From assembly GCA_026874595.1 (NCBI GenBank), contig CM049318.1, positions 53,545,250-53,609,249 on the forward strand: a stretch of DNA of 64,000 bases. The letters are read 5' to 3'. Positions 1-64,000 of this stretch are shown here, piece by piece (the first letter of the stretch is position 1; every line of letters starts with the position of its first letter). The notes under the pieces are model-generated. The model was not told the origin of the DNA, ran no database searches, and worked only from the letters and a program-made list of their open reading frames with translations. Both the position numbers and the translations under genes were made by a program. This DNA is from Sipunculus nudus. Taxonomy: Eukaryota; Annelida; Sipuncula; Golfingiida; Sipunculidae.

Positions 1-2735
1 GTTATATATGACTTTCTCTTCGTACATATTATACATTATTCTCTCTAATGGAGGTATTATTTATCTACAGGGTGTAAGTTACAGAGCAGTGTTGACAAAC
101 GAAAAAAAAAATGTAACCTTAATTGGTTGGCTGCATATAAATGTAAATTGGGGACAATAATCCGATATCACGGAAGACGTCAGTCTCATCCGACTTTTCA
201 CTTTGCCTTCCTGGGCCTGTTCAGTCTGGAAGCTTTTCTGGGCTCCCTGTGGAGCATACAACCAAAGCTACCGCAATAGGAGCTAGAAGGTTTTTCGTTC
301 TTCATTTGCCTGCCTCCCATGTAATACCTCTATGATAAAGACTTTTGTTAGGAGTCTGTCAATGTCTGTCTTCAAGTATTGTGTGAGGAATTCAACATGT
401 AACCCTCCCTGAAAATTATACACTTTGTATCGACTGATATATATTGATATATCAATTCACAGTATGAGCATGGAAACAAATATGTTTGCATTAAATAATA
501 CAAAAATATGTACCTTCTTGTCAGTGACTTTCTAGCATGCTCTAAAATGCATGTTGGACACATTCATTGCAGGGTTTTGTTGAACAAAAGCTATATCAAT
601 CACATTGAGCTCAGACATTTTATAGTGCTAGGACATTATGGAAGTCTCTTCTATTAACTGACTTTTTTATTAGTATACACAAGATATATCAAACTCCAAA
701 CTGTTATTGATATCGCACGAGATATTATAAGTGGTGAATTAGTATTATATGATATATCATAACCTATAATAAGAACATAAAGAGTTATCTACAGAGGTAA
801 ACATGAGGTTAAAGAGGTGGCTGGAACGAAAGCCACCATAAGGAAGTTACAATAACTGCCACGGTCCTGGAGTAAAGAGTAGGATTGTGAAACAGTAAAA
901 AATATAATGAAAAATAAGGCATAAAAGTAAAAAAAAATGTCATATTATAATATTAGCCTGACATATAAAAAAGTCGTATATCTGAGTCTTATATTATTTA
1001 ATGTAAAACTAATTGATGTGAATTTCACTTAGTATGACCAGTTCGAAACAGACGTGATAAGCACTACATGTTATTGTTCACTAAATCTGATTCTAATTTA
1101 TCTCAGTATAAAAATTATACACGCGTATTTTACTTTTCATTCACGTTTACAAAATGTTGGACCACAGAATGCTTAAACTGAATTGAATTAGTCCTTTTCC
1201 GCTCAGACCTAGTTTTCTTCTTGATATTAGATCTATTAGTCACTGGCTAGGGTGCTCCTAGCGCATTGATACAAGGGTCACTTGTTTCCTGTTTAATCTA
1301 CCGAGAATATATGAATTGATTACTTGACAGATATATATATATATATATAATACTATGGGGATGGTTCTTTTCATCTTCATACAAGTACTGGCTCAAATTG
1401 TTTTCTAACTTTAACTGCAATTGTGGCAGGCATCGACATAAGTATATTTCGGATTCAACCAATTCATTACAAAAGGTTGATTTTACTGTGAAGTTGGTAC
1501 AGTAGTTGAAAATAATCGATTTGCATATGACTATCTTGGATGTGTTCATTCAGCCAATTTTCTATAAAACAAAGCACACTGCTATGTCTGTATTCACTCA
1601 AGTACCTTGCATTGGCCTGTAGTTCATCTGTTCTGTTGTCTAACACTTGAATATTTGCAAATACAATGGATAGTAATGGTAACCTGAATTTCTCCTTTTT
1701 TAACCTCGAGTTCCACCTGTACAACCCCGTTTACTTACCTTTCAGCTTTGATTGAACAATCACATTGACAGAGAGTATGTCCTTCATGGCAGGTGTTTCT
1801 CAGACTAAGAAGTGTATCTCGACTGTGAACTAACATTCTGCTGTATGGACAGAGTTCACCTGGTCTTTGACAGCAGTCATTTATCCTCCATTATCGCTCA
1901 CGGATAAACACTCGTTAACATTACCGCAATCATAGTCCCAGCTGGCACAGAGGCCCGCTAAAGTGACACAAATAGCCAACAACAGTTCTTTAACCCTGTC
2001 CAAGTTGTGTATAGTGAAAACATTATGAACACAAACAAAGGAAATGCCATCAGTTGAGTCGACGTGTCGCCACTAGGGCAGCGCCATCTATCTAAACAAT
2101 GGGTAAAAAAACTTCTGGAGTGTTCACAATCATGCATTTTGACAATACTCATCGGAAATAAGTTAAACTGCCTTATTAAGCCTTTCCAAGAAGATTTTAC
2201 CAAGCACTCCCAAGATGCTTATTTAGAAGCTTCTTCGTGCAACTGTTTAAATAATTTCCTTTCACTTAGCTCGCAGATTATAGGTCAAGTGACAATATTT
2301 CTGGTTTCCTTGATTTTTACAGGAACCTATCTGGTTCTTAATCAAATTTGAAAGTTCTAGGTCCAACTGTCCTAATGTTCTTTTACATATCTAGCAAAAT
2401 GTCAGATTCCCACAGAGATTTACCCAGGACCTCCCAGAATGTTGCCTGAAAAGATTCTAGGTCTAGCGGATACAACTCGTGTCCTGTCTGACTCACTGGG
2501 TGCCCACAATTACGTTTGCAGCCCCCAAATTTAGGTCATCATGACCTTATTTCAGGCTTCAAAGGAGATTTGCTACCAAATTCCCAGGATGTAATAAGTC
2601 TAATGCCTACGGATGGATTTTTAGGAAAAAGTTTCTAGCGACCCCTACCAAATACCTGCTACCACATGGGTAAATTGGTCACCATGAGATTATTTGAATA
2701 AAATACATGCCTATTACCACCACTGATAACTAAAA
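1..2735. other. AT-rich intergenic stretch, nothing recognised
   Basis: No open frame here resembles a known protein, and none is longer than about 95 codons. There is a short TA tract near 1,330-1,350. The sequence at 2,640-2,700 recurs in inverted orientation at about 19,950-20,020, so the right edge is already repeat-derived. Confidence 0.5.
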
Positions 2736-2739
2736 GTTG

Positions 2740-3870
2740 ACTGACCCATTAACAGTAAAAGAACTGGAGTAAAGAACAGATAATTTATGATCAATAAACA
2801 AATGAGACTCAATGACACGACATGAAACGGTGGCTAGAAAATGACACAAATGCAATAAATTGGCAATCTCAAAATACAGGTAAAAATGGACAAAGATAGA
2901 CATAGTAATGGCACCAACAGTCTGTAGCAGCTGATAAAACTAGTAATGATTAATAAACAAACCAGGTTTTAGAAGACTTTATAAACCACAGCTCACAAAC
3001 TGACACGATTACAGTCATTTGACAGATAAAAATTGAGTACAAAATGCTTAAATTATCGGTAGCGCAATCATTTGGTGAAACAGTGCATGAACAATATGCA
3101 AAACAAATCTTATGGCAATGAGCTTTTGTATCAATATTCTTTTGTTTCATTACAGAAAAAAAATAGATCACGGTAACCCTATTACAGAATTCCAAGGAAA
3201 TCTTTGAGGAACTCCTTGGATTTTAGGTTAGAAGTTTCTGGGTCCAACAGGTGTGATTTGTGCCCTTTTAACGTGTTAACTGACGGCGAGACGGCCGTAT
3301 AATGGGTGATCGCTATTGCGCCGATGACCTATAGTCAGTTGAGCTTATTACCGTGGATACAAATAAATATCTACGGCGAAGAAAACCGTCATATAAATTC
3401 ATACATGATTCAGATTTTGACACTGGCCATGACACCTATATACGCGATCCTAAATTTGTCGCTCCTATATGTACATACTGATGTGACTTTTTGTTTAAGC
3501 ACTGATTAATAGATAAGGCGCAATGGTCTCCAAACATGTCTGCCTTGAAATATGCAGGATATATTGCTTTGACTGACCTTGAATTGTCAGGATTAATGCT
3601 CACACCATGGAGCAAAATGTCCTGTGCCGGGCCACAATCTGTGATCCCATTATTCTTAGGTTCCTGGTAAAAATTTTGTCATTACCATTTATTTTATATC
3701 GTTTCTAGAAATACCAATATTAGGAGAAAAAAGATTTTATCATTATTAAAGCATACATGCGAAATTTGGGAACATGGTAGTATTAATCGAGCTCTCCACT
3801 GAATTTACTTTATGGGTCAATTCTAACCTTAAACACAGATACCGATTTTAAAGCGGTCCCTAATGAACCC
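2740..3870 (+). repeat. Dispersed repeat, copy 1
   Basis: This stretch aligns by eye, in direct orientation, with 20,340-21,480. Shared blocks include the segment beginning GATCAATAAACAAATGAGAC and one around ACGGCCGTAT. Its second half is repeated in tandem at 4,190-4,860. No coding potential was recognised. Probably a non-autonomous transposon or an old duplicated segment; termini are not defined. Confidence 0.65.
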
Positions 3871-4189
3871 TATACCCATAGGTGCCCATTGGCAGCAAGT
3901 TATTATGCCCAGTTCCGCCTCATTCTCACACTGTAGCAGTCTATACTAGCATGTTATCGCCGCATGGGCCTCAATGGCGGGGGCTGGGGGTGGAGATGGT
4001 GGGGGGGGGGGTTTACCGCCTCCACGTTTTAGCAAGGGGGTTGGTCAATGTTATCCCCTCTGTAATTCAAAGAATAATATTTGTATTTTGGAAATTAAAT
4101 ATATTATTTATTAGAATAAAAGACTTTGGTTCTATTTCTGAGTTAACTAAAAATATTATATAAAATCTATATTTTATGTCACCCTCTAG

Positions 4190-5560
4190 CTGCCGAAAAA
4201 TAGTGAACGCATGACGGCCGTACAAAGGGTGTACTTACAGTCAGTTGAGCCAATAAACGTTAATGCGAAAAAGGGCACCACGGCGAAGAAAAATTTGAAA
4301 GATACCAGAATACATGATCATAATATTTTGATTCATATATATATATATATTTCTGTTGCCGGGCATGATAAAGTACCTACCTGATGTGGCCTATGGCTAG
4401 AGCACTGATTGAATTAACGTTTTTATAGATAAGGCGCATTGGCCTCCAATCATATCTGCATTGAAATATACAGGATGTATTGCTTTGACTGACCTTTGGA
4501 CGTCGGGATTAATGCTTACACCCTGGAGCGAATTGGCCTGTCCCGATTAACATATATGCTAAGCGGGCCACAACCAGTGATCCCTTAATTTTTAAAATTC
4601 TTTAAAAAATATGTAATTACTATTTATTTTATATCATTACTAGAAATAACAATCTTGGGAGAAAAAAGATTTTATTATTATTAAAGCATAAATCCGAAAT
4701 TTTGGAACATGGGAGTATCAAACGCGCTCTCCACTTAATTTACTATATGGGTCAATTCTACATTAAAAACAGAAGTCGATTTATAGCGGTCCCTAATGAC
4801 AAGAAATACAGTTGCAATCTTATTTCCTATGAAATAAATTAAACAAATTTCTGTTATCATAGAGAATATAAAGAAGAGAAAGAGGCATCGTTTCTCCTGA
4901 CCAGATGCTTTAAAGGGGGCATAATCCGATTTCTGACGTGTATCAACGATAGATGATATCTTGAGCCTGATATAAATATTAGAATTGTAACGCCGGGCAA
5001 AGAGGCTGATATTTTAGTTTATTTCCATTTTATGTGTTTATAATGTTTGGATTATCCCAAAAAATACGCACAATCAACAAGGGCATCTGGAGCATCCAGG
5101 GTTTTGCCAAGTGCACTTTGCAACTAGTGACCTTTCAACTTCATCAGAGGCGTACTAAGAATATTTCATAGCAGGCATTACCTACAGTTCATTAAAATGT
5201 ATGCAGAGAGAAAAGGGTTAATAGCTGGCCTCAAACTTAGGCCTCTCATTGTCTCCTAGCGCAGACATCTATTTGATTTTATCTATCACTTAATTAATGA
5301 TGGCACGGTATCAGTGCATAGATATACAATCAACAGATTAAGTAATGTAGGCATCCTTAGCACCAGACCAAACTGCTCATTTTAAAGAGGTGCCCTCTGA
5401 ATTGAGGGACGGGCTCAAACTGGTTTATTTTTAATTAGGACAGATGCATCTGGACTTGGCTGAAATATGACTACAGGATTTGATCAAACATTAAGATGCA
5501 TGCATCAAATATCACAGGTTTAACTCAAGCTCTGTGTGAAGTAAAAGTAAATGCAATTGA
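4190..5560 (+). repeat. Dispersed repeat, copy 2
   Basis: Positions 4,190-4,860 resemble 3,240-3,870, and the remainder resembles 21,560-21,700 plus 22,730-22,900. Common segments include the block around TAAGGCGCATTGGCCTCCAA and the block containing GACCAGATGCT. No protein is recognised. Confidence 0.6.
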
Positions 5561-6647
5561 ACTTAGAGCCCCCGCCCCCGGATTACAACTCTTTAGGCTT
5601 AATTGGGGAGACTATGCCCAACAGTCACGTCGCGTTTCTGTCACAATGGAATGAGCCTTTCTGGGGTTCCTCGGTGTTATGAGCCAGCAAAAGGGATGAC
5701 ACACCCAGGTACGGCAAGAGTGGTACATCGGGCGCCCTATTAACGGCATAACTCACGCATGTAAAGCCACTTTCAGGTCGTAGTTCAAAAAACACATGTA
5801 AAGCCACTTTCAGGTCGTAGTTCAAAACACAGCTTGATTATATTTTGTCATATTGGTCAACCTTGTTAATTACAACAATTCTGTTTCCGAATGACATAAT
5901 CTGATAATATGTCCTGAGTCAGAATAGAAATTTGTACGCATTACAATGTATTACTTATTGAACAAAACAAGGTCGTAGCACAAAAATCAATACCTGTTGC
6001 CTTCAAACTATGCCACCATGCATGCATTACATGCGAAAATCAGGGAGAAGCTCACATAGATCGCATATCTCATTGACATGATTTACAACTCCTTATCACC
6101 AAGGGTTATCTTGGGCTTTCCCGAAAGACTGCACAGGTCTGAGCAAGTCTTCCTGATTAAATTTTATTATTTTTTTTCTAATCTATATCTCATGTCACCC
6201 CCTCCCCTACACACACACCTTTCAAGATAATTGACGCCACTGTTTGGCGGGATCTGACATGGACCCTTCCGTGCACTAAAAAAACTCTTCCATAACGGTT
6301 CGACCCTTTCTGTCATGTTTAGATACTAGTGTTTGCAAATGTAAGAGAAAGTTTCTTTTCTCTAATCTCTATCGTTTAACCGGACAGTATCTCAGTTGTA
6401 TAACTTGAATATTGATTATGCACCCCTGTTGACAACATGAAAGATGGAGAGAGTCTCTGTAAAAAGTAGACTTTAATCTGCCTGAATTATTCTATTTTAA
6501 TATTATGACAAGTATATATATATACAGATCAAAAATGAAATATAGCTGTGATAGTCTGTAGTCTAAATGTAAGTAAAGGATAAAGTGACGGCTTTGAATA
6601 GGCTAACTTAAAAAACAAGTTAGTTTGTAGAAAAAGCATCACATTTT

Positions 6648-6697
<50 letters not shown>

Positions 6698-6990
6698 TAT
6701 ATGGTCTATAAATACCCCGGCTCATATCAGTAGCTGACAAAAAATATAGTAATCTCAAAAATGTTACTGTAAAAAGCGTGAGGAATACCACATATATAAA
6801 TATGGGATAAAAAATGTGAGTATAAATGAATTTATAACGAATAAACAGTTTGTGTAAATTTACTTAAATTATAACAAAATATTTTTAGATACAATTATGT
6901 TGTAAGCAATAAACAGTAAATCAAGGTCAAGGCAAATACAAATGGCAGGTTGTGCTTTGGAGAAGCTCCAAAATACATTTCCATCCAGGC
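5560..6990. other. Intergenic stretch with a short tandem duplication and TA tract
   Basis: A unit of about 37 bp (ATGTAAAGCCACTTTCAGG...) is duplicated back to back at roughly 5,759-5,826. A long TA microsatellite lies at about 6,651-6,691. No gene is recognised. Confidence 0.5.
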
Positions 6991-7006
6991 CATATATTGA
7001 GAGAAA

Positions 7007-7801
7007 ATGGATAAAGACACTATGGAAATATTGTTAAAGAGCATGGAAACAAATATCTTGAAAAATTTAGACAACAAATTGGCTGAAATGGAAAGTAAAA
7101 TGGAGTGTAAAATTAAAATTCTGAGAGTTGACATTCAAGGGACTGATGCATCACTTAAACAGACAGAGGCCCTGGTACAGAACATGCAGACTGAGGTAAA
7201 TAGTGCAATTTGTCATTTAGAAAGTGTATATGAAAGTATTTTTCAAAAGCTGAAAGATGAATGTAAGAGAGAGCTGCTTACTGTAGCTGAGGTGAACATA
7301 TCTCTCGAGAAAGACTTGGAGTCAGCCAGGGCCCACTTTGAAGAATAAGAACAGTACAGTCGCAGAAATAGTGTAAGAATTATTGGTGTCCAGGAGGACG
7401 AAAATGATAATTTAAGAGATAAAGTCTGGTAAATTTTCGAGAAGATTGGAGCCCAAGTCGACCTCTGGATGATTGACAGGATGCACAGGGTAGGACGCAC
7501 AGGGAAACAGAACCGGCGGCCAATTCTGATCAAATTTGTTAGCTACGCATGTAGACAGAATGTGATAAGGAAAAGAAAATTGCTAAAAGGAACAGGCATC
7601 TATATTGTGGAAGATCTAACTGATTATAGATTCAAGTTGTTACTGGCAGCTAAAGAACACAAAAAATTTCAACTGGAATGGACCTCTGATGGAAAAGTTA
7701 TTGTGAAAACTGAGGGTGGTTCACTTGTGCATATCAACCATTTAAACAAACAAACAAACTCTGCTTCTGTGAAAATTCGAATATTTCATTGTTCAAGATA
7801 A
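7007..7801 (+). pseudogene. LINE A ORF1 (RNA-binding protein), two in-frame stops
   Basis: The first ~110 codons are heptad-like and rich in Lys, Glu, Met and Leu, predicting a coiled coil. A stop at 7,346-7,348 is followed in the same frame by EQYSRRNSVRIIGV, the typical start of the RRM in L1-type ORF1 proteins, and then by the basic segment MIDRMHRVGRTGKQNRRPIL. A second in-frame stop lies near 7,429. ORF1 proteins of this type form trimers that package the element's RNA in the cytoplasm. The two stops make this copy non-functional. ORF2 lies downstream on the same strand. Confidence 0.8.
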
Positions 7802-8299
7802 AGTCTACTTGTTATGTTCTTTGAAAATAAGTATTTTTATTAGTGTATTGAACTAAGATGCACATTATCTATATCAATTTATGCTACTGTCATATGGAGG
7901 ATCTATGGTACATACTGAGTGTACTCTGTATATGTATTTCAATTGTATTAAGTTTCTGTTCAGTATTATATCCTGTGGTTTACATTTTGGCTGTAATGTA
8001 ATATACACAAAGTTTAATGTCATAGCTGAACCTTAGTGAACCATTTATTATCTAATATTGTCTTGCCTTTTGGATACTATATTTTAAATGCAATTAATAA
8101 TTACAAAATCATGGTTACATGTTTAAATGTTAATTTACTATACTAAATATTATAAAACTTTTTTTAATATGGACGTATGTTACTTTCAAAGATAGCCTGG
8201 TATCACATGGATTTAACTGTAAGTTTTGAGTTTAAGTACAAAGGTACACTTGCACTAAATTAATTGGCATGAAAAGAAAGTGTGCCTGGATGGATTTGC

Positions 8300-11200
8300 G
8301 GTTTCACAACTTTGCATGGCAGGACCGTGTTAGTGGTATTTGTTGGGGGAAGCTTAAAATAGGTCAACCCAATAACACAGGGAACTAAAGCTTTTGGTAA
8401 ACCTCTTATGTGTCTTTTAAATGGTCAATGTTTGTTTTTTGTGTCACGGCCAATGCAGGGGGAAAATGTGTTTGCCCTGCAGTTATTGTACTGTCCTGGT
8501 AACCTTAATGCACTGATGAGAGTCTCTGACATGTTTGATATATCTCTGTATGCGGTAAAACATATTATATTTACTTGAAGTGTTTAATAGTTGCAGCTGT
8601 AATTTAAATATTAAAACATTAAATATTCGAGAACTTAATAAAACCAGAAAAAGAGGATCATTATTTAGATTACTGCATAAGGAGAAAACAAACATAACTT
8701 TTTTTTCAAGAAAATTATAGCAGTGAACAGAATGAAGCGCTTTGGAAGAATGAATGGGGTGCAAAAATATATTAGTCATGGGAATAATAATAGTCGTGGT
8801 GTGGCTATTTAATTTGTAATGAATTGGATATTCAGGTAAAGCAAATTCATGAATATGAAAATGGGAGATTGCTTATGTTAAATTGTTTAATTGAAAAAAA
8901 CATCCGTTTCTGGTGATCAATATATATGCACCGAAAAGCCTAAATGAACAAAAATTATTTTTAGGACTCTAACGGAGAGAATGATGGAGCAAAACCAACA
9001 AGGGAGGAATAATATTATTCTGGGTGGGGATTTCAACATTGTTCTTAATAAAAGATTAGGTAAAATAGGCAATTTACACGATAATAAAAACCAAGTCAGA
9101 AACATTTTAAACTCTGTATGTGAGACATGATCTAACTGATGTATGGAGGAGGAGATATCCTAACAAAAAAAAAGATATACATGGAGAAGAAATAATCCAA
9201 TTACCCGTTGTAGGTTGGACTACTGGTTGCTATCCAACTCACTATATGATTATGTGGATGATATTTGTATAGAGGCAGCCTATCATTCTGATCACAGTCC
9301 AGTTAAACTTAAAATAGAATGAAGCAACAAAGTAAAGGTAGAGGTTACTGGAAAATTAATACTTCTTATTTAGATGACGGTGATTTTATAATACATTTAA
9401 TTAGACAAAATGAAGTATGACAAAATGAAAGTGAATGTATAACAAATGCCCAAACAAAATGGGAATACATTAAATATAAGATAAAAGAATATTGTGTTGC
9501 CTTTGGAAAGAAAAATAAAAAGAAAACAGCACAACGGGAAAAGAATTATTTGAGGAACTAAAATTCAATGAAGAAAAAAATTAGAGGCTGAAACCAATGA
9601 AAATGTAAAAGAACAGTTGATACAATCCTATAACCAGATAAAAATTGAATTTGAAAAGATAGAACATGATAAAACAGAAGGGGCTGTTATGGGGTCAAAA
9701 GTCAGATGGTACGAGCACGGTGAGAGAAGTAATAAATATTTCCTAAACCTTGAAAAACGGAACTATACAACGAAAAATAAAAATAAGTTAATAGACCTTG
9801 ATGGAAATGTTGTGACAGATCCTAAGCAGATATTGGAGATTCAAAGAAAATTTTATACAAAACTATATAGTTCAAATCTAAAGATGACACCAGTTGAAAT
9901 TAAATCATATTTAAAAGATCTTAAAATGTCAATGTTGTCGGAAGATGAAAAATTATCTTGTGAAGGTCCACTCACATCAGAAGAATGTTTAAAAGCTCTA
10001 AATACTATGAAATTTAACAAAAGCCCAGGGAGTGATGGAATACCTGTTGAATTTTACAAAACATATTGGCACATCTTTGGTAATTATATGATTGACAGCT
10101 TTAACTTTTCAAAAAAGCAGGTAGAAAATGCATGTCTGCTGTACAAAGACAAGTCATAATAACTCTATTAGATAAAGGAAAGGGTCGATTTAAGGTAGAA
10201 AACTGGAGGCTAATTTCTCTTTTAAATACGGAATATAAAATTGTGTCAAAAACACTTTCAAATAGATTTATACAGTATGAAAATTAATAAATAATAACCA
10301 GTCTGGTTTTATCAAAGGTCGAGACATTCACGATGTTACAAGATTTCTATCAGATTTATTACCATGTACAGAGAAAAAGCATATACCATGTATACTATTG
10401 GCAATCGACTTTAAAAAGGCTTTTGATTCATTGGAATGGACCTTTATGTTTCAAATATTAGAAAAAATGAACTTTGGAGTAGATTTTATAAATTTGATTA
10501 AATTGATGTATACCAACATATTTAGTAATGTAAAAAACAATGGACATCCTTCAGAGCGTATACAGATAGAAAGAGGTGTCCGACAAGTGACCCTTTATCA
10601 CCCTATTTATTTATCCTATCACGAGAAGCATCAGCAAACAAAATAGAGCAAAGTGATAAAATTATGGGTTTACAAATAGAAAATAACCATATTAAAAATG
10701 CTATGCTGATGATGTTACAGAAATTATCAAAGATAAAAAAATCTGCCTCCTGTTTACTTTAAGAAATAAAATTATTTGGTAATTCTTTGGTTTGCAAATG
10801 AATATGAAAAAAAAGCAGAAGTGCTTTGGCTAGGTTTAGAAAAAAGGTAATGAAGATACACCATTAGGTATTAAATGGCCGGGTGACACACTTACTATTC
10901 TTGGTATTTTAATTTCGTACAGTAAAGAAAAAGCAGAAAAACTAAATTTTCATGATAAGCTTGTAAACAGCTGGAAATTGCGTTATCTGACAATGATAGG
11001 TAGAATCTAAATTGTTAAATCATTTCTAATATCACAACTTCAGTATTGTTTCTCATGTTTGTGTATTCCAAAAATTGTTATACAGAAATTGAATACAATT
11101 ATATTTAACTTATATGGAGAGGAAAGAGAGAGAAATTAAAACGTGATGTTCTTTTACAAGAGACTAAAAATGGAGGTTTTACAGCACCTCATGTTGAAGC

Positions 11201-12250
11201 CATTATTAATACTTGTAAACTAAGATGGGTTAAGAAATATATGTATGGAACTTATGGGCCTTTGAAACTATTATGGGAATATAATATGAAAACATTCTGT
11301 ACCCTACCAGGGATGATTTTTTATTGCTCATACACAATGGACATTCTTAAGAATTTCTATTAAGCAAATTGATACGTTTTATTCTGGAGTACTGAGAGCT
11401 TGGTATATAATTAGGTATGATACTGAAAATTTTATGATCAGGTTGTATGGTATAATTCTTATCTAAAAACCAATTTATTTTATGTTAACTTATTTCAGCC
11501 TGGTTTGTGATTTGTGAGGGATCTTTTTAATGAAAATGGTGAAATTATACCATTTAGAGAGTGGCAAAAACGGGGTGTTTTACCAAGATTCTATATGAAG
11601 TGGAGGGCAACAGTGTCTATTGTGAGGAAAAATATTGAATTAATTAATGTGCCCAATATTCATATGCAGATACCATTATCAACTGAACGGTGTATTGATC
11701 GTGACCTTAAATTTGATTCAAAAAGGTTGTATTCAGTTTATGTACAAAAACACTCATTTTTAAAATTAACTCCAACTATCAGTAAACATGTTGATACCGA
11801 TGAAGATATAGTCTGGAAAGAAGTCTTTTTGTTGATTCCTTTGAAAACATGTTTTAATATGAAATATCGCTTTTTGCAGTTTAGAATATTGCATGATATA
11901 TTAATAAACAATTACTGGTTAACTAAGTGGAAGGTAAAATCAGATAGTATTTTTGTAAGTGCGAGGTAGAAAATTTAGAATATTTGTTTTGGTTATGTCT
12001 CATTTAGTTACATTATGGCGTCATTTTACTGAATAGTGGAATGAAAACACTAATGAAAGAATTGTTTTAAGTAAAAGAGACGTCTTACTTGGAAAGATAA
12101 AGGGCATGATTTAAATTTACTTATTATTTTAGTTAAATGCTACATTTACTCTGCTCGTCTAGAAGAGGTGAAATTAGAATGGATAAGGGTAAAGCAACAA
12201 ATAAAATATGTTTTTGAAATTGAAAAGCATATAGCAAGTAAAAATTTATA
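8300..12250 (+). pseudogene. LINE A ORF2: endonuclease and reverse transcriptase, frameshifted
   Basis: The endonuclease part contains INIYAPK near 8,920 and ILGGDFN near 9,020, both APE-endonuclease motifs. The RT part includes WYEHGERSNKYFLNLEKRN near 9,705, KFNKSPGSDGIPVEFYK near 10,010, AIDFKKAFDSLEW near 10,400 (motif A with the first catalytic Asp) and YADDV near 10,697 (motif C). The reading frame changes several times, for example after GVRQ near 10,585. A C-terminal piece with FREWQKRGVLPRFYMKWR lies at 11,514-11,969. The intact protein would nick the target and copy RNA by target-primed reverse transcription. This copy cannot do so. The start is not certain. Confidence 0.8.
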
Positions 12251-12469
12251 TTAAAAATATCGATATTATGTAACATGGAGGACTTCCATGTTAAGTAATT
12301 CAGGTTACATGGACTCAGTGTATTATGTTTATTGTTTGTGTGCTTGTATTTATCTAACTATAGTGAAACATATGTATTTTATGCGACTGATATGTGAAGT
12401 GTTTCATATGTAATGTCAATGTTTGTATTGTGTTTGTGGTTGAAATAAAAAAAAACACCCAAAAAAACA

Positions 12470-13061
12470 GTAAAATCATGTATGTTTAACATAACTTTTA
12501 TGTGAATAGGTCCCTTTAATATCCATAACAGGACCACCTTTAAACCTGTCACAGCGGAGAGATCATAAACAACATCGAATGACCAGGGGCGTTTTAGCAT
12601 GCAAGTGGAGATGGGGTGATTAATGGAATCCCCTCTCAGCTATTCAGAAAATACGATTTATATGATGGAAATGAAATATATGAATGGTTAGTATTATAGA
12701 CTTTGGTTCCATTTCTGCCTTTCGACTTGCTGGGACCAGCATTAACAGGTGGGTTATAAATTGTTTTAAATTAATACTCATGTCTCACACACACACACAC
12801 ACACATATATATATGAAAACAGTGAAACAGACTGTTGTGAATTAACAGTGTTGTTTTTCTTCAGAGTTATACCGCTCTGGCCTAGCTTGAAGGCCATAGA
12901 GCACTTTACATCGGAGGGTAACACTACCTTCTACTCCAGCTCCAGCGACAGGTACGTTGTCGAGCACTTTTGTTAACCCACCCTGTCCAGAAATTCAACT
13001 TGTAACATCTACTCCCGTGAAACAGACTGTTGTGAATTAACAGTGTTGTTTTTCTTCAGAG

Positions 13062-13114
<53 letters not shown>

Positions 13115-14030
13115 TATATATATATATAATAATAATAATTTTAACTAATGGGAAAAAGGAAAATTCAGTGTGTGAGTTTATTATAAACAGTGCCCTAACT
13201 ACACCCCTGTATCCGCCGTCTCCAGCCCCCCCCCCCCCCCCCCGGTTAAGGATAAATCGACGCCACTGCGGTTGATCATCAGGTGAGGTCAAGAATCTGT
13301 CGACTGGTGACAAAGTCTCTCACAGTTGATACTTATACGGAATTACCTTGTTTGTATATTACGTCTTTTAAATAAACGTGATAATGAGGATGTCAGGAAA
13401 ATCGCGGCGGTTACTGTAATTTCGCTTTGTGTCGAACCTCCGTCCCTTAGCACGTCTAAATGACTTAACAAGAGACGCCTTAGACACGGGCTGGTGGAGT
13501 ATAAGTAAGGTTTCTACCTTTTGCCCAAGGACAGCTTACTTTATCCTATAGGAAAGCTTATTATTGGGCCAGTCGACGCGTAGTGAAGAGGGGTGGTATG
13601 TTTCTCTTATATCTAACAATATGGTGCAAAATGTACTACGTATCAGAATCAGAAACATAAAAGTTATAGAACCATAAATGTCTGGCAAAAAGAAACCATG
13701 GAAACATAACCCATTTTTTTAAATAATTCATAGGAGCCAGAGAAATTAGCTATATTTGCAGTAGGTGGCTTAGACTGATTCCCCGCCCTACCCCAAAGCA
13801 TAATAATGCAGGGTACTACTGCTTGCGCCAAGAGAGAAACTGGCCCTCGCATCAAGTGGCGTTTTGTTAAAAAGCATTTTAACAAAGATGAATTTCCAGA
13901 TGGTGCTCCACGAGTTAGATGCAGGTAGGATCGGCTCCACTTGTTTTGTCTATGAATTTTGTAAAATATTGCGATTGTTATAAAAATAAGACCATTTGAT
14001 ATTTAAGGATTTAACTTCTCATTAGTAACA
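12470..14030. other. Intergenic: duplicated 48-bp block, TA tract, poly-C
   Basis: A block beginning GTGAAACAGACTGTTGTGAA occurs at about 12,822-12,872 and again at 13,017-13,066, each running into an ATAT tract or a similar junction. It reappears inverted at about 32,510-32,560. A TA tract occupies about 13,063-13,111 and a C run about 13,227-13,243. No gene was recognised. Confidence 0.55.
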
Positions 14031-14033
14031 TTT

Positions 14034-14990
14034 TTGTATAAATACGTTAAGTATATTGCCAATTCACCAATTTACAGAACATTGACATTTATAACATACC
14101 AGACCCCAGACCATTCGGCCGGGGCAGGAAATTTACATGCACAGGTCCACAATAAAACTTACGCAATGCTGACCCATAACAACAATACCTCACACAAAAG
14201 CTCCGGCCCATCCACAACCGCCAACGCAGTCACCAAAACCAAAGTGCAAGCGCAACAAGGAGGCATTAGGAAAAGGTTGAAAAGAGAATCGCCATCCACG
14301 TCACCCATTCAGAGAAAGAAGAAACAACTCACGAGTACAGGTATATCTGAAGATTCAGACAACCAGCCCCTGTCTCAGCTGAAAGAAAGTTGTGATGACT
14401 AGCATATATTTAAGGAAAAGTCAGAGAAATTAACCAGATGCCTGACTGAGGAACTGAAAGCCGAGAATGTGCAAAAAGCTTTAAAAACATTATAGACCGA
14501 GCCGTAACTATAAAGGACAAAAGAATTAGAAATTAAGGTGACATCTTTTGAAAAACAAATTCTTTCTCTTTACACTGTGAAAGAGTCTTTAGAAGAGAAA
14601 CTTGAACAACATGAACAATATTCACGTCGTACGTCTCTGTGCGTTGTTAATGAATTGCCAGAAAGCAAAGACGAAAATACAGACACAATTATGAATATGG
14701 TATAACAGCTTTTCAATGTGAATAACTGGGAGGATGATATAGAACGGTCTCATCGTGTTAGGAAGTGCCAACATGATGAAAAGCCGGTACCCATTTTGGT
14801 AAGACTATTGTCTTACCGAACAAAAGCTAAAATCTATCGTTCAAAGAACAAGTTAAAGTTTGCCGGCAACAGAGGACAACACATTTTTATTAATTAAGAC
14901 AAAGAAAAGACTTAAAATGATTAAACAGTAGAAAACCTAAAAAAAATGACGGCCTTATAAGAGACCGTTGGACCATGAGTTGCAAAATCA
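14034..14990 (+). pseudogene. LINE B ORF1 remnant
   Basis: The N-terminal stretch is rich in Ser, Thr, Asn and Lys and has a basic run near 14,270 (RKRLKRESPS). After a stop at 14,400-14,402 another frame contains EQYSRRTSLCVVNELPESKD near 14,615 and the piece RSHRVRKCQHDEKPVPILVR near 14,745, matching the RRM region of LINE ORF1 proteins and resembling ORF1 of LINE A in the same region. It is disrupted by stops. It was probably an RNA-binding chaperone of the element. Confidence 0.7.
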
Positions 14991-17900
14991 GAATCAGGGA
15001 CGTTCAGGAGAAGCTTTTGTATTTTACCTCACCTTAAGTGTTAAATGACTGGGGAAAAATAGAGTAACTACCACAACACCTCAGTGAAGCTGTTTCGATT
15101 AGCAGCACAATGCCGAAGTTATCTAATCACTCCACAGGCTTTGCATGCTATGCGGACTCAAATGAGAACATTGGAATTTTCACTGTATAAGACATATGTA
15201 TATTACATAAATGATAACTATGGTGGGATATATTGACAAAGTTGAAAAATGAATATTAAATATATATAAGTATATATAAACAGGTGGAACCGCCCTGACC
15301 CGACCTGCAACAGGAAGTAATCACAGCAAATTTCTAAAATAATATTATTTTCTCCATTCAATCCCTTTCAAATTATCGTTTTTACGTTTGCAAAACATAT
15401 TTATAAAAAGATAACAAATTCTCTTAGGTTCCCTGGTATATTCATTCATACGTATACATACGCGCTCATGGTATATTATACAAAACGATCCAACCTGTGC
15501 TAAAGAAACGACTTTTCTCAGTACAGCACGTATACTCAAACAGCTACAGTTCGTGTTTATCTTCAGTTAGTTATTTAAACGTATTATCGCACGAATGTTT
15601 GTAATTCAATACATATGGAAAGCACATTTGGCTAATGTTATGTCAGGTTCGAATGGTAGAGCTCAAAGCAAGGGAGTATACGGAAGTATGCTATTGCAAA
15701 AGGAGAGTTTCACTGGATTACAAAGAGAACATATTCGTTTATATAAATTAATACATATACAACATTTAAAATGCGTTCACTCAATGTTAGGAGTCGAAGA
15801 GATAGGCTTAAAAGAGAAAAAAAACTTTAAAATCGCTAGGATGCAAATCGAAAGGCATTATCTTTCTACAAGAAATGCACAGCTGCATAGACAATGAGAA
15901 ATCGCTGGAGAGAGAATGGGACTTAAAAATTGTGTTTGCTCATGGGAATAGGATGAGCAGAGGTGTAGCCATTCTCTTTCCATCCAATGTTAATATTATT
16001 ATCCACAAAATGAATGCAGACGTAAACGGACGTTACATATTTCTCCACTGTAATATAGATGAAGCAGAAATTCTGCTGATAAACATCTATGCACTTACCA
16101 AAGACACCCAGTGAACAACACATTTTCTTTACAAACGTTTATGGATAAAACAATAATTATCGGTGGTGATTTCAACATGACTCTTAATCCTAATATAGAT
16201 AAATTAGGTGGTAAAAATGAACCTGAATCTAAATACAGAAATTTATCATCAATTTCTTATATGATTATTAATACAGAGATACATGGTGGGATTTAATCTA
16301 AAACACGTGCACGTTTACCAGAGTACAGAAAACCCCTAGGATTTTGAGTAGACTTGATTATTGGATAATCCTTGCTGTCCTCTCCCCGCAGGTGTCCTCG
16401 GGAAAAATAACAACCGCTATATGTACGGATCACAGCTTGATCACATTAAACTGAAAATTAATCGGGTTATCAAAACGGGATCCAGGATACTGGAAATTTA
16501 ATACGCTTCTTTTAAATGATAAAGACATTTGTTCGGGTGTCTGACGAGAAATAAAAGAAAACAAAGAAAATATGCAGAAGAATCAAATAAAACTTTGGTA
16601 GGGCACACTAAAATGCGAAATCAGGGTATTCGCTATTCAATTTTTGAAAAGGAATGCCAGGAATTTGGGACAGACGGGGAAAATATTAAAGAAGAGAATA
16701 ATAGTATATCAGAATCTATCCAGACGATTGACTGAAAAGGGTAAACGTTCTGATTACCTAAAGTAAGAACTAGAGGACATTTATGAAAAAAGCAAAACAT
16801 TCTCTTTTTAGATCACGTGTACAATGTTATGAAGAAGGCGAAAAAAGCACGAAATACTTTCTTTCTTTAGAGCACAGTTATTATAATAATAAACATATAA
16901 GACAGATTAAGGTAAATATATGGTAATATAAAATGTGATGATATTATATTATAGGAATGTTTTAAGTTCTTCAAAGACTTTACATGAGAGCAGAAACCGT
17001 GGAGAGTGGGGACAACACCTTTTTCCAACAAGATAATATTCCACAGTTAAGCGATGTAGATAATTCCTTTGTAAATGCTGATATTACAGAGGAAGAATGT
17101 ACGAAAGCTCTTAAACCAATGAAGAATGGGAAAACGCCAGGTCCAGATGGTTTCAACGCAGATTTTTATCAATATTTTTGGCTTCACTTTCAGGCTACTT
17201 TTCTAGGTTCTGTGAGATATAGTTATGCGGAATCCTATCAGTTGAGCAAAGAAGGGGGGGTCATATCTTTACTTCCAAAGAAAGGTAAAGACAGGATGTT
17301 TCCTAAAAAAACTACAGGCCCATTACAATCCCTTTTTGAATTTGTTCATGTTCAGGCCCGGAAGCTAATTTAGCTGATTTACCAGTGAGATGGTACTCGG
17401 GGTCCTTTCAAGTTCTTGGTATTATATTTGATAACAATAAAAGTAAATTAGCAGATGCTAACTTCAATGACAAATCGGTGCTTATTCAAAATATGTTTAG
17501 AATTTGGAAATTAAGATGCTTTACACAAGGAAGAATATTAATTGCCAAAACTTCAGCAATGTTCCAGCTGGTATATCCTATGTCTGTATTGCATATACCT
17601 GTACACTGTTTAAAAAAGGCACAGCAGTTGACAGATCAATTCATTTTGGAGGAGAAACACCCTAAGATAAAACACAGTGTATTAATTTTGAATGTTTAAC
17701 ATTGTGGTCTTTATGCTCCAGACATCAGGTTGGAAAACGTCTCATAAAAGTTAACCTGGATTAAACGCTTCCTCTGTTCAAATGATGTTGCTTTGAAAAC
17801 TGCTATGGTATCCCATTTCAGATGGTCACCTGTATTTATAACAGATCTGTTTAAGAGCAGATGCGAAATGGACTTGGAAATCAATTTACCGTCTTTTTAC

Positions 17901-18830
17901 CCAGATATTCTTACTAACATAAACCAATTAATGATAAAAGTAACCATAGCTCTGTGGGAAATACTTTATATGAAATCATATGGCATAATAACTGCATACG
18001 TGCCAATGGTAAAGATATACTATATCTAAGGTATAAAACAGGGATAATTTTTTAAAGGATATTTTAAGAGAAGATGCAAATGTTATGACGCTTAAAGATA
18101 TAGCTACTAAATATCATATTAAATTTATTTTTTTAGAGTATTTTACGCAAATCCATACCATCGTTTTGAAAAAAAAAAACTTTTACGAACAAACATTGAA
18201 CAGAGTCAATTAGAGATGAAAATATGATGTCTAAATCTAACATGAACCTGGATGTCTTCTGTAGTAAGAATATTTTAAGAAAGTTTCTTAACAAAAAAAC
18301 GCAGAATACCAACCGGGATTCAAACATGAAACTCGGAACTTCAGATAACACCAAAGGATTGGTCTTTTATATTGATGTGTCCATGTACGTGTACAATATG
18401 TGTCAATTTCAGGACTTCTAATACAGACTGATTAAAAAAACTATAGCACATAATCATTGGCTGCAAAATAATGAAAATAAATGAATCACCGAACTGTTAA
18501 TATTGCGAAACGAACGATGAATTGCTGTTACACAAGTCCATATTTTGTAAAGATATACAGACATTCTGACATCGGAATAACAAAGATAAAATATTTGAGA
18601 TATATAGGAATCAAGATAAAAGGCATTTTAATTTTTGTCTGTTAATCTCAAGATTCTATATCCATAATGCTCGATATAAAAAATGAACCTTTTTCTATTT
18701 TAGCCTTTCAGAGAATATTGAACAACTACCAAAATATAGAAATGCAATTCTGTATTAAAAAGGACAATAAAAACAGTATTCAAACTTGGGATAGATTATG
18801 CCCTGCTATCTCATTGTAATGAAATCTCCC
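14100..18830 (+). mobile_element. Degenerate non-LTR retrotransposon (LINE B), internally deleted
   Basis: A second, distinct LINE on the same strand as LINE A. It contains a decayed ORF1, an endonuclease region and a reverse transcriptase whose palm is missing. Multiple frameshifts and stops are present. It ends in unidentified AT-rich DNA; no poly-A tail or target duplication was confidently found. Confidence 0.8.
15771..18780 (+). pseudogene. LINE B ORF2: endonuclease-RT, RT palm deleted
   Basis: A likely start is ATG at 15,771 (MRSLNVRSRRDRLKRE). Endonuclease motifs follow: SRGVAILF near 15,957, LINIYAL near 16,080 and IIGGDFNMTLN near 16,157. The RT begins at 16,984-17,373 with KPMKNGKTPGPDGFNADFYQ. 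At about 17,340-17,385 the reading jumps from the motif preceding the palm to VLGIIFDNN, which belongs after the palm. The catalytic motifs A and C (FADD/YADD type) are therefore absent, consistent with an internal deletion of several hundred bases. The 3' part (17,385-18,780) is further frameshifted. Confidence 0.75.
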
Positions 18831-20330
18831 ATAAATAGTGTGCCAGGCCATCTGTGATGAAGGTTGATTAAAAAAAATCGCATTTGTGTACTTACTTTTT
18901 CCCCACCATTGTGTACTCTGTTCTGTGCATAAAAAAAAGTAGAAATTGCAAAAAGGATGAGATGTTCCTTGCAATATACTTGCTGAGATGCATTTCCAAA
19001 TTTAAAAAAAAATGAATTTTCCTTAAATTTCACCTGATGAACCTACTCGTTTTGTTATAGCGGTTCAGTTTACTACGCGACAAGTGAAATTGTTTCAATG
19101 ACAAGTAGACGGCACTCGGTTCAGAACAAAATATAGTTCCGTTATGAGAACTACATGTCGTGCATAAACCTATCGTGTGGTGCAAATATCAAAGAACACC
19201 TGCTTCATAATAGAGGCAGCTTGCCACCCATACGTCGATATATAATTAAGTAAAAACCTTGAGATGGTAGCACAAGCTGTAGGGTTCGTATCAATTCTAT
19301 TATAAGTAGATTTGCAGGCCATTTCTAACAGTACTTTATTCATCTGCTTGTTGAACTGTCAATTACCAGCAGTAAAACAGAAATGACGTTATTCTGTTAT
19401 GAAAAAATAACAAATATTACATTCACGTTTGTCTTACGTATATTCATGCAGCCATTATTTATAACGAAGCTGGTTTTGCTCGTAAAGTTTGTCTCTCCGT
19501 CCGTGATGTTGGCTGGACAAGGGAAATTACTTCAAATTCAGTTCTCGCCGCCAGGGAAACCAAAACAGATTTTGTAGGACAACATTGTTTCTTCATTATT
19601 TAGCAAAAAATACACGACCATATAAGCCTCTGATGTCAAATACTACCAGACAGCAAATATTTCCGGCCCTTATAATACGTGTTTGATTATGACTTGAAGT
19701 ATGACACGCAGGCTCCTATCAGTTTATTTCAAAAAGGCCTGAATGTCCTGTTGACTTGACTTGGTTCATAAACAAACCACTCTAGCCATATTCGTTTGGA
19801 TCATTTGATTTAATTTCCTCATAAGGAGATGACCCATTGGTCATGTCGCTCAACTGATTAATAGTATTGGTAGTGGATATGATACTAGATGCATTTTTTG
19901 GATTATAACTGATTGTCACAAGGGCACTGTAAATAAGCCTATGTTGAATCTAAATAAGGTCACGGTGACTTATTTACCCATGTGGTGGCAGATATCGGGT
20001 AGGGGTTGGTATGTGCAAAATTGAAAAGATTCAGCACCAGGGAATAAAGTACTAGTCATGATTGGACCAACTGTTTTAATGGTGAAATGGATGTTTTAAG
20101 CAAGCAGATTGCAGAATACTGGCTGTCGTGACATTATTTAAGGTTTTCAAATGTACCACCCTGTAAGTGCAACAGTTTAGATATGTGACCTGTAAAGCAC
20201 ATCCAAGTTTCAGAAGTAGAGAAACTGGTATGATTACTGTAATTTGACAACTAGTCTGGATTAAACAATGAACTACGTTTAATGACTTTAACTGAAAATG
20301 CTGAGAAACTGATTTGATTGCTGTCATTTG
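18830..20330. other. Intergenic, nothing recognised
   Basis: No recognisable coding sequence. About 19,950-20,020 matches 2,640-2,700 in inverted orientation, indicating repeat-derived DNA. Confidence 0.4.
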
Positions 20331-20339
20331 ACGGTCTCA

Positions 20340-21720
20340 AGAAGAACAGAAGAAGTTGGGGAAAGAACAGATCAGTAATGATCAATAAACAAATGAGACT
20401 CAATGAAACGACATGAAACCTTGGCTAGAAACTGGCACAAATGCTGTAATTTGGCAATCTCAAAATACCGGTAAAAATTGATAAAAATAGAAATAATAAT
20501 GGCACCACCAGTCTGTATCAGCTGATTAAACTTGTAATGAATAATAAATAAACCAGGTTTCAGGAGACTTGATTAAACCACAGCTCAGAAACTGACACGA
20601 TTGCTCTAATTTGACAGATAAAAATGAGAGGACAAAATATATTTCAGGTAGCGAAACAGTGCATGATCTATATGCAATTCAAGATTCATGGCAATACATG
20701 CATTAATGATTGAGATACATGAGCTTTTGTATCAATTTTTCTTTATTCATTACAGAATGAAATTAGATCACAGTGACCGACTTTGAGATTTCCAAGGTGA
20801 TCTTTAGAGAACTCCCTGGATTTAAAGTTAACAGTTTCTTGATCTGTGCCCTGTTAACGGACGGAAACACGGCCGTATCAAAGGTGATCGCTAGCTATTG
20901 CTCAGATGACTTGCAGTCAGTTGAGCTATTACGCTCGGATGCAAATAAACTTCCACGGCGAAAAAAAACCGCCACATAACTTAATATATGATTCTAAATT
21001 GAACATTGGCCATAACACCTGTATACATTATCCTAAATATGTCGCTTCTATATGTACATACTGATATGACGTTACGTTAAGCAATGATTGAATAAACATC
21101 TTAATAGATAAGGCCCAGTGGCCTCCAAACATGTCTGCCTGTATATAGAATATATTGATTTGACTGACCTGTAGTTTATCAGGATTAATGCTCTCACCCT
21201 TAGGCAAAATGGCCTGTGCCGATTTTCATAAGTGCTGAGCAGGCCATAATCTATGATTCCGTAATGCTTAGTATTCTGGGATAATTAAGTAATTACTATT
21301 TATGTTATATCTTTCCAGAAAATACAATCTGGGGAGGAAAAGGAGTTTAAATCCGAAATTTTGGAACATGGGAATATCAAATTCGGTCTCCACTGAATTT
21401 ACTGTACGGGTCAATTTTAACATGAAACACAGCAAACAATCTATAGCAGTCCATTCGACAAGAAATACAGTTGCAATCGTACTACCAATGAAGTTAATAC
21501 AAAAAAGCTCTGTTATAATTAAGTATATCAAGAAGACAAAGAGACAGAGTTTCTCGTGACCAGATGCTATTATAGGAGCATATTCCGATATTATCTGACG
21601 TTTTATAACTGTAATTGATATCTTGAATTTATGATTGTACGGTTTCAGTGCATTCAATAGATTAAGTAATATAGACACCCTTAGCAGTAGCGGATCCAGA
21701 AATTCGAGATCAGGGGTGCG
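20340..21720 (+). repeat. Dispersed repeat, copy 3
   Basis: Direct copy of the repeat at 2,740-3,870, continuing into sequence shared with 4,870-4,990 and 5,310-5,360. It keeps the same order of blocks with small indels and scattered mismatches. A TA tract occupies about 21,738-21,779 at its right end. A 3' continuation appears at 22,730-22,960, after an insertion that carries the SINE at 22,279. Confidence 0.6.
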
Positions 21721-21734
21721 CTTATACTGGGTGT

Positions 21735-21782
<48 letters not shown>

Positions 21783-22278
21783 TTTGTTTATTTATTATTA
21801 TTGTTGTTATTAAATAATAAATTTTCAACCTATGAATAATACAATTTTTTATTAGACCTATATGAATAAAATCTAGAGTAATGTTATTTTGTCAAGTCAA
21901 TGACAGGTACAAGAGTGAAGGGATGGGAGGGGGCCATCTCTTCCAATATTAAGTATATTTAAAGTAAAGAAGATATCCTGAGGCAACTTTCAGGTATTTG
22001 AGGCTTTCTTGTTCCTCGACTACTGTTTTTTTTAAATATCTTTGCATTACCAAGTCAGAATTTAGGGGTTTGGGTTCACTTGTGGCCGGCTATAATATTT
22101 ATTTTAATCAAAATTTGGATATTAAATTTAACTGGAAAGTCTGTCCATTCAATCGTTTATAACATGGTAATGTATGTATCGTGAAATACGTATCTACATT
22201 TATTACTTTCATATATCATTTTTAAATATAATCCTCGTGGAAAATATTTGATATGTTAAGGTTGCATGTTAAACTTTG

Positions 22279-22385
22279 CTGGCTTTTTTGGCCTAAGCAG
22301 CACACAGGACTCAAGATAGCACAGACCATGAGTTCGAGTATCAGGCGTGGAGCCGTGAAATTTTCACGGTCTACCAAATCCAGCA
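22279..22385 (+). repeat. tRNA-derived SINE, copy 1
   Basis: TGGCCTAAGCAG resembles a pol III A box and GAGTTCGAGTATC resembles a B box about 45 bases later. The following GCCGTGAAATTTTCACGGTC is a short perfect hairpin and is shared with the copy on the minus strand at 57,360-57,469. The pairing of promoter boxes with a shared tail indicates a SINE and not a functional tRNA: no cloverleaf with a complete acceptor stem was found. Confidence 0.65.
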
Positions 22386-23419
22386 CTGGGATCCGTAGGC
22401 AAAACAGAAGGCCGTGTCTCACTCACAAACGCGAATGCTCTTTTAAGGGGGAGGGGTGTTAAACAGTGTTATGACTAAGCAAAGTGTTATCATGGAAAGA
22501 CTCCCTCCCTCAGTATAGAAACATTCTGATGGTATCTTAATCACAGAGCTGTTCATTAATATATTAAAATTACATATAAAATAGAAAGTTTGTGGAAAAC
22601 TGTAATTGTTAGTGAGTGAGAAATATATCTAAAAACTGAAAAACAAGTACGAATAACTGAGGAAAATAGATTAAGTGAGAGATATCACAGCTCAACAAGG
22701 GGGGGGGGGCAATCTGGATCCGCCACTCTCCTTAGCAGCAGACCAAACTGTCCATTTTAAAAATGTGTCCACTGATTGAAGAAATGGGCTCACCCTGGTT
22801 TATTATTAGTTAGGACAGGTGCATCCAGACTTGGCTGAAGTATGAATAAGGATGTGTTCAAAGCTTTTGCGTGAAGTGAAAAGTAAATGTAATTGGAAAT
22901 ACAGCTTTATTGTGTACTTAATCAGGTAATGCACTGTATTATAAGACATACAAAGCTATAACACCAGAATTACCTTTGGGTCTCACAAAACTCTCAGAGA
23001 ATAAGACAAGAAATGTTAGGTTTCAAGAGCACCACGCAAGAGATTTTTTTTTCGATTTGTCGGTTGTCCTGCCAGGCCTAAGGTTCTGTCACTGGGACCT
23101 TTTCCCATCCGATAGTATAAGCTTCCTATGAAATATACAATGTGCACTAAAATCGATTTCTCAAATGTTCCTCAGTATCATACTATATTTTGTGTTAGTA
23201 AGGCAAGTCAGTTCCTGGCTTACAGAATCTTGCGCAAAGGATACTTAAGCTTAAAGTTTCTGTATAGAGCAAACAGCTTCTGAAATCTAGGAGTAGATAC
23301 AGCCGAGGAGAACTACCCCCCCCCCCCCCCCCCACCCCAAGCACAGGCTTGGTGTTATGAAAACTTAATGGCGAGACTATGCCAATTTTAGTCATAAACA
23401 AATGAGCCTTGTTTATGAC

Positions 23420-23850
23420 CAGAATTCTGCTTCACTTCAAAATGACATAAATCAATAACGCAATATTTTTTGTCTAATGTCAGGATGGAGATGTATACAA
23501 ATGACAATGTGTTATTCACTGAATTATGCAACACTCCATGATCAATATGCATGGAAAGAACCATGGAAATACATGCATTAGTTATTCATATGCTCAAGCG
23601 TTTGTATCAATTTTTTTAAATATACTAAGAGCTACTTATTAGCCCTATAGCTCGGAGAATATAGGTCCCAGTACACTAATTTAATATTTCGAAAGAGGCT
23701 TTTTTTACGGACCTCCATTGGTATTTAGTTAGAAGTATCCAGCAGTTACGTTTTGTGTCATGTTAACGAAAAACTGGAAAGCCGGACATCTAGCCGTACG
23801 ACGGACAAAGAGTGATTGCTTTTTATCCAATTGACCTAATTTTTGCAGAA
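23420..23850 (+). repeat. Dispersed repeat, diverged copy 4
   Basis: Shares blocks with 3,010-3,330 and 20,600-20,900: a CATGATCAATATGCA-like segment, the TTTGTATCAATTTTT segment and the GTTAACG...GCCGTA segment. More diverged than the other copies. A poly-C run lies at about 23,317-23,332, just before it. Confidence 0.5.
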
Positions 23851-24124
23851 TGGTATGACCAGTATTGAATTTATTATATATATATATATTAAATATGTAT
23901 ATACATATATACCTTAATTCAATATCTGCATACACTTAGCGACTGAAATACCTCATGTGTTGCCTCACTTAATTAAATCTAATGTATATATTATTTGTAA
24001 TACATCCATTTTGACACATTTAGTAATTTATACACCAGCTTCACAAGGCCTCCTAAATTTTACAAAATATTTAACCCGTGTAAGTGCTGATACTGTAAAC
24101 GTGCATATTAAAGACCGGGTATGT

Positions 24125-24760
24125 TACTTCCAGGTAGCTTAACTTCAGGAAAGCTTAACCCGGCTTAACCTCTGGACAGCTAAACCTCAAGCAAGCTTAA
24201 GCATGGACAGCTTTACCTCAATAGGTCAACCTTTCGACAGCTTAACCTCAGGCAAGCTAAATCTCTAGACAGCTTAACCTCAGGGGAGCTTAATCTCTAG
24301 ACAGGTTAAATACAAGAAAGCTTAACCTTTTGACAGATTAACCTCAGGAAAGCTTCATCTATGGACAGCTTAACCTCAGGAAAGCTTAACATCAGGACAG
24401 CTTATCTTCAGGACAGCTTAACCTCTGGACAGCTAAGCCTCAGGACAGTGTAACCAAAGGATGGCCTTACCTCAGGACAGCTTAACCTCAGGACAGTTTG
24501 ACACTCGGGCACCTTAACTTCAGGACAGTTTATCCTCCGTGCAGAATCTGGCAAGCTCAACCTCTGGAAAGCCTAACTTCTGGACAGCTTAACCTCAGGA
24601 CACCTTAACCTCCGGATAAATTTCTTGCAAGACTGACCCCCATCCCCTGACTGGGACAGATTAACCTCACAATCAAAAATCTACACAAATTAACGGCAGT
24701 ACAGCATCGTCTGCGGACAGCTTAACCTGCGGACAGATAATTCCGCATGGCTTCGGGCTT
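24125..24760 (+). repeat. Tandem array of a ~16-bp unit (GGACAGCTTAACCTCA)
   Basis: Several tens of imperfect copies of a unit close to GGACAGCTTAACCTCA run without spacers. The reverse complement of the same unit forms the array at 47,800-48,150 on the far side of the RAG arms. Unequal copies and continuous head-to-tail organisation show a degenerate minisatellite. Confidence 0.85.
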
Positions 24761-25582
24761 ACCTTCAGCCTAGTCCCCTAACTTGTCTAGTAATTTGCTT
24801 CTTGTAATTTGTGCTGATCATGAAGGCCTAGTAAGATCTCGCACCAGTATAGTTGCCCGGAAGTGGCCTAGATAACAAAGAACTCTATCCAGGTGATAAG
24901 GAATATTGTAAATGAGCACATGACGTACTACGTCACGAGGGGCGGATCAAGGATTTAGAGAAAGGAGGGTATACAAAAGGTCCCAAAGTCAGGTGAAAAG
25001 GAAGGAATCGGGGGTGGGGGGGGTGGGGGGGGGAGGGGTTCGGCCGCAATATTTGTTCTGATACCCTTACCCTAAGGTTGCGGCAGGGGAAAAGGGGGGT
25101 GGGGTGGGGATGATTTTAATTGGCTAATTAACGATTAAGTTTTACATTCTTTATCTGCACATTTCCATAGAAGGCTTGGTCTTTACCCCGTTGGGTGACC
25201 ATTCATATGAAAGATCCTTTCATTGGATGTCTTTTGAGTTGACAAAGATGTAAATTTTACCAATAATAACGATTATAAGGTTATTCACCAGGACAGGACT
25301 CGACAACAATAATGGCCAACTTGCCCATGGGGTGGGAATATCTTGAGACCAAGATGTCCCTTGTCTGAAAGTTGCCCGCTGAGCCTACGATATGTCAGAC
25401 CATGCCCATGACATAATCCAAGGGAATATGACATACAGGATATATCATACAGGAAATATAGGAGCAGAGTATGTGTTATGTCATGATGTGTATAATGAGG
25501 TAAATAGAGTTTTCCACATCAGGGAATATTAAGCATTTAAATTTCGTCCAACCCATTTCAATGAACTAGAATTTAATATATA

Positions 25583-25628
<46 letters not shown>

Positions 25629-25742
25629 CAATGAGGGTTGGTCGGCAGATAACCACAGGTAATTCTGTTGAATGAAGACAGACAGACATAACCCAATACT
25701 AACACCAAAAAAACCATCAGAAATGTAAAAACGTAAGTCTAA
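24760..25742. other. Intergenic flank of the RAG-like element
   Basis: Contains G-rich runs (about 25,010-25,040) and a TA tract (about 25,585-25,626). The part at about 25,330-25,540 matches 47,290-47,460 in inverted orientation, more diverged than the RAG arms. No gene was recognised. Confidence 0.5.
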
Positions 25743-25940
25743 CACTTACAAATGTTTGCAGTGTATTGCAACGAAGCTGTAAGCTCGTCTTTCACCCGGT
25801 CGCGACGCATGCGCAAACAGATATAGGTTAAACACGCCCATCGTGACCTGTCTCGACGCATGCACACATGTTTCTCAGATACTTCCGCCCAGACCAAAAC
25901 AACAACAGCTACACGTGAATCTGCGACGCGCCACATTTTG
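25743..25940 (+). repeat. Left terminal sequence of the RAG-like element
   Basis: The arm starts CACTTACAAATGTTTGCAGT. CAC is the invariant start of RAG recombination signals and of Transib/ProtoRAG ends (family knowledge). The segment is GC-richer than its surroundings and holds the probable promoter of the accessory gene, whose ATG is at 26,020. It matches 45,969-45,772 read on the minus strand. The inner limit of the true TIR cannot be set, because the whole arm is inverted-repeated. Confidence 0.7.
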
Positions 25941-26019
25941 ATCAGTTCATTATAGTTTTATCTAGTTTTATATAACTCAACACCCTTTTTGATTCGCGTT
26001 ATTGTGATATATCGAGGGG

Positions 26020-29000
26020 ATGACGGACCAGGCCGGGTCCGGGAAAAGGAAACGTGACGATTCGCCAGACCTGTTCGCTTCAAGCTCCAGCGAGACGGAG
26101 GGTAAGCTGCACTTCACGCTGTTTCGTTTTTCCGTTTACTCAGATCAGCTCATCATCAGTTTTACACTTAGATGTGTGTGTGTGTGTTAAACACCCACAA
26201 TATGTATCCATTCAAGGTCTGACAATAATTTATCGAGTGTCATCTTTCACTTAAAGTAACATCAATCAACTTACTATTACTGACAGTGACACTAGTACAC
26301 TGTTAATGAAGCATGAAACTGATCAGTGCATGAACAACGCCATTTTAGCCTATTGCTATTGCAAATATCACACCATGTAAGACCTTTTCCTTCATCTGTC
26401 ACACTTTGTTATGGTAAATGCAGATCCAGTCCCCTATAAATCTTCTCATTTGTTTATCAAGTTTGGTTGTTATCATTGTTTAAAATAATGATAAGACTTT
26501 AAGAAAGGCAATTAACAATGCCAGTGCAGTTGCTTGCAGATGTGGACCCTGAGCTTCAGTGTATACTTCACATCTGATATGAGATATTGCACTGTGTGTA
26601 TGGAAATATGTTTAAAAATTAATTATAAGTTTAAATGGAAAGTGTGTCTCACACTTTAAAATAAACATAGGAGAATTATCATCATTAAAAGTATGCACAT
26701 CATCAGGGTGCATAGAAAACTAAATCACATTTTTTTTCCAATCTTACAAGTGGGATGGTGAAAGAACGAGCAATACACATGGTGTACATAATAAAAAATA
26801 AGCCATACTAATGGAAAATGAATTTTTATTTCCGACTTTTTATTTTTGCAGGTCCATCCCAGGATTCCAGCAGTCAAGGCAGCAGCAGTGGAAAGACAGT
26901 GTCTCTGCTCAAAGGTAGGTAATATGATTATATATTATTTTCTGTTTTAATCATATATTAAGATTTTCTTTGACACTCTGTGTCAAATATATGTATGTAA
27001 ACACAGCAGATGATAATCACTAGGATGCATAAAGAAATAGTTTTTTTTTTAATTTTACAAATATAGTGGGATGAAACAACAAATTGCGTATAAAAAACAA
27101 GGTGTGCAAAATAATAATTTATTTCACATTCCTACTTGTAAGTAACATTTATTTTCTGTCCAATTTGCAGGTCCACTCCAGGATTCAAGCAGCCAAGGCA
27201 GCAGTAGTGGAAAGTCTGTGTCTCTGCTAAAAGGTAGGTAATGTAATAATTGTACTTTTTTTAGAGTTTTTCTTGTACACTCTTTGGCAAAGGATGCATA
27301 TATAGCAGAGGACTGTCACCAGGATGCTAAAGATAACTAAATTACATAAATATTTTCCCCCAAAATGTTACAGATGGAAGTTGCTTATGATAAACATGAG
27401 TGTGTTTCTTGCATACTCCATGCCAGAGTATGCACATTATTCAATTTACACCCATATACAAGTTCAAAATATTGTTGTATCCTTGGCCTTGTTAATTATG
27501 CACACAGTGTTCTAACATATCAGGTCAGCAGTGTATATTATGTTTAATGTATTTAAATAATTTTTTTGTTTATCACTTCAGCAGGCCCAGCAGGCTCATC
27601 TCAACATTCCAGTAGCCAAAGCAGTAGTAGTGAGAAGTCAGTTTCACTGCTTAAAGGTAAGCACAACAGTAACTTTATTGAATTAAGCCTGGCACAACTT
27701 TATGACTGTACCGAGTTAACTTAGACTGACACTGTTATTAAAAAGAGGGGAGTGGAACCTGTTTTTACCTTCAACTCTGTATTACTGGCACCTATTTTTG
27801 GTCATTATAGAAGGTCTCTTGCTTTTCCTACTACGGGCACCTCTCTTCCATGAAAAATATATTCTCCCGTCAGTGGCCTTAATTTTGAGGTTCTGCTATG
27901 TTTGTGTTTATTTAAAGCATCCAGATCAGTGTCAACTGGGTCACATGTCATTTAAATTCTGACAAACTGTTTGGGTGTCTGTGCATTTCATTGAGAATGT
28001 ATTTTCAATATTGTACCAGTATAGTGCAAATAGGCTAAACCTAATTAATTTTAACTTTCAAATTAAAGTGCAGTATTCAGTAAAAATGAATGTTTCACTG
28101 AGGCTTATTATTGTTGTGATGTTTTTTCAATTAACCATATTTGAACCATATTTGTCAGAATGCGACTAAGTAAATGCCCAGTGATATTTCCTTATCCGTG
28201 TCACCACTAAGAATGCACTGGTGTTGCTTTATTTAATATTACTACTAACAAAAGGTATAGTGAACTGTGGTATTATTATTAGAAGAGGCTGATAAATTGG
28301 CATCATATCATAAATGTATAGAAGAGGCAAGTAAATTGGCATGGTGTCATAAATGTGTACACATCTAAACAAGAAATGTTATCTAAGAATACCATACTGG
28401 AGATCCTCATAAAAATAAATGTTTCAGACACAATAAGATCTCATTTAATATTTATATTAAAACAGTAAACAATTACTTCTCTGCACCCACTAGGGTAAAC
28501 AGAATGGCCAGCCCTTGGCCTCTTTGGATGACAACTGTTTGAAAGTGGGGGTGGGACATATAGTCATTCCTTAGAAGCTAACCCTGTTTATATTGGGTAT
28601 TATCCTTAAATGTCAGCAGCATTTACATTGTAGTATATTTTGAAGTATTCATGATATTTTACTTACACTTTAAGTTTTATGCAAGTATATTTAAAGATTT
28701 AAAAATGACTGAAATAATAACAGTGTTTTTCAAATTTCATTTATTTGAACTGGTTTTATTTTTTTTCAGGACACCAGGTATCACTGCCCAAGCCTGACAG
28801 CAAGGAACACCCACTGGTAGTAAGCAGTTCCAGCCAGTCTGCAGAAGACCTTCCACAGGAAGACACAGACTGTGTGTGGTGCTTTAGCAGGCCAGATAGC
28901 CAGTGTCCGTACCATACCAGTCACAAAACACCCTCCAGTCCAAAGGCAGGAACCAGTACAGCAAGGGGCAATCAAGACTGTTTGTGGTGCAATCCTAAGC

Positions 29001-29146
29001 CAGACAGTCAGTGTCCGCACCATTCGGGTGGAGTGCCACCACTACCACTGCCGTCAAAACGGACCCAATTCTCAAGTGAAGAATACGACTGTCCTTTTTG
29101 TGATAGTAAAACTAAAGCCATCTGCCCTTTCAACAAGAAGAAATAG
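26020..29146 (+). CDS. Accessory zinc-knuckle protein of the RAG-like element (left copy), five exons
   Basis: Exons 26,020-26,101, 26,852-26,914, 27,171-27,233, 27,582-27,656 and 28,770-29,146 have GT-AG borders and matching phase 1, and give an uninterrupted 219-residue product. The start has a basic patch (GKRKRDD) and an acidic/Ser-rich stretch. Exons 2-4 are tandem-duplicated Ser/Gln-rich units, each ending SVSLLK or TVSLLK. The last exon has three repeats of C-x2-C-x7-C-x2-H at residues 129-143, 165-179 and 202-216; the last ligand is Asn here and His in the right copy. The repeat core is DSQCP. Function is unknown: nucleic-acid or protein binding is inferred only from the spacing of Cys and His. 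It lies first inside the transposon end, upstream of RAG2L. Confidence 0.75.
27171..27233 (+). other. Duplicated exon (second of three Ser/Gln-rich exons)
   Basis: Exons at 26,852-26,914 and 27,171-27,233 are both 63 bp and nearly identical (Q-D-S-S-S-Q-G-S-S-S-G-K). The exon at 27,582-27,656 is a 75-bp diverged third copy. All are multiples of three in the same phase, so any can be skipped without a frameshift. The third has a tandem CAG CAG acceptor (27,579-27,584). Confidence 0.75.
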
Positions 29147-29869
29147 TCATGGTGAGATCTTTCTTAACAGTTTATTTTGTTGCATAGTTTCAGTCCTTAA
29201 ACATAATGTTCAATTGTTAGTGGAGTTCTTTTGATGATTTTGTAGACTTGACTTAATTGCTAGTCCATAGCAGCTGTAGGACATACATTTAGTATGGCAA
29301 TAATGCAGACTTTGCTAAAAAATAAGTCCGGCACAGTACAAGTCAAAGGTTTAATTAGTTATTGTCAGTAGGAAAAGCTAAATTTCTATTATCATTTCAC
29401 TGTAACAGAACCTTTTTATATTATTATTACACAAATCAGAAATGCGCAATCTGAAGAATGCATGGCTTTGCCATATGTGGAAGGGGGGGGGGGTTGAAGG
29501 CATACCCTAATAGAGGCAGACTGGCAGTCTGACTGGTACGGCCGTGTGTATGCATCAATTTATGTGTGCTTCAAGCTTTCTGTAAACTATTTTGTTTCAG
29601 ACATACATCAAAGACTTGAAAATAACTTAGTTTATAGACATCTATAAACACTAGCAGTTTGTTCTGAATTTATTTTTTTTTTAATTTTTTGTAGTGTGAG
29701 CCAGATACATCCGAGACAAATCAACCATGGAAGATCAAAAGCTTACAGCAGCACACAACTGACAAAAGAAAAGTAAGTAGAAAGCGGCATGCACTTCATG
29801 TTGCGAATGCTGATGTATATCCTGCAGAAGGACACTCAGCATGTAAGATAAGTCCGAATCAGTGCGACC

Positions 29870-29871
<2 letters not shown>

Positions 29872-29935
<64 letters not shown>
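29872..29935. repeat. TA microsatellite in the RAG2L intron
   Basis: About 32 TA units lie just before the kelch exon acceptor. The right copy has only about five units (near 41,830-41,841), so the tract expanded or contracted after the arms were duplicated. Confidence 0.9.
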
Positions 29936-29938
<3 letters not shown>

Positions 29939-31169
29939 AAGGAGGGTGCCGGTTTACTGAGGACATGACTTGGTCTACAAGTTCCCACATTATCAGGTAT
30001 AAATTTTCTACAATGGGTGGAGATCTGGAGCTGAAAGAAGTCAAAGTGTTCAAAGAGACACATGGGGCCAATATACCACCATTGCTTAGCCCAAGTCTAG
30101 TAGAGGGAGAGACCAGTGGGACAAACCACCACCAGTTGATACTGTTTGGTGGTCTTGAACATGAGAGATATATACACACAAATGATCTATACATGCTGTC
30201 TTTGTCGGTTTCTGGACAAAATAATTAAATGACAGCCAGTCTTCATATGGGGCAGTCCCCTTCTGTCATGGGACCTGGCTTAGATTAGGTTCCTGTGCAA
30301 ACCGGGGATGTGCCATCAGGGCGATATGGGCGATCATTGACAAGAATTCAGTGGTGACATTGTGAACTATGCGGACCAGCTATTCAGGTCAACATGTGAT
30401 GACCAATGTGTGTACATATTGGAAGTCCAAGGCAACATAGCCAAATGGCAGAAGTTTCAAATGGGACCTGAGGTGACGAGAGCTTTTCACTCTGCGATTA
30501 TGGGCCCTAATCAAAATGTTTTCATCTGTGGGAGTATCAGAAATCTGGGCACAAACCCACAGCGGTTACCCATCACCCATGTCACTCTGTTGAAACTGTA
30601 TGATGGTGACATTGTCAGTTCAGTTTTGTTTAAAACTGGCAGTCCTACCCTGTACCTCTCTAGCCCTGCCATAAACATTGTAGGCACACAGATACTTGTG
30701 TATGGCGGGTATGGTTGTGATACCTCAGACGTAACTGGAGACAGGTATCCACCGGTTAGCAGTGCCCTGGTGACAATTGAGGGAGACTCGGGAGATTTTA
30801 AAATCACCCAGTTTGATGAACAATTTGCTTCAGCAGGTTGTTCTTTGATACAACTTGAACAAAATCTTTTCCTGATAGTAAGTGGGACATCTCAGGCTGT
30901 TAATGTCTTGAGCAAACAAATTTTGAAGCAGACACTTGTGCACATGACACTTGCAAAATTTCACAGTAAGCAGTATTACCAGTGTCTTGGATACAATGTG
31001 ACTTAATTTGTCAACAATGGTACCATCAGTTTTGTTTAAATCTTCTTCAGGTGCCCAAAGGTAAATACAAATATCCGAAATGTAAAAAAAAATCCAGAAA
31101 GAGGAAAGGTAAGCGCTAGGCCAAAGACCTGTTTCTACTAAGATTTCAAATGCCTATGTTTATTACATT

Positions 31170-31440
31170 TCAATTTTTTGTATTGTCTGTATCAGATTTT
31201 ATTCTGTAATGTATCTTCAACTTGCTTGAGATGTTGCCATACATATTTCTTTTCTCAAAGGTATTTATTTTCAAATGAAGGGCATCAGTGTGAAATGTAT
31301 TTTTTGTAATTGCATCTTTGAATTTACTATTCAATATACAAGAATGAAATGTTAAGGCTGTTCTGAGGATTTTTTTAAAGTACTTTATTTTTAATATCTT
31401 GGACTTTTTCTGGTCTAAATGTGCCAAACATTTGTGAAAA
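31170..31440 (-). other. Conserved open frame antisense to the RAG2L intron (left copy)
   Basis: A Lys/Asn-rich frame of about 85 codons shares TALTFHSCILNSKFKDAITK with a 92-codon frame at 40,298-40,576 in the right arm. The left copy has one extra base near its start, which changes the first residues. It resembles no family I know. It lies downstream of RAG1L in the same direction, inside the intron before the last RAG2L exon. It may be chance openness in conserved intron sequence. Confidence 0.3.
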
Positions 31441-31989
31441 CTTGCTCATGTGAATATTTAATTGTTCCTATGTGTATGTTAATTTTTTTTAATATATACT
31501 TAGAATATTAGATCACATTCAAATCCTCTGGGCAGGTTTTACAAATTGCTTATTTCAAGTAAATGTACCCAGCATGCAGCATAGTATATACTTTATAAGC
31601 AGGGTATTTTGTGTTCCTCACTGCTTTTCTTTTATGCAGATATATGCCACACTAGTAAACATTCCATCAAGAGGTTATGGAAGAATAACCTGGATCAAGC
31701 ATATTGGCATATTCTAAAACTTTCAGACATCCACACCAGTGATGAATTTGAAACAGTCTTGGATAAATATAAACTGGTAAAGATAGGATGATTTCATGGC
31801 CACTGATTTCTTGCTCACATAAAATTTTTCTATTGTTTCTTACATTAAATTAAAAACTAAATATAGAGAAGTAAAGAAGTTCAAAACATAAGCAACAGCT
31901 GAGTGATTTATTTCCTTTACCTCCAATTATAATATCTGGTTCACAAGGTATCACTTGCATGAAGCTTAAACTGATAACATTTGGTAAAG

Positions 31990-32476
31990 ACGAAAAAGAA
32001 AAATATATATAGATATTTACGTCAATAAGACATGCTCAGATCTCAAAACAAGTCAGTATTTTGTATGCTTTACAGCTCATACTCATAATATTTTACATGT
32101 ATATTGTTACATATTTATTATTTATAGGTTGTAAACAAGTGAACGGGTTACACATATCAACTGAATCCATATATACACGTCAATATGACATACTGAGATC
32201 ACAAAACGAGTCAGTATTTTGTACGCTTTACAGCTCATACTCATAATCTTGTCATATATATTGTTACATATTTATTATTTATAGGTTTTATAACAAGCGA
32301 GCAGGTTTCTCATATTACATTCACACATATCAATATGACATACTTAGATCTCAAAACAAGTCAGTATTTTGTATGCTTTACAGGTCATACTCATAATATT
32401 GTACATGTGTATTGTTACATATTTATGATTTCTAGGTTGTAAACAAGTGAACGGGTTACATTTATCAAGTGATATA

Positions 32477-32515
<39 letters not shown>

Positions 32516-33030
32516 CTCTGAAGAAAAACAACACTATTAATTCACAACAGACTGTTTCACCATTCCATTTCGAAACTCTACTCTACTCTATATATATATA
32601 TATATATATATACGTCAATATGACATGCTCAGATCTCAAAACGAGTCAGTACTTTGTACGCTTAACAGCTCATACTCATAATATTGTCATATATATTGTT
32701 ACATATTTATTATTTATAGGTTTTACAACAAGCGAGCAGGTTTCTCATATTACATTTACACATATCAATATGACATACTTAGATCTCAAAACAAGCTAGT
32801 ATTTTGTATGATTTACAGGTCATTCTCATAATATTGTACATGTATATTGTTACATATTTATGATTTATAGGTTTTAACAAGTGAACAGGTTACATATATT
32901 AAGTGATATAAACATATATATAAATACGTCAATATGACATGCTCAGATCTCAAAACAGTCAGTATTTTGTATGCTCAACAGCTCATACTCATAATTTTGT
33001 ACATGTATATTGTTACATATTTATTATTTA
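31990..33030 (+). repeat. ~155-bp tandem repeat between RAG2L and RAG1L (left arm)
   Basis: About six imperfect units, each holding TCAATATGACAT-CTCAGATCTC, then GTATTTTGTATGCTTTACAGC, then ATTGTTACATATTTAT and a TATAGGTT segment. The right arm has the equivalent array at about 38,860-39,610 with fewer units. It occupies the gap between the convergent 3' ends of RAG2L and RAG1L. Confidence 0.8.
32484..32612 (-). repeat. TA-flanked insertion in the tandem array, related to 12.8-13.07 kb
   Basis: Inside the left array, TA runs border TAACTCTGAAGAAAAACAAC and the following bases, the reverse complement of the duplicated block at 12,822-12,872 and 13,017-13,066. The right array lacks it. This fits a small TA-targeting non-autonomous element inserted after the arms were duplicated. 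Confidence 0.65.
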
Positions 33031-33565
33031 TAGGTGATGTGACCATCTTAGATCATATTTGAGTTGAGAAGTGTTGTACGTATTTATGCATTTTTCATAG
33101 AATTATAGGGATAAGGTACATTTACACACATACATTTTTTGGCATAAAAACAAAATATTTTGTGATACATTTGAAGTCCATACATGATAATATAATATTC
33201 AAATATCTCAAAGGTCATATCATTATGTATTGCATACACTTTACATACCAAAATGGTGCTGTACATGTGTTTTTATAGTGTATAAGTAGTTTGACATTTT
33301 CTTTTCAGAAGATATATTAGTATTGTATATGAGTTTGCATACTTTAGTTAGCACTACGTTTTACATATATATATATATTCAAGTGTTTTCATATTTTCTG
33401 TATCAAGTCAATAAATGTGTAATTGTTTTGTATCACAATATTTTGCTTATGCTTCAGTGATTAAAACCATTTTCTATCTCATGTTGCTAAAAAAGATAAT
33501 GCTGATACAATGTGATTATTAAATCATTTTTAATGCACATGTTTTGTCTGTTGTGCAAGTGAAAA

Positions 33566-36450
33566 TCAAAAGATCTCATCTGACAGGCTCACTTGGATTT
33601 CCTTTGGGCAGGTTAGTTTATTATGTCCTGTGTTCCCACATGTTCCACATTTGTATTTCTGATGTGTCACTGTGGAGAGTGTCTGAAGGCTTGGTGAACT
33701 GTATAGCCAGTGAAATTTCAGGACATGCACTAATCCCTGATGTGTACTTCCCTTCGCTGATAGGTTTTTTCTGATATGCCTGAAGAGTTTATTTCCTACC
33801 TCCAGACCCTCTCCGCTCATTCCACCTATTGTGTGCAGGGAACTTTCATCGGATAGTAGTTCTTGTACATGTTCCACCAATTTGTGCATGTAGTTAGGCC
33901 ATTTGGCAAATTCAAAGTTTTCCTTCATCATTTTAGCAAATGACACTGCTATAGCTTTGTATCCACAAATCATGGCATGTGTTGGTTTGCTTGACCTGTA
34001 AACTTGTCTCATTTGGCGAAATTTGTCCATCACCAATAAAAAAAATTTTCTTGTCAGGTCCATCCTTGATAAGTGCAGCAACCTTGTTTGCATTCTCTGC
34101 CTGGAACAGCATCCTGGCATAATTTCCAGGCATTAGTATAATTTCAACACTGCCAATCTCCCTTCTGATGTGTTTATCAAATTTGGCCTCTGCATCTGCC
34201 AGGTTTGGTTTGATGGCAGCAGTCTCCTCCCATTGCCTTATGCCAGCAATCAATCTGATGATCAACTTCTTAAAAAACCTTGCCATGTTAATGTCTGCAT
34301 GGGTTGCATCTAGCATGCGTTCGTTTGGCTGAGACATGAGCAGTGGCACAGATTTCACCCCCTATGCCACTTTAGACATGACCTTGGTGCCAAGGTTGTC
34401 AGGATTGGCCTTCAGATAATCAGCTAAATAATGGGTTTCTTCCCTAGTTCTAACTATCTTGAAATCCTCCACATACTCTCTTGCTGAATGTTCTGTTGCA
34501 TGGCAAAGGGTGCAAATAAAACTTGACCCGGCACCCTGGAGTCCACCAAATGCACGGTCATATTTCTCATCTTCCATTGGTGAGAAAAAAAAAACAAACT
34601 CATATTACCTAAATAGGTTTTCTTTAACTTTAACAGACAGGAGTTTATTCCTTGAAGACGTCCTTTCAGTTTCAATAGGTGCAAGACAGATGGTTGCAGC
34701 AGACTTGTTGTTTTCATCAGCAAGTGCCTCCAGCAATGGACGGTTGGAACGGACTGAATTAGGTGTCTCACACTCGTACACAACAAATTTTTTGCCATCC
34801 ATATTAACATGTATTTCAAGTATACAAAAAGCAAATTGAAATGTTTTATCAGGCAATTTTCTGTTACCTTTCTCCTTATAAACAGAGCATTCCCCCATGC
34901 CATCTCTTCCATCTTTTATCACTGCTGTGAGCACTGCATCATGACTATCAAACTCCAGCATGTCCAGCCCTTCCTCTACCATAGGGTAAAATTCTTTTAA
35001 TGTTGAGGCCAATGCATCTGGATAGTGCCACCTCAGGCCTTTGCAGTTTGGAGGTAACAGTTCTGGAAATCCTGTTGAGAAATTTGCCATCACATCAACA
35101 GGCCTTGAATCCTTGGCAGGATTATGCTCAAAAGTCATATCATGTTCAGGGTCTGTTAAATTGTACTCACAAGCAGGGGGCACTAATTCAGCCTCAACCT
35201 TATTCAGTTCATCAGGGCTTGGAATCACAGTGTCATGTTTATGCTTTAAAATCTCATACTGTCTTCTGTACTTGGACTTACTCTGAAGACTCTCAACCCT
35301 TATTGCTAAGCTTTCTTTGGCTGTCATCTTACTTGATCCCATGGAATCCCACATATCCTGCAGTTTTAATGACAACTCAGTTTCATCCTGTAACTGAAGT
35401 TCATTTTTCAACATGAAAAATTAAACATCAACAATGTTTTCATAATGTTCAGTGCAATAGGAACGAACACTGTAGATCAAGTTCTTGATTCTATCCCTTT
35501 TCACACACCCTGGGTTTGCCTGGTTCAAGTTCATTTTTGTATCTCTTGGTCTGACAGAACGTTTCCTTGGCTCAGCTAGTAAAGCTCTGCTATACCTGCC
35601 ATAGGTACATATTTTTTCATGTTCACACAATTTATCAAACTTAAATTCTTTCTTACAACCTTTGTCAACATATCTGCACTTAACATGAATTTCTTCTGTC
35701 ACCATGGATACCATATGTGTAGCATCATATAAGTCATCATCCCCCATGACTGATCTGCATATTGGGCAAGCACCGCCATTACTAAGTAGACCTCTAACAC
35801 ATGTATAACAAAGAATATGTTTACATGATGTTATAAAGCGCTGTTTGTTACCACCTATGCATTCACAATATCCACATTTAACTCTGGCAGCAATGTGTTT
35901 TTCTACACACCTATCATATCTCACGTGTGTCTCACATGCCAATTTGTCTTCGGTTTGAAATGTCCCTGACCTGGAGATGTTGTTGCAAACAGTTTCAGTT
36001 TTTTTCCTTGCAGGAGGTGTGGTTGCCTTTCTTTCTAGGCTAGTAGGACTGGTTACCTTAGGTGTTTTTTTTTTGGGGGGGTGTTTTTCTCGGTGTTTTC
36101 CTCTTCTCCCAACCACAGATATTACAATTTCCAGAATGAGGCTCAAAATGAAAAACCTCAGTTATTCTTGTAGAAATCCTTTTTCTGTCTCACCTTCCCT
36201 TCTTAACCCTGTGCAGCATTCGGTCACAAGACAGACAAATAAATGGGGGATGAACACCTTGAATATCATTGTCCAGGTCATAATTGAAATGAAAAGCAAT
36301 GGTGCTTTTATAGTCTGAAATTGGAACGAGATTTCTCCCTTGTACTTGGCTGGTGGGCTTTCCACAAACTCGACAGTGAAGTAACAACTTTTTGATATGG
36401 TCATCAGGAATATCCCTTCTGCTAGATTCAGCTGATAGGCTCTCCATCAT
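33566..36450 (-). pseudogene. RAG1L: RAG1-like transposase, left copy (nearly complete, four disabling lesions)
   Basis: Exon 1 is 36,450-36,194 and contains CRVCGKP, then GVHPPFICLSCDRMLHR, matching the RAG1 N-terminal zinc-binding region. Exon 2 runs from 36,141 and holds a Lys/Pro-rich linker, a C3HC4 RING (CGYC, SCKHILCYTC, CPIC) and a following C2H2-like finger. The core follows in the same exon. The DDE residues are present: Asp in RDGMGE (34,902-34,904), Asp in MEDEK (34,569-34,571, exactly 19 residues before CTLC as in RAG1) and Glu in SGEGLEVGNKLF (33,809-33,811). Zinc ligands CTLC and H-x4-H (MHKLVEH) are kept. A C-terminal CCHC knuckle (CGTCGNTGHNKLTC) follows. Lesions: TAA 35,421-35,423, TAA 34,605-34,607, TAG 34,362-34,364, and a 1-bp loss near 34,037-34,050. 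Confidence 0.93.
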
Positions 36451-36710
36451 ATTCTAATATTTCTCTGAAAATAAAAAAGTTAAACATATTTTGGAATGTT
36501 ATATATATAGGGGAATATTTTATAAACCTACACAAATAAGGCCAAAAAATTTAAAGGTATGATTCTCAGGCACCGCCCGCATTAATTTTAAACCCCCGCA
36601 TCAAAAAATTTATTTTGATTTTCAACAGAAACTTACCGATTTTGAGTTTCAGCCGCTAGGATATTTCGTTCAAGTAGATAAAATCATACAATTTCCTTTG
36701 TTATGGAACA
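35149..36710. other. Loop between the RAG arms
   Basis: Unique to one side. It holds the RAG1L N-terminal coding region of the left copy (to 36,450) and about 260 bp of non-RAG sequence. That part includes TTAAAGGTATGATTCTCAGG and, at 36,665-36,706, CGTTCAAG-AGATAAAAT...TTTCCTTTGTTAT, both resembling pieces of 58,200-58,420. No CACTTAC-type end is seen here. Confidence 0.7.
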
Positions 36711-38271
36711 TGAACATGATATGACTTTTGAGCATAATCCTGCCAAGGATTCAAGGCCTGTTGATGTGATGGCAAATTTCTCAACAGGATTTCCAGAACT
36801 GTTACCTCCAAACTGCAAAGGCCTGAGGTGGCACTATCCAGATGCATTGGCCTCAACATTAAAAGAATTGGACCCTATGGTAGAGGAAGGGCTGGACATG
36901 CTGGAGTTTGATAGTCATGATGCAGTGCTCACAGCAGTGATAAAAGATGGAAGAGATGGCATGGGGGAATGCTCTGTTTACAAGGAGTAAGGTGACAGAA
37001 AATTGCCTGATAAAGCACTTCGATTTGCTTTTTGTATACTTGAAATACATGTTAATATTGATGGCAAAAATTTGTTGTGTACGAGTGTGAGACACCAAAT
37101 TCAGTCCGCTCCAACCGTCCATTGCTGGAGGCACTTGCTGATGAAAACAACAAGTCTGCTGCAACCATCTGTCTTGCACCTATTGAAACTGAAAGGACGT
37201 CTTCAAGGAATAAACTCCTGTCTGTTAAAGTTAAAGAAAACCTATTTAGGAAATATGAGTTAGTTTTTTTTTTCTCACCAATGGAAGATGAGAAATATGA
37301 CCGTGCATTTGGTGGACTCCAGGGTGCCGGGTCAAGTTTTATTTGCACCCTTTGCCATGCAACAGAACATTCAGCAAGAGAGGATGTGGGGAATTTCAAG
37401 ATAGTTAGAACTAGGGAAGAAACATATTATTTAGTTGATTATCTGAAGGCCAATCCTGACAACCTTGGCACCAAGGCCATGTCTAAAGTGGCAAAGGGGG
37501 TGAAATCTGTGCCACTGCTCATGTCTCAGCCAAAGGAACGTATGCTAGATGCAACCCATGCAGACATTAACATGGCAAGGTTTTTTAAGAAGTTGATTAT
37601 CAGATTGATTGCAGGCATAAGGCAATGGGAGGAGACTGCTGCCATCAAACCAAACCTGGCAGATGCAGAGGCCAAATTTGATAAACACATCAGAAGGGAG
37701 ATTGGTAGTGTTGCAATTCTACTAATGCCTGGAAATTATGCCAGGATGCTGTTCCAGGCAGAGAATGCAAACAAGGTTGCTGCACTTATCAAGGATGGAC
37801 CTGACAAGAATAATTTTTTACTGGTGATGGACAAATTTCGCCAAATGAGACAAGTTTACAGGTCAAGCAAACCAACAAATGCCATGATTGGTGGATACAA
37901 AGCTATAGCAATGTCATTTGCTAAAATGATGAAGGAAAACTTTGAATTTGCCAGATGGCCTAACTACATGCACGAATTGGCGGAACATGTACAAGAACTA
38001 CTATCCGATGAAAGTTCCCTGCGGAGAGGGTCTCGAGGCAGGAAATAAACTCTTCAGGCATATCAGAAAAAAACTTTCAGCGAAGGGAAGTACACATCAG
38101 GGATTAGTGGATGTCCTGAAATTTCACTGGCTATACAGTTCACCAAGCCTTCAGACTCTCTCCACAGTGACACATCAGAAATACAAATGTGGAACATGTG
38201 GGAGCACAGGACATAATAAACTAACCTGCCCAAAGGAAATCCAAGTGAGCCTGTCTGATGAGATCTTTTGA
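36703..38271 (+). pseudogene. RAG1L: RAG1-like transposase, right copy (N-terminally truncated, broken)
   Basis: Coding similarity to the left RAG1L begins at 36,711 (the EHDMTFEHNPAKDS region); the RING and N-terminal zinc region are absent. An ATG at 36,703 in adjacent DNA opens the frame by chance. The catalytic Asp residues are kept in RDGMGE near 36,950 and MEDEK near 37,285. Lesions: TAA at 36,988-36,990, a 1-bp loss near 37,065 and a 20-bp deletion near 38,023 immediately before the catalytic Glu segment, which then resumes as GEGLEAGNKLF. From 37,077 to 38,048 the frame is open, where the left copy has two stops and a frameshift. The C-terminal CCHC knuckle (CGTCGSTGHNKLTC) is intact. 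Confidence 0.92.
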
Positions 38272-38460
38272 ATTTCACTTGCACAACAGACAAAACATGT
38301 GCATTAAAAATGATTTAATAATCACATTGTATCAGCATTAACTTTTTAACAACATGAGATAGAGAAAGGTTTTAATCGCTGAAGCATAAGCAAAATATTG
38401 TGATACAAAAAAACACACATTTATTGACTTGATACAGAAAATATGAAAACACTTGAAAAC

Positions 38461-38463
38461 ATA

Positions 38464-38502
<39 letters not shown>
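38461..38502. repeat. TA microsatellite in the right arm
   Basis: A TA run of about 38 bp sits downstream of the right RAG1L. The left arm has a much shorter TA run at the mirrored place (33,365-33,380). Confidence 0.85.
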
Positions 38503-38505
<3 letters not shown>

Positions 38506-38859
38506 AAACGTAGTGCTAACTAAAGTATGCAAAACTCATATACAATACTAATATATCTTCTGAAAAGAAAATGTCAAACTACTTATACACTATAAAAACA
38601 CATGTACAGCACCATTTTGGTATGTAAAGTGTATGCAATACAAACTGATATGACCTTTGAGAAATTTGTATATCATATTGTCATGTATGGACTTCCAATG
38701 TATCATTAAATATTTTGTTTTTATGCCAAAAAATGTATGTGTGTAAATGTACCTTATCCCTATAATTCTATGAAAAATGCATAAATCCTTACAACACTAC
38801 TCAACTCAAATATGATCTAAGATGGTCACATCACCTATAAATAATAAATATGAAACAAT

Positions 38860-39610
38860 ATACATGTAAAATATTAATAGTATGAGCTGTTAAGATTACA
38901 AAATCCTGACTTGTTTTGAGATCTGAGCATGTCATATTGACGTATATATATGTTTTATATCACTTAATATATGTAACCTGTTCACTTGTTAAAGCCTATA
39001 AATCATAAATATGTAACAATATACATGTACAATATTATGAGAATGACCTGTAAAGCATACAAAATACTGGCTTGTTTTGAGATCTAAATATGTCATATTG
39101 ATACGTTTAAATGTAATATGAGAAACCTGCTCGCTTGTTGTAAAACCTATAAATAATAAATATGTTACAATATATATGACAATATTATGAGTATGAGCTG
39201 TAAAGCGTACAAAATACTGACCCGTTTTAAAATCTAAGTATGTCATATTGACGTGTATATATGGATACAGTTGATATGTGTAACCCGTTCACTTGTTTAC
39301 AACCTATAAATAATAATATGTAATAATATACATGTACAATATTATGAGTATGACCTGTGAAGCATAAAATATACTGACTTGTTTTGAGATCTAAGTATGT
39401 CATATTGACGTATATATATATGTTTAGATCACTTGATATATGTAACCCGTTCACTTGTTTACAACCTATAAATCATAAATATGTAACAATATACATGTAC
39501 AATATTATGAGTATGACCTGTGAAGCATACAATATACTGACTTGTTTTGAGATCTAAGTATGTCTTATTTACATGTGTAGATGTAATATGAGAAACCTGC
39601 TCGCTTGTTG
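38860..39610 (-). repeat. ~155-bp tandem repeat between RAG1L and RAG2L (right arm)
   Basis: About five units of the array described at 31,990-33,030, in reverse complement. Units alternate between forms with GAGAAACCTGCTCGCTTGTT and forms with GTAACCCGTTCACTTGTT, suggesting that the array grew by duplication of unit pairs. Confidence 0.75.
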
Positions 39611-39955
39611 TCAAATCTATTTACGGATAAACAAATTGACCTGTTTTATGTAGTTCAAGGAAGCACCTACTGCTCTTGACCACTTTAAATTTTACACAAA
39701 ACTCTTTCATTCTATATGAATATTAAATGAAAAATCTTGCTCAGTTTTCTTTTTCGTGTTTACCAAATGTTATCAGTTTAACCTTCATGCAAGTGGTACC
39801 ATGTGGAACAGTTATTAAAACTGGAGGTAAAGGAAATAAATCACTCAGCTGTTGCTAATGTTTTGAACTTCTTTATTTCTCTATATTTAGTTTTTAATTT
39901 AATGTAAGAAACAATAGAAAAATTTTATGTGAGCAAGAATTCAGTGGCCATGAAA

Positions 39956-42016
39956 TCATCCTATCTTTACCAGTTTATATTTATCCAAGACTGTTTCAAA
40001 TTCATCACTGGTGTGGATGTCTGAAAGTTTTAGAATATGCCAATATGCTTGATCCAGGTTATTCTTCCATTACCTCTTGATGGAATGTTTACCAGTGTGG
40101 CATATATCTGCATAAAGGAAAAGCAGTGAGGAACACAAATTACCCTGCTTATAAAGTATATACTATGCTGCATGCTGGGTACATTTACTTGAAATAAGCA
40201 ATTTGTAAAACCAGCCCAGAGGATTTGAATGTGATCTAATATTCTAAGTATATATTTCAAAAATTAAATATACACATAGGAACAATTAAATATTCACATG
40301 AGCAAGTTTTCACAAATGTTTGGCACATTTAGACCAGAAAAAGTCCAAGATATTAAAAATAAAGTAATTAAAAAAATCCTCAGAACAGCCTTAACATTTC
40401 ATTCTTGTATATTGAATAGTAAATTCAAAGATGCAATTACCAAAAATACATTTCACACTGATGCCCTTCATTTGAAAATAAATACCCTTGAAAAAAGAAA
40501 TATGTATGGCAACATCTCAAGCAAGTTGAAGATACATAACAGAATAAAATCTGATACAGACAATACAAAAAATTGAAATGTAATAAACAAATGCATTTGA
40601 AATCTTAGTAGAAACAGGTCTTTGGCATAGCGCTCACCTTTCCTCTTTCTGGATTTTTTACATTTCGGACATTTCTATTTACCTTTGGGCACCTGAAGAA
40701 GATTAAAAAAAAACTGATGGTACCAATGTTGACACATAAAGTCACATTGTATCCAAGACACTGGTTATACTGCTGACTGTGAAATTTTGCAAGTGTCATG
40801 TGCACAAGTGTCTGCTTCAAAAATATGTTTGCTCAAGACATTAACAGCCTGAGATGTCCCACTTACTATCAGGAAAAGATTTTGTTCAAGTTGTATCAAA
40901 GAACAACCTGCTGAAGCAAATTAAAATCTCCCGAGTCTCCCTCAATTGTCACCAGGCACTGCTAACCGGTGGTTACCTGTCTCCAGTTACGTCTGAGGTA
41001 TCACAACTATATCCGCCATACACAAGTATATGTGTGCCTACAATGTTTATGGCAGGGCTAGAGAGGTACAGGGTAGGACTGCCAGTTTTAAACAAAACTG
41101 AACTGACAATGTCACCATCATACTGTTTCAACTGAGTGACAGGGGTGATGGGTAACCGCTGTGGGTTGGTGCCCAGATTTCTGATACTCCCACAGATGAA
41201 AACATTTTGATTAGGACCCATAATCGCAGAGCGAAAAGCTCTCATCACCTCTGGTCCCATTTGAAACTTCTGCCATTTGGCTATGTTGCCTTGGACATCC
41301 AATATGTTCACACATTGGTCATCACATGTTGACCTGAATAGCTGGTCCGCATAGTTCACAATGTCACCTCTGGACTTCACCATGGCACCTCCAATTAAAA
41401 TGTAACTATTACACTGAATTCTTGTCAATGTGTGCCCGTATCGCCCTGATGACACATCCCCGGTTTGCACAGGAACCTTACCTAAGCCAGGTCCGATGAC
41501 AGAAGGGGACTGCCCCATATGAAGACTGGCTGTCATTTTATTATTTTGTCCAGAAACCGACAAAGACAGCATGTATAGATCATTTGTGTGTATATATCTC
41601 TCATGTTCAAGACCACCAAACAGTATCAACTGGTGGTGGTTTGTCCCACTGGTCTCTCCCTCTACTAGGCTTGGGCTAAGCAATGGTGGTATATTGGCCT
41701 CATGTGTCTCTTTGAACATTTTGACTTCTTTCAGCTCCAGATCTCCACCCATTGTAGAAAATTTATACCTGATAATGTGGGAACTTGTAGACCAAGTCAT
41801 GTCCTCAGTAAACCGGCACCCTGCTATTCTATATATATATAATGGTCGCACGTATTCGGACTTATCTTACATGCTGAGTGTCCTTCTGCAGGATATACAT
41901 CAGCATTCGCAACATGAAGTGCATGCCGCTTTCTACTTACTTCTTTTGTCAGTTGTGTGCTGCTGGAAGCTTATGATCTTCCATGATTGATTTGTCTCGG
42001 ATGTATCTGGCTCACA
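39956..42016 (-). pseudogene. RAG2L: RAG2-like kelch protein, right copy
   Basis: Exons 42,016-41,941 (76 bp, phase 1 out), the kelch exon from 41,820, 40,692-40,638 and 40,107-39,956. The kelch exon joins in frame to give RCRFTEDMTW and stays open for about 280 codons. It includes LILFGGLEH, SGRYGHTLTRI (very like the RAG2 G-R-Y-G-H-T segment), SYILIGGAM, NVFICGS and HILVYGGYSC. Lesions: TAA directly after TSDVTGDR near 40,970, a 1-bp loss just after it, TAG in the 40,692 exon and TAA in the last exon. The propeller is better preserved here than in the left copy. RAG2L would act with RAG1L in DNA cleavage and transposition. Confidence 0.88.
40298..40576 (+). other. Conserved open frame antisense to the RAG2L intron (right copy)
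   Basis: 92 codons, Lys/Asn-rich, open in an AT-rich region and matching the frame at 31,170-31,440. No family is recognised. It would be transcribed in the RAG1L direction. Coding status is doubtful. Confidence 0.3.
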
Positions 42017-42575
42017 CTACAAAAAATTTTAAAAAAAAAAATTCAGAACAAACTGCAACTGTTTATAGATGTCTTTAAACTAAGTTATTTTCAAGTCTAT
42101 GATGTATGTCTGAAACAAAATAGTTTACTGAAAGCTTGAAGCACACATAAATTGATGCATACACACGACCGTACCAGTTTTATTTATCAGACTGCCAGTC
42201 TGCCTCTATTAGGGTATGCCTTCAACCCCCCCCCCCCCCCTTCCACATATGGCAAAGCCATGCATTCTTCAGATTGAACATTTCTGGTTTGTGTAATAAT
42301 AATATAAAAAGGTTCTGTTACAGTGAAATGATAATAGAAATTTAGCTTTTCCTACTGACAATAACTTATTAAACCTTTGACTTGTACAGTGCTGGACTTA
42401 TTTTTAGCAAAATCTGCATTATTGCCATACTAAATGTATGTCCTACAGCTGCTATGGACTAACAATTAAGTCAAGTCTACAAAATCATCAAAAGAACTCC
42501 ACTAACTATTGAACATTATGTTTAAGGACTGAAACTATGCAACAAAATAAACTGTTAAGAAAGATCTCACCATGA

Positions 42576-45500
42576 CTATTTCTTCTTGTGGAAAGGGCAG
42601 ATGGCTTTAGTTTTACTATCACAAAAACGACAGTCGTATTCTTCACTTGAGAATTGGGTCCGTTGTGACGGCAGTGGTGGTGGTTGCACTCCACCCGAAT
42701 GGTACGGACACTGACTGTCTGTCTTGATTGCCCCTTGCTGTACTGGTTCCTGCCTTTGGACTGGAGGGTGTTTTGTGACTAGTATGGTACGGACACTGGC
42801 TATCTGGCCTGCTAAAGCAGCACACACAGTCTGTGTCTTCCTGTGGAAGGTCTTCTGCAGACTGGCTGGAACTGCTTACTACCAGTGGGTGTTCCTTGCT
42901 GTCAGGCTTGGGCAGTGATACCTGGTGTCCTGGAAAAAAAATAAAACCAGTTCAAATAAATGAAATTTGAAAAACACTGTTATTATTTCAGTCATTTCTA
43001 AATCTTTAAATATACTTGCATAAAACTTAAAGTGTAAGTAAAATATCATGAATACTTCAAAATATACTACAATGTAAATGCTGCTGACATTTAAGGATAA
43101 TACCCAATATAAACAGGGTTAGCTTCTAAGGAATGACTATATGTCCCACCCCCACTTTCAAACAGTTGTCATCCAAAGAGGCCAAGGGCTGGGCATTCTG
43201 TTTACCCTAGTGGGTGCAGGGAGTAAATTTTTACTGTTTTAATATAAATATTAAATGAGATCTTATTGTGTCAGAAACATTTATTTTTATGAGAATCTCC
43301 AGTATGGTATTCTTAGATAACATTTCTTGTTTAGATGTGTACACATTTATGACACCATGCCAATTTACTGGCCTCTTCTATACATTTATGATATGATGCC
43401 AATTTATCAGCCTCTTCTAATAATAATACCACAGACAGTTCACTATACCTTTAGTTAGTAGTAATATTAAATAAAGCAACACCAGTGCATTCTTAGTAAT
43501 GACATGGATAAAGAAATATCATTGAGCATTTACTTAGTTGCATTCTGACAAATATGGTTCAAATATGGTTAATTGAAAAAACATCACAACAATAATAAGC
43601 CTCAGTGAAACATTCATTTTTACTGAATACTTCACTTTAATTTGAAAGTTAAAATTAATTAGGTTTAGCCTATTTGCACTCTACTGGTACAATATTGAAA
43701 ATACATTCTCAATGAAATGCACAGACACCCAAACAGTTTGTCAGAATTTAAATGACATGATACCCAGTTGACCCTGATCTGGATGCTTTAAATAAACACA
43801 AACACAGCAGAACCTCAAAATTAAGGCCACTGACGGGACAAATTATTTTTCATGGAATAGAGAGGTGCCCGTAGTAGAAAAAGCAAGAGACCTTCTATAA
43901 TGACCAAAAATAGGTGCCCGTAATACATAGTTGAAGGTAAAAACAGGTTCCACTCCCCTCCTTTTAATCACAGTGTCAGTCAAAGTTAACTCGGTACAGT
44001 CATAAAGTTGTGCCAGGCTTAATTAAATAAAGTTACTTTTGTGCTTACCTTTAAGCAATGAAACTGACTTCTCACTACTACTGCTTTGGCTACTGGAATG
44101 TTGAGATGAGCCTGCTGGGCCTGCTGAAGTGATAAACAAAAAATTATTTAAATACATTAAACATAATATACACTGCTGACCTGATATGTTAGAACACTGT
44201 GTGCATAATTAACAAGGCCAAGGATACAACAATATTTTGAACTTGTATATGGGTGTAAATTGAATAATGTTGTGAAAATTTAATGTGCATACTCTGGCAT
44301 GCAGTATGCAAGAAACACACTCATGTTTATCATAAGCAACTTCCATCTGTAACATTTTGGGGGAAATTATTTATGTAATTTAGTTATCTTTAGCATCCTG
44401 GTGACAATCCTCTGCTATATATGCATCCTTTGCCAAAGAGTGTACAAGAAAAACTCTAAAAAAGTACTATTATTACATTACTTACCTTTTAGCAGAGACA
44501 CAGACTTTCCACTGCTGCTGCCTTGGCTGCTTGAATCCTGGGGTGGACCTGCAAATTGGACAGAAAATAAATGTTACTTACAAGTAGGAATATGAAATAA
44601 ATTATTATTTTGCACACCGTGTTTTTCATACGCAATTTGTTGTTTCATCCCATTATATTTGTAAAATTAAAAAAAAAACATTTCTTTATGCATCCTAGTG
44701 GTTATCATCTGCTGTATATACATACATATATTTGACAAAGAGTGTGCAAGAAAAACTTAATATATGATTAAAACAGAAAATAATATATAATCGTATTACC
44801 TACCTTTGAGCAGAGACACTGTCTTTCCACTGCTGCTGCCTTGACTGCTGGAATCCTGGGATGGACCAGCAAAAATAAAAAGTCGGAAATAAAAATTCAT
44901 TTTCCATTAGTATGGCTTATTTTTAATTATGTACACCATGTGTATTGCTTGTTCTTTCCCAATCCCACTTGTAAGATTGGGAAAAAAATGTGATTTAGTT
45001 TTCTATGCACCCTGATGATGTGCATACTTTTAATGATGATAATTTAATTCTCATATGTTTATTTTAAAGTGTGAGACACATTTTCTATTAATTTTTAAAC
45101 ATATTTCCATACACACAGTGCAATATCTCATATCAGATGTGAAGTATACACTGAAGCTCAGGGACCACATCTGCAGGCACCCGCACTGGCATGGTTAATT
45201 GCCTTTCTTAAAGTCTTATCATTATTTTTTAACAATGATAACAACCAAACTTGATAAATGAGAAAATTTATAGGGGACTGTATCTGCATTTACCATAACA
45301 AAGTGTGACAGATGAAGGAAAATAAGGTTTTACATGGTGTGATATTTGCAATAGCAATAGGCTAAAATGGCGTTGTTCATGCACCGATCAATTTCATGCT
45401 TCATTAACAGTGTACTAGTGTCACTGTCAGTAATAGTAAGTTGATTGATGTTACTTTAAGTGAAGGATGACACTCGATAAATTATTGTAAGAACTTGGAT

Positions 45501-45692
45501 GGATACATATTGTGGGTATTTAACACACACACACATTTATCTAAGTGTAAAACTGATCATGAGCTGATCTGAGTAAACGGAAAAACGAAACAGCGTGAAG
45601 TGCAGCTTACCCTCCGTCTCGCTGGAGCTTGAAGCGAACAGGTCTGGCGAATCGTCACGTTTCCTTTTCCTGGACCCGGCCTGGTCCGTCAT
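42576..45692 (-). pseudogene. Accessory zinc-knuckle protein, right copy
   Basis: Mirror of the left gene: exons 45,692-45,611, 44,866-44,804, 44,548-44,486, 44,123-44,049 and 42,929-42,576. The acceptor of the second exon is TG where the left has AG (near 44,867), so that 63-bp exon would be skipped without changing frame. A 23-bp deletion near 42,720 removes the first two Cys of the second knuckle and shifts the frame. The third knuckle has the full C-x2-C-x7-C-x2-H, ending CPFHKKK. The internal donor described at 28,820 is conserved here (near 42,880). Confidence 0.75.
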
Positions 45693-45771
45693 CCCCTCGA
45701 TATATCACAATAACGCAAATCAAAAAGGTTGTTGAGTTATATAAAACTAGATAAAACTATAATGAACTGAT

Positions 45772-45969
45772 CAAAATGTGGCGCGTCGCAGATTCACGTG
45801 TACGTGTTGTTGTTTTGGTCTGGGCGGAAGTATCTGAGAAACATGTGCCCATGCGTCGTGACAGGTCACGATGGGCGTTTATAAACTATATCTGTTTGCG
45901 CATGCGTCGTGACCGGGTAAAGGACGAGCTTATAGCTTCGTTGCAATACACTGCAAACATTTGTAAGTG
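45772..45969 (-). repeat. Right terminal sequence of the RAG-like element
   Basis: Ends ...CATTTGTAAGTG at 45,969, the reverse complement of the left start CACTTACAAATG. Similarity with the left arm ends at this base: outside lies AGCGACGGAT, unlike the left flank. Confidence 0.7.
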
Positions 45970-47280
45970 AGCGACGGATAGGGTATTGCCATTACTGGCC
46001 GATAGAGTTCGGGGCAACAGGTGATAATGCAACTGGGACACTTCGTATCACATCTTTATGTGTCTAAAACAAAATCACGTAAGAAGACCCACCAGCTATA
46101 CCTGCTATGTAAATGGGAAGTGGATATGAGTAACCGGTTTCAATTTTGCATTGCATGTGAAATGTCAGTTTTGGGACCTTTTTCCGATTATTGAAGTGGT
46201 GACAGATATTCAACGGACTTAATACGGATTTAATACGGACTCTCTCTAGTTAGCCTTGAATTATTACTATTTATTTAGGTTATTGGTTTTAAAGGACTCT
46301 TGTTGAACTGTGACAGTGGTGGTATCCAGAATCAAAGCCTAGGATCCGGACACTCTGGTACTGTACCTTCTTATTGTTATACTGTGTATTTGTATTAATT
46401 TAGAGCATTCTAATGTTAGGCATGTTCTAAGAATAATTTATAATTATTTGTTAAAAAAAACACTGACTTCTTTATTCATTCCTCTAGACATTTCCTGCTG
46501 CCTAGTCTTACAGAATCTATTTTTTTTTATCTCCGTAACAAAATTTTTGCTGAACACGATTACGTGATCTGTTCATATTAGGTTCCGTAACATTGGATTA
46601 TACTATTTCACCTCACATAGAGTAAGGTACCACAGGTACTGCAATCTGCAGGCAAAACATAGCAAAGATAATTAAACCAGTAAAAAATGCCATGTGAAAA
46701 CATCAGTCTGAAAATAATTCTATTTAATATAGTATTTATAAATATCCCTTTGCTCTAAATGGCAAATGATTTGAAGCTAATGTACTTTACAGACTAATCT
46801 CAAGAAAAGTCTGTAACATGTGGTGAAGAAAGCAGCAGCGGTTTTAAATATATTTGGTAAAAGAATTGGGCGGAACGGACCAAAGAACAGATTTGAAACA
46901 TTTTATTAGTCCTTCCTCCTTATGATTGGGACTAATAAATAACAAAATGCTGTGGACTACTTACTTTTTTTTGCTTTTCTGGTCCTCGAAACCATTGCTA
47001 CTATTCACCGATCCTGTTGGTGACAACCGGAAATATGTCTAACATAATTGGATACTTGAATGCTTTTTATGGAGCATGTTGTTAGTTAGTCATTATAGTC
47101 CTTCCTAACTGTATCAAATCCATATTAACGTACACGATAGTGTGCTTTATGCATACAGTGAGAAAGTCCCAGCATTCATTTAAACTTAGGTTTGCCTTTT
47201 TGGATTATAATGCTGAAAATTCTGCAGGATTTGCTAGCTTTAATATTAAGTCTGATGTAAGATTATTGTAAATGGTTTGA
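45970..47280. other. Right flank, dispersed repeat, no gene seen
   Basis: About 46,705-46,940 matches 51,230-51,570 in direct orientation (shared AGTCTGAAAATAATTC, GGTAAAAGAATTGG/GAGCGG and AGTCCTTCCTCC-type blocks). No protein is recognised. Confidence 0.5.
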
Positions 47281-47289
47281 AGCTAGCAT

Positions 47290-48165
47290 TGCTAAATGTC
47301 CCCTGATGTTGATAATCTTATATAACTCTTTATACACATCATGATATAAAACATATCCTGCTCCTATTTCTATTTCCTGTATGATTTATCCGGTATGCGA
47401 TATTCCCTTGGATTGTGCCAAGGGACATGTTCTCAAGATATTCAAACCCCTTGGCGTGTTTGCAAGTGTTTTTGGTTGTCAAATATTTTTATATTATGAT
47501 TTATCAAATCAATAACCTTTGGATTGTAAGTTTAAGATAGACTGCAAGGCATTTCACAAGTTGATGCAACAGCGAATCCTTTAAAATGACAATAAACACA
47601 GCGTTATGTGTTACACGGGCAAACTTTTTGATCGTCCATGTGCAAATGACATTATTCTTTATCACAATGTCGAGTTGTTTGTTATAAAGGCCATTCCCCT
47701 TAAGACTGTACAGATTCGAGATTTCCTAGTCCTTCTTGATCAGCACATTACTGGACAAGTCATAGGGACCAGAATGAAGGAAGACCCGAAGCCATCCGGA
47801 ATTATTTGTCCGGAGGTTTAGCTGTCCGGAGATAATGCTGTCCGGAGGTTAATTTGTCCGGAATTTTCTGTAGGATGTCAATCTATCGATGAAGAAGGGA
47901 GGGGTAGATCAATCTTGCAAGAAATTTAATCGGAGGTTAAGGTGTCCTGAGGTTAATCTGTCCATAAGTTAAGCTGTCCTGAGGTTAAGCTATATTGAGG
48001 TTAAGCTGTCGTGACGTTAAACTGTCAAGAAGTAAAGGTGTCCGAAGATAAAGCTGTCCAGAGATTAATCTATCCAAAGGTTGATCTGTCCAGAATATAA
48101 TCTGTACGGAGGTTATCTTTTCCAGAGGTAAAGCTGTGCTAATGTAAAGCTGTCCAGAGGTCACA
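47290..48165 (-). repeat. Outer flank repeat with inverted 16-bp array
   Basis: 47,290-47,460 is the diverged reverse complement of 25,330-25,540. 47,800-48,150 is an array of TGTCCGGAGGTTAAGC-like units, the reverse complement of the 24,125-24,760 array. Divergence is much greater than between the RAG arms. Confidence 0.75.
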
Positions 48166-48229
48166 TAAAAAAGGAGGTACTGACTTAATTAAGTGGGTTG
48201 TTTCTTTATGTCATAGTGGTCATACCTTT

Positions 48230-50150
48230 AAATAGGTCTCTGCAATTAGACAAGCCTCGAAATATGGCCACGTGTTTGTTTGTGTTTGTTTGTGTCATAA
48301 CTACAACTTTGTTTCACTAGAACTTTGAGTTGTAAAAAACATATCAGTTTGTTTATGGCACAACCTATATATTGGTTGCTCGATTTCATATGCAATCATA
48401 AGAAGTACCTATGTATCACAGAAAACATGATAAGCAAAGAAGACTTGTTTAATGCTTGGGTTAAATGTGAAGAAAAACTTGTTTCTTTTTAAGAGAACCA
48501 CCGCTTTGACCTTTGGTGACGGGATTCCAGAATAAATGCTACAGCCCAAAAGAGAGCTCTTAAACGTGTATTAAATCAGGGAATGAAATTCACAGATTTC
48601 AGTTACAACTGCAAACATGGTGGGTGACCTACCACATTTCGTCCCAAGGTGCTTATGATTTTCATTACCGGTAACATAGCCTTCTGGGCTAAGTCTATGT
48701 ATAATCTGTACGTATATATGTTTGTCTCATTCTCAAATGCAATAATCAATGATTATACACTGATCACCTCTCCCCTTTTAGCGACAACTTAGCCTTGGGT
48801 GTTTCCTTGCCTGACACGTGACACAAACACGTGAAACTGTGACAGAAACAAACTCAAACCACCCACCTATTTAAGTCAGTACCTCGTTTTATAATGTGAC
48901 CAATATGACATAAACTCACCCTTGCCATTACAGCTCCTCTTATTAAATAAGTGTCCCCATGTAAGTTTCAAATAAATAACAAAAACAAAGTTTTAGGAGG
49001 TGTTTCTAATTGTATCGGCTACATAGACATTGGTATGTAATAGGCTATTTTACCTGTGCTGGAAAAATAGCCTGCTTAGCTATTTTGCCTTTACCAGTAA
49101 AACTATGTAATTTTTAAGTGTAGGTTACCACCCTCATATAGCAAGCAAAAAAATAACAAGGAGACACGCACAAGTAACCGTAACACGTTATTGACATGTT
49201 TTTTCTTTTTGTCAAAGCTGACGGAGTCAAGTCTTTGTATATAGAGGTATTGCGAGGGATGAGACTGTGCGGTATTTATATAGAAATTAGCGTCAGGGGT
49301 TCTTCATACAACACCTGGGACTGACTGGCTCAGCGGCCTGTTCACACGGAGACAACTGTGTAGTGTTGTGAACACAAATGTAATAACCGCACAATTGCAA
49401 AACTTATAACATCGGTGGTTGGTAAGGTCCAGTTTTGGCCACTTACTATTGAAATAACGGTCACTAAATGTCGTTGTTGATATAAATAACTACAAAAGGA
49501 TTGGTTAGTAGTATAGAATAATCAAAATCAACACCATTTTATACTTGTATACAATCATTTATAATTAATGATATTTCGACATGGAAGATGGAAGAAATCA
49601 CTTCTTCAGTCGTAAAAAATGTGGCCGCTATTTTTTATTAGATTAGTAACCATTAATAATAAAGTGGTTGCATGACGCGCTTTCTATATTTGATGAACGT
49701 CACTATTGTAATACATGAAAATCTAAATATTTATATAAATATTGATGTAAGGATGGAATATTTCTTATTCAGAATAATACATGTCCCTATATAGATTACA
49801 ATTGAACACAAATATCTAAAATATTGAAATTTAAGGATGTAAGACGCGGACATTGCTGTATTATATTCACTGATGTAATTACATCTAAATACACAGTAAA
49901 GCCGTTGCGGGGAAAGAGGGTCAAATATGTATGTTTTTTTCGGAAAAAAAAACAAGTTTTTTTATCAGAATCTCGAGAGAAATGTTAAAATAATGTTAAG
50001 AAAACTCTTTTCGGAAACCAGTGCGGGCGGGCAATTTTTATTGTTTTACATTTTTTGTATGTTTCGATAAAAAAAAAGTCAAAGGAAATCTTATTAAAAT
50101 TCTATTTATTTAATTTTTTTAAATATGAAAATCAAAATACCATCAGGTCA
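48230..50150 (+). repeat. Left arm of a long imperfect inverted repeat (48-61 kb)
   Basis: Matches 58,200-61,350 in inverted orientation: CAATTAGACAAGCCTCG near 48,245 pairs with CGAGGCTTGCCTAATTG near 61,280, the GCCTGTTCACACGGA block near 49,337 pairs with 59,558-59,575, and TTTGTATGTTTCGATAAAAA near 50,055 pairs with 58,325-58,340. It probably represents ends of a fold-back or large TIR transposon. Confidence 0.65.
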
Positions 50151-53100
50151 GTCAAACATAGTCAAAACTATTTTCATATTATCATACAATACATTTGTTT
50201 ATGAAAAAAAAATAGGATAGATTTTACATAAACTGAACCTAATTCCTGGAGGAAGAATATTATTTTGCTATTAATTTTTTACGAAAAAAAACATGAGGAT
50301 GTGTGATTTGTACAAAAAAATATTGGCGCATCTCAACTCGGCAGTGACATCAATAATAGTGAATTTCCCTGATTAAAATTCTAGAATTTTCCAAAAGCTT
50401 AGTATTTCTGACACTGTCCGCTTCAAATTAGAATAAGTAGAATAACATTACAACAGATTTTGTGCAAATATTTTTGCGAGTTTTCTTTGGAATCAGAAAA
50501 AATCACGTTTGAAAGGGAAGAGAAAAAGGGAGAAGGGTGATTTAGGTCCGTTGAATGTGGAGGAAGCCCAAGCACGTGACACAAGACAAGACCATTTATG
50601 GTTTTAACGACGATCGTTTTATATATCATATTTGTCAGATTGGCTAACGTATACCACAGGTATCCAACATGATTGAACAAAACTGGAACATTGTCTGAAA
50701 GCAAGGAACTAACAAAATTTTTGATAATTCAGTAGTGCATTATGGTCTACTTTTATGGACTACCAAGATTCTACATACCTTATTTTTGTAGTTTCAGACT
50801 ATATATCCGGTGTTGCGACCGGAGATATCATTAACACAAACAAAGGACTAGAACAACAAATTGCCTCCCGCCATATGTTTACCAAGGAAAGTTTTGCCCA
50901 GATTTTTCGAAACCTTGGCAAGGATCCGGGTTTTTTTTTAATAAAACTGGATTTTTAAAAATGCATGTTTGGCTTTTTAGTTTTAGTGGGACGAATGGGG
51001 GACAGTATTTGTCAACTTGACTGATTTTAACAAATAGATACCTGTGAATGTTGATGGCAAGAAATATGGTTAATTACATATTAATGTAGAAAATCGTAAA
51101 ACAGAGGTCTCGCCACATGCAGGTTTGAACATGTGCCTGTCATGTGGTCAGTATGCCTAAACATTTGGTACTAATTGGTGAAGTGGTTCATGAGAAAAAA
51201 AGTAAAAGATTTAGCACTATACATGTATATGGAAACAAGAGTCTGAAAATAATTCCAATCAATATTAGTATTCATTGAATTCCCCTATCTCCAAGGAACC
51301 TTACCTAAGATTTGAAACCTTTAGTTTTCTCTTTTACTGACTTATCTGAAGGAAAGTGAACAAGAACATTTTTGATCGCAGAAAGTCGTTACACAGAGGT
51401 GGCTTCACCTGCAGGTGATAATAACGTCAGTCATGTGCTGAGAAAGTCTGTAAAATTTATAGAAGAAAGTAGCGAGGGACTTGGGGATATATGGTAAAAG
51501 AATGGAGCGGGACGGAGAGACGTAGACCATTTTAGTAGTCGTCCCTCCTACGGCAGGGACTGATAATTTACACAGTGAAGCGCTATGAAATGTGGTCAGG
51601 TATGTTTGAATGTGCTTGTTTGTCCATCAGCACGACGGACATGGTAATTCTTCGAGTGGCTGCCCTTAACTGATGCAGTGCTTGAATAATAGGGACCCCG
51701 ATATGCTGTGTAGAGTTAAAATTTTCTATTTATGTCTAAAACATGTTTTACATCACCTTTCATTACAGTTTAGGTTATTTATTCCAAGTGTGACACCTTG
51801 TGATTAAGGCAAATGATGTATGGTCACATTTCTCCAGGTGCTAGCTTTTCAAAATCATCCATACTTGCGACTACATAAACCTCCACTGTGGCTGTGTCAG
51901 AACCTGTACAGCCATGATCTTAATACCATCTGAAAGCTGAATAAACCTTTTAACCAACTGCATCATTATTTCATACATAAGGGCTTAGACCACAGTGACA
52001 TTCAGAGAAATGTTCCAGTGACTCTGTCATTGTATAATGCCCCAGGTTACAAGCTGATGTATATTTCTTTTCGGAGCTCACCAGTGCATATTATGACTAT
52101 TGTTTTTTTAACAGTTCTCAGGTGTTTTTTATGTTCATGGTGTACCGCCCACTTTGAATTTTGAATTCAGCAATTTGGGTATTTTTGTTTTTATCACTCT
52201 TTTTTCAGAGAGTCACTCAATATTTTGGATTTCCTGAAAATGACGCTAATTGTTGTTTTTCCCTCTTATTTCCAGTGAATGAAGTAAACTCAAGATAAGA
52301 AGCAGACAAGTGTGGGATTTGTTCCTAAAAGGTGAAAATTATAATATTCAGAAAGAATGACAGCAGGACGACTTTACAGATACGAGATAACCATGAGATA
52401 AGCATATAAAGATGAAAATTCCATTAATATTTAAGAAAAAACCTTACCGCCAAGGAGTCAGTAGTTAACACTTCGTGATGACTTCCAGAACTATATTTCC
52501 ATATGTTTTTACTATTTTTTATGTAAAATATAAATAAAATTGTTGGCTAATACTTCTACTTAATAACTCGAGTTAATAAATCAGAAGCACATTAAAAGTT
52601 CCTAATATTATGACAGAGCCTTGATACTTCTCGTAAGGATAGACCAGTGCCTCCAGTTGATCATGAATTTGTTTAATCTGAACTGGCCAAAAGTCAACCG
52701 AGGAAAAGGAATGACGCTTTGTCCGTCGTTCATCCGGGCCGACCGTTAGCAGGCCACAAATCGCAACCATTGACCATAGAATCTGTAACTGAAAACTCCA
52801 GGTAGTTCAATAAATATCTCCTTTGGAACTTAAATTATGTCACTATAACCTATATCCTCCGAGCTATGGGTCTTGTAAATACCCCAAAGAATAATTAAAA
52901 AGTTGATAAAAAACCTCCAGTATCTTAATGCATGGATGGCCCTGAATCTTACCTTGAATATTGATCATGACTAAGGTAGTCTGTTCCCGAAAGTTGTGGC
53001 AAAACCTGTATTTTTTTCCAATTTCCTTGATTTTTTTTTCTGTTTTTAAGACCGTCAAATGACAGCAATTCTTCTCAGCTATGGTTTCATCTAGTCCCGC

Positions 53101-53300
53101 GAAACCTGGTGTGTTTTTTGTTCATGACTGGTCTCTTCGTTTCCTGAAGACTGGTGGCGCCACACCTATTTTTTTTATTTTATTTTTATGCATTGTTTTC
53201 TTTATTTTGTGACTGCAAAATTATATTGATACTATCAGATTTGCAACTTTGGTTTCATCTTGGGCTCTGAAGCGGTTTAATTATCGAATAGCCTATAGTG
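50150..53300. other. Interior of the 48-61 kb inverted repeat, first part; no gene recognised
   Basis: Contains the direct repeat 51,230-51,570 (related to 46,705-46,940) and homopolymer-rich AT DNA. Open frames are short and resemble nothing known to me. Confidence 0.45.
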
Positions 53301-53309
53301 ATCGTGGTT

Positions 53310-53995
53310 GTCCGTGTGTTCGACTTTTTATATGTCCGTCAAATCTGTCTCCTGATGATAACTCCAGATAAGACTGGCATATCGATTTTAAACTTGACTG
53401 ATATAAAGACCGCCTCTAAAGCAAGACCCCTTTTGATATTGGGATCTTAAGGTCCAAGATCAAGGTCACAGAAACCACTTTTTCAGAAAGTTTTTGACGT
53501 ATTTTAAGCGAAACTTTTCATCCCAAACCTTTCAACTAGCACATATAGCTGACCTGCCAATGGATGAACCTGCCAGAGGATGAACCTGTTTGACTAACGG
53601 TCACAAGGTCAAGGCCACAGGGGCCATCTGTCTACATACTTGTTTCCAGAGGATAGCTCCAGGTTGGACTGAAATATTGGTTTCCCACTCGACTTATATA
53701 TGGCCATATATTAAAGTAAGAACCCTTTTGATTTTGTAATCATGTGGTCAAAGATTAATGTACTAGGATCCACCATTTTTAAAAGATTGTGGTTGCATTT
53801 AAAGCCAAACGTTTCATCCCAGAACATCCATAGTCCAGCTATAGTTTACCTGACAATAATGGAAGAAATTTTCTGTAGTCACAAGGTCAACGGCCAAGGT
53901 CACAGGATCCATCTGTCCTCATATTTGTTTCAAGATTATAATGCCATTTTTGATTGACAGTTGGCTTCAAACTTGAAAAAATGACCCACATTTCG
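53310..53995 (+). repeat. Diverged tandem repeat, period near 285 bp
   Basis: Two and a half units share the order: phrase like CATACTTGTTTCCAGAGGATA, phrase like CCCTTTTGATTTTG, phrase like AAGGTCAAGGCCACAGG. Unit starts are near 53,345, 53,650 and 53,915. No stable reading frame is shared. Confidence 0.65.
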
Positions 53996-53999
53996 AAAA

Positions 54000-56900
54000 A
54001 AAACTCATAAACATATCCTTAAAGACAAATTCAGCTTAGCGTCGAGACCCATGGGTCCCTAATTTGTAAAAAATAGTCAAAACAAAAAAGTAACAAAAAG
54101 CTACCACCTTTTGAAATGCCAACGTATATATGTATCATTTTACATTAAGTAATAATTTATCCACTCGTATTGAAAAATAAATATATACTAGATATACCCA
54201 TGCAAAATCCTCGGTTCTATATGATAAATACTTTTGTAATGAGATGGTAGAGACTGAATGTCGCATATTTTATTATGTGCTTTTCGCAGAGACTGTTATT
54301 CAAGATATAAAGATCACTTGTGCTATGATTTCCAGGAAACCCCCTACCCTGAATTGTAAAAATTGCCATTCAGCTAAGAACAAAGAGGTATATACGTGAG
54401 GCATATGAAGGGTTTACGAATTTTGTGTAAGAGTTTTTTTTTCTTCCGATAAACAATATGGGCACGGCACCATTATTTCCGTAGTGATGGCGAGTGTATA
54501 TATAAGACATCTATTCTGTGAAAAATAATTTGAAGATATTATTTGATTAGGTAGAAAAGTGAAAGTTTATGGAAGATGTTTTTTGTAGGTCTTGGGTATA
54601 ATAACAAACAAATATATGTCGTCGAAAGCTCTTACTGCCGAAAATGCAGATACAAGCTGCCAATGGGGAAAGACCACTGCTAGAGTATTAAATGCTTACC
54701 CCGAGCTTTTTTTAATCAGGTTGACCGAAAACCAGTATTAATATCGAATAGGAACGCCTGGTGCCTTAAATGTAGATTGATAATTTTGATAGGTTCTCTT
54801 CTATCGTATGTGATGCATATATTGCTAGTTCTTCACTTATTTCTCTCGAGCCCCATCAAATGTGGCGCCCTATTTAGACAGTTTATTGAACCCTTGGAGA
54901 TTGCGGATCCTAAAACAATACGTGTGCAATTAGCAGCAACCCCCCCCCCCCCCCCCCCGCCACAATGTTTATGAGTTGTTTGGCTTTGAAGTTGGAACAA
55001 CATTTTTGCAGAAACCCATAAATTGGATGAACTTTTAAAATCATGGTTAAAATGGAATGATCTGATGAATGTATAGAAATCAACATACCTGTAAACCCAT
55101 AAAAAGCCAAACGGATGTCTCGTAACTAGCCGTAGTGTAAACCCATCTGAGGCCCTCGAATTATAAGCGGAGTCATGCGGTCCTTGTTTTGAATTAAAAA
55201 GCTTAACTTCTTGTTGAAGCTAGTATTGGGATCAATGGGAGAATAGAGTGCACCTGTGACCGCGATTAACACAATACGTTCTGTGGCCAGTGAGCTCGAA
55301 ATGCAGGAAAATCCCCAAGGTTCCTTCTGCAAAAACGTGACAGGCGTGGAGGACTTTTAAGCACGAAAGAAATTTGGGCACCTATTGGGGGAATATTAAA
55401 ATTATTAATTATGGAGCTAAATAGGAAATAATCCCGCAACAGAAAACAAACTTGTTTTATTAGAGCGCACCACCGATGCAGGTGCCGAATTTCGAAGGTT
55501 AACACAGAAGGAAAGCAGGTAACATTTTGTCTGGAAATATAACCTAACTGCATATTAATTATATAGATACACACTGTATTTGCTTTAATATGAGCGCCTT
55601 GTGGAAAATCAGGCAGTTTCAACAAGCCACATTGAATGACAAATAAATGAGAATAACTTAACGTGACAAATTACACTGGAAGTAGACAAGCAAACTGTCA
55701 ATCAGTCTGATCTTTGTTTAAAGATATTAATAAATTTAAATAATAAATTAATAATTAAAAATAAATAAAAAAAATATTCCTGAAAGGTGAGAGTGACTTA
55801 TGCTTTTACGAAATTTTAATGAATAACAAAATTTGACTCATTGACACCTGGTTAAGGGGACCTAATCACTTACAAATCATGTTGAATTAACACGACAAAT
55901 AGCTTTTTTTTATTTGAAAAAAAAAAACCCTCCCTCCCAAAAATATTGCCCTGAAACCGCTGGCTTACTCCTATACCTGCTGTTAAAAAGTTGCCCGGGC
56001 GCGATAACTGGCGTTTGCCTAAAGCGCGAACGACATCTGCGTTTTTTGTTTACTTTTAAGGTTTACAACTGGTATTTCACAACCGTGCACATTCATGTTT
56101 GGGCTATTCCTTGTTCTGGATCTGTCGGCTTGCGCAAAATCGGACCGTGTTTCTAACCCATGGAGCCATAACAAGGTGTTATACAGCTGAAGGCGAGAAA
56201 CGAGACTTTGTGCTGGGATTTTTTTTTGTGGGGAATCCTTTATATAAAGCAAACCTGATATAAATCATGATTATGTCCCTTTAAGAACAATGCACTAACG
56301 TTACAATGGACGGGATAGGGAAATCCCTGTTGGAGGTTTAGTATAGGAACAATGTAAGACGTATGGAATCTTTGCTTAAGGCTTACACAACGCAGTGATC
56401 ACATTCCATTCCTACCAGTTCATATCATTAGAATGAAATGGCCCGGATATCCAGGAATGGAATGTGATCGATTCGTAGAAGTTCAGGCCGTTCAACGCGT
56501 TGAGCACCTGTGTCCCGACGGGACGCATTGGTTGAAGTATATCCTTGTGCCTGCACCGGCAGTTCGAATTATCGAAATTTTCGGCTACGGTTAAGGAAAA
56601 CTATTGTAATAGTTTTGACTGCACAATTTTAGTTTGCATGGTAAATAAACATGACCATCTCTCCCATGAGGAGGTTCTCAAGGTCTATTTAATTGGTTTA
56701 GATGATAGCTGCATTTGCATGATTGCATCATTTATACGTCATTGAACAGTTCTCCAAGGAAATTTGAATGTTTTTCAAAATAATTGGTTTGTATACCAAT
56801 AATTATTCATTAATAACAATTATAACAATTATATTGGAAACACAACTATGCAGTACAAAAGTGGGCCTAGGTAAAAATAAGATATTATGGGCTAAATGCT

Positions 56901-57355
56901 GAAACATATGGGGGGGGGGGGGGGGTTAAAGGTAAACACAGGGAGTCATTGAAAGTCCGGATATCCTCTGGATACAGAAGACACAAGTTGTCAATTAATG
57001 TTTAAACATATATTCCTTATGTACGGAATGTGTGTTGAGAAATTTCATATATACCGTAATTAATTTCATTTCCCGTGATGTTATTCGTGATTATTTTTTA
57101 TTTTAAATATTTAACTTTATTCATTACCAATAAGATTATTAAGACATTCACAGTTTATTATTTTCTTATTCATAATTTGAGGATATTAATGAAGAGCAGT
57201 GTAATTTGCTCCGCTAAGACATCACGAAATATTTCTATAATGAGAGAGGGAGTCTTTTCGTTATTATACTCCACTGGGTCATAACACTGAAGAAACCTCT
57301 AAACCACATTTTCTGTAAGCAAGATATTTCTGTTGGCCTGCATAGCGTTAGGGCT
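54000..57355. other. Interior of the 48-61 kb inverted repeat, second part; no gene recognised
   Basis: Holds a C run at about 54,941-54,958 and a G run at about 56,911-56,925. No recognisable domain was found on either strand. Confidence 0.45.
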
Positions 57356-57359
57356 AGGT

Positions 57360-57469
57360 TGGGGTGGACCGTGAAAATTCCATGGCTCTTCTGCTGATAA
57401 CGGTACTCGAACTCACGATCTGTGCCCTGCCGTCCGAGTCCTGTGCGCTGCCTATACTACAGAAGCCAG
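57360..57469 (-). repeat. tRNA-derived SINE, copy 2
   Basis: Reads on the minus strand as CTGGCTT, a degenerate A box (TAGTATAGGCAG), GAGTTCGAGTACC (B box) and a tail ending ATTTTCACGGTCC. The order and tail match the copy at 22,279-22,385 with scattered differences. Confidence 0.65.
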
Positions 57470-57826
57470 TAAAATGCAAAGTTTATTACAAGGCTTCAAC
57501 AGGTTTAATTCTTTAACCCCGAAAACTACATTTGAAAGATGATATTTTGCATATTATTAACGTGGAATATCGTTTTCACTTTTGACATCAACATGTTTCA
57601 AACGATTGAAAGTTTATCTCCTAAATATGAAAAAGAGATCTTAAGTTGTAGACAAACAATCCTTCTTTTCTTCGTATGTGTGAAAAGAGTGCCTCAAAAT
57701 GTCCTTTTTACATAACGTATTTAAATATTTTCTCAAGAGACCTCCCTCCCTTACCCTCCCCATGAACTTGTCATTAACTTACATAAATTGAATATTAAAA
57801 ATTTTCATTATCCGAAATTTATAACG

Positions 57827-57828
<2 letters not shown>

Positions 57829-57880
<52 letters not shown>
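57829..57880. repeat. TA microsatellite
   Basis: About 25 uninterrupted TA units. Confidence 0.9.
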
Positions 57881-57882
<2 letters not shown>

Positions 57883-58199
57883 CCTACAACCGCCAACCTG
57901 AAATTGCCCAACACCCCAAGGTTTCAGTTAAAACTGATTACGTCCGAACTCGGTACTTAAGGAATCATAGTTTTACGCGGTAGTAGTAGTGGATATTGGC
58001 TCTTCAGCTATGTACACATTCATCAATTTTTTTCCGACAAAGGCAACGGTGACGACAGCGACAACGCGTTTTGGTGAACACATTAATCCGGAAAATGTTT
58101 AAATGGAGGCCAAATCACACGTGGATGGTGAGGAATAAAGTGAAATGTTAAAGCCAAAAAAAGATGTTTCTCAGGCCCCCAATCAAGTTTTATTTTGAG

Positions 58200-61100
58200 T
58201 GTCATCGTTCAAGAAGATAAAATTGATAAATTTTGATAAAATTTCCTTTGTTATCCAGTAATTTTACCTGTTAAGCAAAATAAATATGTTATTATCATGC
58301 TTTTTTCCTGATCATTTTTCATTTTTATCGAAACATACAAAAAGGTAAAAAAAATATAAATGAAAATAAATCGCCCACCCAACTGATTTCCGTAAACAGT
58401 ACCTGAGAATCATACCTTTTTTGCCCTATTATGACCTGTATCAAGCTGACAAATCACACTGCATTAACAAACATGCTACACTTCATGACGACATGGCACC
58501 ACAGAGACCCAGCATAACTTATGATAATATCTTTGTTTATCCGGGCACATGTTTTTATTGCCATTGGCATTGGAAAGACCCGGGGATCGAATATGGGATC
58601 GAATATCTTTTTCGTATTCTGTGATGTCCACCACCCCACTGTTGCAACCACGATTGTAATAACGGCTACTTTTGGAATAAACATTACAATTGTGATTGGT
58701 AAGGGCCATGTTTAGCCAACCACTATTGAAATAACGGTCACTATTGTTAATATTATTATATAAGTGGTTGCAAATTGCCACCACTCTTGTAATAATTGTT
58801 GTCGCATAGATTGTTGGTTTTGCAGATGCACCTTTTTTAACGTTTCTCTCGAGATTCTTATAAAACTTTTTCATCGTGGAAAAATATATAATTGACACTA
58901 TTTCGCCGCAAAGGCCTTAGTTTGTATTTTAGATATTTTACACCAGTGACTGTAATACAAAAATGACCGCGTCGAGCAACCGCTATTGCAATAACGGTCA
59001 CTGCTGTAATAATAACCTGCGGTCCCTTGACTACCTGCTTTTGAAACAGTCCGTCCGAACCTTCATGCTAAAGTTTCATATTTTATGATATTTTGGTTCA
59101 ATTACAATCCATATAGGGACTTGTATTTTTCTGTATACGATACAATCCATCCTTACCTCATTATGTCAATATTCAGATTTATTAGAATAGTGACGGTCAT
59201 TAAAATATTGTAGCCGCGTCGTGAAACCACTGTAGTAATAACAGTTACCAATGTGATAAAAACAACCGGCCACTTTTTTACTACTGAAAAAGTAATTACT
59301 CTTAGCTCCCATGTTGAAATGTCATGAATTGTAGATGATTGTGTTCAAATATAATATGGTGTTGATTTTGATTATTCTATTACGTTGCAATAAATCCTTA
59401 CGTCATTATTTATATTTCTACATCTAATATCTACATTTATTAGTGACCGTTATTACAATAGTTGTTGGCCAAAACTGGTCCTTATCAACCACTAATGTAA
59501 TAAGTATTGTAAAAAACGACTGTTATTACAATAGTGTTTGCTACACTTCAACACTGTGTCCGTGTGAACAGGCCGCTTAGCCAGTGAGTCCGAGGTGTTG
59601 TTTGAAGAACTCCTGACGATAGATGAATACGGCAGAGTCTCATCCTTTGCAATACCTGTACATAAAAGAACTCGATTCTGTCGGCTTTGACAAGAATAAA
59701 TGACAATAACGTGTTAGGGTTACTGGTGCGTGTCTCATTGTTATATTTATTTTTCACTGTATGAGGGTGGTAACTTAAATTTAAAAATTACATGGTGGCT
59801 ATTTAACAGGTACGGGCAAAATAGCTCAGCGGGCTATTTTTCCGGTACAGGTAAATTAGTCTATTACATATAAAATGTCTTTATAGCCGGAACAATAAAA
59901 GCACCATCTGAAACTTTGTTTTTGTCATACATTTGAGCTAACATGGGGACACTCATTAAATTAGAGGACCTGTTATAGTAAGGGTGAGTTTATGCCATAG
60001 TGGTCACATCATAAAACGAGGTAATGACTTAATGAGGGGGTTGTTTGCGTTTGTTTGTGTCACAGTTTCACTTGTTTGTGTCACGTGTCAGCAAGGTAAA
60101 ACCCTAGGCTAAGTACTAGCTCAAAAACAAGAGATAACCTGTGTATAATCATTGATTATTGCATTTGAGAAAGAGACAAACATATATAGCCCAGTAGGCT
60201 ATGTTGCCGTTTGAATGGCATAACCTCTTTGGGACCGACTGTGTTATGCCGTCCCACTATGTTTGCAGTTGTAGACGACTTCTGTGAATTTGATTTCCTG
60301 ATTGGAGCTCTCCTCCGTGCAGTAGCAATTGTTCTGAATCACGGCAAGGCACCAAAGGTCAATGTACGCTCCCGAGGCAGCGGAAATCTTGCTCTTCTGA
60401 AGAAGCAACTGATTTTCACGCTGCCAGCTTTGACCGTTTATGATATATTTAGACACCAGATGGCGGTTCGTTGTGCGCTGAGCAGCCAATCAGATGCCAA
60501 TTAACAAACACTCGACAGGCATCCTGGCTCCGCCCATAGCTGCGCTTCAAGCGCCGCTTGATGGCAGTTTACGGTCGAATTTTAATTGCTCCCTCTGTAT
60601 CTCGATTCGATTATGACATATGACTGTGTTAGCGTAGCCATGTATCTGTTGTCTGCAGAATGAAACAAGCCAGCGAGGTGTGCACGCAGCCTTTGTTGTT
60701 ACGTTTCGTTTGAATTACAACGCACCGGCCGGGCATCCTATGTGCCCAAGGCCCTATAAGCAAACCACGTCTGGGGCAATTCTCTCTGAGCCTGTGGCCT
60801 GTTCAGACGGTTACCGGGGCGATGAGCTGTCACTCAAAACGAAATGAACATGATTGGCTCCGTGTATTCCTCCCTTGGCTGTGTCTTTCAGCACAAGGTC
60901 TCATCTGATTGGACAAAAATACAGTGCTTCCCTCTGGTGTAGCAATTCAGGATACGAGGTCATAACAAACAGCGCTTACGATATAGGGAGTAGGCCTATA
61001 GTTAAAGCGCTGTGTAAAGAGCGCAAGGTCAATGTAGTTGGTCGCTTAAAAAGAAACAAGTTTTTCTTTAATTTCTCCCAAGCATGAAACAAGTCTTCTT

Positions 61101-61350
61101 CGCTTATCATGTCTGACATGATACATGGGTACTTCTTTTGATTGCATATGGAATTGTGCAACAAATTTATAAGTTGTACCACAAACAAACTGATATGTTT
61201 TTCACAACTCATAAAGTTCTAGTAAAACAAAGTTTTAGTTGTGACACACAAAAAAACGCAAACAAACTCGTGCTTGATTTTCGAGGCTTGCCTAATTGCA
61301 GAGACCTCTTTACATAGACAATTGCATGAAATAGGCTATTTACCTGTACC
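58200..61350 (-). repeat. Right arm of the long imperfect inverted repeat (48-61 kb)
   Basis: Pairs with 48,230-50,150. It is longer because of extra DNA at about 60,400-60,980. A motif close to AATAGCCTGCTGAGCTATT occurs at 59,820-59,860 and 61,345-61,375 and in the left arm at 49,065-49,090. Confidence 0.6.
58640..59540. repeat. Degenerate short repeats around ATTGTAATAACGGTCACT
   Basis: The motif and its reverse complement recur irregularly (near 58,650, 58,725, 58,785, 58,985, 59,230, 59,445 and 59,520), and a few copies lie in the left arm near 49,370-49,470. Spacing is irregular, so this is not a clean tandem array. Confidence 0.55.
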
Positions 61351-61816
61351 GGCAAAATAGCCTGCTGAGCTATTGCCTAAAAGTTAATTAGTTTCTCCTA
61401 GGGATGTTCACATTTTGGAGGGTACTTCATAACAGAGATATGTGATTTATATTTACTTATTTGCTTTCTTATAAACACCCTGCGGAAGATAAGAAACATC
61501 TCTACCACAAGCAACACTGAGTAAATATCTTTAAATAAATACATGATACTTGTTGAACATGACACATGCTGAAACTAAACATGCAATAGTTTATTAACTA
61601 AAAAACAGTCTGATCTTTCTTAATGTTAAAATGGCAATTTCCAATCATGCAGAACTATAGCTAATAAATATGAATATACTAAAAAAATGTTTATTTCCAA
61701 AAATTTAAGAATGACGTGATTTTAAACATATGTACAATGAACTAGAAAAGTACTCAGATAGCGCAGACCACCGCCAAGGCAGCTTATTACCCACGTATGG
61801 CATTGTCAGACAGGCA

Positions 61817-62277
61817 GTATTTTACAATAACAAAGTTTTTTGGATCCAGATGGTGATAGTATTTTACAATAACAAAGTTTTTTGGATCCAGATGGTGATA
61901 GTATTTTACAATAACAAAGTTTTTTGGATCCAGATGGTGATAGTATTTTACAATAACAAAGTTTTTTGGATCCAGATGGTGATAGTATTTTACAATAACA
62001 AAGTTTTTTGGATCCAGATGGTGATAGTATTTTACAATAACAAAGTTTTTTGGATCCAGATGGTGATAGTATTTTACAATAACAAAGTTTTTTGGATCCA
62101 GATGGTGATAGTATTTTACAATAACAAAGTTTTTTGGATCCAGATGGTGATAGTATTTTACAATAACAAAGTTTTTTGGATCCAGATGGTGATAGTATTT
62201 TACAATAACAAAGTTTTTTGGATCCAGATGGTGATAGTATTTTACAATAACAAAGTTTTTTGGATCCAGATGGTGAT
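61817..62277 (+). repeat. Perfect 42-bp minisatellite, 11 copies
   Basis: Unit GTATTTTACAATAACAAAGT followed by 22 more bases that include a GGATCC site. Eleven head-to-tail copies with no mismatch seen. Because 42 is a multiple of three and the unit lacks stops in one plus and two minus frames, it creates a plus-strand frame with a 14-residue repeat (VFYNNKVFWIQMVI) at 61,730-62,407 and two minus-strand frames. Nothing else supports translation. Confidence 0.95.
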
Positions 62278-62279
62278 CC

Positions 62280-63000
62280 GGATCTCCCAAAAATGTAATC
62301 AGTTGTTCCATGTACCATTGCCGATCTATCCTGAAAATTTTTATAAAAATCCGTTTATAAACGTAAATTGTAACCTGCCTAAATGCTTGTTGGACAAACT
62401 CGGTTGAAATTCCTTACAAATTAGGTGTAGAGTTTATGCAAATGAATCCCTTACCTGCATATATAAGCTGCTTACTCTTATTTTCCATAAACATCCATCC
62501 CGTCATTATCGCAGTGTTTACAACCATGCCAGATCCCTATTGGCTGATACAACCACAAGACAAGAAGAATTTCTCAGTTAATTTACCGCAAGGGTCTATT
62601 CTTTCTGACATATTGGTCATTCGATAGTAATTGTGCTTCCAATGGCGTCTAAGCATTTTTATTAATAGCAATATGCAGGGTTATTTCGTGTTTTCATGTT
62701 ACACAAGAAATATGTGTCAAAAAGTATTTGAATAGTTCTGTCCAACCATCCGTGATGTAAACTGTCACCGAAGTAAGTTGTACCGCTTGTGTTAAGCGGT
62801 AATATTTGTACCTAGTGGTGCTGTTGATGATTTCCCGTAGAGAATTTCAAATGTCTTATATGAAGAAAATGTGTTTCACTAAAAAGCCATGATTGGTAAG
62901 ATTTTTTTTCGGTATGCAAAAATCAGTAGACCGTTTTCATCAATCCAGTTTTGCCCTGGAAGGTTTTGATATAGTCTTTTGGTTGAATTACGATCGACAT
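62280..63000. other. Intergenic, nothing recognised
   Basis: Short open frames only; no motif or repeat was identified. Confidence 0.4.
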
Positions 63001-63003
63001 TGA

Positions 63004-63801
63004 TTAAAAAGGCATTTCCCAGAGTGTTAAGTAGGGATGTATACCGCGGTCAACGTCTCCATCACTGGTCATGCATATGGGCATGCGCAGTGAGAAAGGC
63101 GAAAATTAGAGGTTCAGCAGACGAAAACGACCTTTCTTGTCATTTTGCAGTTCAAAGTGGGGACCAGCACCGGAAAAGGTTGTAGTTAAAAAAATGAGGT
63201 ACGACTCTATTGAAAATAATGCATTACTTTAAAAGCATCCGCAATGAATAAATGTTGCAGCCTCATACGACAAAATATTACGTCATACGTCTCTCTTAAT
63301 GATTCCACAACTAAATCCTGATGTGCAAATTTCCAGTTGGTGAAACGTGCTTATTGATTTGTTTATTACTCGAGGGACTATATCCATTCCAGTGTAATTA
63401 ATATCATCACGGGTTTGTAGAAAATGGTTCATCCAGAACATATGTTCGCACGGGATGTCTAAAATTCGGATTGTGTCTTTGTCTAACTGTTTCTTCAGCT
63501 CATTAATAAGGGAATGTAAAACGCCAATGTCTTCTTGTGCCCAATCTAAAGCAGATCCAGCGCCTGATCCCTGGACCTCTGGATATCGGGCGTCTAACAT
63601 TGCTTTATTATGTACCAAAGCTTTGCTTTTGTAAACCTTTTCAAATTCCTGTCTCTTATGGCTTTCTTCTAGGCTTTCTGTGGCTAAAAAGACTATAATT
63701 TTCATTTCGGCAGGATTTGGTCTCTGTGTGAGACAATCCAAAGTGCATGATTCTGGCATGTTGCTTGGGTCGACATCTTTCCAATTTTTTACATCTGTCA
63801 C
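63004..63801 (-). pseudogene. SAM-dependent methyltransferase-like gene, intronless, frameshifted
   Basis: The ATG at 63,801 opens 172 codons. Residues 78-144 carry GSGAGSALDWAQ, ILDIPC with WM four residues later, and YTGMDIVP, which fit motif I and motif II of a class I methyltransferase family. The usual Gly-Asp after PC is Glu-His. Similarity continues in other frames: NWKFAHQDLV then YDVIFCRMRLQHL (63,210-63,335), then YLIFLTTTFSG and KGRFRLLNL, ending LTLWEMPF at a stop at 63,004-63,006. This implies one extra base near 63,343-63,345, one missing base near 63,212-63,216 and an in-frame stop at 63,106-63,108. Without these it would be one exon of about 265 codons. Substrate unknown. Assembly errors could explain some lesions but not easily all three. 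Confidence 0.7.
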
Positions 63802-64000
63802 TTAACTGAATCTATCTGTTTATTAGCAATGGGTAATTGAAATGCAGAAAGCCAGCAAGAACAAGTGCGCCTCTATCAGACTGACACGCACAACATTTCC
63901 CCAGCTTCCGGTGCGCATTTTTCCCGACGTAGGTCTTTTTCTTGTTTTTCTTTTGAACGGAAAGTCAAGGCACCAAAGGTTATCCAGGTCAGGTCACCTG

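Follow-up and report, generated by a model that had tools for sequence, protein, structure and literature searches.

Results

The window, which is the whole analysed stretch of 64,000 nucleotides of Sipunculus nudus DNA (contig CM049318.1, positions 53,545,250 to 53,609,249), contains two RAGL copies in inverted orientation. A left arm at 25743–35153 (9411 bp) faces a right arm at 36706–45969 (9264 bp) across a loop of 1552 bp (35154–36705). Each arm consists of RAG1L, RAG2L and a predicted third gene upstream of RAG2L, and collinearity between the two extends for more than 9 kb. In ungapped blocks (the 25 longest of 100 pairs) they are 92–98% complementary; in a gapped alignment, indels and a tandem array between RAG2L and RAG1L bring identity down to 90–91%. 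In the left copy this array occupies 32018–33035 with a period of about 150–163 bp, and its length differs among copies. The first-pass annotation had already recognized the arms, the loop and an accessory gene in each arm, and had read the whole as two RAGL copies fused into a palindrome; all of this was borne out.

We refer to the presumed host copy as X and to the presumed nested copy as Y. X lies on the plus strand and runs from its 3′TIR at 25743 to a deletion junction at 36705, with its last 93 bp found apart at 45970–46062. Y, on the minus strand, covers 36706–45969; its RAG1L is truncated at the loop and its 3′TIR is intact at 45969. The loop holds the 5′ part of the X RAG1L together with DNA upstream of it, both missing from Y. 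A search of the loop revealed no transposon end, and the second 3′TIR is internal.

Both X and Y have decayed RAG1L and RAG2L genes. The X RAG1L (33566–36453, minus strand) is full length and carries 4 stop codons and 4 frameshifts, while that of Y (36706–38271, plus strand) has lost its 5′ part and carries 1 stop codon and 6 frameshift indels, a count that possibly includes a terminal gap. RAG2L of X (29149–31119, plus strand) has a likely ATG at 29149–29151, followed by an intron and a main exon at 29695–31119, with 3 stop codons and 2 frameshifts; the main exon in Y (40627–42016, minus strand) has 3 stop codons and 5 frameshift indels. The two genes are thus convergent in X, with RAG2L on the plus and RAG1L on the minus strand, and the same arrangement is mirrored in Y. 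RAG1L pieces from the window match PF12940 (E down to 9e-32), and RAG2L pieces match kelch models, with RAG2 (PF03089) below threshold (E 0.002).

A copy elsewhere in the genome, C10, has open frames for both genes. Its RAG1L is a RAG1-like transposase (PF12940, E 6e-68; 6b40_A, E 9e-151) and aligns with 6b40_A at DGMG, DATH.DINM and EG.EAGNKLFR, which we take to contain the DDE acids. Its RAG2L is a RAG2-like kelch protein (6b40_M, E 8e-20), in which PF03089 passes the cut-off (E 1e-5) and a PHD finger is recognized (PF00628, E 2e-5).

Ends of the elements

The ends were defined from copies elsewhere in the genome, as a 3′TIR beginning CACTTAC and a 5′TIR beginning CACATAC, so both begin with CAC. 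Three of these copies, C7, C10 and C3a, run from CACTTAC to CACATAC and are flanked by perfect 5-bp TSDs (CATCC, TGTGT and AACCC, respectively). This makes 5-bp TSDs in 3 of 3 other copies having both ends; copy C3b, without a 3′ end, was left out of the count.

CACTTAC is present at both outer arm edges. Taken by itself, the heptamer is not significant in the window: it matches 11 times where 7.2 are expected, and a count of 11 is reached in 11 of 100 shuffles. A longer end, CACTTACAAATGTTTGCAGTG, is common to both arm edges and to C7, C10 and C3a. The 3′TIR of X (CACTTACAAATGTTTGCAGT, 25743–25762, plus strand) is the same end as in these three copies and in Y, where it occupies 45950–45969 on the minus strand.

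Directly beyond the Y 3′TIR, whose adjoining bases are AGCGA (45970–45974), lies a 93-bp RAGL 5′ end (45970–46062), followed by TCTAA. This remnant is identical to the 5′ end of C7 at 88 of 93 bp (E 3e-37; the sole match in the window) and ends in the 5′TIR CACATAAAGATGTG (read from the outside in), which starts CACATAA instead of the CACATAC found elsewhere. A 551-bp 5′-end query against the genome gave 7 matches at six places among those listed, and the remnant was the only one of them in the region. Because these 93 bp lie outside the right arm, the composite unit ends at 46062. Of the extent given earlier, 25743–45969, the left edge therefore stands and the right one has to be moved outwards. 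The outer ends are not the identical pair once supposed; they are a 3′TIR (25743) and an unlike 5′TIR (46062) with a matching TSD.

The 5 bp to the left of X, TCTAA (25738–25742), recur at 46063–46067. Two random 5-mers of the window agree with a chance of 0.0017. Since TCTAA stands on both sides, X is one element, 25743–46062, with its duplication intact. The second TSD copy of Y is lost, and for this reason a TSD does not prove the insertion of Y.

At the other breakpoint, 36705/36706, the copies are joined over a 2-bp microhomology (GA). X resembles C3b up to 36705, and Y resembles C7 from 36706 on. The missing DNA comes to 1616 bp of X on the scale of C3b and 2565 bp of Y on the scale of C7.

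Divergence of the two copies

Over 6194 clean columns common to six copies, X and Y differ by 3.05%. Private changes number 95 in X and 87 in Y (p 0.60), about 1.4–1.5% per arm and neutral-looking; the branch of C3b is of similar length (94). Among coding private changes, 7 of 41 in X and 11 of 45 in Y are synonymous against 27% expected, which fits neutral decay.

Compared with the four other copies, X and Y share 19 changes. The coding ones resemble decay, as 2 of 11 are synonymous against 9 of 11 on the two branches internal to the group of C7, C10 and C3a (Fisher p 0.009). With C5 as the outgroup, 12 shared sites can be scored, 10 as derived and 2 as ancestral; C3c as the outgroup gives 3 derived sites, 1 ancestral site and 1 with a third state. 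These 19 sites weakly suggest that X and Y are near-sisters from a recent decaying ancestor, and Y may therefore be a local hop of X itself. That the branches of X, Y and C3b are about equally long would also be expected from a general burst, and taken alone it does not establish that X predates Y.

Arm-to-arm gene conversion was looked for but left no sign: the shared sites are dispersed, and the longest identical run between the arms (228 bp) is within chance (random median 182, 95% point 259), giving no hint that a tract was copied.

A predicted third gene

Splice sites and a frame kept across copies predict a third gene between the 3′TIR and RAG2L. In X it spans 26020–29146 on the plus strand (exons 26020–26101, 26852–26914, 27171–27233, 27585–27656 and 28770–29146), and its frame is open. 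In Y (42576–45692, minus strand; exons 45692–45611, 44866–44804, 44548–44486, 44120–44049 and 42929–42576) the frame is broken, 23 bp of the last exon are missing relative to C7, and the acceptor of exon 2 is altered. The gene is also present in diverged RAGL copies.

The predicted protein, encoded by 5 exons, is 218 residues long. It opens with a basic stretch (MTDQAGSRKRKR) and contains repeats rich in Ser and Gln as well as three zinc-like motifs of the form CxxC...CPxH. The last exon gave only sub-threshold hits in Pfam (best PSI_Plexin-B, E 1e-4) and no match in NCBIfam or among PDB sequences. The stop codon is followed after 2 nt (10 nt in a diverged lineage) by the ATG that is the likely start of RAG2L; this ATG sits at a splice donor, ATG|GTGAG, and is predicted to join RAG2L in frame.

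Discussion

The palindrome is very probably a self-nested RAGL, in which Y lies reversed inside the 5′ end of X and DNA has been lost where the two join. X would have inserted first, duplicating TCTAA. Y would then have inserted through its 3′TIR, in reverse orientation, 93 bp inside the X 5′ end. Later, the Y 5′ end with part of RAG1L, and about 1.6 kb of X, would have been lost to a deletion (or to an insertion that stayed incomplete and was closed by end joining), so that what was left of the two copies is joined head to head across 36705/36706. That there was one deletion only, and that the events took place in this order, is inferred.

A one-step version of this history is rather unlikely. 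Here a sister copy of X would have attempted a one-ended, abortive transposition into X, with end joining mending the broken end in the same single event. The 19 shared changes with their decay-like coding part speak for it, as does the similar amount of private change in X and Y. The sites are few, however, and a shared defective source or gene conversion between the arms would give the same pattern; an insertion followed by a deletion accounts for the layout equally well.

Palindromes are a known failure of assembly, and a fold-back read or haplotypes placed head to head could in theory have created this one. We consider such an artefact very unlikely because of the TSD and the private changes of each arm. 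Moreover, the flanks differ, the TSD and the remnant match what a nested insertion predicts, and even the longest identical run between the arms is of chance length.

Inverted duplication of a single copy by fold-back copying, which the first-pass annotation had offered beside nested insertion, is highly improbable, and of the two causes nested insertion is the one that the remnant and the TSD uphold. The long collinearity and the weak sister relationship of X and Y in the tree would suit a duplication. Arm homology, however, ends exactly at both 3′TIRs and does not run past the element ends, and the right 3′TIR is located inside another RAGL 5′ end whose outer flank equals the left TSD. An older palindrome, suggested by flanking inverted pieces (24373–24922 and 47637–48161), was rejected as well, since the right piece belongs to a local repeat family. 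The one outer lower-identity piece tested, 47600–48170, matched on C13 only and in both orientations among the matches listed (genome search, best candidates), and 14 of 14 listed matches, query included, fall within about 90 kb.

That both copies moved jointly through their two like 3′ ends has a negligible probability: both 3′TIRs are intact and ProtoRAG 3′/3′ TIR substrates reduce recombination only moderately (described in PMC8289069), but the right 3′TIR lies within X, genome searches with three element pieces gave no second composite among the matches listed, and the 5 bp outside the two 3′TIRs are unlike (TCTAA and AGCGA), hence there is no sign of two like ends moving as a unit.

The self-nested composite could in principle be moved by RAGL proteins of another copy, because its outer ends are still a 3′/5′ TIR pair. 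The cause of the palindrome is ordinary and does not imply a new kind of mobile unit. It is good evidence that the RAGL family jumped, including into itself, in the lineage of Sipunculus nudus.

The third gene is the more consequential part of the locus. We tentatively suggest that it is a conserved RAGL gene, that RAG2L may be produced from a transcript spanning both genes, through reinitiation or alternative splicing, and that the protein could be a partner or regulator that the RAG recombinase has since lost. If so, the usual account of the element behind V(D)J recombination as a two-gene unit is incomplete, and the third protein is a candidate regulator. The gene may be undescribed: among the matches listed, no RAGL third gene was found in the open-licence literature.

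Comparison with known systems

Protostome RAGL elements of oysters, mussels and a ribbon worm (Martin et al. 2020, PMC7204232) are described with the layout TSD-5′TIR-RAG1L-RAG2L-3′TIR-TSD. As here, their RAG1L and RAG2L are convergent, their TIRs begin with CAC and their TSDs are 5 bp long; a RING domain in RAG1L and a PHD finger in RAG2L are likewise shared. Compared by eye with the consensus given there, the 3′TIR agrees at 16 of 17 places and the 5′TIR poorly, at 11 of 17. The Sipunculus elements differ in that two copies are nested as a palindrome and in having a predicted third gene on the 3′TIR side of RAG2L; the layout given in that paper shows no such gene, and the word "third" is absent from its main text.

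Lancelet ProtoRAG (PDB 6b40) is homologous to C10 in the RAG1L core (E 9e-151) and in RAG2L (E 8e-20). As presented in PMC8289069, it also has 5-bp TSDs and unlike 5′ and 3′ TIRs, with the terminal heptamer CACTATG against CACTTAC/CACATAC here. According to PMC7204232, lancelet RAG2L is without a PHD finger, unlike RAG2L of C10.

No nested RAGL was found in the open-licence literature among the matches listed. Nested DNA transposons such as Mutator-like elements (e.g. PMC3903597) similarly carry a copy within a copy; compared with these in general, the present case is distinguished by an inverted copy at a subterminal site which, together with a deletion, very probably produced a palindrome.

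Arms of the palindrome and related copies

Self-comparison of the window (C13:53545250-53609249) confirmed the inverted arms at the positions proposed in the first-pass annotation: 25743-32872 pairs with 45969-38833, and 32281-35153 pairs with 39620-36706. The edges of these pairings give arms of 9411 and 9264 bp around a loop of 1552 bp. Complementarity is 92-98% in the 25 longest of 100 ungapped inverted blocks. Pieces of the window matched PF12940 (RAG1), with E values down to 9e-32, as well as kelch models.

A search of the 1.43-Gb assembly (153 contigs) with 3 kb of the left arm returned four more full-length RAG-like (RAGL) matches beyond both arms, along with partial and diverged ones. 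The full-length copies are named by contig: C7, C10, C3a (C3, 52.1 Mb) and C3b (C3, 75.2 Mb). C7, C10 and C3a start with CACTTACAAATG and finish with CATCTGTATGTG, the latter reading CACATACAGATG from the outside. All three copies having both ends carry 5-bp target-site duplications (TSDs), namely CATCC (C7), TGTGT (C10) and AACCC (C3a); C3b lacks the 3′ end and was left out of this count. Both C10 frames are open, RAG1L over 958 codons (counted stop to stop) and RAG2L over 470, the latter with kelch and PHD matches, and C10 RAG1L aligns with lancelet RAG1L (PDB 6b40) at E 9e-151.

The Pfam RAG1 search of the genome yielded 34 matching stretches. Because long open RAG1L frames are also found at C2:3873420-3875147 (997 codons), C11:72623253-72624983 (838) and C14:33117811-33119187 (548), several RAGL lineages probably coexist in S. 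nudus.

Probable nesting of one copy within another

The DNA beyond the right arm's 3′ terminal end (3′TIR) is RAGL sequence, not ordinary host DNA. Positions 45970-46062 are identical at 88/93 bases to the outermost 93 bp of C7 on its 5′ side (E 3e-37), in an alignment that extends to the terminal CAC; this is the sole 5′-end match in the window. To its right, TCTAA at 46063-46067 repeats the TCTAA at 25738-25742, left of the left-arm 3′TIR, an agreement that two random 5-mers of the window would reach with probability 0.0017. The bases flanking the two 3′TIRs differ (TCTAA vs AGCGA). On the simplest reading, the left copy, X, extends from 25743 to 46062 and has an intact TSD; the right copy, Y, lies within it in reverse, 93 bp from X's 5′ end.

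X tracks C3b up to 36705, and Y begins within RAG1L at 36706, tracking C7; the bases GA at this junction are compatible with both. With C3b as a ruler, 1616 bp of X are missing between the junction and the remnant of 93 bp, and with C7 as a ruler, Y is missing 2565 bp, including its 5′TIR. A single deletion would explain both losses. Judged from these breakpoints, the loop is the part of X's RAG1L, RING domain included, that Y lost. No TIR was found in the loop: CACTTAC is absent, the longer 3′ end has no match there, and the 5′ end matches nowhere in the window but at 45970-46062. The palindrome is real and looks unusual, but its cause is ordinary, namely the insertion of one RAGL copy into another of its kind, with DNA deleted where the two meet. 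Its interest lies in the completeness of the parse, the past activity that the structure implies, and a predicted third gene.

Decay of the copies

The alignment of six copies (X, Y, C7, C10, C3a, C3b) provided 6194 common columns, from which the tandem array and gapped places were excluded. The arms differ at 189 of them (3.05%). Private changes number 95 in X, 94 in C3b, 87 in Y, 36 in C3a, 21 in C7 and 15 in C10. In RAG1L and RAG2L codons, synonymous changes make up 7/41 (X), 11/45 (Y) and 12/41 (C3b) of the private ones, shares that fit the expectation without selection (27%), whereas on the two branches internal to the C7/C10/C3a group 9/11 are synonymous (p 0.0003 vs neutral). The family was therefore constrained at the protein level during its active period, and both X and Y have decayed. 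In X, RAG2L has 3 stops and 2 frameshifts, and RAG1L has 4 of each; in Y, RAG2L has 3 stops and 5 frameshifts.

X and Y have 19 changes in common that are absent from the other four copies. C5, a further RAGL copy, used as the outgroup, polarises 10/12 of them as derived and 2 as ancestral; for C3c, another such copy, the figures are 3 derived, 1 ancestral and 1 with a third state. Of the coding ones only 2/11 are synonymous, unlike on the internal branches (Fisher p 0.009). These common changes and their low synonymous share, at few sites, hint at a descent of Y from X when X was already decaying, which would make it a local self-insertion. Branch lengths alone do not show that X is older than Y.

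A predicted third gene

The accessory gene of the first-pass annotation lies between the 3′TIR and RAG2L, as a predicted multi-exon gene at 26020-29146 (+), mirrored at 45692-42576. It also occurs in C7, C10, C3:57266408 and C12:41639833-41643723. In C7 the prediction comprises five exons and an open 218-residue protein ending in a stop; exons 2-5 each follow an AG acceptor, and every junction is phase 1. The first exon is basic, the short exons are Ser/Gln-rich, and CxxC...CPxH motifs are present, the last exon holding three of the form CxxC...CP(Y/F)H. The gene is also open in X, with the final motif minus one His, and is broken or incomplete in Y, C10, C3a and C3b.

The copy at C3:57266408 is diverged, with protein identities of 53-77% in RAG1L pieces and 47-59% in RAG2L pieces. 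Its third gene matches the first exon at 23/28 residues, where codon changes are synonymous in 9 cases and nonsynonymous in 5, and has two of the motifs in the last exon (tblastn E 6e-8). The C12 copy (41.64 Mb) has both first- and last-exon parts, the first exon having 2 bp inserted in the alignment, and C13:5810550 gives a 30-residue match (E 6e-6). With the main-family last exon as the query, 10/10 matches at E up to 0.001 fell within copies already named. The third gene, as predicted from DNA, is conserved in a RAGL lineage that has diverged from the main family.

In these main-family copies, only 2 nt separate the third-gene stop TAG from an ATG with a GTGAG donor, and beyond the acceptor the RAG2L exon is in frame with that ATG. 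At the donor, 4/6 copies keep GGTGAGA; C3b reads GGTGATT instead, and in C3a a gap follows GGTG. At C3:57.27 Mb, 10 nt separate a TAA stop from ATG GTT and a GTAAG donor, by eye again in frame with RAG2L. The predicted third-gene stop lies 2-10 nt upstream of the likely ATG of RAG2L. A literature search on RAGL, mainly at the level of listings, found no comparable third gene.

Other repeats

Outside the transposon, 24163-25567 and 47260-48161 are low-identity inverted pieces, the latter a minisatellite region with 16/32-bp units; as a query, it gave 14 matches including itself, which run in both orientations and are confined to about 90 kb of C13. At least 39 further places across the genome match a dispersed repeat of about 430 bp (46164-46593) at 85-88% identity. 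At 61816-62277, a 42-bp unit is perfectly repeated in tandem in 11 copies, and 48506-49851 forms another inverted pair with 59053-60362 (about 1.3 kb, 76% identity). On C17 (37334962-37366621), five matches bearing the 3′TIR are spaced by exactly 7812 bp. The repeat unit, as read, includes RAGL 3′-end sequence as a stretch of about 2.1 kb and a further piece of 0.5 kb; a comparison of two adjacent units showed identity at 589/589 bases. Either this tandem array formed recently or the assembly has expanded it.

Potential mobility of the composite

A genome search with three element pieces revealed no second composite among the best candidates. The 5′TIR of X has one change within its first seven bases (CACATAA). 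The outer ends of the composite are one 3′TIR and one 5′TIR, i.e., an unlike pair. Lancelet ProtoRAG favours unlike 5′/3′ pairs, and like pairs are moderately poorer in recombination; the lowered cleavage reported there concerns 5′/5′ and not 3′/3′ pairs (PMC8289069). The outer pair of the composite is of the type that lancelet ProtoRAG favours.
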